From Rhodospirillales bacterium (GTDB lineage Bacteria > Pseudomonadota > Alphaproteobacteria > Acetobacterales > Acetobacteraceae), in NCBI GenBank assembly GCA_025352565.1, contig JANXTF010000066.1, forward strand, positions 1-64,000: a stretch of 64,000 bases of DNA. The letters are read 5' to 3'. The stretch's first letter is position 1. Every line of letters starts with the position of its first letter. The notes beneath the pieces were generated by a model. That model saw only the letters and a program-made list of their open reading frames with translations, ran no database searches and was not told where the DNA came from. Shown here one piece after another: positions 1-64,000 of the stretch. A program made the position numbers and the translations under genes.

Positions 1-41
1 ATTCGTACGCGATTCCAACCGATTCAGTTATTTACCAACCG
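1..41. repeat. Dispersed 41-bp repeat, copy 1
   Basis: This AT-rich stretch matches the reverse complement of 60358-60398 at 37 of 41 positions; differences are at 1, 11, 20 and 32. It lies just beyond the 3' end of the glycosyltransferase gene; its partner lies just beyond the 3' end of the superoxide dismutase gene. Positions 42-94 show nothing further that I recognise apart from low GC. Confidence 0.7.
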
Positions 42-94
42 ACACTTACAAAGACTATTTCGATATCGATTTTACATGTCAGGTGCCGGGATCT

Positions 95-877
95 TTAAGG
101 CGGGGGACGCACGAGATGCCCCAGGGCGGCGCCGGCGATGCGCAGATGCATGGCCGCGAGCAGCAGGTTGTCGCGCAGATAGTTAAAATGCGACACCCCG
201 CCCTCGGCCGGGCCGAGATAGCGGACCGGGGCCGGGAGGTGGATGAGGGGCGTGCCGCGCCAGGCGAGGCGCACCACGGCCTCGGGGTCGAAATCGAACC
301 GCCGCATCCCGCTGCCTGCGGCCATCACCGCGAGCAGCGGCGCGATGGGATAGACGCGGAAACCGAACAGCGTGTCGCCCACCGGACGGCCGGCTTCGAT
401 CGCCCCGAGCCAGTTGCTGATGCGGCGACCGGCGACGCGCGCCCATGGGGCCTCGGCGCCGAACACGGGGCTTCCCATCACGAGGGCGTCGGGCGACGCG
501 GCCGAGGCGGCCATGAAGGCGGCGATGCGGTCGGCGGGATGCTGGCCATCGGCGTCCATCACGAGCGCGTGGGTGAAGCCGCCGGCCTGGGCGGCGCGCA
601 GGCCATGGCGGATGGCCGCCCCCTTGCCCTGGTTGCGGGGCAAACGAAGCACGCGGATCGCGGGGTCGTGCCGCGCCATGGCTTCGGCCTCGGCGGGCGA
701 ATGGTCGGTGCTGCCGTCGATGACCACCCAGACCGGCGCCCATGCGGCGCGGGCGGCAGCCAGGGTGCGGGCGAGCAGCCGGCCGCTGTCGAAGCTGGGC
801 ATGAGCACAAGGTGGGTCTGGCCGAACAGGCCGGGGGAGGGCAGGGCGGCCATCAGCGGGCCATAATCCCACGCCAC
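95..877 (-). CDS. GT2 family glycosyltransferase of the aryl-polyene cluster
   Basis: A 260-residue family 2 (GT-A fold) glycosyltransferase. Residues about 22-55 form the nucleotide-binding beta-alpha-beta unit with VVIDGSTD at 51-58; NQGKGAAIR (82-90) and the metal-binding DADGQH (108-113) follow, as in dolichol-phosphate-mannose-synthase-like enzymes. No membrane helices are evident. In many APE clusters this domain is fused to an LpxL-like acyltransferase; here the acyltransferase is a separate gene at 2839. It probably glycosylates the polyene lipid headgroup (inference). The gene is divergent from the acyl carrier protein gene with a 96-bp spacer and may lead a second operon running left out of the window. 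The GTG start at 877 is uncertain; an ATG at 853 would still keep the first conserved strand. Confidence 0.85.
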   Translation of the reverse strand: MAWDYGPLMAALPSPGLFGQTHLVLMPSFDSGRLLARTLAAARAAWAPVWVVIDGSTDHSPAEAEAMARHDPAIRVLRLPRNQGKGAAIRHGLRAAQAGGFTHALVMDADGQHPADRIAAFMAASAASPDALVMGSPVFGAEAPWARVAGRRISNWLGAIEAGRPVGDTLFGFRVYPIAPLLAVMAAGSGMRRFDFDPEAVVRLAWRGTPLIHLPAPVRYLGPAEGGVSHFNYLRDNLLLAAMHLRIAGAALGHLVRPPP

Positions 878-973
878 GTCAGGGCAGGGAAGGCGGCATC
901 TTCCCCAGCGCCGGGGCGTTCCCTATGTTCGCCGACCGTCAACGACTTACGCCGACTGGATCGAGATGCCCGG

Positions 974-1261
974 ATGAACGACGCAGGCCACGACATGCAC
1001 CCGACGCCGCGCGAACAGCAGCTTGCCCTGGCACGGTTGATCGTGACCACGCTGAACCTGCAGATGGACCCGGCGACGATCGACGCCGATGCGCCGCTGT
1101 ATGGCGAGGGCCTGAGCCTCGATTCGATCGACATGCTCGAGATCGCGCTGGCGGTGTCGCAGACCTACGGCGTGAAGTTGAAATCCGACGACAAGGACAA
1201 CGACCGGATTTTCACCTCGCTGGCCACGCTGAACGACCACATTCAGCTTCACCGGGCCTGA
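974..1261 (+). CDS. Acyl carrier protein
   Basis: A 95-residue acyl carrier protein. The 4'-phosphopantetheine attachment serine is Ser51 in GLSLDSIDMLEI, followed by the usual acidic helix II. It should carry the growing polyene chain for the ketosynthase, ketoreductase and dehydratase encoded downstream. It is the first gene of the rightward operon, 3 bp before the AMP-ligase fusion. Described APE clusters usually carry two carrier proteins; only this one is in view, so the second may lie left of the window. The frame is open far upstream, but only this ATG (or the Met eight codons in) gives a normal carrier-protein length. Confidence 0.9.
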   Translation: MNDAGHDMHPTPREQQLALARLIVTTLNLQMDPATIDADAPLYGEGLSLDSIDMLEIALAVSQTYGVKLKSDDKDNDRIFTSLATLNDHIQLHRA

Positions 1262-1264
1262 ACC

Positions 1265-2842
1265 ATGGTCGGCGCGCCTTTGCCGGCGCTGCCTTTTCTG
1301 ATGCGCGGCGACGCGCCGGTTGCCCGGCGGGGCGGCGAGGCGATTTCACGCGCACGGTTCCTGGGCGGGATACTGGCGATGGCGGAGCATCTGCCGGACC
1401 GCCCGTTCGTGGTGAATTTCTGCGCCGACCGGGTGCGGTTCGCGACCGGGCTGGCCGCGGCGATGCTGCGCGGGCAGGTGACGCTGCTGCCGGGCGAGGG
1501 CAACGCGCGGGCGGTGGCGGAGCTGGTGGCGGATTATCCGGGGCTGTACGTGCTGACCGACACCGAGATGGCCGGGTTGGCATGCCCGTGCGTCGGCGTG
1601 CCGGACATCGATGCGGCCGAGAGCCGGATGGCCCCGGCGTTTCCGGCGGGCCAGGTGGCGGCGGTGCTGTTCACGTCCGGCACGACGGGCCGCCCGGTGC
1701 CGAGCGTGCGGCGCTGGGGGCGGCTGGTGGCGGGCGTCGCGGCGGCCGGGGCCGCGCTGGAGATCGCGCGGCATCGCGGGGCGGCGGTGGTGGCGACCGT
1801 GCCGCACGCCCACAGCTACGGGCTGGAATCAGCGGTGATGCTGCCGCTGCTGCACGGGCTGCTGCTCGATGCGGAACGGCCATTCTTTCCGGCCGACGTC
1901 GCGCGGGCCTTGGACGACGGCGGCGGCGGCGTGCTGGTGACCACGCCGGTGCATCTGCGCGCCTTGGTGGACGAGACCGCGCCGGCCGGCTTCGTGCTGT
2001 CGGCGACCGCGGTTTTGTCCGCCCAACTGGCGGCCCGCGCGGAGACGGCGTTCGCCGCGCCGGTGTTCGAAATCTATGGCTGCTCCGAGGCGGGGCAGGT
2101 GGCGGCGCGGCGGACCGTCGAGGGGCCGGTGTGGCGCTGCCTCGACGGGTTTTCCCTGCGGCATGACGATGCCGGGTGTTGGGTGAGCGGTCCTGCCGAG
2201 GACGACGTGCTGCTGGCCGATCGGATCGAGGATGTCGCGGGCGGCTTCGTGCTGCGGGGACGTGGGGCTGACCAAGTGAACGTCGCGGGCAAGCGGGCGT
2301 CGCTCGCGCATCTGACGGCGGAACTATGCGCGGTCGCGGGCGTGCGCGACGCGGTGTTCGTGGCGCCAGAAGGCGGCGGCGAAGGCGGCGGCGAAGGCGT
2401 CACGCGGCTGGCGGCGTTCGCGGTGGCGCCGGACCTCGATGCGGCGGCCATCGTGGCGGCGTTGCGGGGCCGGATCGACGCGGCGTTTCTGCCTCGGCCG
2501 TTGCGGGTGGTGCCCGCGCTGCCGCGCGATGGGTTGGGCAAGCTGGCGCGGGCGGCGCTGCTGCGGCTGCTGGAGGCACCGGTCGTGCTGCGGTTCGCGG
2601 CGGACCACCCGGCATGTGCCGGGCATTTTCCGGGCAATGCGATCATCCCCGGTGCCGTGCTGCTGGACGCGCTGGTGGAGGCGAGCCCTGGCCTGGGGCG
2701 CATCTCGTCGGTGAAGTTCCTTTGGCCGGTGCGCCCTGGCGACTTTGTCGAGGTCGATGTAAGCGGTGCGCGGTTCGAGGGCCGGCTGGCGGGTGGCGGC
2801 CGCGTGGTGTTCTCGGGCATGACGAGTCCGCCATCTCCGTGA
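1265..2842 (+). CDS. Acyl/aryl-AMP ligase fused to ApeI-like hotdog dehydratase
   Basis: A 525-residue two-domain protein. Residues 1 to about 430 are an ANL adenylating domain: P-loop LFTSGTTGRP near 134-143 and the acid motif YGCSEAG near 271. The last ~85 residues contain DHPACAGHFPGN and PGAVLLDAL, the signature of ApeI/FabA-like hotdog dehydratases. In described APE systems the ligase that loads the aromatic starter and the ApeI dehydratase are separate or adjacent; here they form one chain. The ligase domain is short and its core motif lacks the usual Lys after the second Gly-Pro. It probably loads a 4-hydroxycinnamate-like starter onto the carrier protein (inference). The stop overlaps the GTG start of the acyltransferase. 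Confidence 0.85.
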   Translation: MVGAPLPALPFLMRGDAPVARRGGEAISRARFLGGILAMAEHLPDRPFVVNFCADRVRFATGLAAAMLRGQVTLLPGEGNARAVAELVADYPGLYVLTDTEMAGLACPCVGVPDIDAAESRMAPAFPAGQVAAVLFTSGTTGRPVPSVRRWGRLVAGVAAAGAALEIARHRGAAVVATVPHAHSYGLESAVMLPLLHGLLLDAERPFFPADVARALDDGGGGVLVTTPVHLRALVDETAPAGFVLSATAVLSAQLAARAETAFAAPVFEIYGCSEAGQVAARRTVEGPVWRCLDGFSLRHDDAGCWVSGPAEDDVLLADRIEDVAGGFVLRGRGADQVNVAGKRASLAHLTAELCAVAGVRDAVFVAPEGGGEGGGEGVTRLAAFAVAPDLDAAAIVAALRGRIDAAFLPRPLRVVPALPRDGLGKLARAALLRLLEAPVVLRFAADHPACAGHFPGNAIIPGAVLLDALVEASPGLGRISSVKFLWPVRPGDFVEVDVSGARFEGRLAGGGRVVFSGMTSPPSP

Positions 2843-3717
2843 CCCGGGCAGCCGGCTGGACGGAGCGGCGCGAGATCGGCTCGGCCGTGACGCTGCGCGT
2901 GGCGGTCTGGCTGGTGCGGCGGCTGGGGCGGCGGCTCAGCCTTGTGGCGTTGTGGCCGGTATGCCTGGGGTTCGCGCTGTTCTCCCCGTCGGCGCGGGCG
3001 GCGTCGCGCCGGTATCTGGCGCGGGTGCTGGGCCGGCCGGCCGGCCGGCGCGATGTGCTGCGGCATTTCATGGTTTTCGCCACCACGGTGCTGGACCGGG
3101 TGTATTTTCTGAACGACGAGGCAAGGCGGTTCGATATCGCGATCCATGGCGAGGCGGTGGTGACCGAGATTTTGGCGCGCGGGCAGGGCTGCCTGTTGCT
3201 GGGGGCGCATCACGGCAGCTTCGAGGTGCTGCGGCTGGCCGGGCGCAGCCAGCCCGATCTGCGGGTGAGCCTCGCGATGTACGAAGCGACCGGGCGCCGC
3301 ATCGGCGCCGCGCTCAATGCCATCAACCCGCATCTGACGCCGCATCTGATCGGCCTGGGCACGCCGGGGGCGATGATCGAGATGCGGGATTGCCTCGAGC
3401 AGGGCGGCTTCGTGGGGATGCTGGCGGATCGGACGCTGCCGCGCGATCCGGCCATGCGGGTCGGGTTTCTCGGTGCCCCGGCCGCCTTTCCGACCGGGCC
3501 CGCGCGCCTGGCGGCGTTGCTGGGGCCGCCGGTGGTGCTGATGGTGGGACTGTACCGGGGCGGCAACCGCTACGAGATTTTCTTCGAGCGATTGGCCGAA
3601 CCGGGCTTGCGGCCGGCCGATGTGACCGGGCTGGTCGAACGCTATGCGGCGCGGCTGGAGCATTATTGCCGGATGGCGCCCTACAACTGGTTTAACTTCT
3701 TCGATTTCTGGGCATGA
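2839..3717 (+). CDS. LpxL/HtrB-type lysophospholipid acyltransferase
   Basis: A 292-residue membrane acyltransferase of the LpxL/LpxM type. An N-terminal hydrophobic helix (about 15-50) is followed by the HX4E catalytic motif in AHHGSFEVL (His near 124), then GMLADRTLPRD near 195. In APE clusters this enzyme is thought to attach the polyene to a lipid anchor for the outer membrane. The start is GTG at 2839, overlapping the TGA of the preceding gene (GTGA); the reading frame extends upstream, but only inside that gene. Its stop overlaps the LolA start (ATGA), indicating translational coupling. Confidence 0.88.
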   Translation: MTRAAGWTERREIGSAVTLRVAVWLVRRLGRRLSLVALWPVCLGFALFSPSARAASRRYLARVLGRPAGRRDVLRHFMVFATTVLDRVYFLNDEARRFDIAIHGEAVVTEILARGQGCLLLGAHHGSFEVLRLAGRSQPDLRVSLAMYEATGRRIGAALNAINPHLTPHLIGLGTPGAMIEMRDCLEQGGFVGMLADRTLPRDPAMRVGFLGAPAAFPTGPARLAALLGPPVVLMVGLYRGGNRYEIFFERLAEPGLRPADVTGLVERYAARLEHYCRMAPYNWFNFFDFWA

Positions 3718-4286
3718 GGTTCATCCTCGCCTGCCTCGTTATGCTTTTGGCAATCTCAGGGGCGCAGGCTGCCGATGCCACCGCGCTCGACGCGATCCTG
3801 ACGGGGCTCGGGCAAGTGCGGCACGTGGAGGCGCGGTATGTGGAGCGGCGGTTCCTGCGCGTGTTGCGGGTGCCGCTGGAGACGCGAGGGGTGCTGCGGT
3901 TCGACGCGCCGGACCGGCTGGAGAAGGCCAGCGACCTGGCGGCGGACGGGGCGGGCGAGCGCATCGTCGTGGCCGCCGGCGTGCTGACGCTGGAGCGCGG
4001 CGCCGGTCCGCCGGTGGTGCTGGCGTTGCGCGAGCATCCCGAGATCGGCGTGCTGGTGGAAAGCGTACGGGCGATGCTGGCCGGGGATGGCGGGGCGCTG
4101 CGGCGGGACTTCGCCGTCGATCTGGCGGGCGACCTCACCGGCTGGCAGGTGGTGCTGACGCCGCGGGTGAAGGGTTTGGTCCGGTGGCTGCGGGTGGATG
4201 GCGCGGCCGCGCGGCTCACGCGGATCGAGACGCAGGAGAATGACGGCGACCGCGCGGAGCTGACGATCGGCGAGGATGCGCGGTGA
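3714..4286 (+). CDS. LolA-like outer-membrane lipoprotein carrier
   Basis: A 190-residue periplasmic protein with a signal peptide at residues 1-20 (cut after ISGAQAA). The body fits the LolA-related fold found in APE clusters: ARYVERRFLRVLRVPLETRG resembles the LolA first strands, with later strands around TGWQVVLTPRVKGLVRWLRV. Role by context: chaperoning the lipid-linked polyene across the periplasm together with the MMPL exporter encoded next. It overlaps both neighbours by four bases. It is distinct from housekeeping LolA, which would normally sit beside ftsK or a crcB-type locus. Confidence 0.82.
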   Translation: MRFILACLVMLLAISGAQAADATALDAILTGLGQVRHVEARYVERRFLRVLRVPLETRGVLRFDAPDRLEKASDLAADGAGERIVVAAGVLTLERGAGPPVVLALREHPEIGVLVESVRAMLAGDGGALRRDFAVDLAGDLTGWQVVLTPRVKGLVRWLRVDGAAARLTRIETQENDGDRAELTIGEDAR

Positions 4287-6571
4287 GATCACGTCTTTTC
4301 GTGATCGCGGTGTGGCTGTGCGGGATGGCGGCGGCGGCCGCGATCGTGGCGCGGCTCGGCATCGACACCGACATGTCGGCCTTCCTGCCGCGCGATCCGG
4401 CGCCCGCGCAGCGCGTGCTGGTGGACCAGTTGCGCGAGGGCGTGGTGTCGCGCCTGGTGCTGGTGGCGATCGAGGGGGTGCCAGCGGCCGAAGCGGCGGC
4501 GATCGACCGGAAACTGGCGGAATCGCTGCGCGGCGACGCGGATTTCGTGACGGTCGAGAACGGGGAGGAAAGCGGCTTCGCGCGCGACCGGGATTTCCTG
4601 TGGGCGAACCGTTATGCGCTGACCGACGGGGATTTCACCCGCGCCGGATTGCACGCCGCGCTGCAACGCGACCTGGCGGCACTCGGCTCGGCCGCCGGCT
4701 TTCTGGTGAAGCAGACCCTGGACGCCGACCCGACCGGGGCCATGCAGCACCTGCTGGGGCGCCAGCTCGGCGAGTCTGGCCCGGCGCGTGGCGAAGGCGT
4801 GTGGATGTCGGAAAACGGGCGAGCTTTGATGCTGGTTCGGCTGCTTGCGGCCGGATCGGACCTCGATGGCGCCGAGCGGGCGTTGGGCAAGATCCAGGCG
4901 GCGTTCGCGCCCGGCGGATCGGCCGCGCGGCTGATCGTCACCGGGCCGCCGGTGTTCGCGGTGGCGGCGCGCGCGCGGATCAAATCCGATGCCACGCGGC
5001 TTTCGGCGCTGGCCAGCCTGCTTGTGGCGGCGGCGTTGCTGGCGGCCTACCGCTCGCCGCGCGTGCTGGTGCTGTCCTTCGTGCCGGTGGTGAGCGGGGC
5101 GCTGGCCGGGGTGGCCGCCGTGGGCCTCGTGTTCCAAAAGGTACACGGCATAACATTGGGCTTCGGCGCCACGCTGATCGGCGAGGCGGTCGATTATGCG
5201 GTATACCTGTTTTCGCAGACGCCGCCCGGCGGCAGCCCGGACGGCACGCTGAAACGCATCTGGCCGACGCTGAAATTGGGCGTTTTGACGTCGATTTGCG
5301 GCTTTTCGGCGATGCTTTTGTCGCGTTTCGACGGCTTCGCGCAGCTCGGTTTGTTCACCATCGCGGGTTTGACGGCGGCCGTGTGCGTCACCCGGTTCGT
5401 GCTGCCTTGCCTGATCGCGCCCGGGTTCGCCGGCGTGCGCGAATGGCGGCTTCCGGCGTTCGTCTCGCAGGCGCCCCGCATTCGCTTGGCGGTGCCGCTG
5501 CTCGCATTGCTGGCTTTGGCCGTGCTGGCGATGGGGCGGAACGCCTTCTGGGCCGGCGACCTGTCGAGCCTCAGCCCGGTCCCGCCCGAGATGCAAACGC
5601 TGGACCGATCCCTGCGCGCCGACATGCGCGCGCCGGATGCGGGCCATCTTGTCGTGGTGCGGCGCGCGGATGCCGAAACCGCGCTCCAGGCGGCTGAAGC
5701 GCTGGCGGGAAAACTCGACCCGGCGATCCAGGCCCACGCCCTCGCCGGCCTCGACTCCCCGGCCTTCTATCTGCCCAGCCGCGCCACCCAGCGCGCCCGC
5801 CAAGCCAGCCTGCCGGCACCCGCCGCGCTGCTCGCCGCCCTCGACGCTGCCTTGGAAACCCTGCCTTTTCAACCCGATGTGTTCGCCCCGTTCCTGGCCG
5901 CCATCGCCGACGCTCGCGCCCGTCCGCCGATCACCCGCGCCGATCTCGATGGCACCTCGCTGTCGTTGCGCCTCGATTCGCTGCTGCTGCACCAAGCGGA
6001 GGGCTGGACCGCCTCCCTCCCGTTGCGCGGGCTCACCGCGCCCGCCGTGGTGGCCCATGCGATCGCCGACATTCCCGGCGCGGTGCTGATCGACCTCAAG
6101 GCCGAGTCCGACAGCCTGTTGCGAGTCTATCTGCGCGAGGGCGTGAGCCTGGCCGCCCTGGGTGCCGCCGCCATATGCCTGCTGTTGCTGGCCAGCCTGC
6201 GCTCGCTCGCCCGCCTCGCCGCCATCGTGACGCCGCTGGCCGCGTCGGTGGCGGTGACGCTGGCGATCCTGCGCCTGGGCGGCCACGCGCTCTCGATCTT
6301 CAACCTGTTCGGGCTGCTGCTGGTGGTGGCCATCGGCTCGAACTACTGCCTGTTCCTCGAACGCCACCGCACCGACCCGGCCGGCCTGCCGCGCGTGCGC
6401 GCCTCCCTCCTGCTCGCCAACATCTGCACCGTGGCCGGCTTCGGGGTGCTGGCGATCTCCGCCACCCCGGTGCTGCATGATCTGGGGCTGCCGGTGGCCA
6501 TCGGCACCTGCCTCAGCCTGGTATTCGCCACCCTCATGCTGTCCCCGCCCCCGTCCGCTCATGCCGCATGA
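4283..6571 (+). CDS. MMPL/RND-superfamily exporter
   Basis: A 762-residue inner-membrane exporter of the MMPL (RND) family. It shows the usual two-fold repeat: TM1 at about 5-22, a periplasmic domain, a cluster of about five helices near 230-385, TM7 near 410, a second periplasmic domain and a second cluster near 615-755. TDMSAFLPRD near 30-40 is typical after TM1. The cluster context points to export of the aryl-polyene lipid. The start is GTG at 4283 overlapping the LolA stop; the stop overlaps the next reading frame. Confidence 0.9.
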   Translation: MRSRLFVIAVWLCGMAAAAAIVARLGIDTDMSAFLPRDPAPAQRVLVDQLREGVVSRLVLVAIEGVPAAEAAAIDRKLAESLRGDADFVTVENGEESGFARDRDFLWANRYALTDGDFTRAGLHAALQRDLAALGSAAGFLVKQTLDADPTGAMQHLLGRQLGESGPARGEGVWMSENGRALMLVRLLAAGSDLDGAERALGKIQAAFAPGGSAARLIVTGPPVFAVAARARIKSDATRLSALASLLVAAALLAAYRSPRVLVLSFVPVVSGALAGVAAVGLVFQKVHGITLGFGATLIGEAVDYAVYLFSQTPPGGSPDGTLKRIWPTLKLGVLTSICGFSAMLLSRFDGFAQLGLFTIAGLTAAVCVTRFVLPCLIAPGFAGVREWRLPAFVSQAPRIRLAVPLLALLALAVLAMGRNAFWAGDLSSLSPVPPEMQTLDRSLRADMRAPDAGHLVVVRRADAETALQAAEALAGKLDPAIQAHALAGLDSPAFYLPSRATQRARQASLPAPAALLAALDAALETLPFQPDVFAPFLAAIADARARPPITRADLDGTSLSLRLDSLLLHQAEGWTASLPLRGLTAPAVVAHAIADIPGAVLIDLKAESDSLLRVYLREGVSLAALGAAAICLLLLASLRSLARLAAIVTPLAASVAVTLAILRLGGHALSIFNLFGLLLVVAIGSNYCLFLERHRTDPAGLPRVRASLLLANICTVAGFGVLAISATPVLHDLGLPVAIGTCLSLVFATLMLSPPPSAHAA

Positions 6572-7172
6572 AGGGATGCTTCTCGTCATGGTCCCCGGCG
6601 CGGGCATCGCGGCGCCGGATTTCGCCGCCCAGGGCATGTTCCATGGCGTGCCTGGCACCGTCGTTGCGATCGATCCCGGCATGGACTCCTATCTCGACGG
6701 CACGCTGGAACGCCGCCTGCTTGCCGGCATCGACGCCGCGCTTCACGAAGCCGGGCGTCACGAATCGGGGCGTCACGGGGCCACCCGGCTCTGGCTCGCG
6801 GGCATCAGCCTCGGCTGCCAGGGCATCCTGCGGTGCATGCGCGCGCGCCCTGGCCTCGCGGAGGGCGCGATCCTGCTGACCCCGTATCTCGCCAGCACCG
6901 GCCTCGTGGGCGAGATCGCCCGGGCCGGCGGGCTGCGGCGCTGGACGCCGTCCGCCCCAAGCCCCGAACGCGACCTGATGGCGTGGATCGCCAAGGCGCC
7001 TCTGCCGCGCATTCTGCTCGGCCACGCTCGCGCCGACCGCTTCGCCGCCACCGCCGCCTTGCTGGCCCCGTTGCTGCCGCAATCCGACATCGTCAGCGTG
7101 CCCGGCGGCCATGACTGGACCAGCTGGCGCGCGCTCTGGCGCCTGGTTCTCGACCTGGGACCGTTCGCCTGA
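6561..7172 (+). CDS. Alpha/beta-hydrolase-like protein of the polyene cluster
   Basis: A 203-residue alpha/beta-fold protein. The nucleophile elbow is AGISLGCQG, followed by a short cap and a C-terminal SVPGGHDW giving the catalytic His. It could be a thioesterase or lipase releasing or editing polyene intermediates (inference). Residues HEAGRHESGRHG come from an imperfect 15-bp tandem duplication at about 6738-6778. The start at 6561 overlaps the MMPL gene by 11 bases; an ATG at 6576 is a possible alternative. The stop shares a base with the start of the lipoprotein gene. Confidence 0.75.
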   Translation: MPHEGMLLVMVPGAGIAAPDFAAQGMFHGVPGTVVAIDPGMDSYLDGTLERRLLAGIDAALHEAGRHESGRHGATRLWLAGISLGCQGILRCMRARPGLAEGAILLTPYLASTGLVGEIARAGGLRRWTPSAPSPERDLMAWIAKAPLPRILLGHARADRFAATAALLAPLLPQSDIVSVPGGHDWTSWRALWRLVLDLGPFA

Positions 7173-8482
7173 TGCGCGCGCTGCTCGCCGCCCTGCTGAT
7201 GCTCGGCCTCGCCGCGTGCGGCACGCTGCCGATCGCGCCGCGTGGGCCGCTCGACGCCGAGGCCGCGTACACCGCGCTCTACCCCTATTATCTCGAGTTC
7301 TGCGGCCTGTCGGAAATCCAGAAGAAGCCCGGCTACGGGGCGGACATCCACGGCGGCGTGGGCGGCCATTCCACCGTCTACCTCAACGGCGCCTGTCTCG
7401 CGGGGCCCGGCTATCCGGAACTCCGGATCTGCGACGGCCCCAACCCAGGCCGGGACGGCGTCGGCCTCAGCGTCAACGAGCATTTCGCCAACGCCAACTG
7501 GGTCGGCATCCCCGGCCGCGACTTCTTCTATCATGGCGACCTCAAGCCCGGTCAGCCCCTCACGCGCGCGGGCTACGACGCGACCAAGGCGCACGCCCGG
7601 CGCCTCGGCCTGTACGATGCCATCCGCTTTCATGACGTGGTGTTCGCGAAATTGCCGCCCGGCTACGACGCCACCGCGGCGGGCCGCGAGGCGTTCAAAT
7701 ACGAAATCTCCATCGGCACCGACTACGCCATCGGCTACGCGCGGGACCGCTATTGCGCCCGTGTGCCGATGAGCCGGTCGCAGATGGGCCGCGTCGCGGC
7801 CTATCTGAACAGCCTCAACCGCCCCTATCGCGACGGCCTCGCCTCCTATGTCTGGAGCGTGCTGACCGACAACTGCATCCATCTCGCGCACAACGCGCTG
7901 ACGTCCATCGGTTTCTGGCCGGAATGGCCGACCCATCAGTTCGTGCTGTTCGCCGCATTCGATTTCCCGGTGCCGAAAAACGAGTTCGTCAACATTCTTC
8001 GCCGCGCCAATGACGGCCCGACCGACCTGCTTTCGGTTTGGCGCGACCGCTCCGCACGGGCGGCGGTGATCGCCGGAGACGGGCTGCCGACGCGCCCCGG
8101 CGCGCTCGCGGTGCTGGAGCCCGCCACGCAAGACAACGCGCTCTATAACGTGGCCGATCTGCAGCTGATTTTCTATGACGAGCGGATGTTCGGCTCCTAC
8201 GAACCCTGGTATCGCGCCATCATGGCCGAGCCCCGCTATTCCGACCTCGCCGCCAACCGCGCCCATTTCGCGGCGCTGTATGCCGGCGCGCAGGCCGCGC
8301 ACCAGACGCTGGAGTGGTGGCGCGACAACCACCCCGCCATCGCCGCGAGTCCCGATTTCCCGGCGTTCCACGCACGCTACGCCGATGCGGTCGTTCCCCC
8401 TCATCCAGTCCCTCCCCCTCCCGTCCCTCCCGCAATCGCCCGGCAACACCGCTCACCGGCCAGCATGGGCGAGTTGCCGTAA
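7172..8482 (+). CDS. Putative lipoprotein of unknown function, polyene cluster
   Basis: A 436-residue protein with a lipoprotein signal peptide: lipobox LAAC with Cys16 after a hydrophobic stretch. The mature part contains DNCIHLAHNAL, an Asn-Cys...His arrangement reminiscent of papain-like or DUF4105-type folds, preceded by ISIGTDYAIGYARDRYC. It is therefore possibly a periplasm-facing amidase-like or structural lipoprotein; I do not recognise the family with certainty. The tail is Pro-rich (VPPPPVPPA). Its position inside the APE operon, overlapping the genes on both sides by one base, ties it to polyene assembly or export. Confidence 0.7.
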   Translation: MRALLAALLMLGLAACGTLPIAPRGPLDAEAAYTALYPYYLEFCGLSEIQKKPGYGADIHGGVGGHSTVYLNGACLAGPGYPELRICDGPNPGRDGVGLSVNEHFANANWVGIPGRDFFYHGDLKPGQPLTRAGYDATKAHARRLGLYDAIRFHDVVFAKLPPGYDATAAGREAFKYEISIGTDYAIGYARDRYCARVPMSRSQMGRVAAYLNSLNRPYRDGLASYVWSVLTDNCIHLAHNALTSIGFWPEWPTHQFVLFAAFDFPVPKNEFVNILRRANDGPTDLLSVWRDRSARAAVIAGDGLPTRPGALAVLEPATQDNALYNVADLQLIFYDERMFGSYEPWYRAIMAEPRYSDLAANRAHFAALYAGAQAAHQTLEWWRDNHPAIAASPDFPAFHARYADAVVPPHPVPPPPVPPAIARQHRSPASMGELP

Positions 8483-9663
8483 TGCGGCCCCTCGGCCTCA
8501 CCGCCTCGTGCCTCGTCAGCAGCCTCGGCGCCGGCAAGCGCGCGACCCTCGCCGCCCTGCGTGCCGGCACGAGTGGCCTCGCCCCCTGCCGCTTCGAGAC
8601 GGTGGACCTGCCCACCCATGTCGGCGAGGTGCCCGATCTGGACGCATGGCGCATCGAGGGAGACCTCGCCCGCTTCGACAGCCGCAACAACCGCCTGGCC
8701 CGCATGGCCCTCGCGCAGGACGGGTTCGCCGCCGCGGTCGAGGCGGCAATCACCCGCCACGGCGCCTCCCGCATCGGCGTGTTCCTCGGCACCAGCACCT
8801 CGGGCATCCTCGCGACCGAGCAGGCCTACCGGTTGCGCGACCCTGTCACCGGCGCGCTGCCGGCGTTCCACAACTACGCCGGCACGCAAAGCACATTCTC
8901 GGTGGCCGACTACGTCATGCGCGTGTTCGGCCTCTCTGGCCCGGCCCTGGTGGTGTCCTCCGCCTGCGCCTCCACCACCAAGGTGTTCGCCACCGCCGCG
9001 CGGATGATCGAGAGCGGGATATGCGACGCGGCCATCGTCGGCGGCGCGGACAGCTTGTGCCTCACCACGCTGTACGGCTTCAACGCGCTGCAATTGCTGG
9101 CCGTGGACCCGTGCCGCCCGTTCGCGGCCGGCCGCGCCGGCATTTCCATCGGCGAGGCCGCCGGCTTCGCCCTGCTTGAGCGGCCCGGCGCGGCCGCGGT
9201 GCAGCTCCTCGGCGTGGGGGAAAGCAGCGACGCGCACCACATGTCCGCGCCGCACCCCGAAGGTCTCGGCGCGGCGCTTGCGATGTCCCGCGCGCTCGAT
9301 GCCGCCGGGCTGCGCGCGCGGGATATCGACTACATCAACCTGCACGGCACCGCGACCCTGGCCGGCGACTCGGCGGAGGATCGCGCCGTCGTGTCGCTGT
9401 TCGGCACGCGGACGCCCTGCAACTCCACCAAGGGCCACACCGGCCACACGCTGGGCGCCTCCGGTATCGTCGAGGCGGTGATCGCGGAACTGGCCATCCT
9501 CGGGCAGTTTCGTCCCGGCAGCCCGCACACCGGCGCGCCGGACGCGGCCTTCGGCTGCCATTACGTCACCAGCGCGTGCCCGGCGCGGCTCGACCATGTG
9601 CTGTCCAACTCCTTCGGCTTCGGCGGCAGCAACGCCAGCCTCATCCTTGGGCGGGCCGCGTGA
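8482..9663 (+). CDS. Beta-ketoacyl-ACP synthase (FabF-type) of the polyene cluster
   Basis: A 393-residue thiolase-fold ketosynthase with the full Cys-His-His triad: Cys in SSACASTTKV (about 162), His in NLHGTAT (about 288) and His in KGHTGHTLGA (about 319), and the C-terminal FGFGGSNAS. It should extend the polyene by condensing malonyl-ACP with the acyl chain, working with the chain-length-factor-like protein encoded next. The ATG at 8482 overlaps the preceding TAA by one base; the frame continues upstream only within the lipoprotein gene. The stop overlaps the following GTG. Confidence 0.93.
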   Translation: MRPLGLTASCLVSSLGAGKRATLAALRAGTSGLAPCRFETVDLPTHVGEVPDLDAWRIEGDLARFDSRNNRLARMALAQDGFAAAVEAAITRHGASRIGVFLGTSTSGILATEQAYRLRDPVTGALPAFHNYAGTQSTFSVADYVMRVFGLSGPALVVSSACASTTKVFATAARMIESGICDAAIVGGADSLCLTTLYGFNALQLLAVDPCRPFAAGRAGISIGEAAGFALLERPGAAAVQLLGVGESSDAHHMSAPHPEGLGAALAMSRALDAAGLRARDIDYINLHGTATLAGDSAEDRAVVSLFGTRTPCNSTKGHTGHTLGASGIVEAVIAELAILGQFRPGSPHTGAPDAAFGCHYVTSACPARLDHVLSNSFGFGGSNASLILGRAA

Positions 9664-10454
9664 GCGCGCGCGTCTGGGTGGAGGCGATCGAACTGCTCGG
9701 CCCTGGCCTGCCGGACTGGGAAGCGGCGTGTGCGGTACTCGCCGGCAACCAGCCTTATGCGCCGGCGCCGGTCGAACTCCCCGTGCCGCTGCGGCTTTCC
9801 CCGGCCGAACGCCGCCGTGCCATTCCCTCCGTCCGGTTGGCGCTGGCGGTCGCGGAAGGCGCCGTCGCGAAATCCGGGCATGACCCCGCCAGCCTGCCAG
9901 CGGTGTTCGCGGCCTCCGGCGCCGATGGCGAGACGATCGGCGCGGTCCTGGCGGCCTTGACGCTGCCGAGCCGCGAGGTGTCGCCCACGCGCTTCCACAA
10001 CTCCGTTCACAACGCGGCCTCGGGCTATTGGAGCCTCGCGGCGGGCTGCCGCGCGCCGGCCGCCAGCCTCAGCGCCTACGATGCGAGCTTCGCCGCCGGC
10101 CTGCTGGAAGCCGGCGTTCAGGCGATGTGCGGCGGCTTCCCGGTGCTGCTGGTGGCGTATGACCTGCCCTATCCGGAACCGCTCCACGCGGTCCGGCCGA
10201 TCGGCGCGTGCTTCGGCGTGGCGCTGGTGCTGAACCCGGCACGGACGGACCGCGCGATCGCGGATTTGCGGCTCGATATGGCGTCGGCCCGCCCGGCCAC
10301 TTCCTGCGCCGATGCCGGCCTCGAACAGATACGGCGCGGCAATCCCGCCGCCCGCGCTTTGCCGCTCCTGGCCGCCATCGCCGCCCGCGCCACCGCCGCC
10401 ATCCACCTGGATTTCGCCGCCGCCGCGCTGGAGATCGGTGTCGCCCCATGCTGA
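9660..10454 (+). CDS. Ketosynthase chain-length-factor-like protein
   Basis: A 264-residue shortened ketosynthase homologue matching the 'beta-ketoacyl synthase N-terminal-like' proteins of APE clusters. RFHNSVHNAASGYWSLAAG covers the nucleophile region but has no Cys, so it is expected to be a non-condensing partner that forms a heterodimer with the upstream ketosynthase and sets chain length. The GTG start at 9660 overlaps the previous TGA (GTGA). The stop overlaps the dehydratase start by seven bases. Confidence 0.85.
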   Translation: MSARVWVEAIELLGPGLPDWEAACAVLAGNQPYAPAPVELPVPLRLSPAERRRAIPSVRLALAVAEGAVAKSGHDPASLPAVFAASGADGETIGAVLAALTLPSREVSPTRFHNSVHNAASGYWSLAAGCRAPAASLSAYDASFAAGLLEAGVQAMCGGFPVLLVAYDLPYPEPLHAVRPIGACFGVALVLNPARTDRAIADLRLDMASARPATSCADAGLEQIRRGNPAARALPLLAAIAARATAAIHLDFAAAALEIGVAPC

Positions 10455-10885
10455 TCGACAGGTCCGGCATCGCCCGCCTGATCCCTCATTCCGGCGACAT
10501 GGTGCTGCTCGATGGCGTGTTGCATTGGGACGCGGCCGGCATCGACTGCGTCGCCGAAAGCCATCGCCAGCCGGCCAACCCGCTGCGCCGCGGCGCAATC
10601 CTCGGCATCCTCTGCGGCATCGAATACGCCGCCCAGGCGATGGCGCTGCACGGCGCGCTCGGCGGCGGGGAAAGCCAGCCGCGCGGCGGCTTCCTCGCCA
10701 GCCTGCGCGATCTGGCGTGCCACACCGACCGGCTGGACATGCTGCCGGGCACCCTCGCGGTGTCCGCGAAACGCCTGCACGGCGAGGCCGGCCGGGTGAT
10801 TTACGCCTTCGCGCTCCGCCACGACGGCCAAATGCTGCTCGAAGGCCGCGCCGCCGTGGTACTGGCAGCCACGGTGGCGGCATGA
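10448..10885 (+). CDS. FabZ/FabA-like 3-hydroxyacyl-ACP dehydratase
   Basis: A 145-residue single hotdog-fold protein. IPHSGDMVLLDGV near residues 12-24 replaces the FabZ PHRyPfLLvD motif, and CGIEYAAQAMALHGAL forms the central helix. It dehydrates the 3-hydroxyacyl-ACP produced by the ketoreductase so that double bonds are retained in the polyene. With the ApeI-like domain of the 1265-2842 protein the cluster has two dehydratase modules, matching other APE systems. The stop overlaps the ketoreductase start. Confidence 0.85.
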   Translation: MLIDRSGIARLIPHSGDMVLLDGVLHWDAAGIDCVAESHRQPANPLRRGAILGILCGIEYAAQAMALHGALGGGESQPRGGFLASLRDLACHTDRLDMLPGTLAVSAKRLHGEAGRVIYAFALRHDGQMLLEGRAAVVLAATVAA

Positions 10886-11601
10886 AGCGGGCGTTGGTCA
10901 CCGGCGGCAGCGGCACGTTGGGCGCCGCCATCGCCCGCCGGCTCGCCCAGGCCGGCCACCACATCGTCATCCACGCCCATCGCGGCCTCGCGTCCGCCGA
11001 GGCGCTAGCGGCCGAAATCACGGCGCAAGGGGGCGCCGCCCAGGCCGTGCGGTTCGACATCACGGACCCCGCCGAGACCGCCACGGCACTCGCGCGGCTG
11101 CTCGAGGCAGGCCCCATCCAGATCCTCGTCAACAACGCGGGCATCCATGACGACGCGGTGATGCCCGGCATGGGCCACGCCCAATGGTCGCGCGTCATCG
11201 ACGTCTCGCTCAACGGCTTCTTCAACGTGACCCAGCCCTTGCTGCTCCCGATGATCCGCACCCGCTGGGGCCGCATCGTCTCGGTGTCATCGGTCGCGGC
11301 CCTCATGGGCAATCGCGGCCAGGTCAATTACGCCGCCGCCAAGGCGGGCCTGCACGGCGCCACGCGCGCGCTGGCGCTGGAACTCGCCAGCCGGGGCATC
11401 ACCGTCAACGCCGTCGCTCCCGGCATCATCGCCTCCCCGATGACGGCGGAGGCCTTCCCAGCAGCCGAAATCGCCCGGCTGGTGCCGATGAAGCGGGCCG
11501 GTGCGCCTGAGGAGGTGGCGGAATTGGTGGAATTCCTGGCCTCGGACCGGGCCGGCTACATCTCCGGGCAGGTGATCTCGGTCAATGGCGGAATGGCGTG
11601 A
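10882..11601 (+). CDS. 3-ketoacyl-ACP reductase (FabG-type SDR)
   Basis: A 239-residue classical SDR. NAD(P) motif TGGSGTLG at residues 7-14, NNAG in the middle, catalytic YAAAK (Tyr150, Lys154), and the typical ending YISGQVISVNGGMA. It reduces the 3-ketoacyl-ACP made by the ketosynthase pair. It is the last certain gene of the polyene operon; the acyl-CoA ligase follows after 22 bp and could be co-transcribed. Confidence 0.92.
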   Translation: MKRALVTGGSGTLGAAIARRLAQAGHHIVIHAHRGLASAEALAAEITAQGGAAQAVRFDITDPAETATALARLLEAGPIQILVNNAGIHDDAVMPGMGHAQWSRVIDVSLNGFFNVTQPLLLPMIRTRWGRIVSVSSVAALMGNRGQVNYAAAKAGLHGATRALALELASRGITVNAVAPGIIASPMTAEAFPAAEIARLVPMKRAGAPEEVAELVEFLASDRAGYISGQVISVNGGMA

Positions 11602-11623
11602 TTCACAGGCGGGCGGTGTGACG

Positions 11624-13138
11624 ATGCTGGAACCAAGGGAACGGACGGTGCCGGGGATGGTGCGTGCCGGCGCACGCCATGGCGCGCGCGTGCTGGCGCG
11701 GATGGATGGCACGGCCTGGCGCTTCGACGAGATCGGCGACGTGGCCGCGCGGTCGGCGGGGCGGCTTGCCGCCGCCGGCGTCGGCCGGGGCGACCGGGTG
11801 GCGCTGATGTGCGGCAACCGGGCGGCGCTGATCGAGACGGTGCTCGGCTGCGGCTGGCTCGGCGCCATCGCGGTGCCGATCAACACCGCGTCGCGCGGGC
11901 CGTCGCTCGCGCATGTGCTGTCCAACGCCGGCGCGCGGCTGGTGATCGTGGAGCCGGAACTGCGCCCGTTCCTGCCCACCGGCGCGGCGGCGATCTGGCA
12001 CGCCGATGCGCTGCCGCCGCCGGGCGAGGCGCTGCCGGCGGCCGACATCCGGCCCGGCGATCCGCTGGCGATCCTCTACACCTCGGGCACCACCGGCCCG
12101 TCCAAGGGCGTGATCTGCCCGCACGCGCAGTTTCATTGGTGGGGCACCCATGCCGGCGCTCTGCTGGGCATCGGCGCGGGCGACGTGCTCGCCACCAGCC
12201 TGCCGCTGTTCCACACCAATGCGCTGAACGCCTTTTTCCAGGCCCTGCTGCATGGCGCGACGCTGGATGTGGCGCCGCGCTTCACCGCGTCGGGCTTCTG
12301 GCGGCTGCTGGTGGAGAGCCGCGCCACCGTCACCTACGTGCTGGGCGCCATGGTGCCCATTCTGCTGGCGCGTCCGCCCGGCCCGGAGGAACGCGCGCAC
12401 ACCGTGCGCGTGGCGCTGGCACCCGGCGTGCCGGCCCATCTGCACGCGGCCTTCACGCAACGCACCGGCATCGCGCTGCTCGACGGGTACGGCTCGACCG
12501 AAACCAATTTCGTGCTCGGCTGCGCGGTCGCGGCCCAGCGCCCCGGCTGCATGGGCCCCGTCGTGCCCGGCTTCGCTGCCCGCGTGCTCGACGATGACGA
12601 CACCGAGGTGGCCGACGGCGTCGCGGGCGAACTGGCGCTGCGGGCGGACGAGCCGTTCGCCTTCGCGTCCGGCTACTGGGCGATGCCGGAGAAGACCGTG
12701 GAGGCGTGGCGCAACCTGTGGTTCCACACCGGCGACCGGGTGGTGCGCGAGGCGGACGGGTATTTCCGCTTCGTCGATCGGCTGAAGGACGCCATCCGCC
12801 GCCGAGGCGAGAACATCTCCAGCTTCGAGGTGGAGCAGGTTCTGCAATCCCACCCTGGTGTCGCGGGCGTCGCGGTGTTCCCGGCGCGCTCGGAACTGGC
12901 CGAGGACGAGGTGATGGCGGCCATCGTGCCGCGCGCGGGGATGGTGCTGGACCCAGTGGAACTGGTCCGGTTCTGCGAGGGCAAGCTGGCCTATTTCGCG
13001 GTGCCGCGCTTCATCGACTTCGTCGATACGCTGCCGATGACCGAGAACGGCAAGGTGCGGAAATTCGCATTGATCGCGCGCGGCGTGGCGCCGGCGACGT
13101 GGGACCGCGACGCGGCGGGCGTGGTGGTGCGGCGGTAG
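11624..13138 (+). CDS. Acyl/aryl-CoA ligase (ANL family, CaiC-like)
   Basis: A 504-residue adenylate-forming ligase with P-loop YTSGTTGPSKGV, DGYGSTETN, hinge and A8 motif RRRGENISSFEVEQVL, and the catalytic Lys in MTENGKVRKFAL near the C terminus. It activates a carboxylic acid as the CoA thioester. Substrate is unclear: the crotonobetaine-ligase-like sequence is a generalist scaffold. Lying between the polyene cluster and the aryl-CoA genes it could activate anthranilate, salicylate or indole-3-acetate (inference). The ATG at 11624 is preferred; GTG at 11618 in frame is possible, and the still earlier frame overlaps the reductase gene. Confidence 0.88.
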   Translation: MLEPRERTVPGMVRAGARHGARVLARMDGTAWRFDEIGDVAARSAGRLAAAGVGRGDRVALMCGNRAALIETVLGCGWLGAIAVPINTASRGPSLAHVLSNAGARLVIVEPELRPFLPTGAAAIWHADALPPPGEALPAADIRPGDPLAILYTSGTTGPSKGVICPHAQFHWWGTHAGALLGIGAGDVLATSLPLFHTNALNAFFQALLHGATLDVAPRFTASGFWRLLVESRATVTYVLGAMVPILLARPPGPEERAHTVRVALAPGVPAHLHAAFTQRTGIALLDGYGSTETNFVLGCAVAAQRPGCMGPVVPGFAARVLDDDDTEVADGVAGELALRADEPFAFASGYWAMPEKTVEAWRNLWFHTGDRVVREADGYFRFVDRLKDAIRRRGENISSFEVEQVLQSHPGVAGVAVFPARSELAEDEVMAAIVPRAGMVLDPVELVRFCEGKLAYFAVPRFIDFVDTLPMTENGKVRKFALIARGVAPATWDRDAAGVVVRR

Positions 13139-13165
13139 CCGTGCGATGCGCCTGGCATCCCACCG

Positions 13166-13852
13166 CTACCGTGCGCGGACGGCCCGTGGGCAGATGGCGG
13201 TGTGCATTGGGTAATGCGTGGTGCGCCCGTGGAACGGGGGGAAGCGCGCGAAGTCGTCGCGCATCTGGTGGCGCACCGGCGAGTTCAGCGCCTCGGTCAG
13301 CGCGGCCGGGTCGTCGAACACGACCTTGTTGCGCTGGAGCGCGTTCTCGCGGCGCCAGCCGCCCGGCCCGCACCAATCGATCCGCGTGTAGATCTCGATC
13401 GCGCGGATGGCGGGGAAGCGGGCCATGATCGGCGGGTGGTGGGCGATATAGTACGACAGCCACGCATTGGCGTCCTCCGCCTCGCCCTCGTAGGACACCA
13501 GGTAGGCGCATGGATGCGCGGAGCCGGCGGGGTCCGGCACCGGGAAACGCCGCGCCAGCATGGCCTGCGCGCCGATCATGGCCCCCGCGAGGCTGGGAAT
13601 TGCCGCCGCGATGGCCTGGGCGGGGCCTTGCAGGGCCGCCTCCAGCGCCTCGATGGCGGCAAAGCCCAGTTGCAGCACCAGCGGGGGCGGGCGGCCGTCG
13701 TCGAGATACGGGTCGCTCGTCGTGGCCGGAGTCATCGCCAGACCCTCCGTCAGCCCAGGCAGCGCGGCCACAAGCCGTTCGGCCGCCGCCAGGTGGCTTG
13801 CAGCCGCCGTGGCGGTCGGATGCGAGAAGGTCAGGAACAAGACAAGGCTCAT
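13166..13852 (-). CDS. EthD-like dimeric alpha/beta-barrel protein
   Basis: A 228-residue protein that looks like two ferredoxin-like (dimeric alpha/beta barrel) halves. The second half has SYYIAHHPPIMARFPAIRAI followed by EIYTRIDW, typical of EthD-type proteins of aromatic and hydroxylated-compound degradation clusters. No catalytic residues can be assigned. It is convergent with the ligase gene and divergent from the metallo-beta-lactamase gene, with 50 bp between the two starts. Confidence 0.7.
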   Translation of the reverse strand: MSLVLFLTFSHPTATAAASHLAAAERLVAALPGLTEGLAMTPATTSDPYLDDGRPPPLVLQLGFAAIEALEAALQGPAQAIAAAIPSLAGAMIGAQAMLARRFPVPDPAGSAHPCAYLVSYEGEAEDANAWLSYYIAHHPPIMARFPAIRAIEIYTRIDWCGPGGWRRENALQRNKVVFDDPAALTEALNSPVRHQMRDDFARFPPFHGRTTHYPMHTAICPRAVRAR

Positions 13853-13902
13853 GCGCGTCCCCGGCGGTTGCCCGAGCGTATCGCGGCCCGTAGCGTTCGG
13901 CC

Positions 13903-14946
13903 ATGGCCCAGCACCAACAATCGATCCTCCATTTCCCCCACCCCGAGGCGCCGCCGAACGGCGCCATCGTCGAGGTGGCGCCGGGCGTGCGATGGTTCCG
14001 CCTGGCGCTGCCGTTCGCGCTCAACCACATCAACGTCTATCTGATCGAGGACGATGGCGGCTGGGCGGTGCTCGACACTGGCATCGCCGACGATGTGACG
14101 CGCGACGCGTGGGAGGCGGCGTTGGCCGGGCCGCTCGCCGGCACCCGCCTCACACGGGTGATCGGCACGCATTTCCACCCCGACCATATCGGCCTCGTGG
14201 GCTGGCTGGTGGAGCGGTTCGGGCTGCCGCTGGCCATGAGCCGCACCGAGTATTTCTTCGCGCAAACCCTGCGCACCCATGCCGACGCCCTGCGCTCGCC
14301 GGCGCATCTGGCGTTCTACGCCGATCGCGGCCTGGCACCCGAGGTGGTCACGGCTTTGCGGGGCCACGGCCTGTCCTATCTCGGCATGGTCACCGGCCTG
14401 CCCACCACCTACACGCGGCTCGTCGCTGGGAACACTCTGCGGATCGGCGGGCGGGAGTTCATGATCCATACCGGCGGCGGGCATGCGCCCGAGCAGGTCA
14501 TGCTGTACTGCGCCGCCGACCGGCTGTTTTTCGCCGCCGATCAGGTGATCGCGAAAATCTCCCCCAATGTAAGCGTCTGGCCATGGGAGCCGGCATCGGA
14601 CCCGTTGGGCGAGTACCTGGCGAGCCTGGCCGCCTTGCGCGAAGCCATCGCGGACGATGCGTTCGTGCTGTCGGCGCATAATTTACCGTTCCACGGCCTG
14701 CACGCCCGCATCGGCGATTTGATCGCGCATCACCGCGACCGCTGCGCGGTCATCGCCAAGGCGTGCCGCGAGGCGCCGCACAGCGCGGGCGAATTGGTGC
14801 CGGTGCTGTTCACGCGCCCGCTCGACGCCCACCAGACCGGCTTCGCGTTCGGCGAGGTGGTGGCGCATGTGAATTTCATGATCGCGCACGGCGACTTGCT
14901 GCAGCGGACGGGACCGGACGGCCTGAGCCGGACGGTCGCGGCCTGA
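13903..14946 (+). CDS. Metallo-beta-lactamase-fold hydrolase
   Basis: A 347-residue MBL-fold hydrolase. The metal motif THFHPDH has His90, His92, Asp94 and His95; later ligands are His in GGGHAPEQ and Asp in FFAADQVI, with a final His in SAHNLPFHG. The C-terminal ~90-residue helical extension is usual for the glyoxalase-II/LACTB2-like subgroup seen in aromatic degradation clusters. A thioester or lactone hydrolase role is plausible. It is divergent from the EthD-like gene and convergent with the aryl-CoA monooxygenase gene 30 bp away. Confidence 0.85.
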   Translation: MAQHQQSILHFPHPEAPPNGAIVEVAPGVRWFRLALPFALNHINVYLIEDDGGWAVLDTGIADDVTRDAWEAALAGPLAGTRLTRVIGTHFHPDHIGLVGWLVERFGLPLAMSRTEYFFAQTLRTHADALRSPAHLAFYADRGLAPEVVTALRGHGLSYLGMVTGLPTTYTRLVAGNTLRIGGREFMIHTGGGHAPEQVMLYCAADRLFFAADQVIAKISPNVSVWPWEPASDPLGEYLASLAALREAIADDAFVLSAHNLPFHGLHARIGDLIAHHRDRCAVIAKACREAPHSAGELVPVLFTRPLDAHQTGFAFGEVVAHVNFMIAHGDLLQRTGPDGLSRTVAA

Positions 14947-14976
14947 TCTCGCGTCAGCGCGGCAGCATCGGGCGGG

Positions 14977-17322
14977 TCAGGCAGCGCCCAGTTCGCCAGC
15001 CTCCCTGACCGGGGCATGCTGCTTCGGCTTGGCCTTCAGCTTCAACTCGCGCAATTCCGCCTGATCCTGCTCCGCCACCCGGAACAACTGCGCGCGTCCC
15101 GGCTCGTATTGCGGCGGGCAGGGCAGCAGCGCCACGCCATACTGCGCGGCTGCGTGCAGCGTGAAATACGGGTCCGCCAGATGCGGCCGGCCGAGTGCCA
15201 CCAGATCGGCGCGGCCGGCGGCCAGGATCGAATTCACCTGATCCGCGTTGGTGATGTTGCCGACGCACATTGTCGCCATGCCGCCATCGTTGCGGATCTG
15301 GTCGGAGAACGGGGTCTGGAACATCCGGCCATAGATCGGCCGCGCCTCGGGCACCGTCTGGCCCGATGACACGTCGATCAGGTCGCAGCCCGCGCGCGCG
15401 AAGGCGCGGGAGATTTCAAGCGCGTCATCGCCGGTGATGCCGCCCTCCATCCAGTCGGTGGCCGAAATCCGCACCGACATCGGCTTGGCCGCCGGCCACG
15501 CCGCGCGCATGGCGGCGAACACCTCCTGCGGGAAACGCAGCCGGTTCTCCAGCGTGCCGCCGTATTCGTCATCGCGGTGATTGGTCAGTGGCGAGACGAA
15601 CGACGCCAGCAGGTAGCCGTGCGCGCAATGCATCTCGATCATGTCGAACCCGGCGCGATCGGCCCGCGTCGTCGCCGCCACGAAATCGTCGCGCACCCGG
15701 TCCATGTCGGCCCGGTCCATCTCACGCGGAACCTGGCTGTCGGCATAGTACGGGATGGGCGAGGGCGCCAGGATCGGCCACGCGCCGCTGTCGAGCGGCC
15801 GGTCCATGCCGTCCCACATCAGCTTCGTCGCGCCCTTGCGCCCGGCATGGCCGAGTTGCAGGCAGATGCGCGACGTGCCGCGCGCGTGGACGAAGCCGAC
15901 GATGCGTTTCCACGCCGCTTCCTGTACGTCGGTGTAGAGCCCCGCGCAGCCGGGGCTGATGCGCGCCTCGGCGGAAACGTCCGTCATCTCGGTGAAGATC
16001 AAGCCCGCGCCGCCGATGGCCCGTGAGCCGTAATGCACCATGTGCCAGTCGCCCGGCACGCCGTCCTCGGCCGAATACATGCACATCGGCGACACCACGA
16101 CGCGGTTCGGCACCACCATCCCGCGCAACGCGAAAGGCTGGAACATCGGCGGCAGGGGGTGGTTGTTGCCGACATCGAAGCCGCTCGCCTTGACCTGCTG
16201 CGCGAACATCAGGTCGGTCTCGTCGATGAACTCCGGAGCGCGCAACTTGAGGTTGTCGTAGGTGATCGACTTCGACCGCGTCATCAGCCCGAACACGAAC
16301 TGCGTCGGGTCCATGTTCCAGAACCGCCCGATATGCTCGAACCACACCAGCGACACGTCGGCCGCGTGCTGCGTGCGCTCCACCACCTCGCGCCGCGAGG
16401 TCTCGAAGCGGGTGAGTGCCGCGGACACGCTGCTGCTCGCCTGGAACGCCTCGTACAGCGCGATGGCATCCTCCATCGCGAGCTTGGTGCCCGAGCCGAT
16501 GGAGAAATGCGCGGTCGATTTCGCGTCCCCCAGCAGCACCACGTTGCCCATCACCGCGGTGGCGTTGCGGATCATCGGGAAGCGGCGCCACAGCGAGCGG
16601 TTGGTGATGAGCGGATGACCGTCGAGGTCTTCGGCAAACACGCCTTCGAGGAAATGCGCCGACTCCGCCTCCGTCATCGCCTCCAGCCCGGCCTTGGCAT
16701 AGGTCTCGGCGCTGGTCTCCATCACCCAGGTCGATTGGCCCTGCTCGTACTGGTAGGCGTGGGCGATAAACACGCCGAACGCGGTCTCGCGGAAGCTGAA
16801 CAGGAAGGCGTCGAGCGGGCGGGTGGAGCCCATCCAGGCGAAGCGGTTGGGCCGCAAATCCACGCTCGGCTTGAAGTGGTCGCGATGCGCCTCGCGCACC
16901 CCCGAGTTGATCCCGTCGGCGGCCACGATCAGATCGCTGTCGGCGAACGCCGAGAGGTCGGAGATATCCGTCTCGAATCGCAACGTCACGCCCAGGCCCC
17001 GCGCCCGCTCCTGCAACAGCATCAGCAGCGTGCGCCGCGCGCAGCCGCAAAAACCGTTGCCGCCGATCCGGTGCGTGGTGCCCTTGAAGCGTACCTCGAT
17101 GTCGTCCCAATAGGCGAAGCTGCCGGTGATCATGCGGTAGCTCTCGGGATCGTATTTCGCGAACGTATCGAGCGTCGCATCCGAGAACACCACGCCGAAG
17201 CCGAACGTGTCGTCGGCGCGGTTGCGCTCGACCACCGCGATGTCGGATTGCGGCCAGGCCTTCTTCATCAGGATGGCGAAATACAGGCCCGCCGGGCCGC
17301 CGCCGAGGATCGAGATCTTCAT
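14977..17322 (-). CDS. Bifunctional aryl-CoA monooxygenase/reductase (2-aminobenzoyl-CoA or salicylyl-CoA type)
   Basis: A 781-residue two-domain flavoenzyme. The N half (1 to about 385) is a class A FAD monooxygenase: [10 protein letters not shown] at 7-16 and [18 protein letters not shown] as the second FAD motif. The C half (about 400-760) is an old-yellow-enzyme flavin reductase: [39 protein letters not shown]. This architecture is that of Azoarcus 2-aminobenzoyl-CoA monooxygenase/reductase, which hydroxylates and then reduces anthraniloyl-CoA; databases also call it salicylyl-CoA 5-hydroxylase/oxidoreductase. Sequence alone does not decide the substrate. The ATG at 17322 begins right before the FAD motif; the nine extra upstream codons lack support. 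It is divergent from the SDR gene across about 100 bp. Confidence 0.9.
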
Positions 17323-17370
17323 TCGGTCGTCCTGTTCCTCAGGGTCCAAGCCCCGGAAAATAGTTTAGGG

Positions 17371-17407
17371 TTGAAAGATCGGGCTCGCAATGTAGAGATC
17401 AAGCCCG
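17371..17407 (+). promoter_or_regulatory. Possible promoter/operator between divergent aryl-CoA genes
   Basis: In the 103-bp gap between the two divergent starts a TTGAAA box (17371-17376) is followed after 17 bp by AGAGAT, a weak sigma70-like pair for the rightward SDR. An inverted repeat CGGGCT (17380-17385) / AGCCCG (17402-17407) overlaps it and could be an operator. Evidence is motif-level only. Confidence 0.3.
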
Positions 17408-17425
17408 GGTTTTGACGGGGGAAGC

Positions 17426-18154
17426 ATGGAGCCGGCGGGACGGCGCGCACTGGTCACCGGCGGCGGCCAGGGCATCGGGGCGGCCATCGCGCGCGCGCTC
17501 ACGCTGGCCGGCGCCGAGGTCACGGTGCTGGGCCGCCGGCGGGAGCCGCTGGCGGAAATGGTGGCGGCAGGCCATGCCGCAGCTTTTATCGTGGCCGACG
17601 TGACCGCTTCGCCCGAGATCGGCGAGACCGACATCCTGGTGAACAACGCCGGCGCCGTGGAGCCTGCACCCTTCGCCAAGCTGGACCGCGCCATGTGGGA
17701 CCGCGCCATCGCCGTCAACCTCACCAGCGTCTTCACCCTGACCCATGCCGCACTCCCGGGAATGCTGGCGCGCGGCTACGGCCGCGTGGTCAACGTCGCC
17801 TCCACCGCCGGCCTCGTCGGCTACCCCTATGTGGCGGCCTATGTCGCGGCCAAGCACGGCGTGATCGGGCTGACGCGGGCGCTGGCGCTTGAAACCGCCC
17901 GCGCCGGCATCACCGTCAACGCCGTGTGTCCGGGCTATACCGAGACCGAATTGATGGCGGAGAGCATGCGCGGGCTGATGGCGAAAACCGGACGCAGCGA
18001 GGCCGAGGCGCGCGCCGCCTACGCCAAAAGCAACCCGCAGGGCCGCCTGGTGACGCCTGGGGAAGTGGCGGCCGCCGTGATGTTCCTGGTCGGCCCCGGC
18101 TCGGACGCGATCACCGGCCAGGCCATCGCGGTCGCCGGCGGAGAGGTGATGTGA
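17426..18154 (+). CDS. SDR family 3-hydroxyacyl-CoA dehydrogenase/oxidoreductase
   Basis: A 242-residue classical SDR with TGGGQGIG near the N terminus, NNAG, catalytic Ser in NVASTAG, YVAAK and the ending [14 protein letters not shown]. Context suggests oxidation of a ring-derived hydroxyacyl-CoA in the same route as the divergent monooxygenase/reductase; in Azoarcus the equivalent clusters also carry dehydrogenases for the dearomatised CoA ester. The TGA overlaps the ATG of the RidA gene. Confidence 0.88.
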
Positions 18155-18540
18155 TGCTGGTGACGTTGCAGCCGCCCGGCTGGCCGCGCCCGAAAGGCTA
18201 CGCCAACGGCATGGCGGGCGAGGGCCGCATCGTGCTGACCGGCGGACAGATCGGCTGGGACGCGGAGGGCGTGTTCGCCGACGGGCTGGTGGCGCAGGTG
18301 CGCCAGACGCTGCTCAACATCCTTGCCGTCCTAGCCGAAGCCGGCGCCGGGCCGGAGCATATCGCGCGCCTCACCTGGTACGTGACCGACATCGAAGCCT
18401 ATCGCAACGCGGGGCGCGACATGGGGGCCGCATGGCGCGAGGTGATGGGCCGCAACTTCCCCGCCATGGCGGTGATCGGCGTGACCGCGCTGGTCGAGCG
18501 GGCGGCCCTGGTCGAAATCGAGGCGACCGCGATCCTGTAG
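18154..18540 (+). CDS. RidA family enamine/imine deaminase
   Basis: A 128-residue RidA (YjgF/YER057c/UK114) protein with the family core: LTGGQIGWD, FADGLVAQVRQTLLNI, TWYVTDIEAYR, and FPAMAVIGVTALVERAALVEIEATAIL ending. The usual RidA Arg (R105 in others, in the PaRs.v motif) aligns with the FPAMAVIGV region, where Arg is missing, so it may be a subgroup other than archetypal RidA. RidA proteins hydrolyse enamines and imines to ketones and ammonia. The expected product of 2-aminobenzoyl-CoA monooxygenase/reductase is an enamine, so this co-transcribed protein fits as the deaminating step (inference). Confidence 0.85.
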   Translation: MLVTLQPPGWPRPKGYANGMAGEGRIVLTGGQIGWDAEGVFADGLVAQVRQTLLNILAVLAEAGAGPEHIARLTWYVTDIEAYRNAGRDMGAAWREVMGRNFPAMAVIGVTALVERAALVEIEATAIL

Positions 18541-18622
18541 CTTCCTTCCCCCCCCCCCAACGGGGCCACAACGGGGAGGGGGGAGACAATCAAACGGCGG
18601 CGACATCCCTGGTAATCGCCGG
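18541..18622. terminator. Poly-C/poly-G hairpin between convergent operons
   Basis: The 82 bp between the RidA stop and the stop of the minus-strand SDR contain an 11-C homopolymer (18548-18558) and a GGGGAGGGGGG tract (18573-18583) that can pair to a strong GC hairpin. It probably terminates both convergent operons. No U-tract is present. Confidence 0.5.
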
Positions 18623-19345
18623 CTAAACCGCCAAACTCCCCAAACTGGCCCCGCCGCACACGAACAAGGTCTGCCCCGTCACGAACCCCGCCCCCGCGTC
18701 GGCAAAGAACATCACCGCCCGCGCCACATCTCCCGGCCGCCCCAGCCGCTTCACCGGAATGCCCGCCGCCAGCCGCGTCTCGCGCTCGCTCCCCGCCGGC
18801 ACCACCTCGTGGAACATCCGCGTCCCCCCGATCGGCCCCGGCGCCACCAAATTCACCGTGATCCCATTGGCCGCCAGTTCCAGCGCCCAGGTCCGCGCCA
18901 TCCCGATCATGCCCGCCTTCGTCGCCGAATAGGCGGTCCGCGTCTCCGCCCCCAGTGCGGCGCGCGAGGACAGCAGCACCACGCGCCCGAACCCACGCCG
19001 CTTCATTCCCGGCAGCACCGCCTGCAATATCTGCAACGGCGCCCCGAGATGCAGTTGCGTCAGCGCCTGGAGATCCTCCAGCTTCACATCCGCCAGCAGG
19101 TCGGGCCGGATCACCCCCGCGTTGTGGATGAGGTGGCTCACCTCGAACCGCGCGGCGAGGTCGGCCGCCATTTGCGCGGTCGAGTCCGGGTCCATCAAAT
19201 CGACCACCACCACGCGCAGCCGCTCATGCTCCCAGTCGGGCGCCTCGTGTGCCACGGAAATAACCTCGTAGCCCTCCGCGATCATCGCCCGGCAGATCGC
19301 GCTCCCGATGCCGCCCGATCCGCCGGTGACGATCGCGACGCTCAA
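18623..19345 (-). CDS. SDR family oxidoreductase, last gene of the indole-type operon
   Basis: A 240-residue classical SDR: TGGSGGIG, HNAG in place of NNAG, Ser in LLSSRAALG, YSATK, and a terminal FVTGQTLFVCGG. It is the last gene of the leftward operon that starts at iorA and overlaps the cyclase-family gene by four bases (ATGA). A dehydrogenase could oxidise a dihydrodiol or dioxindole produced after the Rieske step (inference). Confidence 0.87.
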   Translation of the reverse strand: MSVAIVTGGSGGIGSAICRAMIAEGYEVISVAHEAPDWEHERLRVVVVDLMDPDSTAQMAADLAARFEVSHLIHNAGVIRPDLLADVKLEDLQALTQLHLGAPLQILQAVLPGMKRRGFGRVVLLSSRAALGAETRTAYSATKAGMIGMARTWALELAANGITVNLVAPGPIGGTRMFHEVVPAGSERETRLAAGIPVKRLGRPGDVARAVMFFADAGAGFVTGQTLFVCGGASLGSLAV

Positions 19346-20133
19346 GAGGCGACCAGCGCCAGCACCCGCAGCGGGCTGCCGCTGCCGCCCTGGATTTTCA
19401 GCGGCGGGCTCACGATCACCGCCCCGGTCGCCGGCAGCTTGTCAAGGTTGGACAGGCATTGCAGGCCGTAGCGGCCCTTGCCGTGCATGTAGAAATGCGC
19501 GGGGTAGGGCGGTGTGAAATGATGCGCCTGCCCGGCATCGGTGCCGATGGTCTCGGTGCCGAAGCCCAGCACGTCGCGCTCCTCCACCAGGAAGCGCACG
19601 GCTTCGGGGTCCGGTCCCGGCGTGTGCGCGCCGTCCTCCTTCATGTTCGCGTAGGCGGCCCCCGAGCGTTTCGACCAGTCGGTCCGCAGCAGCACCCAGC
19701 ACCCGGCCGGGATGGGTCCATGCGCCGCCTCCCACGCTTCCAGCACCGAGCGCGTCAGCACGAAATCATGGTTCGCCGCCGTCTCCCTCGAGCAATCGAT
19801 CACCACGGCGGGCGCGATGAACTTGTCGGCCGGGATGGTGTCCACCGTGTTGTTCGGGAAATCCTTGCCCGAGACCCAATGGATCGGCGCGTCGTAATGC
19901 GTGCCGGTGTGTTCGCCGCAGGAGAAGTTGTTCCAGTACCAGGCAGGCCCCCGCGCGTCGTAGCGCGAGATCTCCTCCAGGCGGAACGGCGCGCATTGGC
20001 CGAACTCCGGTGGCAGCGCGATGGTCGGGAAATCCGCTGACAACGTCTGCGTGAGGTCGATCACGGTGATGCGGCCGCTGACGAGGTCGGCGGCGAAATC
20101 GGCCAAACTGCTTGTGGGTGTGGGGCTGCTCAT
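19342..20133 (-). CDS. Cyclase-family (PF04199) metal hydrolase, isatin-hydrolase candidate
   Basis: A 263-residue member of the cyclase/kynurenine-formamidase superfamily. The metal site HTGTHYDAPIH is intact (His75, His79, Asp81, His85), preceded by WYWNNFSCGE. Family members include kynurenine formamidase, isatin hydrolase and polyketide-type cyclases; all open or form amide or ester bonds with a Mn or Zn ion. With a Rieske dioxygenase, an IorAB pair and a 2-aminobenzoyl-CoA-type enzyme nearby, opening of isatin to isatinate is the most coherent guess, but formamidase activity cannot be excluded. ATG at 20133 is preceded by AAAGGAACG at good spacing. Confidence 0.85.
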   Translation of the reverse strand: MSSPTPTSSLADFAADLVSGRITVIDLTQTLSADFPTIALPPEFGQCAPFRLEEISRYDARGPAWYWNNFSCGEHTGTHYDAPIHWVSGKDFPNNTVDTIPADKFIAPAVVIDCSRETAANHDFVLTRSVLEAWEAAHGPIPAGCWVLLRTDWSKRSGAAYANMKEDGAHTPGPDPEAVRFLVEERDVLGFGTETIGTDAGQAHHFTPPYPAHFYMHGKGRYGLQCLSNLDKLPATGAVIVSPPLKIQGGSGSPLRVLALVAS

Positions 20134-20146
20134 GAATACGTTCCTT

Positions 20147-21349
20147 TCAAGAGGCGAGTTCGCGTTCCAGAATTTTCGGGTCGTCACGAAAGCGGGCCAG
20201 GATATCCTGCGCGACATCGCCAACCGCCACTTCCTCCACCCCGTCGCGCAACGCCTTGACGATGGCGCTGGCCAGGGCGGCGGGAGCGAGTTTCGGCGGC
20301 GGCACGGCTTGGTGCCATTCGTCGTCCAGCGGCCCGATCAGCGCGTTCACCACCCGGATCGGCCGCAGATCGGCCCGCAAGGCCTGCGAAAGCGACAGGG
20401 CGGCGGATTGGGAGGCGGAATACGCCCCCCAACTCGGCAGATTGGCGAGTGCATACACCGACAGCACATTCACCCACGCGCAGGCCGGATGCGTGCCATC
20501 GGCCGCCCGCGCGCGCAACGCCGGCCCGATTGCCTGCGCCAGCCGCATCGGCCCGAAATACGCCGCCTCCATCTCCACGCGGGCCGTCGTGAGGTCGCCG
20601 CGTTCCAGAATGCCGCCGGGGCGCGTGTGCAGGCCGGTGTTCACCACGATCTCCAGCCGCCCGCCATGGGACGCGGCGCAGCGGTGCACGCTGTCGGCAT
20701 CGGTGAGGTCGAGTTCGATGGTCTCGGCGCCCTCGACAGCCGCGAACGGCCGCCATGTCTCGGCCACTCCCAGCCATACCCGCGCGCCGGCCGCCAGCAT
20801 GGCGCGGGCCACGTCCTGGCCCACCGCATGGCGGCCATCCGTCACCAGCACGCGCCGGTCCTTGGGGTCGCAGGTCATCTCGCGCATCATCGGATCATCC
20901 AGCAGATCGCCCGGTTGCGCGAGGGGCAGCGCCACCATCGCGCCCTGTCCCGCGCGGTCGAGTTTCTGCGCCAGGCGCACCCGGTCGCCTTGCGCCACGC
21001 CGGCCGGCAGGTGCGCGATGACGGCGGGTCCGGCATCCATCGCGACCATGCCGGTGCGCCAGGGCGTGCGCTCACGGAAATACGGGTCGGCGGTGACGCG
21101 GATGGTCGTGGCGGCGATCAGCGTGCCCTCGGGCGGGACCGCACGCCAGGCAAGCCCGTCGTGCAGGCATGTGCCGCAGATTTCGCGAGGCGGGTACTGC
21201 ACGGCCTGGCACGCGGCGCAGACCTGAAGCGCGAACCCGCCGCGCGCGGCCGCCGCCGTGATGCCGAGCGCCGTGCGGCTGCGCGCCGCCGGCGGCTGCA
21301 AGGCCGCGCGGGTACGGAGCAGCGGATTTTTGCGTTTCGGCGGGATCAA
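20147..21349 (-). CDS. DUF35 Zn-ribbon/OB protein fused to a degenerate SDR domain
   Basis: A 400-residue fusion. Residues about 35-150 are a DUF35-type rubredoxin-like Zn ribbon (Cys44, Cys47, Cys58, Cys61) plus an acyl-CoA-binding OB fold, the usual partner of SCPx-like thiolases. Residues about 165-395 are an SDR fold, but the nucleotide motif is degraded (VTDGRHAVGQ) and the catalytic Lys of YxxxK is Gln (YSASQ), so dehydrogenase activity is doubtful. The thiolase-like gene lies directly upstream. The start is taken as TTG at 21349, overlapping that gene's TGA; translation from 21382 would require reading far into it. Confidence 0.8.
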   Translation of the reverse strand: MIPPKRKNPLLRTRAALQPPAARSRTALGITAAAARGGFALQVCAACQAVQYPPREICGTCLHDGLAWRAVPPEGTLIAATTIRVTADPYFRERTPWRTGMVAMDAGPAVIAHLPAGVAQGDRVRLAQKLDRAGQGAMVALPLAQPGDLLDDPMMREMTCDPKDRRVLVTDGRHAVGQDVARAMLAAGARVWLGVAETWRPFAAVEGAETIELDLTDADSVHRCAASHGGRLEIVVNTGLHTRPGGILERGDLTTARVEMEAAYFGPMRLAQAIGPALRARAADGTHPACAWVNVLSVYALANLPSWGAYSASQSAALSLSQALRADLRPIRVVNALIGPLDDEWHQAVPPPKLAPAALASAIVKALRDGVEEVAVGDVAQDILARFRDDPKILERELAS

Positions 21350-22521
21350 CCGTCGACCCCCAGGATCGCGGCCCCGCTGCACAGCCCGCGGTCATAGTTG
21401 ATCATTCCAAAGCCCGATGCCATCGCGACCTTCGCATCGGCCACCTTGGCCCCCAGCGTCTCGCCGGTGAGCTGGCGGATTGCCTCCACCAGCCCAAGAT
21501 GCCCGCCCGCCGCGCCTGCCTGGCCCACCGAAAGTTGGCCGCCCGAGGTGTTGTGCGGGAAGTCTCCCCGCGCGGTGAGGTCATGCGCGCGGACGAAGGC
21601 GGGGCCTTCGCCTTTCGCGCAGAAGCCGAGATCCTCGAACTGCATCATCACGATCACCGGATAATCGTCGTAGGTTTCCAGCAGGTCGATGTCGGCGGGG
21701 GCGACCCCTGCCATGCCGTACAGCTCGTCGCGATCCACCGCCCAGCCGCCGCGCAACTGGATCGGGTCGGCGGCGAAGGCGTTGTGCCGCTCGATGGTGG
21801 AGAGCAGGCGGGCCGATGGCAGGTTCAGCGCACGCGCGGTGTCGTCGCGCATCACCAGGAACGCCTCGGCGCCGGCGCACGGCATGACGCAATCGAACAA
21901 CGCCACCGGATCGGCGATCGGTCGTGCCGCGAGGTATTGCGCCATGGTGAGCGGGCGCTTCATCAAGGCGTGCGGCGTGCTGAGGGCGTTCGTTCGCTGC
22001 GAAACGCAGATGCGCCCGAAATCCTCGCGCGTGGCGCCGTAGGTTCGCATATACGCGTCCGTCAGCAGCGCGAAACTCATGTTCGGGCCGCCGGCGCCGT
22101 AGGGATACACGGCGTCGGTCGAGAAGCGGCTGAAGCCGGTCAGCTGCTGGCGGAAACTGTCCGGATGATTGGTGTCGCCGGCCACGCACGCGACGATATC
22201 GGCGTCCCCGGCCTGCACCGCGCGCGCCGCGCGCCGCAGGGCCACGATGGCGCTGGCGCCGCCCATGGGAATGTGGTCGAGCCAGCGGGGCGAAATGCCG
22301 AAATGCTGCGTAAGGCCAATGGCGGTGTCGAGGCCGAGCGAGAAACTGGAGCAGCAGAACCCATCGAGGTCGGCGGGCCGCAACCCGGCGCGCTTGAGCG
22401 CGGCCGCGAGGGCCTGGCCGATCCAGCGTTGCGCGCCGTGGATGGAGTAGCGTTCGTACGGGATGGTGGTCGGCGCCGCCACCACGATGCCGTCATAACC
22501 CCGCCGCGTGGGTTTCGTCAC
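21346..22521 (-). CDS. Thiolase-like protein without catalytic Cys, putative CoA-dependent retro-aldolase
   Basis: A 391-residue thiolase-superfamily protein of the SCPx/Ltp2 type. At the nucleophile position the usual CA(S/T)G is HIPMGGASA, without Cys, and the HPxGA motif is SVGQAGAAGG, without His. Classical thiolysis is therefore unlikely. Ltp2-type enzymes of steroid breakdown also lack the Cys and, bound to a DUF35 protein, cleave beta-hydroxyacyl-CoA by retro-aldol reaction; the DUF35 partner is encoded immediately downstream. Predicted reaction here: release of acetyl-CoA from a 3-hydroxylated side-chain CoA ester. The start is GTG at 22521, coupled to the stop of the Rieske beta gene. 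Confidence 0.85.
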   Translation of the reverse strand: MTKPTRRGYDGIVVAAPTTIPYERYSIHGAQRWIGQALAAALKRAGLRPADLDGFCCSSFSLGLDTAIGLTQHFGISPRWLDHIPMGGASAIVALRRAARAVQAGDADIVACVAGDTNHPDSFRQQLTGFSRFSTDAVYPYGAGGPNMSFALLTDAYMRTYGATREDFGRICVSQRTNALSTPHALMKRPLTMAQYLAARPIADPVALFDCVMPCAGAEAFLVMRDDTARALNLPSARLLSTIERHNAFAADPIQLRGGWAVDRDELYGMAGVAPADIDLLETYDDYPVIVMMQFEDLGFCAKGEGPAFVRAHDLTARGDFPHNTSGGQLSVGQAGAAGGHLGLVEAIRQLTGETLGAKVADAKVAMASGFGMINYDRGLCSGAAILGVDG

Positions 22522-22991
22522 ATGAACAACTGGATGTTGCCGAACGCGCTATCCGGGTTCACCAGATCGACCCGCTTCAGTTTCATCCGCAACGCACCGT
22601 CGATCATCGTGAGGTGATGGCGGCTCCATCCCGCGTACAACGTCTGTTCGTCCAGTCGCGACTCGACGTAGTGGAAGGGTGTGTAGGTGACGTAGCGGTT
22701 CGCCGCCGCATCGGACTCGTCCACCACGGGCGTCTGCAGCACGTGATGGCAGCGGCTTTTCGGTTTCTGGCTGAAAGTGCGGGCGCCAAGCAGGCGCTCC
22801 ACCCGGATGCGGAGCAGCAATTTGTCGTCGTAGAACAGCGATTGCTGCAATACAGGATCGGTCTGGCCCATTTCCAGCGGCATCCAGTAGCGGCCATCCT
22901 CGGTGAACAGATCGAGCCATTCCTCGAAACGCTGCTCGTCGATCAGGCGTGCCTCATGCACCACGAAGCCGATCAGATCCGCCGCGTTCAT
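22518..22991 (-). CDS. Rieske ring-hydroxylating dioxygenase, beta subunit
   Basis: A 157-residue small subunit of the SnoaL/NTF2-like fold: FVVHEARLIDEQRFEEWLDLF, DGRYWMPLE, and SRCHHVLQTPVV match the benzoate/anthranilate/naphthalene dioxygenase beta family. It has a structural role in the alpha3beta3 hexamer. The ATG at 22991 overlaps the alpha-subunit stop (ATGA); an earlier in-frame start would lie within the alpha gene. Its stop is coupled to the thiolase-like GTG. Confidence 0.9.
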   Translation of the reverse strand: MNAADLIGFVVHEARLIDEQRFEEWLDLFTEDGRYWMPLEMGQTDPVLQQSLFYDDKLLLRIRVERLLGARTFSQKPKSRCHHVLQTPVVDESDAAANRYVTYTPFHYVESRLDEQTLYAGWSRHHLTMIDGALRMKLKRVDLVNPDSAFGNIQLFM

Positions 22992-24298
22992 GCCGGCGCC
23001 ATGAACTTCGCCCAGGCGCGGAACTGGTTGCGCATCTGCCACTCGGTCGTGCCGTTGGTGACCGCCGTTTCCTGATCCCGCTCGGCCGGGTCATACAAAC
23101 GCTGCATGTTCACCCACGGGTTTGCGTCCGAATGCAGGCTCTCCTGCGCGCGCTCGTACATCTCCAGATCGTCATGGCCCACCACCGACGTCGGCGCGTT
23201 CACCAGGCGGCTGTACATGAGGGTGCGTTCGAGCAACTGGTCGGGCGCTCCCACCAGCCGAAAGGTCCAACTCTCCACCAGCGTCCTGTGGGCGGCCAGC
23301 GGCTTGAACACGCGCAGAGTCTGGATCGGCCCCTTCAGCGTCATGTTCGGGAAATACACCGTGTTGTGCCGGTTGATGTCCAGGATGGCCTTGGCGCGGT
23401 CCTCGCCATACGCCGCCACCATCGCGTCGAAATAGCCTGGCACGGCGGAATAGTTGGAATGGATCGAGCCCGCGACGCCGGTATGGCCGTGGCCGTTCGG
23501 CCAGATGCGGATGCCCATGGCTTCGTAAAAGCTGTACGGCGACATGAACGGCGCGTAGATCTCGACCGCCGGATGGCGCGGCGTGCCCTCGGGCTGCTGC
23601 TTCCACAGGCGCGTGGCGGTGCCGGCCGAGCTTTCATGCGCGATCATCGGATGGCAGGTGTCGGTCAGGTTCTCGACCAGCATCTTCCAGTTGCAACGAT
23701 GCATGTAGCGCAGCACGGCGCCGGCGACTTCCAGGCGGCCGACCGGCGAGCGATCCACCATGTTGTCGATGCTGCTGAGCGCGTCGCCGAAATACGTCTC
23801 GAAATCCGGGCCGCCATCATTGATTTTGGCAAACACAAATTCCCGGTATTCCCGCACATGCCGCACCGGCGCCATGCCCTGCGCGGCGGCCGTCGCCTCG
23901 ATGCCGGTGTTATCGTAGCCCTCCTTGAGCGGAATCGAGTGCAGCTTGCCGTCGGTGCGAAACGCCCAGCCGTGATACGGGCAACGGAACAGCCGCCCGG
24001 TGTTGCCGCACACCTCGCTGGCCACCTTGGTGCCCTTGTGGGGGCAGCGATTATGCAGCACCCGCACCACGCCGGTGTGGTCGCGTACCATCACAACGGG
24101 CTGCGCGCCGATGGTGGTGGTGGCGTAGTCGCCCGCATTCGCCACCTGGCTCGCGTGGCCGACATACACCCAGGTGTTGGCGAACAGCCGCTCCATCTCG
24201 AGTGCGAACACGCCGGGGTCGGTATAAACGTCGCGATGAACCTCGGTCTCGCGAACCAGGGCGCGAAGGGCGCCGGCATCGGTGCGATAATCAGGCAT
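22988..24298 (-). CDS. Rieske ring-hydroxylating dioxygenase, alpha subunit
   Basis: A 436-residue catalytic subunit. The Rieske [2Fe-2S] ligands are Cys85, His87, Cys106 and His109 (CPHKG, CPYHGW). The mononuclear Fe site is NLTDTCHPMIAH with His216 and His221, and Asp213 is the bridging residue; a distal acidic ligand is expected near DDLEMYE. It oxidises an aromatic or heteroaromatic ring with O2. No ferredoxin or reductase component is encoded next to it, so electrons must come from elsewhere; the iron-sulphur-bearing IorA upstream is not a usual donor. It overlaps iorB by eight bases. Confidence 0.92.
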   Translation of the reverse strand: MPDYRTDAGALRALVRETEVHRDVYTDPGVFALEMERLFANTWVYVGHASQVANAGDYATTTIGAQPVVMVRDHTGVVRVLHNRCPHKGTKVASEVCGNTGRLFRCPYHGWAFRTDGKLHSIPLKEGYDNTGIEATAAAQGMAPVRHVREYREFVFAKINDGGPDFETYFGDALSSIDNMVDRSPVGRLEVAGAVLRYMHRCNWKMLVENLTDTCHPMIAHESSAGTATRLWKQQPEGTPRHPAVEIYAPFMSPYSFYEAMGIRIWPNGHGHTGVAGSIHSNYSAVPGYFDAMVAAYGEDRAKAILDINRHNTVYFPNMTLKGPIQTLRVFKPLAAHRTLVESWTFRLVGAPDQLLERTLMYSRLVNAPTSVVGHDDLEMYERAQESLHSDANPWVNMQRLYDPAERDQETAVTNGTTEWQMRNQFRAWAKFMAPA

Positions 24299-25796
24299 CG
24301 AGCGTCCTCACTGTCGCCAACGCGCCTTCCAACGCCACGCCCGCCTCATCCACCAGCGCCGCGTCGCGCAGGCGGCGAACCCAATCGGCGGTGTCCGCAC
24401 GGCCCGCCAGCAACGGAATTGCGCCGATCACGCGGTCGAACTTGCTCTGCCCGCGCATGTGAGTGTCCGAATATCCCTTCACCAGCCGGCGGCATTTAAG
24501 CACCTCCAGCGCCAATGCGGGATCATGGTTCATGTGGTGCCGCACAACCGTCAGCCACGCCTCGACATGGGCCATCTCGCGCTCATGGCGCAGCAATGCG
24601 CGGCGCCAGCGGCGCAAGCCCGCGATCAGCCAAAGCGGCAGGAAGCCGGCGACCGACGTGGTCCGCATCCGCCGTCCGTGGTCCACCACGGAACGCAGCG
24701 CGCGCACGAGCATGGGCGAGCCCTCGATGAATGCCCCCAGCCGGCGCGGCAGCGTGCCGCAGACCTCGTCCACGCGCGGGTGCATGAACTCGACGGTGCT
24801 CACCAGCTGATCGGGCCGCGCCGCCACCTCGCGGCGCACGCGATCGAACCGGCTCGCGCGTGTCTTGAGATCGGCCACGCGGATCACGTCGTCATAGGCG
24901 AGCGCAACAGCGACGAACCGCGCCGCCTCGCTCAAAGCGGCGTCGGGCAACGGGCGCAACGTGTCGAGCCGATCGAGATATTCGTGACCGTAGGCGACAT
25001 CCTGATAGTCGATCACGCGGGCGAGCCCGGTGCGGAGCATGGCGCGGGCTTCGGCGGGGAAGGTGGCGATCCGTTCGAGGGCGCGATCAAGCGCCGCGCG
25101 GTCCTGTTCGCGGCCGAAGATCGGCGCCGGTGGCGGCGTCGGCTTCGGGGGCACGATCTCCGGCGCTTCGATGGCGTCGAACCCGGCGGCGAACGCGCGA
25201 AGGCTGGCCGCGACCGCGATGCCGCTCGCGCGGATCGTGTCCTCGAACGCCGCGCGCGGGAACGGCAACGCGGCGGAACCGGCCAGGGCGCCGAACAGCG
25301 AAGCCGAGATCACGCTGCCCGCGCGTTCGGCCAGATATTGCATGTCGGCACACAGGAAGCGCGCCGACAGGCCGTTGGCCGCGGTCAGCACATCGGTGGG
25401 ATCGGTGATGCCGTCCCCTGGCGCTGCCTTTTCCGGCACGGCGAGGGCTCTGTGCGAAGAGGCAATCAGCGTGGTGCGGTCCGGCGACACGAGGCCGCGC
25501 TGGATCGCGCGCCCCGCCTCCATCAACTCCGCCGCGATCACCACATCCACATCGCCCGGCACCGGCAGCAGCGACAATATCGGGTGCGCGCCATCCCGCG
25601 CGCGGATCAGTTCGACATAATAGATCGTGGCGCCGGTGCGCTGGGCCACGCCGGGAACCGACGTGCTTTGCGCGACCCACCCGGCGCCTTCAGCCATCGC
25701 CACGATCCAATCCGCCAACACGCCGCCGCCTTGTCCGCCCATCGCGAGGATGGCGACCGCGAGCGGGCGGTCGGTGGCGATCGCCGGGGAGGCCAT
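24291..25796 (-). CDS. iorB: Indolepyruvate-type 2-oxoacid oxidoreductase, beta subunit
   Basis: A 501-residue long-form IorB. The N half (about 15-205) is the pyruvate-oxidoreductase gamma domain, MGGQGGGVLADWIV and SVPGVAQRTGAT; the C half is the helical DUF6537 region characteristic of proteobacterial long IorB. With IorA it oxidatively decarboxylates an aryl 2-oxoacid to the CoA ester, reducing ferredoxin. It starts 1 bp after the iorA stop and overlaps the Rieske alpha gene. The true substrate could be indole-3-pyruvate, phenylpyruvate or an arylglyoxylate such as isatinate. Confidence 0.9.
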   Translation of the reverse strand: MASPAIATDRPLAVAILAMGGQGGGVLADWIVAMAEGAGWVAQSTSVPGVAQRTGATIYYVELIRARDGAHPILSLLPVPGDVDVVIAAELMEAGRAIQRGLVSPDRTTLIASSHRALAVPEKAAPGDGITDPTDVLTAANGLSARFLCADMQYLAERAGSVISASLFGALAGSAALPFPRAAFEDTIRASGIAVAASLRAFAAGFDAIEAPEIVPPKPTPPPAPIFGREQDRAALDRALERIATFPAEARAMLRTGLARVIDYQDVAYGHEYLDRLDTLRPLPDAALSEAARFVAVALAYDDVIRVADLKTRASRFDRVRREVAARPDQLVSTVEFMHPRVDEVCGTLPRRLGAFIEGSPMLVRALRSVVDHGRRMRTTSVAGFLPLWLIAGLRRWRRALLRHEREMAHVEAWLTVVRHHMNHDPALALEVLKCRRLVKGYSDTHMRGQSKFDRVIGAIPLLAGRADTADWVRRLRDAALVDEAGVALEGALATVRTLDA

Positions 25797-25797
25797 G

Positions 25798-27942
25798 TCA
25801 GGCGAGCGCCACGCGCCCGGCCTCGCGCCGGCGTTGCAGCCAGCCGATCACGCGGGTGCGGACACGGTCCAGCAGACGATCCATCGCGTTGGGATTGTGA
25901 ACGACGTCGGCGCGATAGAACGACGGACACAATACGGCGGCCTCGGCCACCTCGCCGCAATTGCCGCAGCCCACGCAGGTCTCGTCGATGACGGCAACCG
26001 GATCGAGCTTCAATGGATCGTCGGATCGCTTGACGGACAACGAGGGGCAACCCGATAGGCGGATGCAGGCGTGGTCGCCGGTGCAGACATCCTCGTCGAT
26101 GCCGAATTTTGGCTTGACCCGCCGTTCGCCGCGCTTCACCGCCGCGTTGAACAGCGGCCGCTCCCGGCGCTGCTTGTTCAGCATACACTCGGAAGACGCG
26201 ATCACGATTTTCGGCCCACGCACGGCGGTGGTGAGCGCCAGCCGCAGCGTGTCGCGCATTTTGGCCACGTCATAGGTGCGGTCGATGCGTTTCACCCAGG
26301 TGGCGCCGATGCCGCGCACGGCGTCCTCGATCGGGTGCTGGGTGCTGCGGTCTGGGCTCGTGGCGCGCGACGACAGGATGTCCTGCCCGCCGGTGGCGGC
26401 CGAATAATGGTTGTCCACGATCACCGTCACGGCGTCGCTCTTGTTGAACACGGCATTGCCGATGCCGGTCACCAGCCCGTTGTGCCAAAATCCACCGTCG
26501 CCCATCACCGAGATCGCGCGCTTCCTGGCGGGCACGTTGAAGGCCGATGCGGAGGAGGGACCGAGACCGTAGCCCATGGTGGTCGCGCCGAGATTGAATG
26601 GCGGGTTGATCGCGAACAGGTGGCAGCCGATGTCGCACGCGATGTGATGCGCCCCCAGTTCCTTCTGCACCAGTGTCATCGCCGAGAATATCGGCCGCTC
26701 GGGGCAGCCGGTGCAGAAGCTGGGCGGGCGCGCGGGTACGGTTCTGGCGAGCGCCTGGACCCGCGGGTCCGACAGCACGGGGGCGGCACTTGGCGGCCGC
26801 GCGCGGTCTAGCTCTGGCGCGTGCCTGTCGAGGAACTTGCCCAGGCCGTCGATGAGGGCGTCGGCGGTGTATTCGCCCGCCATCGGCAGGACATCCTTGC
26901 CGCACAGGGCGGTATCGACCCCGGCGCGGCGCAGGATGGCGTTGAGCGCCTGCTCGATGAAGTCGGGTTGGCCTTCCTCCACCATCAGCACCGCCCGCTT
27001 GCCGCGGCAGAACGCGGCCAGGTCCTCGTCGATCAACGGATAGGTGACGTTCAGCACGTGCAGCGGCACGCGCGTGTTGCCCCAGATATCGGCCAGACCG
27101 AACAGCTTCAGCGCGCGCAGAACGCCGTTGTACATGCCGCCTTGCAGGATGATGCCCAGGTCGGCGATGTCGCCGTCGAAAGTCTCGTTCAAGCCGTTTC
27201 GCCGGATGTACTCGACCGCGGCGGGCCAGCGGCGCTTGATCTTGTCCTGCTCGTGCATGAACGAGGCGGGCGGCAGCACGATGCGGTTGACGTCGGTCAC
27301 TGGATTCTCCAGCGCCTCGGCAAGCGTGTATGTCGGCTTCTGATTGTCCTTGCAGATGAAACTGCCATGGACGTGGCAGGCCCGGATGCGGAGCTCCAGC
27401 ATCACCGGGGTGTTGCTGGCCTCCGACAAGGCGAAACCATGCTCCACCGCAGCCACGATGCTCGGCAGATTCGGGCGCGGGTCCAGCAGCCAGATTTGCG
27501 ATTTCATGGCGAAGGCGTGGGTGCGCTCCTGCATGATGGAGCTGCCCTCGCCGTAATCCTCGCCGATCACGATCAGCGCGCCACCCGTAACGCCGCCGGA
27601 GGAGAGGTTGGAGAGCGCGTCGGACGCGACGTTGGTGCCGGCAGTGGACTTCCAGGTGACGGCGCCGCGGATCGGGTACATCACAGAAGCCGCCAACGTG
27701 GACGCGGCGGCCGCTTCGCTGGCACTGAACTCGAAATGCACGCCCAGATCGGACATGATCCCCTGGGCATCGGAAAGCACGTCCATCAGGTGCGAGATCG
27801 GCGCGCCCTGATAACCGGCGACATAGCCCACGCCCGACTGAAGCAGCGCCTTGGTAACGGCCAGAATCCCTTCGCCACGGAACTCCTCGCCGACGGCAAG
27901 TTTCAAATCCTGGACTTCACGGGCGAAAGAACGTTCAGCCAT
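25798..27942 (-). CDS. iorA: Indolepyruvate-type 2-oxoacid:ferredoxin oxidoreductase, alpha subunit
   Basis: A 714-residue subunit containing the pyrimidine-binding domain (about 1-200), the hinge region, the thiamine-diphosphate domain with MGDGGFWHNGLVTGI and NHYSAATGGQ, and a C-terminal pair of 4Fe-4S motifs near 625-690 (CTGDHACIRLSGC and CVGCGNCGE...CP). The Cys content fits electron transfer to ferredoxin. It is the first gene of the leftward operon and has a convincing promoter upstream. Its presence in one transcript with a Rieske dioxygenase is unusual, since most IOR operons are iorAB alone or with a transporter or regulator. Confidence 0.92.
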   Translation of the reverse strand: MAERSFAREVQDLKLAVGEEFRGEGILAVTKALLQSGVGYVAGYQGAPISHLMDVLSDAQGIMSDLGVHFEFSASEAAAASTLAASVMYPIRGAVTWKSTAGTNVASDALSNLSSGGVTGGALIVIGEDYGEGSSIMQERTHAFAMKSQIWLLDPRPNLPSIVAAVEHGFALSEASNTPVMLELRIRACHVHGSFICKDNQKPTYTLAEALENPVTDVNRIVLPPASFMHEQDKIKRRWPAAVEYIRRNGLNETFDGDIADLGIILQGGMYNGVLRALKLFGLADIWGNTRVPLHVLNVTYPLIDEDLAAFCRGKRAVLMVEEGQPDFIEQALNAILRRAGVDTALCGKDVLPMAGEYTADALIDGLGKFLDRHAPELDRARPPSAAPVLSDPRVQALARTVPARPPSFCTGCPERPIFSAMTLVQKELGAHHIACDIGCHLFAINPPFNLGATTMGYGLGPSSASAFNVPARKRAISVMGDGGFWHNGLVTGIGNAVFNKSDAVTVIVDNHYSAATGGQDILSSRATSPDRSTQHPIEDAVRGIGATWVKRIDRTYDVAKMRDTLRLALTTAVRGPKIVIASSECMLNKQRRERPLFNAAVKRGERRVKPKFGIDEDVCTGDHACIRLSGCPSLSVKRSDDPLKLDPVAVIDETCVGCGNCGEVAEAAVLCPSFYRADVVHNPNAMDRLLDRVRTRVIGWLQRRREAGRVALA

Positions 27943-27967
27943 GCACCTGTGCCCAAAGGGTCAGGAG

Positions 27968-27998
27968 ATATGTGAAGCCTCAAGCTTTTTTAAGTCAA
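27968..27998 (-). promoter_or_regulatory. Sigma70-like promoter of the iorA operon
   Basis: Reading leftwards, TTGACT (27998-27993) is followed by an A-rich spacer with AAGCTT and, after 17-19 bp, by TCACATAT as the -10 region. It lies about 25-55 bp ahead of the iorA ATG at 27942. This AT-rich island stands out in the GC-rich surroundings. An operator may overlap, but no clear palindrome of operator length is visible. Confidence 0.55.
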
Positions 27999-28017
27999 CG
28001 CGTGCCGATGGCAGGCA

Positions 28018-28041
28018 CCCCTCCCCGTTACCGGGGAGGGG
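28018..28041 (-). terminator. Hairpin terminator
   Basis: A perfect 10-bp inverted repeat CCCCTCCCCG / CGGGGAGGGG with a TTAC loop lies directly downstream of the small secreted-protein gene (stop at 28049). It probably ends that transcript and shields the iorA promoter region from it. There is no T-run. Confidence 0.6.
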
Positions 28042-28048
28042 GCAGGAT

Positions 28049-28357
28049 TCAGCGGTCGGTGCCGGACATGTTGCCGCGCTGGTTGCCCTGGTTGCCTTGG
28101 CTGCCCAAATCGGGGGAGTACGAACGGCCTCCGATCGTCGACTGACCCGGCATCGTCATGCCCGGCCGGCCGTAATTCTCGTTCAACTGCATGCTGTTCA
28201 GACGCTCGACCTGCGCGTCGCCGGTGTCGTTGCCCTTGTCATTGCTGCGATTGACGTTCTGGTAGGGATGGCGGGCGTTCGCCGCGATCGAGGGCGAAGC
28301 GGCGAGGGCGCTGCCAAAGGCCACGGCGAGCGCGGAGGCAAGGACGATCTTATTCAT
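28049..28357 (-). CDS. Small secreted Asn/Gly/Ser-rich protein, unknown function
   Basis: A 102-residue protein with a signal peptide (about 1-26, ending SPSIAANA). The mature part is low-complexity and polar: NVNRSNDKGNDTGDAQVERL, then GQSTIGGRSY and a Gln-Gly-Asn-rich tail. I recognise no domain. The ATG at 28357 has an AAGGAG Shine-Dalgarno at good spacing, which favours it over the longer upstream reading. It is divergent from the ABC-transporter binding-protein gene across 176 bp, in which I see no firm motif. Confidence 0.75.
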   Translation of the reverse strand: MNKIVLASALAVAFGSALAASPSIAANARHPYQNVNRSNDKGNDTGDAQVERLNSMQLNENYGRPGMTMPGQSTIGGRSYSPDLGSQGNQGNQRGNMSGTDR

Positions 28358-28533
28358 GGTGAGCTCCTTGGGTGAGATGCGAGATGCCAATCGGAGTGTG
28401 AACGCCGGGGAAGCGCGGATGGATGCACTCTCGCCTGATGCCGTTATTGTGATCCGCGCTGCCGGCGCGCGACCCCGAGGGTTTCCCGCGCCGATCATTT
28501 GAGATTAACGTACTGGCAGGCAATCCTCGGGGG

Positions 28534-30066
28534 ATGACCATGGGCGGTATTTCGCGGCGCGGCATGCTGGGCGGGGCGGCGGCGATTGTAGCTCCGTGGC
28601 CCGGTCTGACCTCTGCGGTCCGGGCGGACACACGTGACAGCGTGACCATCGGCTGGCCCAGCGACGTGCCCTCATGGGACCCGAACGAGCGCTTCACCCC
28701 GGACGCGCAGTCGCTGTTCAAGATGGTCTACGACCAGCCGCTCGATCAGGACGCGCAGCTGAAACTGGTCCCGAAGCTTATCACCAAATGGGAGCTTGCG
28801 GCGGATGGGCGCACCCTGTCGGGCGAGATGCGCGACGATGTGACGTTCCATGACGGCAGCAAGATGACGTCCGCCGACCTGAAATGGACGTTCTTCGACC
28901 GCATCAAGGCCGGTCACAAGGTCGACACCGCCAATGTGTGGAAGCGTGTCACCACGTTCGACACGCCGACGCCCGCCAGCTTCGTCATGCATTTCGACAG
29001 CCCGTTCGCGACGTCTCCGAACTGGCTCGGCTTCCTCGGCAGCTACGTGGTGCCAAAGGACTACATGGAGAAGGTCGGTGTGGACGGGTTCCTCGCCAAG
29101 CCGATCGGCAGCGGTCCGTTCAAGATCGTGGACTACCAGTTGAACACCCGCGTCGTGCTGGAGCGGAACGAGGCCTATTGGGGACCGAAGCCGAGGCTCA
29201 GGCGCGTCGTGATCGAGATCATCAAGGACCCGTCCGCGCGGGTGGCCGCGATCCAGTCCGGTGCCGTGGACCTGGTGGTGAACGTGCCGGTGCGCGAGGT
29301 CACGCGGCTGGGAGCGATTCCAGGGCTCACCGGCCAGCTTACCCCCATCACCCGCGTCATCCTGCTGCAATGCCGCAACGATCTGGGCTTTGCCGACGAG
29401 AACGTGCGGCTGGCCGCGAGCCACGCGATCGACAAGGTCGCCTTGTCGAAGGCGTTCTACGCCGGGGCGGCGGTGCCGCTCTCGGTGCCGGCGACGCCGG
29501 GGAGCCCTGGCTTCGTGGCCGATTACACTTTCGCCTATGACCCTGAATTGTCGAAGCAATTGCTGGCCAAATCCGGCTTCAGCCTCGACAAGCCGGCAAA
29601 ACTGAAGATGGCGACGTTCAACGGCCAGTTCCCGAGTGACTACGACATCGCACGCGCCATCGTGCAGATGTGGAAGAAGGTGGGGATCGACGCCGAGTTG
29701 GAGGTGGTCGAATACGCCAAGTATTTCGAATTGAACCGCGGCGCCAAGCTGCCCGAAGTCACCCTGTACACTTTCGACAATGCGACCGGGGACCCGGAGA
29801 TCTACTCCGGCTACCTGCTCAACCCGAAGCTGCCGTTTTCGGCGTGGAAAGGCATGGATATCGGGCAGAAGGTGATCGACCTGTTCACGGTGGCTGACAA
29901 CGCCAAACGCATCGCCGGGTATCGCGACCTGGCGAAGGAAGCGGTGGAGACGGGCGCCTCCATCCCGCTGCTGCAAAGCGTGCAGACCTCGGTGCGCAAG
30001 AAGGACCTGTCGTACACCGCCTTCGGCAATGGCTGGGTGCTGCCCCAGGACATGGAATGGAGCTGA
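28534..30066 (+). CDS. ABC transporter solute-binding protein, family 5 (peptide/nickel type)
   Basis: A 510-residue DppA/OppA-like binding protein. It begins with a Tat-type signal (SRRGML followed by a hydrophobic stretch and SAVRA). The SBP_bac_5 features include WELAADGRTLSGEMRDDVTFH, IGSGPFKIVDY and YWGPKPRLRRVVIEI. It delivers an oligopeptide-like or other medium-sized solute to the permeases encoded next. Given the flanking aromatic operon, a conjugated aromatic ligand is possible but not shown. The first permease gene starts 29 bp later. Confidence 0.9.
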   Translation: MTMGGISRRGMLGGAAAIVAPWPGLTSAVRADTRDSVTIGWPSDVPSWDPNERFTPDAQSLFKMVYDQPLDQDAQLKLVPKLITKWELAADGRTLSGEMRDDVTFHDGSKMTSADLKWTFFDRIKAGHKVDTANVWKRVTTFDTPTPASFVMHFDSPFATSPNWLGFLGSYVVPKDYMEKVGVDGFLAKPIGSGPFKIVDYQLNTRVVLERNEAYWGPKPRLRRVVIEIIKDPSARVAAIQSGAVDLVVNVPVREVTRLGAIPGLTGQLTPITRVILLQCRNDLGFADENVRLAASHAIDKVALSKAFYAGAAVPLSVPATPGSPGFVADYTFAYDPELSKQLLAKSGFSLDKPAKLKMATFNGQFPSDYDIARAIVQMWKKVGIDAELEVVEYAKYFELNRGAKLPEVTLYTFDNATGDPEIYSGYLLNPKLPFSAWKGMDIGQKVIDLFTVADNAKRIAGYRDLAKEAVETGASIPLLQSVQTSVRKKDLSYTAFGNGWVLPQDMEWS

Positions 30067-30095
30067 TCGCTGCTTGGTGATGACAGCATCGTAGC

Positions 30096-31100
30096 TTGCT
30101 CCTGATCCTCGCCCGCCGCGCGCTGACGGCGGTGCCGATCCTGTTCGTCGTCTCGCTGATGCTGTTCGTGGCGCTGCGGGTGCTGCCGGTCGATCCGGCG
30201 GCGATGTCGATGCCGCCATCGGCGACCTTGGCCGAGATCGACGCCATGCGGAGCCAGATGGGGCTGGATCGGCCGTTGCTGGAGCAGTACGGCATCTGGC
30301 TCAACCAGGCGGCGCATGGGGATTTCGGCCAATCCCTGCATTTGCGCCGCCCCGTGCTGCGGCTGGTGGCGGACACGCTGCCCGCGACCATCGAACTCGC
30401 GGTGGCCGCCATGCTGGTGGCGTCCGCGCTGGGCGTGGGCGGGGGGTTGGCGCTGTTCGCGCTGCGGGGCCGCCGGGCGGAGCTTGCGGCGGAAAGTGCG
30501 ACGACGGTGCTGATGTCGGTGCCGGAATTCCTCTGGGCGCTGCTGTTCATCTTCGTGTTCGGCGTGCTGTTGCAGGCGCTGCCCTTCACCGGCCGGCTCG
30601 ATGCCAGCCTGCCGCGCCCGGACATCACCGGGTTTCTGCTGCTCGACGCGGTGCTCGTCGGACGCGTCGATGTGCTGTGGAGTGCGCTGGCGCATCTGGT
30701 ATTGCCGGCGGCGGCGCTCGGCCTCGCGTTCGCTCCGCCGATCGTGCGGGTGCTGCGGTCCTCGCTGCTCGACGTGTATCACGACGACTACATCCGCCAG
30801 GCACGGCTGCGCGGGCTTTCGGAGGGGCGCATATTGTGCCGCCACGCGCTGAAAAACGCGGCGCTGCCGATGCTGACGCTGATGGGCGTGCAGTTCGGCT
30901 TCCTGTTCGGCGGCTCGCTGCTGGTGGAGGTGATCTACTCCTACCCCGGTCTCGGCAACCTCATGGTGGACGCCGTGCGGAACGCCGACCTGCCGATCAT
31001 CCAGATGGTCGGGCTCACCTATTGCGTGCTGGTGCTGGCGATCAACACGCTGGTGGACGGGTTGTATGTCGTGCTGAACCCGAAACTGCGTCGGCGATGA
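30096..31100 (+). CDS. ABC transporter permease (DppB-like)
   Basis: A 334-residue inner-membrane permease of the oligopeptide family, with an N-terminal TM plus RVLPVDPAA, five further helices and the coupling EAA loop LRGLSEGRILCRHALKNAALP. A stop at 30081-30083 limits the 5' end, and no ATG or GTG is available before the conserved LLILARRALTAVP, so TTG at 30096 is the probable start. Its stop overlaps the next permease start (ATGA). Confidence 0.9.
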   Translation: MLLILARRALTAVPILFVVSLMLFVALRVLPVDPAAMSMPPSATLAEIDAMRSQMGLDRPLLEQYGIWLNQAAHGDFGQSLHLRRPVLRLVADTLPATIELAVAAMLVASALGVGGGLALFALRGRRAELAAESATTVLMSVPEFLWALLFIFVFGVLLQALPFTGRLDASLPRPDITGFLLLDAVLVGRVDVLWSALAHLVLPAAALGLAFAPPIVRVLRSSLLDVYHDDYIRQARLRGLSEGRILCRHALKNAALPMLTLMGVQFGFLFGGSLLVEVIYSYPGLGNLMVDAVRNADLPIIQMVGLTYCVLVLAINTLVDGLYVVLNPKLRRR

Positions 31101-31939
31101 GGCCGCTCCGCTCCGGCCGCGTCATCGCGGGCGCCGTGATCGTGGCCGCCGTGCTGATGTGCGCGCTGCTGGCGCCGCATCTGGCGCCGCATGATCCGGA
31201 CGACCAGAATTTGATCGCGCAATTGCTGCCGCCCGCGTGGCAGGTGGGCGGCGACGCGGATTATCCCCTGGGCACCGACGGGCTCGGCCGCTGCGTGCTC
31301 TCGCGGCTGCTGTTCGGGGCGCGGGTGGCGATGGAGGTCGCGCTGATCGCCTCCCTGGGTGCGGCCCTGGTCGGCAGCTTGCTCGCCTATGTCGCGGGGT
31401 ATCTGGGCGGCTGGGCGGATTGGCTGATCGGCCGCGCGGTGGATGTCTGGATGTCGTTCCCGCCGGTCATTCTCTCGTTGATCCTGATGACCGGGCTGGG
31501 CACCGGCGTGCGGAACGTGATCTTCGCGATCGTGCTGGTGGACTGGACCCGTTTCTGCCGCGTGCTGCGCAGCGAGGTCATAGTGGTGGCGCGGCGCGAC
31601 TACGTGTCCGCCGCGCGGCTTTCGGGCTTCGGCCACTGGCGCACCGTGACCCGCGAGGTGGTGCCCGCCACCGTGCCGCTGCTGGTGACGCTGCTGAGCC
31701 TGGAGATGGGGATCGCGGTGGTGGTCGAGGCGGTGCTGTCCTTCGTCGGGCTGGGAGCGCGGGCCGACCAGGTGGCGTGGGGCCAGATGATCGCCGATGG
31801 GCGGCAGGCGATCTATCAGGCGCCGTGGGCGCTGTTCGCGCCCGTGCTGGCGATTTTCGTGACGGTCGCGGGCTTCAACCTGCTGGGCGACGGGCTGCGG
31901 CGCACGTTGGACGTGCGGATGGTCGAGGGCCGGGAGTGA
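31097..31939 (+). CDS. ABC transporter permease (DppC-like)
   Basis: A 280-residue second permease. It has TM1 near 10-27, the LGTDGLGRCVLSRLLFGARV sequence typical of DppC/OppC, and the EAA loop YVSAARLSGFGHWRTVTREVVP. It forms the heterodimeric channel with the DppB-like permease. It overlaps the previous gene by four bases and the ATPase gene by four (GTGA). Confidence 0.9.
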   Translation: MRPLRSGRVIAGAVIVAAVLMCALLAPHLAPHDPDDQNLIAQLLPPAWQVGGDADYPLGTDGLGRCVLSRLLFGARVAMEVALIASLGAALVGSLLAYVAGYLGGWADWLIGRAVDVWMSFPPVILSLILMTGLGTGVRNVIFAIVLVDWTRFCRVLRSEVIVVARRDYVSAARLSGFGHWRTVTREVVPATVPLLVTLLSLEMGIAVVVEAVLSFVGLGARADQVAWGQMIADGRQAIYQAPWALFAPVLAIFVTVAGFNLLGDGLRRTLDVRMVEGRE

Positions 31940-33690
31940 CCGTGCTTCGCGCCGAGGGCCTGACGGTTGCCATGGGCGACGTGCCCGTGCTGCGCGACAT
32001 CGGCCTGTCGCTGGAGGCGGGCCAGGTGCTGGGGCTGGTGGGCGAGTCCGGGGCCGGCAAGTCGATGCTCGGGCGGGCGATCGCGCGGATGCTGCCGGCC
32101 GGGTTCGGCGTGGTGGGCGGCGCGCTGGCGTTCGATGGCGCCGATCTGCTGGCCATGCCGGCGGCGCGTCACCGCGCGCTGCTCGGGCGCGAGATCGCCT
32201 TCGTTCCGCAGGAGCCGCTGACGGCGCTCAACCCGGTGCTGACCATCGGGCGGCAGTTCGGCGAGCATCTGAAACGGCTCGGCATCCCGCGCGCGCGGGA
32301 TGCCGCGATCGCCGCGTTCGAGGCGGTGCATCTGCGCGATCCCGCCGGGCTGCTGGGCCGTTACCCCCATCAGCTTTCCGGCGGCATGTGTCAGCGCGTG
32401 CTGATCGCCATGGCGTTCGCGGGGCGGCCGAAGCTGGTGGTTGCCGACGAGCCGACCACGGCGCTCGACGTGACCATCGAGGCCAACATCGTGCGGCTGA
32501 TGGCGGAGCTTCAGCGCGGGCATGGCACGGCGGTTCTGTTCATCACGCACAACCTCCGCCTTGCCGCGCGTATCTGCGACGACATCGCGGTGCTGTATTC
32601 GGGCGCGGTCGTGGAGCGTGGGCGTGGCCGGGACGTGCTGGCCCAGCCGGCGCATCCCTACACGCGCTGCCTGCAATTGGCTGACCCGCCGCTGACCGGG
32701 CCGCCGCGCGCGTTGTATGCGTTGCCTGAAACCATGCCGGGCTTGCGCGATGCGATGCGGATGAAGGGCTGCCGCTTCGCGCCGCGCTGTCCGGTGGCAG
32801 GCGATGAGTGCACGCGCGGTTCCCCACCGATGGGGCCGCGCGCCGCCTGCTTCCGCACGGAGCTGACGGGTGGAATTGCCGCGCCCAGTTTGCAAACCCA
32901 GCAACATGGCGTGGGCATGGACAATGTGTTGGAGGCCATTGGGTTGCGCAAACGCTTCGCCACGGGCGGGCTGTTTCGGCGTGGCGGGACGCTCGCGGTG
33001 CGGGGTGCGGATTTCATCGTGCGCGACGGAGAGTTCGTGGCCGTGGTGGGCGAGAGCGGCAGCGGAAAGAGCACGCTTGGGCGCCTCGTCGTCGGGCTGG
33101 AGACGGCCAGCGGTGGCCGCATCGTGCTGGATGGGCGGGACGTGACGCGCGGCGGCGAAGCGGCAAGGCGTCATCGGGTCGCCACGGTGCGGATGGTGTT
33201 CCAGGACCCGCAATCCGCGCTCAATCCCCGTCGCCGGGTCATCGATCTGGTGACGCAGACGCTCGAGGCCAGGGGCGTCGGACGGTCCGCGCGAAGGGAG
33301 CGCGGGCGCGCGCTATTGGCCGAGATGGGTCTGCCGCCGGATGCCGCCGGGCGCATGCCGCACCAGCTTTCCGGCGGCCAGAAGCAGCGGGTGAATATCG
33401 CGCGCGCCTTGTGCAGCCTGCCGCGTTTGCTGGTGGCGGACGAGATCGTATCGGGGCTCGATGTTTCCGTGCAGGCGCAGTTGCTGCTGCTGCTGGCGCG
33501 GCTGCGGCGCGAGCATCGGTTCGCCCTGCTGTTCATCAGCCACGATCTCGCGGTGGTGCGCCATTTGTGCGATCGCGTGCTGGTGATGCGAAGCGGCGAG
33601 ATCGTGGAACAGGGCGCGGTCGCGGAGGTGTTCGCCAATCCGCGCCACGAATACACGCGTGAATTGCTGGCAGCGGCGCGGGGGCATTAG
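31936..33690 (+). CDS. Fused DppD-DppF-type ABC transporter ATPase
   Basis: A 584-residue double ATPase. Half one: Walker A GESGAGKS, signature LSGGMCQRV, Walker B LVVADEPTTALD, ending with the oligopeptide-type Cys motif CRFAPRCPVAGDEC. Half two (from about 330): GESGSGKS, LSGGQKQRV and LLVADEIVSGLD, in which the Pro after Glu is replaced by Ile. It energises the peptide-type transporter. The linker contains MDNVLEAIGLRKRF, the former start of the second subunit. GTG at 31936 is taken as the start; GTG at 31942 is an alternative. The stop interlocks with that of the convergent methyltransferase gene. Confidence 0.9.
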   Translation: MTVLRAEGLTVAMGDVPVLRDIGLSLEAGQVLGLVGESGAGKSMLGRAIARMLPAGFGVVGGALAFDGADLLAMPAARHRALLGREIAFVPQEPLTALNPVLTIGRQFGEHLKRLGIPRARDAAIAAFEAVHLRDPAGLLGRYPHQLSGGMCQRVLIAMAFAGRPKLVVADEPTTALDVTIEANIVRLMAELQRGHGTAVLFITHNLRLAARICDDIAVLYSGAVVERGRGRDVLAQPAHPYTRCLQLADPPLTGPPRALYALPETMPGLRDAMRMKGCRFAPRCPVAGDECTRGSPPMGPRAACFRTELTGGIAAPSLQTQQHGVGMDNVLEAIGLRKRFATGGLFRRGGTLAVRGADFIVRDGEFVAVVGESGSGKSTLGRLVVGLETASGGRIVLDGRDVTRGGEAARRHRVATVRMVFQDPQSALNPRRRVIDLVTQTLEARGVGRSARRERGRALLAEMGLPPDAAGRMPHQLSGGQKQRVNIARALCSLPRLLVADEIVSGLDVSVQAQLLLLLARLRREHRFALLFISHDLAVVRHLCDRVLVMRSGEIVEQGAVAEVFANPRHEYTRELLAAARGH

Positions 33691-34562
33691 CCCAGGCTGC
33701 GGCCACCGCGCGTGAGGATGCGGCGGACCAGCGGCTTTAGGCGGATGGCGGTGGGATGGTCGCGCATGGCCTGCACCCATTTGAGGCGGCGCACGTGCTC
33801 GAACAGGCTGCGCGGCGTGCCGTGAATGGCGACCTCGCCGCCGAACATCGCCGCGACACGGTGGAACAATCTGGCGGCGGGGGATTGGGCAAGTATGTCG
33901 CGGTAGCGTGCGGCCCAGTCCGGATGGCACAGAAACAGCCGGCCATCGCCCAGCGCGAACGGTACGATTTCACCGCGATGCGCGATGAGAAATCGGGAAA
34001 TGCCTTCCGACACGCCGGGGAAGTCGCGATTGAAATAGTCGTCGGCCACGATGATGCCGCCCTCGGCGAGGCTGTTGGCGGCGATGGCCATGTCGTTCGC
34101 CACGATCTCGGCGGTATGGCCGCCATCGACGCTGAACAGGCGGGTGCGCGGGCCGACCACGGCCGCGACCTCGGGCCAAGTGATTTCGAGCGAGCTGCGC
34201 GCGAAGATGGCGACGCGGTCGGGCGCGATGGCGTGGCGGGCGAGGTTGGCGCGGAAGATCGCCTCGTCTCCGTGCCCGGATCGGTCGATGTTGTTGTCCT
34301 GGTCGGCGAACAGGTCGATGGCAAAGGCGCGCTCGCCCGGCGCGAGGGTCAGCGCCATCAGCAGGAACATACGGCCGTGATGAACGCCGATCTCGCCGAC
34401 GGCGCCAGTGACGCCGGATGCGATCTGGCCGAGGGCCAGGGCCGCGACCATCTGGGCGTCGAGCGGCGTGAACCAGCCATCCACGCGCGTGATGCCGCGC
34501 GAAAGATAGGCCGCCAGACCGGGGTTGGCCGCCAGACCTGGGTGGGTCGCAAGATCGGCCAT
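33687..34562 (-). CDS. Class I SAM-dependent methyltransferase (Methyltransf_24-like)
   Basis: A 291-residue protein with a Rossmann-like core: GAVGEIGVHHGRMF as motif I, FAIDLFADQDNN as motif II, and LFSVDGGHTAEIVANDM and GGIIVADDYFNRDFPGV downstream. Such proteins commonly modify sugars or lipids; no partner gene is adjacent to fix the substrate. ATG at 34562 is preceded by GGAGG. The longer reading adds 37 codons without homology features. The N terminus has a short GLAANPGLAA repeat from an imperfect DNA duplication. Confidence 0.75.
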   Translation of the reverse strand: MADLATHPGLAANPGLAAYLSRGITRVDGWFTPLDAQMVAALALGQIASGVTGAVGEIGVHHGRMFLLMALTLAPGERAFAIDLFADQDNNIDRSGHGDEAIFRANLARHAIAPDRVAIFARSSLEITWPEVAAVVGPRTRLFSVDGGHTAEIVANDMAIAANSLAEGGIIVADDYFNRDFPGVSEGISRFLIAHRGEIVPFALGDGRLFLCHPDWAARYRDILAQSPAARLFHRVAAMFGGEVAIHGTPRSLFEHVRRLKWVQAMRDHPTAIRLKPLVRRILTRGGRSLG

Positions 34563-34673
34563 GTCCGGCCTCCGCTGTGTTTGCCGCCGTAAGGTATGCG
34601 AGCGCGGCTCCGATGTGACAAGCGCGTGGTCTCTTTGTAGCATCCAGCCAACGAAAATTCGGAGAAGGCTCAC

Positions 34674-34967
34674 ATGGCGAAGGCTTATTGGATCAGTTGC
34701 TATCGTTCGGTCTCGGACCAGGCGGCATTGGCGGAATACGCCAAGCTCGCAGGCCCCGCGATCGCCGCTGGCGGCGGGCGTTTCATCGCGCGCGGCGGGG
34801 TGGAGAAGTGCTACGAGGCGGGGCAGGCGCAGCGCACCGTGGTGATCGAGTTCGACAGCGTCGAGCAGGCCGTCGCGACGTACGAGAGCGCGGCCTACAA
34901 GGTGGCGCTGGACATCGTGACCAAGGCCGCCGAACGCGATGTGCGGATCGTGGCGGGCGTCGGTTAG
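34674..34967 (+). CDS. DUF1330 family protein
   Basis: A 97-residue dimeric alpha/beta-barrel protein of the DUF1330 family: AKAYWISCYRSV, GGRFIARGGVEKCYEAGQ and VVIEFDSVEQAVATYES are the family's characteristic stretches. Function is unknown. It is divergent from the methyltransferase and its TAG shares bases with the stop of the convergent HAD gene. AGGA before ATG 34674 gives a usable ribosome site. Confidence 0.88.
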   Translation: MAKAYWISCYRSVSDQAALAEYAKLAGPAIAAGGGRFIARGGVEKCYEAGQAQRTVVIEFDSVEQAVATYESAAYKVALDIVTKAAERDVRIVAGVG

Positions 34968-35764
34968 GCCAGCAACAATCTTTCGACGGCGTTCGCGAAG
35001 CCCTCCTCCTCCGATGAGGTGGTGACCTCCTTCGCGGACGCTTTCACCTCGTCGCTGGCCTGGCCCATGGCGATGGAAAGACCGCTCGGCTTGAACATCA
35101 GCGTGTCATTGGGCATGTCGCCGATCGTGGCGATCTGGCTCGGCGAGATGCCGTATTTATTCGCGAGATAGGCGACCACGCCGCCCTTGTTCGCGTCCGG
35201 ATGCGTGACGTCGAGGTAGTAGGGCTGCGAGCGCGCCGCGGACGCGGTCGTGCCGAGGGCGGATCGCATGTCCGCCTCGGCCTTCTTCATGCGTTCCGCA
35301 TCGTCGCTCACGCCGACCAGCTTGACGGCGCCATCCATCAGGCCATCGAACGAGGCGACCACCTTCGGCGCGTATTTCACCGTCCAGCTCTCACGATCCA
35401 CATGCGGCGCTTTCGGGTCTGTCACCAGCCAGTCCTCGCCGCGATAGACCCAAAGGTCCAGTTCGTGGTCACGGATGATCCCGGCGGCCTTCTTGGCGAC
35501 GTCGCCAGGGAGGCTGTGTTCCTCGATGGTCCTGAGGGCCGTGTCGGTGAACAGGCCGCCGTTGAACCCGGCGACGGGCGTGTCGATGCCGAGCGGCTCG
35601 AACAGCATCTTCATGCCCTTCGGCGGCCGGCCGCTGGTGATGGCGAACTTGATGCCACGCGCGCGCAGCTTACGAACGGCCGCGATGGCGCGTTCCGTCA
35701 GCACCTTGTCATGGGTGACGAGTGTTCCATCCACGTCGGCAAGCAGAAATGCGATGTCGGTCAT
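34964..35764 (-). CDS. HAD-superfamily Cof-type phosphatase
   Basis: A 266-residue HAD IIB (Cof/YbjI-like) hydrolase: motif I DVDGTL (nucleophile Asp), motif II ITSGRP, and IATIGDMPNDTLMF as motif IV. These act on small phosphorylated metabolites. It is the last gene of the pentose-phosphate operon, overlapping zwf by four bases, at the place where many bacteria encode 6-phosphogluconolactonase. It is not a lactonase by sequence. A phosphosugar-phosphatase or damage-repair role is plausible. Confidence 0.88.
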   Translation of the reverse strand: MTDIAFLLADVDGTLVTHDKVLTERAIAAVRKLRARGIKFAITSGRPPKGMKMLFEPLGIDTPVAGFNGGLFTDTALRTIEEHSLPGDVAKKAAGIIRDHELDLWVYRGEDWLVTDPKAPHVDRESWTVKYAPKVVASFDGLMDGAVKLVGVSDDAERMKKAEADMRSALGTTASAARSQPYYLDVTHPDANKGGVVAYLANKYGISPSQIATIGDMPNDTLMFKPSGLSIAMGQASDEVKASAKEVTTSSEEEGFANAVERLLLA

Positions 35765-37323
35765 GCGAGCTTCATCCAGCGGCGCCCGTCCCGGGCCAGG
35801 AGTTGATCGGCGTCTTCCGGACCGATGCTGCCGGCGGCGTAATCCTGCACGTCGCCGCGATGGCCGGCCCAGGCATCCAGCAGCGGCTGCACCGCGGCCC
35901 AGCCGGCTTCCACGTTGTCGGCGCGCTGGAACAAGGTGGAATCTCCGATCAGCACGTCATACAGCAGCGTCTCGTAGCCGGTGCTGTTGTCCGCGCCGAA
36001 ATAGTCCGCGTAGCGGAAATCCATGTGGACCGGGCCGAGATGCACGACGGGACCAGGAATTTTCGCACCGAATTGCAGACTGACGCCCTCCTCGGGTTGC
36101 ACGTGGATGGTGATGACATTGGACGTGAGGCGCTCGACCGGCGTGTCGCGGAACAGCGCGAAGGGAGGCTGCTTGAAGTGGATGGAGATTTGCGTGTCGC
36201 GCGTGGCCATGCGTTTGCCGGTGCGGATATAGAAGGGCACGCCGGCCCAGCGCCAGTTTTCGATGGCGAACTTCATCGCGACGTAGGTTTCAGTTTGCGA
36301 ATTCGGATCGACGTTCGGCTCGGCCCGGTAGCCGGCGACAGCCTTGCCGTCGATTGTGCCGGCGCCGTACTGGCCGCGCACCGCGTCCACCAGGGCGGCA
36401 TCCGCCGTCAGCTTGTGGATCGCACCGATCACCTTTGCTTTTTCCGAACGCACCGCATCCGCGTCGAACGAGTTCGGCGGCTCCATCGCGACCATCGCGA
36501 GAAGTTGGAACATGTGGTTCGGCACCATGTCGCGCAGCGCGCCGGTGACTTCGTAAAATTTCCCGCGCATCTCGACGCCAACCGTTTCGGACGCGGTGAT
36601 CTGCACATGGTCGATATGGTCGCGGTTCCATAGCGGCTCGAAAATGGCGTTGGAGAAGCGCAGCGCCATGATGTTCTGCACCGTCTCCTTGCCGAGAAAA
36701 TGGTCGATGCGGAACACTTGCGCCTCGTCGGCCACCTTCAGAATGCGGGCATTCAGGTCGCATGCGGATTGCAGATCGTGCCCGAAAGGCTTCTCGACGA
36801 CGATCCGGCGAAACGCGCCATCCGGCTGATGGAGCAGGCCTGCGGATGCGAGGTGATCGACGATAGGGCCAAAGAAACGGTCGGCGACCGCGAGGTAGAA
36901 AACGCAGTTGGCGTGATGGCTTTGGGCGTGCTGTTCGTCGATCCGCTGCTTGAGTTTGGTGAAGGTGTCGTCCTGGCCGAAATCGCCCTGCTGGTAATGC
37001 AGGCGGTCGCGCAGCCAGCCCCAGGCCCCCTGGTCGAGGCTATCGGCGTGAAACTCGCCGCCCTTGTGGGTGACGAAGCCCTGCATCGTGTCGGTCTGCC
37101 TGGCACGGAACGTGTCGTCGGTGCCCTCGACGGCATCGACGCCGATGACGCTGAATTCGTCAGCGAAAAGGCCCGCGACCGTCATGTTGTACAACGACGG
37201 CATCAGCAGCCGCTTGGTGAGATCGCCGCCCGCGCCGAAAATCACCAGCGTGCATGGCGGCGCGGGGTCGGCGCGTGCCAGCAGCCTCGGGTCCCGCGTC
37301 AGCGTGTCGGAAATCGAGTTCAT
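35761..37323 (-). CDS. zwf: Glucose-6-phosphate 1-dehydrogenase
   Basis: A 520-residue enzyme catalysing NADP(+)-dependent oxidation of glucose-6-phosphate to 6-phosphogluconolactone. The cofactor site IFGAGGDLTKRLLMPSLY and the substrate/catalytic motif RIDHFLGKETVQN are intact; EKPFGHD and FYIRTGKRM are further family signatures. The ATG at 37323 follows gnd by 5 bp; the open frame upstream runs inside gnd. Length is about normal for the family (490-520). Confidence 0.96.
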   Translation of the reverse strand: MNSISDTLTRDPRLLARADPAPPCTLVIFGAGGDLTKRLLMPSLYNMTVAGLFADEFSVIGVDAVEGTDDTFRARQTDTMQGFVTHKGGEFHADSLDQGAWGWLRDRLHYQQGDFGQDDTFTKLKQRIDEQHAQSHHANCVFYLAVADRFFGPIVDHLASAGLLHQPDGAFRRIVVEKPFGHDLQSACDLNARILKVADEAQVFRIDHFLGKETVQNIMALRFSNAIFEPLWNRDHIDHVQITASETVGVEMRGKFYEVTGALRDMVPNHMFQLLAMVAMEPPNSFDADAVRSEKAKVIGAIHKLTADAALVDAVRGQYGAGTIDGKAVAGYRAEPNVDPNSQTETYVAMKFAIENWRWAGVPFYIRTGKRMATRDTQISIHFKQPPFALFRDTPVERLTSNVITIHVQPEEGVSLQFGAKIPGPVVHLGPVHMDFRYADYFGADNSTGYETLLYDVLIGDSTLFQRADNVEAGWAAVQPLLDAWAGHRGDVQDYAAGSIGPEDADQLLARDGRRWMKLA

Positions 37324-37328
37324 GGCAC

Positions 37329-38306
37329 TCAGGCCTTGGGCTCGACATGGCCGCCGAACTTGAAGCGCATGGCCGAGAGCAGCTTGTTGGCGAACAGCGC
37401 ATTGCCCCGGCTGCGGAACCGGGCGAACAGGGCGGCGGAGAGCACGTCCGCCGGCACCCCCTCCTCGATCGCGGCTTCCACCGTCCAGCGGCCTTCGCCG
37501 GAATCGGAGACGTCGCCCTTGAAGTTCTCCAGCATCGGATTTTCGGCCAACGCCGACGCGGTGAGATCGAGCAGCCAACTCGAGATGACGCTGCCCCGGC
37601 GCCATACCTCCGCCACGTCCGCCATGTCGATGGTGAACCGTTCGTTCTCCGGAAGCTCCGTGGAATCCTTGTGCTTGATGATGTCCATGCCCTCGGCATA
37701 GGCCTGCATCATCCCGTATTCGATGCCGTTATGCACCATTTTGACGAAATGCCCGGCGCCCGCTGGGCCGCAATGCATGTAGCCGTTCTCCACGCGCGGA
37801 TCGCGCCCCTCGCGGTGTTCGGTCTTGCTGATGGTGCCGCCTCCCGGTGCCAGCGCGCTCAGGATCGGGTCGAGGCGCGCGACCGCCGCCTTGTCGCCGC
37901 CGACCATCATGCAGTAGCCGCGCTCCAGCCCCCACACGCCGCCGGATGTGCCGACATCAATATAGGTGATCGACTTTTTGGCCAGATCGGCGGCGCGGCG
38001 GATGTCGTCCTTGTAGAAGCTGTTGCCGCCGTCGATGATGGTGTCACCGGCTTCCATCGAGTCGGCGAGTGCCCCGATGGTATCCTCGGTGACCTTGCCC
38101 GACGGCAGCATGACCCAGACCGCGCGCGGTCTGGCGAGCTGCTTGACCAAATCCGCGAGGCTGCTGGCGCCGGTGCCGCCCTGGCTGGCGATGCGCGTGA
38201 CCGCCTCCGGGCTGCGGTCATAGACCACAACCTGATGCTGGGCCCGCATCAGGCGCAGGCTGATGTTGCCACCCATCCGCCCGAGGCCAATGACGCCGAT
38301 CTGCAT
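37329..38306 (-). CDS. gnd: 6-phosphogluconate dehydrogenase, decarboxylating (short form)
   Basis: A 325-residue short-type (GndA/YqeC-like) 6-phosphogluconate dehydrogenase. NAD(P) site [19 protein letters not shown], the catalytic [21 protein letters not shown], and a C-terminal domain shorter than in the 470-residue enzymes. It makes ribulose-5-phosphate, NAD(P)H and CO2. It lies 20 bp after tal-pgi and 5 bp before zwf in the operon. Confidence 0.95.
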
Positions 38307-38326
38307 GGTCTGGTCTCCCGGTGCGG

Positions 38327-41185
38327 TTAGGACAGAGCGCGTTCGACTGCCTGCGTCACGCGCGCCAACCCGGCGCCGACATCCGCGCCGAGATGGATAC
38401 GCAGCACACGGCGCCCCCGTTCCGCCAGAACGTCGAAATCGCCGCGCGCCTGGGCGGCCTTGACCACGCTGAACGTATATCGCTCGCCGGGCACCGCGAG
38501 ATCGGCCGCGTCGTCGGCGGTGATCTGCAGGAACACGCCGCTGTTGGGGCCGCCCTTGTAGGCTTGGCCGGTGGAGTGCAGGAAGCGCGGGCCGAATTCC
38601 GCGACCGTGGCGACGTGCCTGGCATCGCGGATGATGGTGCGGATGTGCTGTAAGGAGTCCCGGTTCGCCTGGGTGCGCTCGACATAGGCCAGCACCGCCG
38701 CGTAGTCGCCCGCGCCAAGACGGGAAAGCTGCTGCTTCACCACCTCGTCGAGCGACTTGCCGGTCAGCGCCTGGGCGTTCCTGGCGTCGGTGAACAGCTT
38801 GACGCCGTCCGCTTCCAGGAACGGCTTCTCGTCCGGCAGCGTGCCGGATTTGCTGTACGCCTCGGTCAGCTCCTTCGTCTTGATCTTGCTGGCCTCGACA
38901 TCGGGCTGATCGAACGCGTCGATGCCGATCACGCTCCCGGCGACGGCGGTGGCGAATTCCCACAGAAAGAAGGACTGCGCGATCTCCATATGGCCGTTGG
39001 TGGTGACGCGCACGACGGGCTGTCCGGCAGCTTCCAGCGCCGCGATGGCGGCTTCCTGCGCGGGGTCGATCTGATCGGCCAAGCGCAGATAGGCGAACAC
39101 GCGGTCGGAGCCATAACGGTCGGCGCCCGCGAGCGGCTCGTTGTCGACCGGCACGATGCCGTGGCCCTGCTTGCCGGTGCTCTCGGCCAGCAACTGTTCG
39201 AGCCAGGCGCCGAAATCGTCGATCACCGGCGGGGCCACAATGGTGACCTTGTCGCGGCCGTGTTTCGCGGCGACGCCGAGGATCACGCCGAGCTGCACGC
39301 CGGGATTGGCGTCCGGCGGCGTGCCGGCGGCACAGGCGCGCACCATGAGGGCCGCCGAATGCAGGAACTGGTCGAGGTCGATGCCGGCGGCGGCGGCGGC
39401 CACGAGGCCGAAATTCGACAGCACGGAATAGCGGCCGCCGATGCCGGGGTCGCCGAAGAAGATGTGGCGGAAATGGCCGGCCTCGGCGACTTTTTGCATG
39501 TGCGAGCCGGGATCGGTGACGGCGACGAAATGCTGGCCCGCCTTGTCGGCCCCGACCGCACGGCACATGCGATCGAAGAAATACGCCCTCAGGATATTCG
39601 GCTCCAGCGTGCCGCCGGATTTGCTGGAAACGATCACCAGCGTCGACGCGAGATCGACGCGCTTCTCGAACGACGCGATCTGTTGCGGATCGGTGCTGTC
39701 CAGCACAAGAAGTTCAGGAAATCCACCGCGATGGCCAAAGGTCGCGGCCAGCACTTCCGGCCCAAGGCTCGATCCGCCCATGCCGAGCAGCAAAACGTGC
39801 TTGAAGCCGCCAATGCGGACTTCCTCCTGGAACGCCTTGAGGTCCGGCAGCGACTTCATCCCGGCATCGACCGCGTCGAGCCATGCGAGCCACTTTCCCT
39901 CGTCCTTGCCGGTCCAGAGCGAGGCGTCGCGCGCCCACAGCTTTCGCACGCGCCCCTCCGCACGCCACGCCTCCATCTCGGCCGCGACGGCGCGGCCAAG
40001 ATCGTCGGGCAGTTTCGCGGTCACGGCGGCGATGCTGCTGCCAAGGATCGCGTTGCGCTTTTTCGCGACCGCGCCGAGCAGCTTATCGGCGGCGTCGGCG
40101 AACGAGTCGACCCCCTCCTTGACCAGTTGCTTCGTGACGCCCGCGAGATCGAGCCCGATGCGTTCGGCGGCGGCCATCACGTTGCGCGCGCCTTCCACGT
40201 CTTCGGTCAGCGAGGCGCGCAGATGGCCGTGCGCGCGGAAGGCGTCCATGGTGGCGGGCGGAATGGTGTTGACCGTGTCGGGACCGACCAGTTCCTCGAC
40301 ATACAGCACGTCGCTATACGCCTTGTCCTTGGTACCGGTGCTGGCCCAGAGCAGGCGCTGCGGCATGGCGCCGGCATCGGCCAGCGTCTTCCATGCGGGT
40401 GTCTGGAGCAGGCCGAGGTAATGCTGGTACGCCATTTTGGCGTTGGCGATGGCGATCTTGCCCCGCAGGCGCGTGAGCTCGGCGCTCGCGGGATCGTTTG
40501 CGGCCAGCCGGACGTCGATCTTCTTGTCGATCGCGCTGTCGATGCGGCTGACGAAGAAGCTGGCGACGCTGGCGACGCGGCTCACATCGCCGCCCTTGGC
40601 GTGCCACGCGGTGAGGCCCTCGATGAACGCATCGGCCACCGCCTTGTAGGCGTCGAGCCCGAACAGCAAGGTCACGTTGACGTTGATGCCCTCGGAGATC
40701 AGCGTGCGGATCGCGGGCGTGCCGGCATCGGTGCCGGGCACCTTGACCATCAGATTGTCACGCCCCACGGCTTTCCACAGGCGCCGCGCCTCGACGATGG
40801 TCTCCTCGGTGCGGAGTGCGAGATACGGCGAGACTTCGAGGCTCACGTAGCCATCGACCTTGCTGGTCGCGTCGTACACCGGCCGCAGCGCGTCGGCCGC
40901 TTCCTGGATGTCCTCGATGGCCAGCGTCTCGTACATGCCGAGCGCGTCGTGGTCGCCCTTGGCGGCGAGTTGCTTGAACCCTGCATCGTAGTGTGTGCCG
41001 CTGCCCATCGCCTTCTCGAAGATGGCGGGATTGGAGGTCATGCCTTTCAGGCCATCTTCCTCGAGCAGCTTCCTCAGGCTGCCATCCGAGAGGAAGTTGC
41101 GTTCGATGAAGTCGAGCCAGGGCGACTGGCCGAACTGCTCCATCTGCTTGAGCGTGCTCGTCTTGGCGATCGGCTGGTCGTTCAT
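38327..41185 (-). CDS. Bifunctional transaldolase/glucose-6-phosphate isomerase
   Basis: A 952-residue fusion. Residues 1 to about 370 are transaldolase (type with [11 protein letters not shown], and the Schiff-base Lys in [13 protein letters not shown]); residues about 400-945 are a phosphoglucose isomerase ([37 protein letters not shown]). The fusion is known from acetic acid bacteria and some other groups and couples the non-oxidative pentose route to glucose-6-phosphate recycling. It follows tkt by 13 bp. Confidence 0.96.
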
Positions 41186-41198
41186 GGTGCGCCGTCCC

Positions 41199-43289
41199 TT
41201 ATTGCTGCGTGCCGCGGGCCTGGGCCCGGGCCGCGTCGAGAACTTTCTCGGAAGTGAAGCCGAACTTGGTCAGCAGAGCGGCGAGCGGCGCGGATGCGCC
41301 GAAGCTGTGCATGGCGATGGTGGTGCCCTTGAAGCCGACATAGCGGTCCCACCCCATGGCGGCCGCCTGCTCCACGCCCACGCGGGCCTCGATGTCGGGC
41401 GGCAGCACGCTGTCGCGGTAGCCTTTCGGCTGCTGCTCGAACAGGTCCCAGGATGGCATCGACACGGTGCGGCTGCGGATGCCTTCCTTTTCCAGCGCCT
41501 CTTGCGCGCCGACGATGAGCGAGACCTCGCTGCCGGTGGCCATGAGGATCACTTCGGGTGGCCCGCCGGGCGAGTCGGCCAGCACGTAGGCGCCGCGCTC
41601 CACGCCCGATGCTGCGGCGTATTTGGCGCGGTCGAGGGTGGGCAGCGGCTGGCGGCTGAGGATGAGGGCGACGGGGTGCTCCCGCAGCTTCATCGCCACG
41701 CGCCAGGCCTCCGCCACCTCGTTCGCGTCGCACGGGCGCAGCGTGACCATGCCGGGAATGGCGCGCAGGGAGGCGAGCTGCTCGACTGGCTGGTGGGTCG
41801 GCCCGTCCTCGCCCACGCCGATGCTGTCATGGGTGAAGATGTAGATGACCGGCAGTTCCATGATGGCGGAAAGCCGGATCGGCGGCTTCATGTAGTCGCT
41901 GAAGATCAGGAAGCCGGAACCATAGGCCCGCAGGCCGGTGACGGCCATGCCGTTGCAGACGGCACCCATGGCGTGTTCGCGAATGCCGAAATGCAGGTTG
42001 CGGCCGCCATAGCTGCCGGGCTCGAAGCTGCCGGCGCCTGGGAAGGTGAGGTTCGACTTGGTGGAGGGTGCCAGGTCCGCCGCACCGCCGATGAGCCATG
42101 GCACATGCGGGGCGATGGCGTTCAGCACCTTCTGTGAAGCATCGCGGCTGGCGAGGCCCTTTGCGTCGGCTGGCCAACTGGGGATGTCCGCGTCCCACCC
42201 CTCGGGCAGGTCGTGGCGGTCGATGAGGTCGAGTTCGCGGGCGAGGTCGGGATACGCGCGGCGGTAGCCTTCGAGCAGCGCCTTCCATTCGGCGCTGGAC
42301 GTGGCGCCGCGCGCGCCGATGCCGTCGGCGAAACGCTGGTACACGCCGTCCGGCACCAGGAATTGCGCGTCTTCCGGCCAGCCGTAATTGCGCTTGGCGC
42401 CCTTGATCTCCTCGTCGCCGAGGGGTTCGCCATGGGCCTCCTTGGTGCCCTCCTTCTTGGGCGCACCGAAGCCGATATGGCTATGGACGCGGATGAAGGT
42501 GGGGCGGTCGGTGGTGGCCTTGGCCTCGTCCAGCGCGCGGCGGACGGCAGCCGTATCGTTCACGTTCGCAACATCGATCGTGTGCCAGCCATAGGCGGCG
42601 AAACGGGCCGAGACATCCTCGGTGAAGGCGAGCTCGGTGCTGCCCTCGATGGTGATCTGGTTGCTGTCATAGATCCAGGTGAGGTTGGAGAGCGCGAGAT
42701 GCCCCGCGAGCGACGCGGCCTCGCTGGAAACGCCCTCGTTCATGTCGCCATCGCCCGCCATGACCCAAACGTGGAAGTTGAACAGGGTGTAGCCGGGCTT
42801 GTTGTAGCGATCGGCGAGGTAGCGTTCGGCCATCGCCATGCCGACCGAGTTGCCGCAACCTTGTCCGAGCGGACCGGTGGTCGTCTCGACGCCCGTGGTC
42901 ATCCGGTATTCGGGGTGGCCGGGGGTTTTGCTGGAGATTTGGCGGAACTGCTTGAGGTCGTCGATCGTGAGCGCCGCCTCGGGCTGGCCGTCGGCCTGCT
43001 TCACGCCCGCAAGGTGGATCAGCGAATAGAGCAGCATGGACGCATGGCCGGCCGACAGGACGAAGCGGTCGCGGTTGGGCCAGCCGGGCGTGGCCGGGTC
43101 GTAGCGCAGCACCTGGTTCCACAGCGTGTAGGCGGCGGGGGCGAGGCCCATCGGCGTGCCGGGGTGGCCGGACCTTGCCTTCTGCACCGCGTCCATCGAC
43201 AGGGTACGGATGGTGTTGATGCAGACCGTGTCGATGTCGCCGCGGGGCGCCGAGAGAGGCTGCTGCTGGGGCTCCGCCGAGGCATTCAT
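41199..43289 (-). CDS. tkt: Transketolase
   Basis: A 696-residue transketolase with the thiamine-diphosphate motif GDGDMNEGVSSEAAS, RSGHPGTPMG near the N terminus, and the transketolase motif region THDSIGVGEDGPTHQPVEQL in the pyrimidine domain. It is the first gene of the leftward operon tkt, tal-pgi, gnd, zwf, HAD. AGAAGGA precedes the ATG, and TACAAT on the minus strand at 43346-43341 could be its -10 box. Confidence 0.96.
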   Translation of the reverse strand: MNASAEPQQQPLSAPRGDIDTVCINTIRTLSMDAVQKARSGHPGTPMGLAPAAYTLWNQVLRYDPATPGWPNRDRFVLSAGHASMLLYSLIHLAGVKQADGQPEAALTIDDLKQFRQISSKTPGHPEYRMTTGVETTTGPLGQGCGNSVGMAMAERYLADRYNKPGYTLFNFHVWVMAGDGDMNEGVSSEAASLAGHLALSNLTWIYDSNQITIEGSTELAFTEDVSARFAAYGWHTIDVANVNDTAAVRRALDEAKATTDRPTFIRVHSHIGFGAPKKEGTKEAHGEPLGDEEIKGAKRNYGWPEDAQFLVPDGVYQRFADGIGARGATSSAEWKALLEGYRRAYPDLARELDLIDRHDLPEGWDADIPSWPADAKGLASRDASQKVLNAIAPHVPWLIGGAADLAPSTKSNLTFPGAGSFEPGSYGGRNLHFGIREHAMGAVCNGMAVTGLRAYGSGFLIFSDYMKPPIRLSAIMELPVIYIFTHDSIGVGEDGPTHQPVEQLASLRAIPGMVTLRPCDANEVAEAWRVAMKLREHPVALILSRQPLPTLDRAKYAAASGVERGAYVLADSPGGPPEVILMATGSEVSLIVGAQEALEKEGIRSRTVSMPSWDLFEQQPKGYRDSVLPPDIEARVGVEQAAAMGWDRYVGFKGTTIAMHSFGASAPLAALLTKFGFTSEKVLDAARAQARGTQQ

Positions 43290-43473
43290 GCGTCAAATCC
43301 TTCTACTCGTGTCTTCGCCAGATAGGACGGCTGGCGGTGCATTGTAAGTTATTTCACGGCGACAGGCGGCCGGGAACCAACGCTTCAGGGCGCCGTTGGA
43401 TGGTGCGGGCGGGACGTTTGCCCGAACGGCGACCCGCATTCAGCGCGGGAGCCTCTGAGAAGGAAAAGTGGAA

Positions 43474-43674
43474 ATGCCGAACACGCATCATACCAAGGCC
43501 GCCGAGCATCACGAGACGGCGGCCAAGGCCCATCGAACCGCTGCCGAGCAGCATGGCAAGGGCGACCACAGCGGCGCGCACGCACAGTCCGAGAAGGCGC
43601 AGATGCACTCCAAGGACGCGCACGAGACCTCGACCAAGGCGCATGGCGAGAGCGCCAAGCACGCGAAGAAGTAA
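43474..43674 (+). CDS. Small His/Ala/Lys-rich hydrophilic protein
   Basis: A 66-residue, entirely polar protein built from a degenerate heptad-like pattern (AAEHHETAAKAHRTAAEQH, then HAQSEKAQMHSKDAHE). It has 13 His, many Ala and Lys, no hydrophobic core and no signal peptide. A long amphipathic helix, nucleic-acid or metal binding, or a stress-protectant role are all possible; similar short 'AxxHHxxAAxxH' proteins exist in alphaproteobacteria. ATG 43474 has AGGA at 9 bp, better than the in-frame GTG at 43468. Confidence 0.72.
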   Translation: MPNTHHTKAAEHHETAAKAHRTAAEQHGKGDHSGAHAQSEKAQMHSKDAHETSTKAHGESAKHAKK

Positions 43675-43774
43675 ACTTCGCTTTCGATGGTTTGGCAGGA
43701 GGCTCGTCCACGCAAGCGGACGGGCCTTTTGCTTTTTCGTGGCGCGGCGGACAGGCAGGCGGCATTCTGGCGAG

Positions 43775-44476
43775 ATGGAATTGCCCGATTCGGAGATCGT
43801 CGCCCTGCCGGGCGGTCCGGCGCGCGTGGCCTGGCGCCGAAGTGCCAGGGCGCGGAGGGTCAGTCTGCGGATCGATCCGCGCGACGGTGCCGTGATCGTG
43901 ACCTTGCCGATGCGGGCCAGTCGTCGCGCGGGCCTGTCGCTGTTGACCAGCCACGCGGACTGGGTGAGCGCCCGGATCGAGGCGTTGCCGGGGGCGGTGA
44001 AGCTGGCCGATGGCGAGATCCTGCCGCTGCACGGCGTGCCGCATCGGATCGCCCATGTTCCGGGCGGTCGGGGCGGCGCGTGGGTGGCCGAGGGTGAGAT
44101 CCGGGTTTCGGGCGAGGCCGAGTTCCGCGCGCGCCGCGTGACCGACCTGCTGCGCCGCGAGGCGCGTCGGAGCCTGGGCGAGATCGTGGCCGTTAAAGCG
44201 GGGCAGGCGGGGGTGCGGCCGGCGCGGATTACAGTTAAGGACACGCGCACGCGCTGGGGCAGCTGTGCCGCGAACGGCAACCTGGCGTTCAGCTGGCGTC
44301 TGGTGATGGCGCCGCCCTATGTGCAGGATTACGTGGCCGCCCATGAGGTCGCGCATCTGCGGCACATGAACCATGGGGCGCATTTCTGGGCGCTGGTGGC
44401 GGAACTGACGCCGCATCGGGACGCGGCGCGGGTTTGGCTGCGGGACAGCGGGCCGTTGCTGCTGCGGGTGGGCTAG
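43775..44476 (+). CDS. M48/YgjP-type metallopeptidase domain protein
   Basis: A 233-residue YgjP-like (DUF45) protein. The zinc motif is HEVAHLRHMNHGAHFW, preceded by DTRTRWGSCAANGNLAFSWR, the hallmark of the family. It is cytosolic by lack of a signal. Biological substrate is unknown. Its TAG interlocks with the convergent phaR stop in a CTAG. Confidence 0.9.
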   Translation: MELPDSEIVALPGGPARVAWRRSARARRVSLRIDPRDGAVIVTLPMRASRRAGLSLLTSHADWVSARIEALPGAVKLADGEILPLHGVPHRIAHVPGGRGGAWVAEGEIRVSGEAEFRARRVTDLLRREARRSLGEIVAVKAGQAGVRPARITVKDTRTRWGSCAANGNLAFSWRLVMAPPYVQDYVAAHEVAHLRHMNHGAHFWALVAELTPHRDAARVWLRDSGPLLLRVG

Positions 44477-45183
44477 CCTTTCGCCTTCACCCGGCGCGGC
44501 ATCAGCGGCACGGCCGGGTCCGCCGCCGGCACCTGCGCCGTGGTGACCGCCTGCGTCGGAGCGCGCGCCGCAGCCAGTTCGCGACGGAGCGTCTCGACCT
44601 CCTCCCGGAGCACCGCCAGTTCAGCCGCCGATGGCTCGGGCGCAGGCGAACCGGGGGTGTCGGATGGTTCGGTCCCGGGGAGTGCGTCGCGGTAGAACGG
44701 CGAGAACAGGCTCATGGCCCGCTCCATCATCGCCATGTTCTGTCGGCTGACCTCCTCCATGCCAAAGGGGAATAAGCCGCCCATGGTCTTTTCCATGGTG
44801 GAGCGCATCTGCTGCTGCTGCTGGGCGAAGTTGGACATCGCCTGTTCCAGGTAGCGGGGGACGAGGGTTTGCAAATTGTCGCCATAGAAGCCGATCAGCT
44901 GGCGGAGGAAGGCGGTGGGCAGCATCGCGCGGCCCTTGCTTTCCTCCTCGACGATGATCTGCGTCAGTACGCCCCGCGTGATGTCGTCGCCGGTCTTTGC
45001 GTCGTACACCACGAAGTCGCGTCCGATGCGCACCATCTCCGCCAGCGTGTCGAGGGTGATGTAACTGGAACTCTCAGTGTTATAGAGGCGTCGATTGGCG
45101 TATTTCTTCACCACCACCGGCGGCTTGGCGGGGGGCGCGGGGGCGCCCGGGGGTGGCTCGTCAGGCTGATCGGGTTGCGACAT
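44473..45183 (-). CDS. phaR: Polyhydroxyalkanoate synthesis repressor PhaR
   Basis: A 236-residue PhaR. The DNA-binding N domain VVVKKYANRRLYNTESSSYI and LDTLAEMVRIG are canonical; the PHB-binding region LPTAFLRQLIGFYGDNLQ follows; then a Gln-rich and a disordered Pro/Ala tail ending in PRRVKAKG. It represses phasin and PHA genes until polymer titrates it. It is divergent from the PhaE-like gene at 45277. Confidence 0.95.
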   Translation of the reverse strand: MSQPDQPDEPPPGAPAPPAKPPVVVKKYANRRLYNTESSSYITLDTLAEMVRIGRDFVVYDAKTGDDITRGVLTQIIVEEESKGRAMLPTAFLRQLIGFYGDNLQTLVPRYLEQAMSNFAQQQQQMRSTMEKTMGGLFPFGMEEVSRQNMAMMERAMSLFSPFYRDALPGTEPSDTPGSPAPEPSAAELAVLREEVETLRRELAAARAPTQAVTTAQVPAADPAVPLMPRRVKAKG

Positions 45184-45214
45184 GCCACGCGTCCTCTAGC
45201 CAGATTGAGACGAA

Positions 45215-45244
45215 AGCCTAGCATGCCGCATTGCAACAAAACAA
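45215..45244 (-). promoter_or_regulatory. Possible phaR promoter
   Basis: Reading leftwards, TTGTTT (45244-45239), an 18-bp spacer and TAGGCT (45220-45215) form a plausible sigma70-like pair 32 bp ahead of phaR. The spacer includes TTGCAATGCGGCATGC, rich in TGC/GCA half-sites like those bound by PhaR, so autoregulation is conceivable. Confidence 0.35.
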
Positions 45245-45276
45245 ATCGGGAAAGTTGACCGGGGGATGAATGAGCG

Positions 45277-45603
45277 ATGATTCGCCCCTTGCAGGACGGC
45301 GATTGGCGGGACGCGGCGCGCGACTGGATCACGATCTGGCAGAGCGAGTTGGCCGCATTGGCCGAGGACCGCGAAATGCTGGAGACGTGGCAAGGCGCGG
45401 TGGATGGCTGGGCGCGGATGGCCGAGGCGATGATCGCCGCCATCTCGGCGGCACCGGCCGGTGACCGGTTACCCCGGCCCGCTGCGCCGGCGCGGCCCGC
45501 GGCCGCTGCTGCTCCACCTGACGCGCGCGATGCTGAGCTCGCACGCCTCGCCGGACGGATCGCCGAGCTCGAACGCCGGCTTGCCGGCCTGGAACGAGGC
45601 TGA
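45277..45603 (+). CDS. Short PhaE-like/phasin-like protein
   Basis: A 108-residue protein: an N-terminal helix with three Trp (WRDAARDWITIWQSEL...ETWQGAVDGW), a Pro/Ala linker, and a C-terminal coiled coil (ARLAGRIAELERRLAGLERG). Trp-rich N helices and a terminal Leu-zipper are features of PhaE subunits of class III PHA synthases, but those are about three times longer. Located between phaR and the PhaC-like gene, it may be a reduced accessory subunit (inference). It overlaps the PhaC-like frame by up to 143 bp. Confidence 0.65.
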   Translation: MIRPLQDGDWRDAARDWITIWQSELAALAEDREMLETWQGAVDGWARMAEAMIAAISAAPAGDRLPRPAAPARPAAAAAPPDARDAELARLAGRIAELERRLAGLERG

Positions 45604-46573
45604 CCGGGCGCTCCTGGCCGGCATCGCGGCCTATCGGCGGCATCCGTGGCGACGCGCCTTGGCGGACCCTCCGGCGATCTGGACCGAGGGCGGCAGCCGA
45701 ATGCTCGATTACGGCGGCGACGGCCCGGCGGTGCTGTTCGTGCCGAGCCTGGTGAACCGCGCCCATGTGCTCGACCTCGCCGCCGAACGCTCCATGCTGC
45801 GCTGGCTGGCCGCGCACGGGATGCGGGTTCTGCTGCTGGATTGGGGCTGGCCGGGCGAGGTGGAGCGCGGCTTCACGCTCACCGACTACGTCGCCGGGCG
45901 GCTGGAGCGGGCGCTGCTCGCCGCCCCCGGCCCGGTGATTCTGGCGGGTTATTGCATGGGCGGCTTGCTCACGCTGGCGGGGGCGCTGCGGCGGCCTGAG
46001 CGGGTGCGGGCGCTGGCGCTGCTGGCGACGCCGTGGGATTTCCACGCCCAGGGTGCCGAACAGCCGCGCCGGTTGGCGGCCTTGCTGCCCGCGCTCGAAC
46101 CCACGATGGCGACCACGCACAGCCTGCCGATCGACGTGATGCAATCGCTGTTCGCCGCATTGGAGTCGGATGGCGTGGCGTCGAAATACCGTGCGTTCGG
46201 CAAGCTGGATCAGGCGAGCGAGCGGGCGCGGATGTTCGTGGCGTTGGAGGATTGGCTGAACGACGGCGTGCCGCTCGCCGCCCCGGTGGCGCGCGAGTGC
46301 CTCGCCGGGTGGTACGGCGAGAATACGCCGGGCCGGGGAGCATGGCGGATCGCGGGCTGGCCGGTGGAGCCGGAGCGCCTCGACATGCCGTGTTTCGTCG
46401 CGGTCCCGGCGCGCGACCGCATCGTGCCGCCGGAAAGTGCCCGGCCGCTGGCGGCACGGATCGCGGGCGCGGTACTGCATGAGCCCGCGGCCGGGCATAT
46501 CGGGATGGTGGCGGGCTCGACTGGGGAACGGGTGCTGTGGGAGCCGTTCCGGGCGTGGACGGCAAATATATAG
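45461..46573 (+). CDS. PhaC-like alpha/beta hydrolase (class III-type PHA synthase homologue)
   Basis: A protein of up to 370 residues. The lipase-like box is GYCMGG with Cys165 as nucleophile, followed by an Asp in ARDRIVPP and His in AGHIGMVAG: the Cys-Asp-His triad of PHA synthases. RMLDYGG and PVLFVPSLVN match the PhaC N region. Length fits class III/IV PhaC. The 5' end is unclear: GTG 45461, ATG 45530 and TTG 45581 are possible, and the first ~50 residues overlap the PhaE-like gene in another frame and look unconserved. It could be a polymerase or an intracellular hydrolase. Confidence 0.8.
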   Translation: MTGYPGPLRRRGPRPLLLHLTRAMLSSHASPDGSPSSNAGLPAWNEADRALLAGIAAYRRHPWRRALADPPAIWTEGGSRMLDYGGDGPAVLFVPSLVNRAHVLDLAAERSMLRWLAAHGMRVLLLDWGWPGEVERGFTLTDYVAGRLERALLAAPGPVILAGYCMGGLLTLAGALRRPERVRALALLATPWDFHAQGAEQPRRLAALLPALEPTMATTHSLPIDVMQSLFAALESDGVASKYRAFGKLDQASERARMFVALEDWLNDGVPLAAPVARECLAGWYGENTPGRGAWRIAGWPVEPERLDMPCFVAVPARDRIVPPESARPLAARIAGAVLHEPAAGHIGMVAGSTGERVLWEPFRAWTANI

Positions 46574-46582
46574 CGACTCGCC

Positions 46583-46609
46583 GGGAATAAATCCGCGCCC
46601 GCCCCGGTC
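46583..46609 (+). promoter_or_regulatory. Putative ECF-type promoter of the phosphoesterase-sigma operon
   Basis: GGGAATAA (46583-46590), a 16-bp spacer and GTC (46607-46609) resemble the GGAAT-N16-GTC type used by ECF sigma factors. It lies directly ahead of the operon that ends with an ECF sigma/anti-sigma pair, as expected for autoregulation. Confidence 0.5.
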
Positions 46610-46641
46610 ACCACTCCGAACAACCTCCTGGAGTGGTCCAC

Positions 46642-47580
46642 ATGTCCGATACCGAGCACGATCCGAGCCGCCGCCACGCGCTGTCGTGCATGCTCTGGGC
46701 CGGCAGCGCCGTCATCTGGACCGTGTCCGGGGGCATCCCGCGTGGGCGGATGCTGAACCAGGCCGAGGCGGCGACCGCCGCAGGGTTCAACTTCGCGCAG
46801 ATCAGCGACAGTCATATCGGGTTCGCGCGCGACCCCAACATGGACACGCCGGGCACCTTGCAGGCGGCCATCGATCAGGTGCGGGCATCGCCGCTGCGGC
46901 CCGCGATGATCCTGCACACCGGAGATGTGAGCCATCTGTCGAAGCCCTCCGAGTTCGATACGGCGGAGAAGATCAACGCGAGCGGCGGGCTCGATGTGCA
47001 TTACGTGCCGGGCGAGCACGATGTGCTGGTTGAGGAGGGGCGCGGCTTCATCGAGCGGTTCCAGAAGGGCGTGAAGCAGGGTGCGCCGGGCGGCGCCTTC
47101 TACAGCTTCGATCAGGGCGGCGTGCATTTCGTCGGTCTGAACAACGTGGGCAATCTCGCGGCCGGCGGGATGGGCCGGCTGGGCGAGGCGCAGCTCGTCT
47201 GGCTGGAAAAGGACCTCAAGGGCCTCGCGGCCAGCCAGCCGATCGTGGTGTTCGCCCATATCCCGTTGTGGACGGTGTACGCCGAATGGGGCTGGGGCAC
47301 CGAGGACGCCGTGCGCGCGCTGACCGCGCTGAAGCGGTTCGGGTCCGTGACGGTGCTGAACGGGCACATCCATCAGGTGATGCAGAAAGTGGAGGGGCAC
47401 GTCGCGTTCCACACCGCGCGTTCCACCGCGTTCCCGCAGCCGGCGCCGGGCACGGCGCCAAGTGCCGGGCCGATGAAGGTGGAGCCGGGCCGGCTGCGCG
47501 CCATGCTCGGGACGGCAAGCGTGAGCATGGTGCCGACCGGGACAACGCTTGCCATCATCGACACACCGCTGGGGGCATGA
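46642..47580 (+). CDS. Exported metallophosphoesterase
   Basis: A 312-residue calcineurin-like phosphoesterase with a twin-arginine signal (SRRHALSCMLWAGSAVIW). Metal motifs in order: QISDSHIG, LHTGDVSH, VPGEHDVL (Glu in place of the usual Asn of GNHD), FAHIPLW and NGHIHQ. It acts on phosphate esters in the periplasm. First gene of a four-gene operon with a cupredoxin and an ECF sigma/anti-sigma pair. ATG 46642 is used; CTGGAG lies upstream and is also part of an 8-bp inverted repeat (46610-46617/46630-46637). Confidence 0.88.
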   Translation: MSDTEHDPSRRHALSCMLWAGSAVIWTVSGGIPRGRMLNQAEAATAAGFNFAQISDSHIGFARDPNMDTPGTLQAAIDQVRASPLRPAMILHTGDVSHLSKPSEFDTAEKINASGGLDVHYVPGEHDVLVEEGRGFIERFQKGVKQGAPGGAFYSFDQGGVHFVGLNNVGNLAAGGMGRLGEAQLVWLEKDLKGLAASQPIVVFAHIPLWTVYAEWGWGTEDAVRALTALKRFGSVTVLNGHIHQVMQKVEGHVAFHTARSTAFPQPAPGTAPSAGPMKVEPGRLRAMLGTASVSMVPTGTTLAIIDTPLGA

Positions 47581-47915
47581 GAATGCGCCCAGTGACGCGG
47601 CGAGGGGCCGCGGGGCTCCTGGTCAGCCTGTTCGCGCCGGCGGCCTTCGCCGTCGAGGAGAAGACGGCGATGGTGTCGATCGACAACTTCACCTTCAAGC
47701 CGGCGCGGTTGACGGTCGATAAAGGCACGCGTGTCAATTTCGTCAACCATGACGATATCCCCCATCTGGTCGTCGGCTCGACCTCGCCGCCGCTCTTCAA
47801 GTCCGAGGTACTCGACACACATGACAGTTTCGCGCGCGTGTTCGACAAGTCCGGCTCGTACCCCTATTTCTGTTCGCTCCACCCGCACATGCAGGGAGTG
47901 ATCGTGGTGAAATGA
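47577..47915 (+). CDS. Cupredoxin-domain periplasmic copper protein
   Basis: A 112-residue protein: signal peptide 1-25, then a plastocyanin/amicyanin-like domain with the type-1 copper ligands His63, Cys99, His102 and Met105 (DIPHLV, YFCSLHPHMQG). A small electron carrier or copper-sensing component. It overlaps the phosphoesterase gene (ATGA) and the sigma gene (ATGA), so all four are likely co-translated. Confidence 0.9.
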   Translation: MRMRPVTRRGAAGLLVSLFAPAAFAVEEKTAMVSIDNFTFKPARLTVDKGTRVNFVNHDDIPHLVVGSTSPPLFKSEVLDTHDSFARVFDKSGSYPYFCSLHPHMQGVIVVK

Positions 47916-48424
47916 AGCCTGCGGGAGCGCCCGATGCGGATTTCGCCCGCGTGGCCCTGCCGCATCTGGACGCCGCATTCAACCTCGCACGCTGGTTGAT
48001 GCGCGACCCCGTGGCGGCGGAGGACGTGGTACAGGACGCGATGCTGCGCGCGATGCGGTTCTTCTCCGGGTTCCGTGGAGAGAATCCGCGCGCGTGGCTG
48101 CTGCAAATCGTGCGGACCACGGCGTATTCGCGCCTCGCGGGCGTGCGCGACGCGCGCGAGGCGGCGTTCGATCCGGCGGCGGAGCTGGCGGACCCGGCCG
48201 ACACGCCGGAGGTCGTTCTTCAGCGCGTGGAAGGGGAGGCCGTGCTGGCGACCGCGCTGGCGGCGCTGCCGACCGAGCTTCGCGAATGCCTCGTGCTGCG
48301 GGAACTGGAGGAGATGTCCTATCGCGACATCGCGCGCGTGACCGAAGTGCCGATCGGCACCGTGATGTCCCGCCTGTTCCGGGCGCGCGAGGCGCTTTTG
48401 CGGCATGGAAAGACCCTGGCATGA
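47912..48424 (+). CDS. ECF-family RNA polymerase sigma factor
   Basis: A 170-residue ECF sigma factor. Region 2 is around DPVAAEDVVQDAMLRAMRFF; region 4 around LPTELRECLVLRELEEMSYRDIARVTEVPIGTV... (helix-turn-helix). It is coupled to the downstream anti-sigma gene and to the upstream cupredoxin gene. Likely inducing signals are copper, oxidative or phosphate-ester stress, judging from the operon content (inference). Confidence 0.93.
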   Translation: MKPAGAPDADFARVALPHLDAAFNLARWLMRDPVAAEDVVQDAMLRAMRFFSGFRGENPRAWLLQIVRTTAYSRLAGVRDAREAAFDPAAELADPADTPEVVLQRVEGEAVLATALAALPTELRECLVLRELEEMSYRDIARVTEVPIGTVMSRLFRAREALLRHGKTLA

Positions 48425-49155
48425 CGCAATGCTGTCCCGACAAGCGCCTTTTGATCCAGGCGCATCACGACGGTGAGTTGGACGCCGCGGCGTCGGCGGC
48501 CCTGATGGCCCATGTCGCGGAATGCCCTGGGTGTGCCGCGTTGCAGGCCGAACTCGCCGTGCTGTCACGGCGGTTGCGCGCGGAGGTCGTGGCCGAACCG
48601 GCACCCGAGACGTTGCGCCGCAGGCTGACGGCGGCGGCGGCGGTGGGGCGGCCGGCGAACGACACGCGGCGCTTGGCGCGCCCGATCGCCTCGTTCGGTG
48701 TCGGCGCCCTGCTGGCAGCCAGCCTGGTGCTTGTACTGATGCCGGGGCGCGAGGCGCCGATGGATGAGTTGGTCGCGGGCCATGTGCGCGCGTTGCAGCC
48801 GGGGCACCTGACGGACGTGCTCTCGACCGACCAGCACACGGTGAAACCGTGGTTCGATGGCAGGCTCGATTTCGCGCCGCCGGTCAAGGATCTGGCCGCG
48901 CAAGGCTTCCCGCTGGTGGGCGGGCGGCTCGATTATATCGGCAACCGGGCGGTCGCGGCTTTGGTGTATCGCCGCGACCGGCACCCGATCGACCTGTTCG
49001 TCTGGCCAGGCACCGAGCCCGGGCCGGGTGCCCGCGTGCGGCAGGGCTACAATGTGGAGGGCTGGACCGAGGGCGGCATGGTGTTCCGTGCGGTGTCGGA
49101 CCTCGACGCGGCCGACCTCGCGGCGTTCGGGCGCATGTGGCGGGCGCTCCCCTGA
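48421..49155 (+). CDS. Anti-sigma factor with zinc-binding motif
   Basis: A 244-residue membrane anti-sigma factor. N domain: His31-x3-Cys35-x2-Cys38 in HVAECPGC (ZAS motif), with an additional Cys pair at residues 4-5. One TM helix at about 89-107, then a periplasmic domain (VKPWFDGRLDFAPPVKDLAA, NVEGWTEGGMVFRAVSDLD). It should hold the ECF factor at the membrane. It overlaps the sigma gene by four bases (ATGA). A tandem repeat follows directly after its stop. Confidence 0.9.
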   Translation: MTQCCPDKRLLIQAHHDGELDAAASAALMAHVAECPGCAALQAELAVLSRRLRAEVVAEPAPETLRRRLTAAAAVGRPANDTRRLARPIASFGVGALLAASLVLVLMPGREAPMDELVAGHVRALQPGHLTDVLSTDQHTVKPWFDGRLDFAPPVKDLAAQGFPLVGGRLDYIGNRAVAALVYRRDRHPIDLFVWPGTEPGPGARVRQGYNVEGWTEGGMVFRAVSDLDAADLAAFGRMWRALP

Positions 49156-49156
49156 G

Positions 49157-49198
49157 CGGGCAAGCCTGAACGGGCAAGCCTGAACGGGCAAGCCTGAA
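49157..49198. repeat. 14-bp tandem repeat after the anti-sigma gene
   Basis: Three perfect copies of CGGGCAAGCCTGAA follow the anti-sigma stop codon, with a degenerate fourth copy up to about 49211. Each unit carries a TGA. Nothing else is apparent in the 120-bp gap to the thiolase start. Confidence 0.85.
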
Positions 49199-49275
49199 CA
49201 GGCAGTCTTGGAATCGCTCCGTCGATGCAGCAAACTGCGATGAGCAGCGGGCGATCGACCCGCATGGAGAGCCAG

Positions 49276-50448
49276 ATGGAAGATATCGTCATCGTTGCCG
49301 CCGCGCGTACGCCGGTGGGCAGCTTCAACGGCGCGTTCGCAAGCGTGCCCGCCCATGTGCTGGGGGCCGCCGCGATCCAGGAGGCGATCTCGCGCGCCAA
49401 GATGGAGGCGGGCGACGTCGATGAGGTCATTCTCGGCCAGGTTCTGACGGCGGGCCAAGGTCAGAACCCGGCACGCCAGGCGGCACGGGCGGCGGGCGTG
49501 CCGGACAGCAAGACCGCGTTCGGCATCAATCAGGTCTGCGGCTCGGGCCTGCGCGCGGTGGCGCTGGCGGCATTGCAGATCCGGGGCGGCGAGTGCGGTG
49601 TGGTGATCGCGGGCGGCCAGGAGAGCATGAGCCAGTCGCAGCACGCGGCCTATCTGCGCCAGGGCACCAAGATGGGCGACCTCGGCCTGATCGACACCAT
49701 GATAAAGGACGGGCTGTGGGATGCCTTCAATGGCTACCACATGGGCACCACGGCCGAGAACGTGGCCAAGGCATTCCAGATCACCCGCGAACAGCAGGAC
49801 GCTCTGGCGCTCGGCTCGCAGCAGAAGGCGAGCGCGGCACAGAAGGCCGGCCGCTTCAAGGACGAGATCGTCGCGGTGACCATCAAGGGCCGCAAGGCGG
49901 ATGTCGTGGTGGCCGACGACGAATATATCCGCCACGATTCCTCGGCCGAAACCATGGCGCGGCTGCGCCCGGCCTTCAGCAAGGATGGCACGGTGACGGC
50001 GGGCAACGCCTCGGGCCTGAACGACGGGGCGTGCGCGCTGGTGGTGATGTCGGGGTCGGAGGCGGCGCGCCGGGGGCTCACGCCGCTCGCCCGGATCGCC
50101 TCGTTCGCGACCGTGGGCGTCGATCCGGCGGTGATGGGCACGGGGCCGATCCCGTCGAGCCGCAAGGCGCTGGAGCGGGCGGGCTGGAAGCCGGGCGATC
50201 TCGACCTGATCGAGGCCAACGAGGCCTTCGCCGCCCAGGCCTGCGCGGTGAACAAGGATATGGGCTGGGACCCTGCGCGGGTGAACGTGAACGGCGGCGC
50301 GATCGCCATCGGCCACCCGATCGGCGCCTCGGGCGCCCGCGTGCTCATCACGTTGCTGTTCGAGATGGCCAGGCGCGACGCTCATAAGGGCCTGGCGACG
50401 TTGTGCATCGGCGGCGGCATGGGTGTGGCCATGTGCGTCGAGAGGTAG
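49276..50448 (+). CDS. phaA: Acetyl-CoA C-acetyltransferase
   Basis: A 390-residue biosynthetic thiolase with the full active site: Cys in INQVCGSGLRAV (about residue 88), His in AIGHPIGASGA and Cys in CIGGGMGVAMC. It condenses two acetyl-CoA to acetoacetyl-CoA for PHA synthesis or degrades it. The phaA name rests on its closeness to phaR and a PhaC-like gene; atoB is an equally acceptable name. ATG 49276 has GGAGAG just upstream; 17 further codons are open ahead of it. Confidence 0.92.
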   Translation: MEDIVIVAAARTPVGSFNGAFASVPAHVLGAAAIQEAISRAKMEAGDVDEVILGQVLTAGQGQNPARQAARAAGVPDSKTAFGINQVCGSGLRAVALAALQIRGGECGVVIAGGQESMSQSQHAAYLRQGTKMGDLGLIDTMIKDGLWDAFNGYHMGTTAENVAKAFQITREQQDALALGSQQKASAAQKAGRFKDEIVAVTIKGRKADVVVADDEYIRHDSSAETMARLRPAFSKDGTVTAGNASGLNDGACALVVMSGSEAARRGLTPLARIASFATVGVDPAVMGTGPIPSSRKALERAGWKPGDLDLIEANEAFAAQACAVNKDMGWDPARVNVNGGAIAIGHPIGASGARVLITLLFEMARRDAHKGLATLCIGGGMGVAMCVER

Positions 50449-50476
50449 CACCGCGAACCTCGATGGGATTTGCCGC

Positions 50477-53400
50477 GTGACCGAGGACTCGATCGCCGAT
50501 CTGCTGCCTGAGGGCGGGGAGTCCGCATTTTTGCGCGGCCTCCTCGCGTCTTCGGACGACTGCGTCAAGGTGCTCGATCTCGACGGCAATCTCGTCTTCA
50601 TGAGCGCGCGGGGCCAGCGCGTGATGGAAGTCCCGGATTTCGGCGCCATTCGGGGCTGTCCGTGGCCGGGTTTCTGGCACGGTCAAGGCAATACCGACGC
50701 CACGGCTGCCATCGCCACCGCTCGCGGTGGCGGCTCCGCGCGATTCCAGGGCTTCGCGACGACGCTGGCGGGCACCCCGAGATGGTGGGACGTTACCGTC
50801 ACCCCGATTTTGGGCGCGGACGGGCGCCCGGAAAAATTGCTGTCGATCTCGCGCGACATCAGCGCCATCCACCACGCGGACATTTTGCTGCGCGACGCGC
50901 AGAGGCTGAACACGCTGATCCTGTCGTCCAGTCGCGACTGCATCGTGGTGCTCGACCTGGAGGGGACCACCTTGTTCGTGAGCCCCGGCGGCATCGAGGC
51001 CATGGAAATCTCCGACGTCTCGGCGATCATCGGGCTGTCCTGGCTGCGGGTGTGGAAAGACGCTGACAACCACGCGGCCCGCGCGGCGGTCGCCCAGGCG
51101 GGGAGCGGCGGCATCGGGCGCTTTCAGGGTTTTTGCCCGACCCACAAGGGCACGCCGAAATGGTGGGACGTGGTGATTTCCGCGTTGCCAGGGCCCGATG
51201 GCGCTCCGGAGCGCCTGGTCGCCATCGGGCGGGATTTCACCGAACAGAAGCACGTGACCGATGCCCTGCACGACGCCGAGGCGCGTCTTCGTCTGGCGCA
51301 GGAGATCGCCGGCATCGGCACCTTCGAGACGTTCGTCGAAACCGACGATTTCGTCGCCTCGGATCAGTTTTTCCGAATCTACGGCCTCGTGCCGGCCGGG
51401 CGCGCTCCGACCTCGATCATCACCGACCTTGTGCTTCCGGAGGACCGGAACACCTTGTCCACGGCGGCCATCAGGCGCGCCGGTATGACGCTGGCGTCAA
51501 GTGACTACCGGATACGGCGTGCGGACACGGGGGAGGTGCGCTGGATCGAGCGGCAGGCGGATTTCGTGGCGGGCGACGAAGGCCATCCGCCTCGCCTGCT
51601 CGGCATCGCCCGCGACGTGACGGCGCGCAAGCGGTGGGAACTGCGTCAGGCTGCCCTGCTCGAACTCGGCGACATGCTGCGCGACCGGCGCGAGACCGCC
51701 GACATCGTGGCGGGCGCGGCGGAGATCCTCGGTCGCGCCCTGAACGTGGCCCGAGCCGGCTATGGCCGGGTCGATGCGACCGGGCGCACCGTGTTCATCG
51801 AGCGGGATTGGTGCGCCTCCGTCGCCAGCGTCGCCGGTCTGCACGATTTCAATGATTACGGCACTTTCCTGCTCGATTTGCTGCGCGGCGACACCTTGAG
51901 GATCGGCGACACCCGTCAGGATGCCCGCACGCGGCCAGGCGTCGATCGTCTTCTCGCGTTGCAAATCACCGCCCTGCTGATCGTGCCTCTGATGCGGCAG
52001 GGCGTGTTGGTCGCCATCCTGTTCGCCCATGATACCGCCAGCCGAAGATGGACCGACGAAGAGACCGATTTCGCGCTGACCGTGGCGGACCGTGTCTGGG
52101 CGGCGATGGCGCAGGCTGACGCCGAGGCCGAACTGCGCCGCATGAACGAGGGGCTGGAGGCGCTGGTAACCGCCCGAACCCGCGAGCGCGATCAAGCCTG
52201 GAAAAACGCGCAGGACCTGCAACTGGTGCTGGAATTCTCAGGCGTGATCCGCGCGGTTAACGAGGCTTGGACCGCGATCCTCGGCTGGCGGGCGGAGGAG
52301 GTCGTCGGGTGCCAGTTGATCGGCTTCGTGCATCCTGACGATCATGCGCGCACCCGCGATTCCTTGGAGATGGCCGCGTTGGCCGAAATGCCGACGGTCG
52401 AGAATCGCTGTCGGCACAAGGACGGGACTTATCGTTGGTTCTCCTGGGTCGCGGCTCCGGCGGAGACCCTCATCTATGCGTCCGGCCGCCATGTGACGGA
52501 GGAACGCGCGGCGGCCGAGGCGCTGCACCTGGCGCAGTCACGCATCCGCTCGGTGTTCGAGACCACCTTCCAGTTCCAGGGTTTCCTCGACGCCGACGGC
52601 ATCATGCTCGATGCGAACCCGGCCTCGCTGGGCGCGATCGGATGTTCGCTCGCCGATGTGGCGGGCAAGCCTTTATGGAACACGCCGTGGTTCACCGCGA
52701 CGCCGGGCATGGCGCGCAAGGTGAAAGCCGGCATCGCGGCCGCCAGGTCAGGCCAGGTGGTGCGCGAGGAAATCACGATAAATCTGCCCGATGGCCGGCG
52801 CTCGTTCGATTTCTCCATGCGCCCGGTGCGAGATCCATCGGGCAAGGTCGTGGCGATCGTGCCGGAAGGGATGGAAACCACCGAGCGGCGGCGCGCGGAG
52901 GAGGCGTTGCGGCAATCGCAAAAGATGGAGGCGGTGGGCCAGCTGACCGGCGGTCTGGCGCATGATTTCAACAATCTGCTGACCGGGATGACGGGTAGCC
53001 TCGAACTCATGCGGACCCGCATGCAGCAGGGCAGGATCGGCGAAGTCGATCGCTACATCTCCGCCGCTCAAGGTGCCGCTAAGCGGGCGGCGGCGTTGAC
53101 CCACCGCCTGCTGGCCTTCTCGCGGCGCCAGACGCTCGACCCCCGGCCGACCGACGTAAACCAGTTGGTCGCCGGCATGGAGGAGCTGATCCGCCGCACC
53201 ATGGGGCCGGCCATCACGACCGAGGTGGTCACCGCCGTCGGGTTGTGGACCACGTTGGTCGATCCTGGGCAGCTCGAGAACGCGCTGTTGAACCTGTGCA
53301 TCAATGCCCGCGACGCGATGCAGGTGGGCGGCCGGCTCACCATCGAGACCACCAACAGGTGGCTGGACGAGGAAGCAGCCCTGGAGCGGGAACTGCCAGC

Positions 53401-54055
53401 GGGACAGTACCTCTCGCTCTGCGTGACCGATACCGGCACCGGCATGACCTCGGAGGTCGTCAAACGCGCCTTCGACCCGTTCTTCACCACCAAACCCTTG
53501 GGCGACGGCACCGGGCTCGGGCTGTCGATGGTGTATGGCTTCGCGCGCCAGTCCGGCGGCCAGGCGCGTATCTATTCCGAACTCGGTCTCGGCACGACGA
53601 TGTGCCTCTATTTGCCCCGATCCCTCGCCGGGCCAGCCGTGGCGGAGGCATCCTCCCAGCAGGCGGAGGTGCCGCCCGCCGAGCAGGGCGAGACGGTGCT
53701 GGTGGTCGATGACGAGGCGACGATACGGATGCTGGTGGCTGAGGTGCTGATCGACCTCGGCTATACCGTCATCGAGGCGTCCGACGGCGCTGGCGCGATC
53801 CGCGTGCTGGAATCCGACGCCCGGCTCGACCTGCTGGTCACCGATGTGGGCCTCTCCGGCGGCATCAACGGCCGGCAGGTGGCAGATGCGGCGCGGGCCT
53901 TGCGCCCGGCCCTGAAGGTGCTGTTCATCACCGGCTACGCGGAGAATGCCGTGCTGGGCAACGGCACGCTGGAGCCGGGGATGGAGGTGCTGACCAAGCC
54001 CTTCGGCCTCAAGACGTTCGCCAACCGGGTGCAGGACATGATCGCGCGAAGCTGA
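50477..54055 (+). CDS. Multi-PAS/GAF hybrid sensor histidine kinase with receiver domain
   Basis: A 1192-residue cytoplasmic kinase without TM segments. Order: PAS (about 20-130), PAS (about 150-260), PAS (about 270-395), GAF (about 400-560), PAS (about 580-700), PAS (about 705-820), HisKA with phospho-His near 829 in GLAHDFNNLLTG, HATPase (NARDAM, DTGTGM, GTGLGLSMVYGF), and a receiver with phospho-acceptor Asp near 1123 in LLVTDVGLS. PAS1 and PAS2 share the internal motif P(R/K)WWDV and look like a duplication. It is an orphan kinase: no separate regulator is next to it. GTG 50477 is used. Confidence 0.9.
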   Translation: MTEDSIADLLPEGGESAFLRGLLASSDDCVKVLDLDGNLVFMSARGQRVMEVPDFGAIRGCPWPGFWHGQGNTDATAAIATARGGGSARFQGFATTLAGTPRWWDVTVTPILGADGRPEKLLSISRDISAIHHADILLRDAQRLNTLILSSSRDCIVVLDLEGTTLFVSPGGIEAMEISDVSAIIGLSWLRVWKDADNHAARAAVAQAGSGGIGRFQGFCPTHKGTPKWWDVVISALPGPDGAPERLVAIGRDFTEQKHVTDALHDAEARLRLAQEIAGIGTFETFVETDDFVASDQFFRIYGLVPAGRAPTSIITDLVLPEDRNTLSTAAIRRAGMTLASSDYRIRRADTGEVRWIERQADFVAGDEGHPPRLLGIARDVTARKRWELRQAALLELGDMLRDRRETADIVAGAAEILGRALNVARAGYGRVDATGRTVFIERDWCASVASVAGLHDFNDYGTFLLDLLRGDTLRIGDTRQDARTRPGVDRLLALQITALLIVPLMRQGVLVAILFAHDTASRRWTDEETDFALTVADRVWAAMAQADAEAELRRMNEGLEALVTARTRERDQAWKNAQDLQLVLEFSGVIRAVNEAWTAILGWRAEEVVGCQLIGFVHPDDHARTRDSLEMAALAEMPTVENRCRHKDGTYRWFSWVAAPAETLIYASGRHVTEERAAAEALHLAQSRIRSVFETTFQFQGFLDADGIMLDANPASLGAIGCSLADVAGKPLWNTPWFTATPGMARKVKAGIAAARSGQVVREEITINLPDGRRSFDFSMRPVRDPSGKVVAIVPEGMETTERRRAEEALRQSQKMEAVGQLTGGLAHDFNNLLTGMTGSLELMRTRMQQGRIGEVDRYISAAQGAAKRAAALTHRLLAFSRRQTLDPRPTDVNQLVAGMEELIRRTMGPAITTEVVTAVGLWTTLVDPGQLENALLNLCINARDAMQVGGRLTIETTNRWLDEEAALERELPAGQYLSLCVTDTGTGMTSEVVKRAFDPFFTTKPLGDGTGLGLSMVYGFARQSGGQARIYSELGLGTTMCLYLPRSLAGPAVAEASSQQAEVPPAEQGETVLVVDDEATIRMLVAEVLIDLGYTVIEASDGAGAIRVLESDARLDLLVTDVGLSGGINGRQVADAARALRPALKVLFITGYAENAVLGNGTLEPGMEVLTKPFGLKTFANRVQDMIARS

Positions 54056-54059
54056 TGCG

Positions 54060-54551
54060 TCAGCTTCCGCACCGCGTGGCCGCGAAGTAGGGTTCCGGAT
54101 CGACCAGAATGCCGCCGAGGCGCAGTTCGAAATGGACATGGGTGCCGTAGGTGATGCCGGTGCGGCCGACGCGTCCAAGCGGCGCGCCGGGGCCGACCGC
54201 ACGGGCGCCGCTGGCCAGCGCCGGCGTGACGGTGCCGAGATGGGCATAGCGGGCGAGCATGTCGCCGCCTTCCGCGCGACGGGTCAGCACGTCCACCTCC
54301 AGTCCCTCCGCGCCGAGCCGGCGGATGGAAATAACCTCGCCCGGCGCCACGCTGCGCACATACGCGCCGACGGGGGCCGGGAAGTCGATCCCGTTGTGGA
54401 ACAGCGCCGCGCGCGGACCGACGGCGCGGCGGGGGCCGAACGGGCTGGAAATGCAGGCAGGGGTGACGGGCGAGGGCAGCTTCGTTTCGGCCGTGGCTTG
54501 CGCGGCGGCGCCAAGCAGGGGCGCGACAATGAGGAAGCGGCGAATTTTCAT
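54060..54551 (-). CDS. M23 family peptidase, periplasmic
   Basis: A 163-residue exported peptidase: signal peptide about 1-21, then a lone M23 (LytM-type) domain with FHNGIDFPAP and THVHFELRLGG (the HxH zinc motif). It probably cuts peptidoglycan cross-links or acts as an amidase activator. No LysM or coiled coil is present, so it is small for the family. It converges with the histidine kinase gene, with 4 bp between stops. Confidence 0.88.
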   Translation of the reverse strand: MKIRRFLIVAPLLGAAAQATAETKLPSPVTPACISSPFGPRRAVGPRAALFHNGIDFPAPVGAYVRSVAPGEVISIRRLGAEGLEVDVLTRRAEGGDMLARYAHLGTVTPALASGARAVGPGAPLGRVGRTGITYGTHVHFELRLGGILVDPEPYFAATRCGS

Positions 54552-54567
54552 GCGGCACCATAACGCG

Positions 54568-54618
54568 CCGCCCCGCCAGTCAAACCGCCCCGCCAGTCAA
54601 ACCGCCCGGCCGGTCAAG
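54568..54618. repeat. 17-bp tandem repeat between DUF1501 and M23 genes
   Basis: Two perfect copies of CCGCCCCGCCAGTCAAA and a third, degenerate one (54602-54618). On the minus strand each unit begins with TTTGACTGG, so that TTGAC boxes spaced by 17 bp precede the M23 gene; each unit also contains a TGA. Confidence 0.8.
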
Positions 54619-54621
54619 CCG

Positions 54622-55827
54622 TCACGCGCGCAGCAGGCCCGGCATCGCCGAGGCGGCCTGGCTGGCGGGGAACACGCGGTCCAAGGCTGTGGCATCCAGG
54701 CGCAGGTGCTGGGCGAGAATGCCCTTCGCGACCGAGCGAAGGTCCGTCGTGGGTTGCAGGTCGCGGTTCTCGAACAGGCGGTTTTGCGCGAGGCCGGGCC
54801 AATCCGCGCGAACCTTGCCGCCCGCCACGCCGCCGCCGAGCACGAAGGCGACGGTGCCGGTGCCGTGATCGGTGCCCTTGGTGCCGTTGGAGCGCACGGT
54901 GCGGCCGAACTCGGTCATGACCAGCACCACGGTCTTGCTCCAGGCATCGCCCAGGCCGGCCTTGAGACCCATCAGGCCGGTATCGAGCTGCTGCAAGGGG
55001 CCGTTCAGCCGGGCCGCTTGCGCCGCGTGCGTGTCCCATCCGCCGATTTCAAGTGCCGCGATGCGCGGGCCGTCCGGGGCCGCGAGCAGGCGGCCGGCGG
55101 CGGTGGCGAGCGAGGCAAAGGCGTTTTTGTTGACCACCTTGTCGCCCGACGGGGTGGCGTTCGCGAGCACGGCGGTGGAGAAGCCGCGCTCGCGCAGGCC
55201 TTCGGCGATCGCCCGTCCGAGGATCGGATCAGTACTGGCGAGGGCATTGATGCGGGCGTACAAATCGGGCTCCGGCCGGCCGAAATTCTGCGGCAGCCAG
55301 CTGCCGACCGAGGCCGGCCCACGCAGCAGCAGCGGCAGCGAGGTGCCGACCGAGAGGGCGAGGTCGGCCTTGGCGGTTCCGGCGGGCAGCACGCCGGCGA
55401 CCCGGTTCAGCCATCCGCTGGTCATGCGATGGTCCGAGCCGTATTCCATGTAGTCCTGCGCCTCGAAATGGCTGCGGCTGCGATACGGGCCGGCGACGGC
55501 ATGGACCGGCAGCAACTCATTGGCGGCGTACAGGCCATGCATCCCGGACAAGGCCGGATGCAGTCCGAAGAAGCCGCCGAGATCGAGCAGGCCGCCGGGC
55601 GCGCCCGGCTGGGGCAGCACGATGTCGGACCGCCACGTGGCGAGATCGCGATCGCCATAGGGCGTCACGGCGGCCAAGCCGTCGAGGGCTCCGCGCAGGA
55701 TCACCACCACGAAGCGCCGGTCGGTAGCGGCCGACGCAAGCGCAACCGAAATGCCTCCGAGACTGAACGCGGCGGTGAGGCCGAGCAGTGCCGAACGCCG
55801 CGTCACGACCGGATAGGTACGAGACAT
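54622..55827 (-). CDS. DUF1501 family exported protein
   Basis: A 401-residue DUF1501 protein (alkaline-phosphatase-like fold), Tat signal at the N terminus (VTRRSALLGLTAAF). Family stretches visible: VVVILRGALDGLAAV, DLGGFFGLHP, WDTHAAQAARL and VMTEFGRTVRSNGTKGTDHGTG. It starts 2 bp after the DUF1800 gene. These pairs are widespread in planctomycetes and proteobacteria and may handle extracytoplasmic sulphated or phosphorylated substrates; the true role is unknown. Confidence 0.9.
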   Translation of the reverse strand: MSRTYPVVTRRSALLGLTAAFSLGGISVALASAATDRRFVVVILRGALDGLAAVTPYGDRDLATWRSDIVLPQPGAPGGLLDLGGFFGLHPALSGMHGLYAANELLPVHAVAGPYRSRSHFEAQDYMEYGSDHRMTSGWLNRVAGVLPAGTAKADLALSVGTSLPLLLRGPASVGSWLPQNFGRPEPDLYARINALASTDPILGRAIAEGLRERGFSTAVLANATPSGDKVVNKNAFASLATAAGRLLAAPDGPRIAALEIGGWDTHAAQAARLNGPLQQLDTGLMGLKAGLGDAWSKTVVLVMTEFGRTVRSNGTKGTDHGTGTVAFVLGGGVAGGKVRADWPGLAQNRLFENRDLQPTTDLRSVAKGILAQHLRLDATALDRVFPASQAASAMPGLLRA

Positions 55828-55829
55828 GA

Positions 55830-57140
55830 CTATCTCCGCTGGAATTCGGGGGACGTCAGCAGCAGCGTCAACGCATCGCGCCGCGACCCGGCGTGCTGCA
55901 TTTGCTGGAGCGTCGCGGGGCGCAACAACGGGCCGAGTGCCGCGCTGGCGACCTGTTCGGGATCGACCGACGCGGCATGGCCCGCGATGCCATAGGCCCA
56001 GTCCACCCGGCGCAGCATCGCCTCCGGCCCGGCCCAATCGGCCGCCCGATCGGGCCATCCATTGGGCTCCGGCGCGTTGAACAGCGGCTGGCCGAGGGCC
56101 GCGAACATGCCGTCCAGGCTCGGCCGCTGCTCCGCCGGCAGATCGAGCGCGCGCATAATGGCGAAGATGAACTCGGCGGGCGTGCGCAGTTTGGTCAGCG
56201 GCTGCCAGGCTTCGGGCAGGCGGATCAGTTCCAGCGAGGCGGCCTTGAGGTCGCCATGGGTGTTGCGCAGCACCGCCTCGATCCGCGCGACCGAAGCGGG
56301 CGGCGGGTCGTCGGCGACGAAATGGCGCACCAGCTTGGTGGCGAGATGGCGGTGCGTGGCCGCATGGTCGCCGAGCCAGGTGAGTGCCGCAATGCCGCCC
56401 TCGCCGCCATGCGGAAAGGTCTGGCCCATGACGTATTTTGGCCCAGGCTCGTGCGCGTTCAGCCGAAACAGGTATTGCGGGGGATTGTACTCGATCGCGA
56501 ACGACCAGCCGGTGAGCACCTTGGCGAACTCGGTCACATCCTGCTGGGTGTAGCCGGCGGCGGGACTGACCGTGTGAAGTTCGAGGCATTCGCGGGCCAG
56601 ATTCTCGTTCAGGCCGCGATGGGTCTTCAGGCCTGCCGGGCTGGTGGGACCGAAGGACGCGGCGTTGTCCAGATAGACGAGCATGGCCGGATGGCGCATG
56701 ACCGCGAACAGCATGTCGACGAAGCGGCCGTTCACATGCGGGCGGATCGCTTCACGCACGAACGGCATCAGCACGGCGGCCACCTCCGGGCGTCGCAGGC
56801 TGACGGTGAAATGGTTGGCCCAGAACCACACCAGGCGCTCGCGGAACGGGGCGTCGGTGGTCAGCATGTAGTCGGCCAGCCTGCCGAAATCGGGCCTGAC
56901 CAAGTCCCGGACGCGGGTGGGGGCCGGGAGATCCACCTCATTTTTGCGGGCCTGGCGGTCCCGGCGATCCTCACGGAACGCCACCAGACCGTCGGCGGCG
57001 CTGTGGCCACCCATAGCCAATGCCGGGTCCGGCCCGTCCAGTTGGCGGGCAAGCCAGGCCGCCGGGTCGGCGGGGAGATCCTGGCTGCCGCGACGGCCGA
57101 GGCCGAAGCGAACGAGGGCTTGAGCGGTGCGCATGTCCAT
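55830..57140 (-). CDS. DUF1800 family protein
   Basis: A DUF1800 protein of about 436 residues: RFGLGRRGSQDLPADPAAWL at the N terminus, FWANHFTVS, NENLARECLELHTVSP and YTQQDVTEFAKVLTGW in the middle, LLTSPEFQRR at the end, all characteristic. It nearly always accompanies DUF1501, as here. The start is uncertain among ATG codons at 57152, 57149, 57140 and 57134. Upstream, 57141-57383 is a divergent spacer to fusA with no clear promoter that I can point to. Confidence 0.9.
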   Translation of the reverse strand: MDMRTAQALVRFGLGRRGSQDLPADPAAWLARQLDGPDPALAMGGHSAADGLVAFREDRRDRQARKNEVDLPAPTRVRDLVRPDFGRLADYMLTTDAPFRERLVWFWANHFTVSLRRPEVAAVLMPFVREAIRPHVNGRFVDMLFAVMRHPAMLVYLDNAASFGPTSPAGLKTHRGLNENLARECLELHTVSPAAGYTQQDVTEFAKVLTGWSFAIEYNPPQYLFRLNAHEPGPKYVMGQTFPHGGEGGIAALTWLGDHAATHRHLATKLVRHFVADDPPPASVARIEAVLRNTHGDLKAASLELIRLPEAWQPLTKLRTPAEFIFAIMRALDLPAEQRPSLDGMFAALGQPLFNAPEPNGWPDRAADWAGPEAMLRRVDWAYGIAGHAASVDPEQVASAALGPLLRPATLQQMQHAGSRRDALTLLLTSPEFQRR

Positions 57141-57383
57141 GAGCGTCATCATAGCGTCAACCACGTATCTGTGTGTGACGAAGGGTGAGCCACCCCTGTC
57201 GCGACGGGCGGCACGCCAAGCTTGCAAAAATCGCCCGGCGGGAGCACATCACGCCTTATTCGGCGCCGCCGGACGGGGGTGCTCGTCGCGGCGCTCGCGG
57301 GCGCGCGGGGCAGACGGCTCCGCTGCGTCCGTTCTCGTTTGCCCAAAGGTTGGGTGCCCCGAGCGGGCGCATTGGAGGCTACC

Positions 57384-59474
57384 GTGGCTGCATCGACATC
57401 GTTGGACAAGCTCCGCAACATCGGCATCACCGCGCATATCGACGCGGGCAAAACCACCACGACGGAGCGCATTCTGTATTACACAGGCGTGTCGCACCGC
57501 ATCGGCGAGGTGCACGATGGCAACACCACGACCGACTACATGGAGCAGGAGCGCGAGCGCGGCATCACGATCACGTCGGCTGCGGTCACATGCGAGTGGA
57601 AAGACCACCGCATCAACATCATCGACACGCCCGGCCACATCGACTTCAATATCGAAGTGAACCGCAGCCTGCGCGTGCTCGATGGCGCCGTGTTCATCAT
57701 CGAGGGGGTGGCCGGCGTGCAGCCCCAGTCCGAGACCAATTGGCGCCTGGCCGACCGCTACAATGTGCCGCGCATCATCTTCATCAACAAGCTCGACCGC
57801 ACCGGGGCCGATTTCTACCGCGCGTTCGACACGCTGAAGGAGAAGCTCGACATCATCGCGCTGCCGCTGCAGCTGCCGATCGGGATCGAGGACCAGTTCA
57901 TCGGCGTGGTCGATCTGGTCGAGATGAAGGCGATCATCTGGGAAGGCGGCGAATTGGGCGCCAAGTTCCACGACGAGGAAATCCCGGCCGACCTGAGGGA
58001 AAAGGCCGCCGAATACCGCAAGCTCCTGCTCGACACTGCTTTGTCGGTGGATGACGCCGGCATGGAGGAGTATTTCGACAAGGGCGACGTGTCCGTTGCC
58101 ACGCTGAAGCGCGCCATCAAGACCGGCACCATCAAGGGCGATTTCCGCCCCGTTCTGTGCGGCACGGCGTTCAAGAACAAGGGCGTGCAGCCGCTGCTCG
58201 ACGCGGTGCTCGACTTCCTGCCGTCGCCGATCGACGTGCCCGGCATCTCGATCGCGGCCGAGGAGGGCGAGGAGGACGGCGAGCACAGCAACCGCCGCCG
58301 GATCAAGGCCGATCCGAACGCGCCGTTCGCCGGCCTTGCGTTCAAGATCATCAACGACAAATACGGCGCGTTGACCTTCGTGCGTGTGTATGCCGGCACG
58401 CTGCGCAGCGGCGATACGGTGATGAACACCACCAAGGACGAGAAGGAGCGCGTCGGCCGGATGTTCCAGATGCACGCCGACAAGCGTGCGGAAATCAAGG
58501 AAGTCCATGCCGGCGACATCGCGGCCTTCGTCGGGCTGAAGGACACCGGCACCGGCGACACGCTGGCTTCCGAGAAAGATCCGGTGGTGCTGGAGCGCAT
58601 GGCGTTCCCGGTGCCGGTGATCGACGTGTCGGTGGAGCCGAAAACCAAGGATGCGGTTGAGAAAATGACCCTCGGCCTGCAGAAGCTGGCCGGCGAAGAC
58701 CCCAGCCTGCGCCTCAAGACCGACCAGGAGACCGGCCAGACCATCCTGTCCGGCATGGGCGAGCTTCACCTGGAGATCATCATCGACCGCCTGCGCCGTG
58801 AATACGGCGTGGAGGCCAATGTCGGCGCGCCGCAGGTGGCCTATCGCGAGACCATCAGCAAGGCGCACACCGAGATCTACACCCACAAGAAGCAGACCGG
58901 CGGCTCAGGCCAGTACGCCGAGGTGAAGATCATCTTCGCGCCGCAGGAGCGCAACGCGGGCGTGCTGTTCGAGAACAAGGTGGTCGGCGGTTCGGTGCCG
59001 AAGGAATACATCCCAGCCGTCGAGAAGGGCATCCGGGTGCAGGCCGATACCGGCGTGCTGGCCGGGTTCCAGACCGTGGACTTCAAGTACACGCTGGTGG
59101 ACGGCAAGTACCATGACGTGGACTCGAGCGCGCTGGCGTTCGAGATCGCGGCCAAGGCCTGCTTCCGCGAGGGCATGAAGAAGGCCGGCCCGATCATCCT
59201 CGAGCCGATCATGGACGTGGAAGTGACCACCCCGAACGACCATGTCGGCGACTGCGTGGGAGACCTCAACCGCCGCCGCGGCCAGATCCAGAGCCAGGAC
59301 AGCTCGGGCTCCACCGTGATGGTGCGCGCGCACGTGCCGCTGAAGGAGATGTTCGGCTACATCAGCGATCTGCGCAGCATGACCAAGGGCCGTGCCAGCT
59401 TCACGATGCAGTTCCACCACTACGACCCCGTGCCGCGCAACATCGCGGACGAGATCATGGCGAAGTCGGCCTAA
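57384..59474 (+). CDS. fusA: Elongation factor G variant
   Basis: A 696-residue translational GTPase. G1 [17 protein letters not shown]3 DTPGHIDF, G4 NKLD; domains II-V follow with [17 protein letters not shown] and [12 protein letters not shown] at the end. It lies alone, without rpsL, rpsG and tuf. Switch-adjacent residues ([23 protein letters not shown]) and an acidic insert [14 protein letters not shown] distinguish it from typical alphaproteobacterial EF-G, so it may be a second copy. GTG 57384 is preceded by TTGGAGG. A strong hairpin follows at 59503. Confidence 0.92.
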
Positions 59475-59502
59475 CCGCCCCCGCGCCAAGGACGTGCCGA
59501 TC

Positions 59503-59534
59503 AACGGCGCCGGCGGGAGACCGCCGGCGCCGTT
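59503..59534 (+). terminator. Terminator hairpin after fusA
   Basis: A perfect 14-bp stem, AACGGCGCCGGCGG with its complement, closed by a GAGA tetraloop (GNRA type). There is no U-tract, which is common in this genome. It separates fusA from the superoxide dismutase gene. Confidence 0.75.
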
Positions 59535-59614
59535 GCCACGTCACCGGTCCGCCGCTTGACCGTTTCTCCCGCGGCTTCCACAACCGGGGGGCTGGCAAGA
59601 TGTGGGAGAAACTC

Positions 59615-60352
59615 ATGCTGATCATGCGGCGTCGTGCCTTGGTTTTGGCCGGCGGCGCGGCCTTGCTAGCGGGCAGGGCATCCGCCCAGGCGGCTCGGGC
59701 CAGCGCCGTGTTGGCGGACCCCGTGTACCCGTTCGTGCTCCCGCCGCTGCCCTATGCGGCCGGTGCCAACGAGGCCGCCATCGATGTGGCGACGATGGAG
59801 CTGCATCACGACAAGCATCATGCCGCCTATGTCGCGAACCTGAACGCGGCGGTGAAGGATGTGCCCCAGGTGGCGGCGATGCCGCTCTCGGCCATGCTGG
59901 CGAAGCTGCCGGAACTGCCCGAGGCGATCCGCAACGCGGTGCGGAACAACGGCGGCAGCCACGCGAACCACAGCATGTTCTGGCCTGTGATGGGCGGGTC
60001 GGGCGGGGAGCCGGGGGGCGAGCTGGGGACCGCGATCGCGCGCGACTTCGGCTCGTTCGCGCAGTTGAAGGACGGCTTCAACCGCGCCGGAGTGGGACAA
60101 TTCGGCTCGGGTTGGGTGATGGTGCTGGCGGACGCGACCGGCAAGTTGTCGCTGGTGGCGCGGCCAAACCAGGATTCGCCTCTGATGGACGCCAAGCGCG
60201 CCCTGTTCGGCAACGACGTGTGGGAGCACGCCTACTATCTCCGCTACCAGAACCGCCGCGCCGACTACCTCGCCGCGTGGTGGAACGTGGTGAACTGGCC
60301 CGCGATCACCGAGCGTTACCAGGCCGCCCTGGGCGGCAAACTGGCCATCTGA
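59615..60352 (+). CDS. Exported Fe/Mn superoxide dismutase
   Basis: A 245-residue Fe/Mn SOD with an N-terminal signal peptide containing RRR (MRRRALVLAGGAALLAG...ASAQA), hence periplasmic, possibly Tat-exported. Metal-site segments: ELHHDKHHAAYV, SHANHSMFWPV, NDVWEHAYYLRYQ, all intact. Gln in the second shell (GQFGSGW) is typical. ATG 59615 has GGGAGA at good spacing; 59600 and 59624 are alternatives. Cytosolic SOD must lie elsewhere. Confidence 0.9.
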   Translation: MLIMRRRALVLAGGAALLAGRASAQAARASAVLADPVYPFVLPPLPYAAGANEAAIDVATMELHHDKHHAAYVANLNAAVKDVPQVAAMPLSAMLAKLPELPEAIRNAVRNNGGSHANHSMFWPVMGGSGGEPGGELGTAIARDFGSFAQLKDGFNRAGVGQFGSGWVMVLADATGKLSLVARPNQDSPLMDAKRALFGNDVWEHAYYLRYQNRRADYLAAWWNVVNWPAITERYQAALGGKLAI

Positions 60353-60357
60353 CGGGC

Positions 60358-60398
60358 CGGTTGGTAGATAACTGAATCAGTTGGAATTGCGTACGAAC
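60358..60398. repeat. Dispersed 41-bp repeat, copy 2
   Basis: Starts six bases after the SOD stop codon; its reverse complement matches window positions 1-41 at 37 of 41. It borders directly on the palindromes at 60410-60472, so both may be parts of one larger intergenic element. Confidence 0.7.
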
Positions 60399-60409
60399 TC
60401 CTCCACGTC

Positions 60410-60472
60410 ATGGTCCGCGAAGGCGGACCATCCACGACGTGCAATGCGGGTCTCGGAAAGTCGTGGATGGTC
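60410..60472. repeat. REP/BIME-like overlapping palindromes
   Basis: Two inverted repeats overlap. One is ATGGTCCGC-GAAG-GCGGACCAT (60410-60431). The other is GACCATCCACGAC (60426-60438) with GTCGTGGATGGTC (60460-60472), perfect over 13 bp. They share 60426-60431, so the two hairpins exclude each other. The CATGG...CCATCCACGA pattern resembles the short intergenic palindromic elements of alphaproteobacteria. Confidence 0.7.
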
Positions 60473-60595
60473 GGCCTCCGCCGAACAGGACGGGATGATA
60501 CGACTGTACGAATCCTGAAGCGAGTAATTGTCATCAAACCCTAACGGGCCGGCAGGCCAGATCCATGCGGAAAGTCTGGCCGATGAACACCCCTT

Positions 60596-60625
60596 CCGCT
60601 CCCGCGAGACCGCCGATGGCCTCGA
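60596..60625 (+). repeat. Duplicated fragment of the ilvD 5' end
   Basis: Thirty bases match 61036-61065, the start of ilvD, with one mismatch; offset is exactly 440 bp. In the ilvD frame it would read RSRETADGLD versus RSRETVDGLD. It looks like a remnant of a partial duplication, not an expressed gene. Confidence 0.75.
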
Positions 60626-60638
60626 CGGCTGGGTCCGC

Positions 60639-60878
60639 TCAGCCGGCATCCGCCAGATCGAGCCGACGCTCTATTCGGTCCAGTCGGGTTTCCACCAGGT
60701 CCAGGCGGCCCACCACCGCCGCGTAATGCCCCTGCTCGTCACCACGGAACTGACCGACCTGACGTTCCACCGACGTCAGGCGCGGCTTGATGTCGGCTAA
60801 CTCCGCCAGCGCGCGGTCAAGCTTCTCATCCATGCGACGCGGCATCCGAAGCACCAGGCCGTCAGGCTCGTCCTGCAT
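60639..60878 (-). CDS. Small coiled-coil protein, unknown function
   Basis: A 79-residue protein with a Leu/Val heptad pattern: LDRALAELADIKPRLTSVERQVG and VGRLDLVETRLDRIERRLDL. Short proteins of this LDRIERRLDL type are common in alphaproteobacteria and are unassigned. ATG 60878 has GGAGG at 5-6 bp. It is divergent from ilvD. Confidence 0.7.
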   Translation of the reverse strand: MQDEPDGLVLRMPRRMDEKLDRALAELADIKPRLTSVERQVGQFRGDEQGHYAAVVGRLDLVETRLDRIERRLDLADAG

Positions 60879-61012
60879 GTCGCCTCCATGGAACCGCACG
60901 GCCACAATGCTCCGCTGCGGTATCTTCTGGCTAGGGTTGCGAAGGGCAAGTCGGACCCGCCAACTTTTCGCGCGTAAGGCAACCGTGGTATTCCGTCGGA
61001 CAGGAGATTCCA

Positions 61013-62698
61013 ATGTCTGACCCGGCGCCACCTCACCGCTCCCGCGAGACCGTCGATGGCCTCGATCGCGCCGCCCATCGCGCCTTCCTGCGCGCCACGG
61101 GCCTGTCGGACGCCCAGATCGCCCAGCCCTTCATCGGCGTGGTGACCACGCAGGCCGAGACCATGCCCTGCACCATGGGCCTGGGCGCGCAGGCGCAGCA
61201 CGCCAAGCGCGGCATTTCGGTCGCGGGCGGGACGCCGTTCGAGTTCACCACCATCGCCGTCTCGGACGGCCTCAGCATGAACCACGCAGGGATGCGGTTC
61301 AGCCTGGTCAGCCGCGAGATCATCGCCGACAGCGTCGAGGCGGTGGCGTCGGGGCACCTTTATGACGGGCTGGTCGCGTTCGGCGGCTGCGACAAGACGC
61401 TGCCGGGCATGATGATGGCGCTGGTGCGCTGCAACCTGCCCAGCGTGTTCCTGTACGGCGGCAGCACGTTGCCCGGATGGCTCGATGGGCGGGATGTCAG
61501 CGCGCTCGACGTCTACGAGGGCGTCGGCGGCGTGATGGCCGGCACCATGTCCGAGGCCGATCTGGCGCGGCTGGAGCTTGCCTGTCTGCCGACCATCGGC
61601 GCCTGCCCCGGCCAGTTCACCGCCAACACCATGGCGATGGTGGGCGAGGCGCTGGGATTGTCACCGGCGGGATCGGGCATGGTGCCGGCGGTTTACGCCG
61701 CACGCGGGCCGATCGCGGAGCGGGCGGGGCGGCTGGTGCTGGAGATTCTGCGGCGTGGCGGGCCGCTGCCGCGCGACCTCGTGACGCGCGCGAGCCTCGC
61801 CAATGCCTGCGCGCTGGTGGCCGCCACCGGCGGCTCGACCAACGCCGCGCTCCACATTCCGGCGATCGCGCACGAGGCGGGCGTGCGCTTCACCCTGGCC
61901 GATGTGGCGGAGGTGTTTCACCGCACGCCGGTCATCGCGAGCCTGCGGCCGGGCGGGCGCTTCCATGCGAAGGACCTGCACGATATCGGCGGCTGCCCGG
62001 TCATCATGAAGGAACTGATTCTGGGCGGCTTCATGGACGGGTCGTGCCCGACGGTGACCGGACGCACGCTCGGCGAGGAGGTCGCGGACGCGCCGTCGCC
62101 GGACGGCCAGATCGTGGTCCGGATCGAGGACGCGTTGAGCCCGACCGGCGGCGTGGTCGTGCTGCGCGGCAATCTGTGCCCCGATGGCGCGCTGCTGAAG
62201 GTGGCGGGGCTCAAGCGGCTCGTGTTCGAGGGACCGGCGCGGGTGTTCGATGGCGAGGAGGCCTGCGCGGAAATCGTCCGCCGCCGCGCCTATCGGGAGG
62301 GCGAGGTACTCGTCATCCGCAACGAGGGACCGCGCGGCGGGCCAGGGATGCGGGAGATGCTGGGCGTGACGGCGCTGATCTACGGGCAAGGCATGGGCGA
62401 GAAGGTCGCCCTGCTGACCGATGGCCGGTTCTCGGGGGCCACGCGGGGCATGTGCATCGGCTATGCCGGGCCGGAGGCCGCTCTCGGCGGGCCGCTGGCG
62501 TTGGTGCGCGACGGCGACATGATCCGCATCGACGCGGCGGCCGAAACCATCACGCTGGCGGTTGACGAGGCCGAACTGGCCGCTCGGCGGGCCTCTTGGA
62601 TGCCGTTCACGCGCGGCCGGTTGGGCGGTGTATTGGAGAAATACGCGGCGCAGGTCGGCCCCGCCTATCTCGGCGCCGTCACGCATAGCGGCGTTTAA
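61013..62698 (+). CDS. ilvD: Dihydroxy-acid dehydratase
   Basis: A 561-residue IlvD/Edd-family dehydratase for valine and isoleucine synthesis. Iron-sulphur and substrate motifs: CDKTLPGMMMAL, GACPGQFTANTM, and GRFSGATRGMCIGY near the C terminus. An Edd or sugar-acid dehydratase role cannot be fully ruled out, but Edd enzymes are about 600 residues. The ATG is preceded by AGGAGA. It stands upstream of an SCPx-type thiolase with a 67-bp gap. Confidence 0.88.
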   Translation: MSDPAPPHRSRETVDGLDRAAHRAFLRATGLSDAQIAQPFIGVVTTQAETMPCTMGLGAQAQHAKRGISVAGGTPFEFTTIAVSDGLSMNHAGMRFSLVSREIIADSVEAVASGHLYDGLVAFGGCDKTLPGMMMALVRCNLPSVFLYGGSTLPGWLDGRDVSALDVYEGVGGVMAGTMSEADLARLELACLPTIGACPGQFTANTMAMVGEALGLSPAGSGMVPAVYAARGPIAERAGRLVLEILRRGGPLPRDLVTRASLANACALVAATGGSTNAALHIPAIAHEAGVRFTLADVAEVFHRTPVIASLRPGGRFHAKDLHDIGGCPVIMKELILGGFMDGSCPTVTGRTLGEEVADAPSPDGQIVVRIEDALSPTGGVVVLRGNLCPDGALLKVAGLKRLVFEGPARVFDGEEACAEIVRRRAYREGEVLVIRNEGPRGGPGMREMLGVTALIYGQGMGEKVALLTDGRFSGATRGMCIGYAGPEAALGGPLALVRDGDMIRIDAAAETITLAVDEAELAARRASWMPFTRGRLGGVLEKYAAQVGPAYLGAVTHSGV

Positions 62699-62765
62699 GC
62701 ATTCTTCACTTGTCCGGAGCACGGACAAAGGCGAAATATCCTCAGCGGAAATCAGGAGACACGCC

Positions 62766-63935
62766 ATGACCGAGGCCTGCATCGTCGGCTGGGCGCATAG
62801 CCCGTTCGGCAAACTGGAAGACCCCGACGTCGAGAGCCTGATGGGCCGCGTGACCGGGGCCGCGATCGAGGATGCCGGGATTGAGGCGCGTGATATCGAC
62901 GGGGTGTTCGTCGGCGTGTTCAACGCGGGCTTCTCCAAGCAGGATTTCCCGTCGTCGCTGGTGTTCCAGAGCCAGCCGGAGCTGCGGTTCAAGCCTGCCA
63001 CGCGCTACGAAAATGCCTGCGCCACCGGCTCCGCCGCGATCCATGGCGCGCGCGACTGGCTCGCCGCCGGACGCGGGCGGTTCGCGCTGGTGGTGGGTGC
63101 CGAGAAGATGACGGCCAAGCCGACGGCGGAGGTCGGCGACATTCTGCTCAACGCCAGCTACCGGCGCGAGGAAGGCGATATCGCGGGTGGCTTCGCCGGC
63201 GTGTTCGGCCGGATCGCGGAAAACTATTTCCAGCGCTTCGGCGACCAGTCGGACGCGCTGGCGGCGATCGCTGCGAAAAACCACCGCAACGGCGTCGACA
63301 ACCCCTATGCGCAGATGCGCAAGGATCTCGGTTTCGATTTTTGCCGCCAGTTGAGCGACAAGAACCCCTATGTGGCCGCGCCGCTGAAACGGACGGATTG
63401 CTCGCTGGTGTCCGACGGGGCGGCCGCCCTCGTGATGTGCGACGAGGAGACCGCGCGCACCATGGGCAAGGCCGTGCGGTTCCGGGCCGCTGTCCAGGTC
63501 AACGACTTTCTGCCGCTGTCGCGCCGCGACCCGACCCGTTTCGAGGGAGCGGCGCGGGCGTGGAACCAGGCGCTGTCGGAGGCCGGGCTGAAGCTCCAGG
63601 ACCTTTCATTCGTCGAGGTACATGACTGTTTCACCATCGCCGAATTGCTGGCGTACGAGGCGATGGGCCTGACCCCCGCGGGGCAGGGGAGCCGCGCCAT
63701 CCTGGAGGGCTGGACCTCGAAGGGCGGGTTTCTGCCGGTGAACCGTTCTGGCGGGCTCAAGGCCAAGGGCCACCCGATCGGCGCCACCGGCGTCTCGATG
63801 CACGTGATCGCCGCGATGCAGCTGACCGGGCAGGCGGGCGACATGCAGTTGCCGCGCGCGGACCGGGCCGGCGTGTTCAACATGGGCGGGGCGGCGGTGG
63901 CGAACTACGTGTCGATTCTGGAGCCGTTGGCGTGA
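62766..63935 (+). CDS. SCPx-type thiolase family protein
   Basis: A 389-residue thiolase of the sterol-carrier-protein-X/acetyl-CoA acetyltransferase group. The nucleophile Cys is present in YENACATGSAAI (about residue 84), and KAKGHPIGATGVSMH gives the His; the third position reads FNMGGAAVANY, so the usual C-terminal Cys is absent, typical for SCPx-like enzymes. No DUF35 partner gene is next to it. AGGAGA precedes the ATG. Confidence 0.88.
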   Translation: MTEACIVGWAHSPFGKLEDPDVESLMGRVTGAAIEDAGIEARDIDGVFVGVFNAGFSKQDFPSSLVFQSQPELRFKPATRYENACATGSAAIHGARDWLAAGRGRFALVVGAEKMTAKPTAEVGDILLNASYRREEGDIAGGFAGVFGRIAENYFQRFGDQSDALAAIAAKNHRNGVDNPYAQMRKDLGFDFCRQLSDKNPYVAAPLKRTDCSLVSDGAAALVMCDEETARTMGKAVRFRAAVQVNDFLPLSRRDPTRFEGAARAWNQALSEAGLKLQDLSFVEVHDCFTIAELLAYEAMGLTPAGQGSRAILEGWTSKGGFLPVNRSGGLKAKGHPIGATGVSMHVIAAMQLTGQAGDMQLPRADRAGVFNMGGAAVANYVSILEPLA

Positions 63936-63943
63936 GCGAGGCG

Positions 63944-64000
63944 CTACCTGTCGATTAGGCCGATCGCCGCCAGGCCGCTGTTCCACGCGCCGCCCGCCGT
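63944..64000 (-). CDS. C-terminal end of a minus-strand gene (partial)
   Basis: The last 57 bases read leftwards as an open frame ending in GGAWNSGLAAIGLIDR and a TAG. The gene body lies outside the window; too short to identify. Confidence 0.35.
   Translation of the reverse strand, partial: TAGGAWNSGLAAIGLIDR

Follow-up and report, generated by a model that had tools for sequence, protein, structure and literature searches.

Aldolases that combine a thiolase fold with a DUF35 partner are known from steroid degradation. Sal-Shy(DUF35), the bile-acid side-chain aldolase of Comamonas testosteroni (9myr; PMC12329534), lacks the nucleophilic cysteine of the thiolase fold and frees acetyl-CoA from a beta-hydroxyacyl-CoA. 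Catalysis there depends on Tyr302 and Cys304, which are backed by Gln347 and Gln352, and the amide of Gly89 contacts the substrate hydroxyl (PMC12329534). Ltp2-ChsH2(DUF35), the steroid C17 side-chain aldolase (6ok1), uses Tyr294 and Tyr344 as catalytic residues (PMC12329534) and acts on a CoA thioester whose beta-hydroxyl is tertiary and sits on a ring carbon, which is left as a ring ketone. In both systems, the partner subunit carries a MaoC half besides its DUF35 domain. DUF35 partners also accompany thiolases: the benzoylsuccinyl-CoA thiolase BbsAB (7pxp) and other SCP2-like thiolases pair a thiolase-like subunit with DUF35, and BbsB retains the HDAF and GHPIGA motifs.

Bacterial degradation of the auxin indole-3-acetate (IAA) by the iad locus has been described in Variovorax, Achromobacter and Bradyrhizobium, with the common gene order iadA-B-(C)-D-E-(F)-G-H-I-J (PMC9613470, PMC10374108, PMC12633357). 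The published markers are iadA and iadB (PMC9613470), and iadF to iadJ have been labelled as ligase, acetyltransferase, alcohol dehydrogenase, kynurenine-formamidase-like and dehydrogenase genes, respectively (PMC12633357). In Variovorax, IadCDE and IadJ oxidise IAA to C10H9NO4, dioxindole-3-acetate (DOAA), which accumulates after loss of iadF, iadG, iadH or iadI (PMC12633357). The oxidation to DOAA, the need for iadF-J and the isatin hydrolase activity have been demonstrated previously, and the removal of the side chain to isatin has been either left unassigned or given to a ketothiolase. The only paper found to assign IadG a reaction is a 2025 preprint, which describes IadG as a ketothiolase and takes IadH for an alcohol dehydrogenase (PMC12633357). 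Word searches returned neither 'aldol' nor 'DUF35' from that text, and neither 'aldol' nor 'thiolase' from PMC9613470. No proposal of a retro-aldol step in auxin degradation was found in the literature searched, which lies outside most subscription papers, where an earlier proposal is possible.

The window analysed here, a stretch of 64,000 nucleotides from a Rhodospirillales bacterium (contig JANXTF010000066.1, positions 1 to 64,000), carries iadA-B-D-E-G-H-I-J as consecutive genes on the minus strand (Table 1). Because this order matches that of the published iad locus, the thiolase homologue is identified as IadG and the DUF35 fusion as IadH; orthology to Variovorax IadG is an assignment by gene order and annotation. 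The markers iadA and iadB are present together with the Rieske genes iadDE, and, as in the published loci, IadD is strongly matched and IadI is of the isatin hydrolase type. IadD scores about 595 bits against 7yls/8h2t, which we read from the entries and from PMC10374108 as the Variovorax IadD structure, and against 9o71, versus 146 bits for the next-best family. Unlike the published loci, the operon contains neither the reductase gene iadC nor the ligase gene iadF. A candidate IadC reductase is encoded on another contig (G000:C107:21854-22765), and a different ligase gene lies 8 kb from the operon, with relatives that occupy other loci lacking iadF. For comparison, the loci of Achromobacter and Aromatoleum consist of iadR followed by iadA-B-C-D-E-F-G-H-I-J, and those of Sulfitobacter, Roseibium and Ruegeria of C-D-E-F-G-H-I-J. 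The locus is thus of the iad type, for IAA degradation. The original prediction had recognised in the thiolase homologue and its DUF35 neighbour the Ltp2/ChsH2-type combination of steroid degradation: the kinship with retro-aldolases and the DUF35 partner stand, but the steroid setting is rejected, the neighbours being iad genes of an auxin pathway.

Table 1. Genes of the iad-type operon and its surroundings in the window
Gene	Product	Coordinates	Strand	Remarks
	Acyl-CoA ligase	11585..13138	plus	NCBIfam PRK06155 above cut-off; best iadF-like gene of the genome
	FAD monooxygenase/old-yellow-enzyme fusion	14977..17349	minus	NCBIfam PRK08255 above cut-off
iadJ	SDR dehydrogenase	18623..19345	minus	By gene order, would form dioxindole-3-acetate
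iadI	Isatin hydrolase	19342..20133	minus	64% identical to LaIHA (5NNA/5NNB); metal motif EHTGTHYDAPIHW
iadH	Zinc-ribbon/OB DUF35 domain and degenerate SDR domain	20147..21349	minus	400 aa; begins at a TTG that overlaps the iadG stop codon
iadG	Thiolase-fold protein without Cys/His, putative retro-aldolase	21346..22521	minus	Key residues Tyr284, Asp286, Gln329, Gln334, Gly88
iadE	Rieske oxygenase beta subunit	22518..23042	minus	
iadD	Rieske oxygenase alpha subunit	22988..24298	minus	Matches 7yls/8h2t and 9o71 (592-598 bits)
iadB	Indolepyruvate-oxidoreductase-type beta subunit	24291..25796	minus	Possible 2-ketoacid oxidoreductase for isatinate
iadA	Indolepyruvate-oxidoreductase-type alpha subunit (TPP, ferredoxin-like)	25798..27942	minus	

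The iadG open reading frame is a real gene of the operon. It encodes 391 amino acids from a GTG start, with a 4-base overlap between this start and the stop of iadE. By its Pfam match (Thiolase_C_1, 2.3e-33), the protein is a member of the thiolase superfamily, and it also matches NCBIfam thiolase-like and lipid-transfer models, every one far under its cut-off. None of the residues that characterise thiolases is present, namely the nucleophilic cysteine of the N-terminal half, the histidine of HDxF/NEAF and the histidine of GHPxGA. The nucleophile region reads IPMGGASAIV, with GGAS[AG] at this place in the orthologues; GGQLSVGQAGAAGG stands at the GHPxGA position, and YDDY at the HDxF position, a region that the original prediction had not mentioned. 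The motifs on which that prediction did draw, MGGASA and GQAGAAGG, are present as described, and its observation of a thiolase homologue devoid of the catalytic Cys and His is borne out by 86 orthologues. Another cysteine in the nucleophile position of a structural model had been named as evidence that would speak against C-C cleavage; sequence alignments revealed none, and the aligned glycine is replaced by Cys in 0 of the 86 orthologues. Since Y284, D285, D286, Y287, Q334, G87 and G88 are invariant across this set, chance or decay of iadG is excluded, and a pseudogene or sequencing artefact is ruled out by the intactness of the 86 genes. An SCP2-type thiolase encoded at 62562-63932 of the same window served as a positive control; it retains NACATGS, HDCF and GHPIGATG, and the motif losses are therefore specific to iadG.

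The closest PDB sequences of IadG (phmmer) are CtSal (9myr, 5e-48), 4u4e and TcLtp2 (6ok1), in that order. The AlphaFold2 model has a mean pLDDT of 83, with a low-confidence segment at residues 119-143, and its first three Foldseek ranks are taken by 9myr and 6ok1, both DUF35-dependent aldolases. The phylogenetic tree places IadG with CtSal (support 0.86) and a YDD[YF] clade, and sets it apart from the thiolases 7yvy (with Cys/His) and BbsB (with HDxF and GHPxGA). IadG and Sal are about 29% identical and have in common a catalytic Tyr in a YDxY motif, the GGQLSxGQxGxAGG stretch and a DUF35 partner. Counted through the alignment with 9myr, Y302, C304, Q347, Q352 and Gly89 of CtSal correspond to Y284, D286, Q329, Q334 and G88 of IadG, all five invariant in 86/86 orthologues, with Asp replacing Cys throughout. 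A further difference concerns the oxyanion residue Gln161 of CtSal, which is Pro146 in IadG; Pro or Ala occupies this position, next to the invariant Asn147. The Ltp2 tyrosines, which the original prediction had proposed to look for, were found in part: the base Tyr294 corresponds to Tyr284, whereas Tyr344 is Gln334, and His296 of the YDHF motif is Asp286. Judged from these residues, IadG is Sal-like with Asp in place of Cys, its active site being closer to Sal than to Ltp2. It has a thiolase fold closest to those of Sal and Ltp2 and the base Tyr of YDxF/Y (86/86) expected of a DUF35-dependent aldolase, but belongs neither to Ltp2 proper, without Tyr344 and the His of YDHF, nor to Sal proper, the catalytic Cys of YDCY being Asp in all 86. 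We know of no tested precedent for an aspartate acting as the acid in a thiolase fold.

As had been noted earlier, a DUF35 gene directly follows the thiolase homologue, with overlapping stop and start codons, but the description of its product needs correction, since an SDR-like domain is fused to DUF35. DUF35 sequence is likewise found after iadG in the loci whose contig continues. The listed iadH open reading frame starts at 21382 and comprises two domains according to Pfam, DUF35 at residues 43-137 and then the SDR-like part. The N-terminal half matches zf-ChsH2 and OB_ChsH2_C, i.e. the zinc ribbon and OB fold of the partner subunit of DUF35-dependent aldolases, and its four zinc-binding Cys are found in 105/105 sequences. 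IadH nevertheless differs from the MaoC-DUF35 partners of Sal and Ltp2, ChsH2 included. The C-terminal half is predicted to form a well-formed SDR Rossmann fold (pLDDT 88), with the NADP complex 5u4s as the closest fold match, yet it lacks the hallmarks of classical SDRs. TGxxxGxG has D/N instead of its first glycine in 105/105, and the catalytic Tyr+Lys pair is absent from 104/105 (76/76 in the first set, before addition of the Burkholderiales sample), the remaining one, a member of that sample, keeping Tyr-x3-Lys. Among the Burkholderiales-like sequences, most keep the Lys and the Tyr is often replaced by Phe. As a control, IadJ of the same operons has TGxxxGxG in 36/36 and YxxxK in 35/36. 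The SDR half is retained in most loci, but IadH consists of DUF35 without it in Alcaligenes faecalis (L113) and in one metagenome-assembled genome (L054), so that DUF35 is constant and the SDR half dispensable. With these residues lost, a working SDR is unlikely, and so is a dehydrogenase role for IadH. A mixed scheme may nevertheless be considered, in which IadG and DUF35 act as a retro-aldolase while the SDR half binds NAD(P)H or isatin, so that part of the isatin is reduced to dioxindole and re-oxidised, as a true intermediate. The Rossmann fold, its resemblance to an NADP complex and its retention in most loci would suit this scheme, as would the detection of dioxindole in cultures and the accumulation of its formula without IadI (PMC12633357). 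We consider it improbable in view of the missing glycine and Tyr+Lys pair and of the Alcaligenes and L054 proteins, and isatin itself is the substrate of isatin hydrolase.

IadG together with the DUF35 domain of IadH is most probably a thiolase-fold retro-aldolase of IAA degradation. The original prediction of C-C cleavage rather than thiolysis is supported in this form by sequence, fold, phylogeny, operon context and chemistry, with the pathway moved to auxin. The Rieske enzyme IadDE and the dehydrogenase IadJ would produce DOAA, which a CoA ligase (IadF, or the alternative ligase of the window) would convert into DOAA-CoA. The latter would be a beta-hydroxyacyl-CoA with the tertiary alcohol C3 of the oxindole as its beta carbon, and this tertiary hydroxyl on a ring carbon is the same functional group that Ltp2 cleaves; the substrate would be an indole, where Sal takes a steroid. 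In the presumed complex with IadH, Tyr284 of IadG may act as a base on the C3-OH, leading to breakage of the C3-CH2 bond, and the Asp286/Gln329/Gln334 network may deliver a proton to the acetyl-CoA enolate, so that isatin and acetyl-CoA would be released without any cofactor. IadI would then hydrolyse isatin to isatinate, and IadAB may oxidise isatinate to 2-aminobenzoyl-CoA, as hinted at by its ketoacid-oxidoreductase family and by the nearby FAD monooxygenase/old-yellow-enzyme fusion, a candidate enzyme of the lower pathway for 2-aminobenzoyl-CoA or salicylyl-CoA. Because C10H9NO4 equals isatin (C8H5NO2) plus acetate (C2H4O2), the cleavage would be redox-neutral and a reductant unneeded. Published deuterium data, with four aromatic deuteriums in every later intermediate, are consistent with this scheme but not discriminating.

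The retro-aldol reading contradicts the assignments of PMC12633357, in which, on the basis of annotation, IadG as ketothiolase and IadH as alcohol dehydrogenase would act with IadF in a reductive removal of the side chain to dioxindole (C8H7NO2). A thiolase requires a beta-keto group, and since C3 of DOAA is quaternary, no such group can exist there without ring opening. The absence of the nucleophile Cys and both His from all 86 IadG orthologues, the degeneration of the IadH motifs that IadJ preserves and the loss of the whole SDR domain in Alcaligenes faecalis and L054 point in the same direction. These arguments make the ketothiolase scheme very unlikely, even though IadG has a thiolase fold, Tyr-x3-Lys persists in one IadH and the Lys in most Burkholderiales ones, deletion of iadG or iadH lowers anthranilate formation, and C8H7NO2 builds up both after deletion of iadI and when strains express an operon lacking this gene (PMC12633357). 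This last observation is the main difficulty for the retro-aldol reading, since for the Variovorax iadI deletion the dioxindole formula was reported, and not isatin (PMC12633357). We assume that the C8H7NO2 arises from isatin, through the action of a reductase or in reductive side reactions.

Genomic context argues for isatin as the product. The IadI of the window is a cyclase-family hydrolase that scores 408 bits against isatin hydrolase A of Labrenzia (Roseibium) aggregata and has the same metal motif. LaIHA is a proven isatin hydrolase, assayed and crystallised with isatinate (PMC6117287), and in Roseibium aggregatum the gene right after iadGH is 96% identical to it. This likeness fixes the product expected from IadG/IadH. 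An isatin hydrolase is encoded inside the locus in 60 of the 61 iadG loci having at least 8 kb on both sides. Of 195 good-quality genomes from the class, five encode a close IadG (>500 bits), and these five alone encode a close IadI (>340 bits), a count uncorrected for kinship. Many loci, mostly from Bradyrhizobium, contain iadGHI without a Rieske gene nearby, and the natural substrate may therefore differ there. The hydrolase also bears on the possibility that the ring is opened first and that a beta-ketoacyl-CoA of the 2-aminobenzoylacetyl-CoA type (cf. the anaerobic iaa pathway) is cut by a Cys-less thiolase to 2-aminobenzoyl-CoA. The FAD monooxygenase/old-yellow-enzyme fusion could accept that product, and DUF35 partners are used by thiolases of the BbsAB type as well. 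But BbsB has kept the HDxF and GHPxGA motifs that IadG lacks, the isatin hydrolase of the operon would be left without a role, and isatin and isatinic acid have been reported from iad cultures; this route is extremely unlikely.

A broader proposal, toward which the balance tips only slightly, is that IadG/IadH add a third type to the thiolase-fold retro-aldolases, one with a Tyr-Asp pair in YDDY and a DUF35 partner whose dead SDR may pass isatin on to isatin hydrolase, and that they perform the missing C-C-cleaving step of auxin degradation. If so, the wider YDD[YF]/GQxG clade (e.g. L014-L018) would comprise further aldolases with other substrates. Auxin breakdown through the bacterial iad locus influences how roots grow, and root bacteria are now being engineered to carry it out. 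The present description, a ketothiolase and a dehydrogenase, is at odds both with the residues of IadG and IadH and with the chemistry of DOAA. A retro-aldolase would make the pathway redox-consistent, name its product as isatin and fix IadI as the isatin hydrolase. The range of DUF35-dependent aldolases would then reach beyond steroids to an indole hormone, and the catalytic pair would be a different one.

The CoA ligase gene iadF is not a constant member of the auxin degradation (iad) loci. Many loci without iadF carry an acyl-CoA ligase of the PRK06155 family as a stand-in. Among the 61 loci with at least 8 kb on both sides of iadG, iadF occurs alone in 28 and the PRK06155-type ligase alone in 21; both are present in 4 and neither in 8. 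The isatin hydrolase gene also varies, being found twice in each of L076 and L120, once before iadA and once after iadH. The Burkholderia multivorans locus (L042) encodes a diverged IadG (39%) that keeps YDDY, directly followed by a small stand-alone DUF35 gene.

L073 and other Bradyrhizobium loci combine iadG-H-I with the alternative ligase. No Rieske gene lies near iadG-H-I in these loci, which adjoin genes assigned from their sequences as a gentisate-dioxygenase-like cupin and a fumarylpyruvate hydrolase-like protein. They may act on a different substrate or depend on a different upstream oxidation. By eye, the product of one L073 gene resembles a window protein that has no match in Pfam or NCBIfam, and a role in the pathway is possible. 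The SDR and RidA-family genes next to the window's FAD monooxygenase/OYE fusion likely belong to the lower pathway; this SDR recurs with the fusion in L050 and L109. The start of the window encodes ketosynthases, an acyltransferase, an exporter, FabG and an AMP ligase, and looks like a synthesis cluster.

Coordinates of features in the window and in locus L042
Feature	Location	Strand	Remarks
Apparent aryl-polyene/lipid-type synthesis cluster	window 1-11601		read from ORF translations only
Acyl-CoA ligase, NCBIfam PRK06155 family	window 11585-13138		also in L062, L080, L115, L129 and Bradyrhizobium loci
Protein without family assignment	window 13166-13852	-	resembles L073 2522-3247 by eye
SDR and RidA-family genes	window 17426-18540	+	beside FAD monooxygenase/OYE fusion
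Diverged IadG, small DUF35, alternative ligase, iadA, iadB and isatin hydrolase together	L042 6911-16927

Beyond IadG, further thiolase-like proteins of L014-L018 contain YDD[YF] and GQxG, and in L014-L016 a DUF35-type zinc ribbon gene adjoins the thiolase-like gene. The proteins of L014-L018 are candidate further aldolases. A large set of thiolase-like homologues (L002, L021, L024-L026 and others) has YDxF and lacks a Cys where the nucleophile glycine aligns. Many proteins labelled as thiolases or lipid-transfer proteins may not be thiolases.
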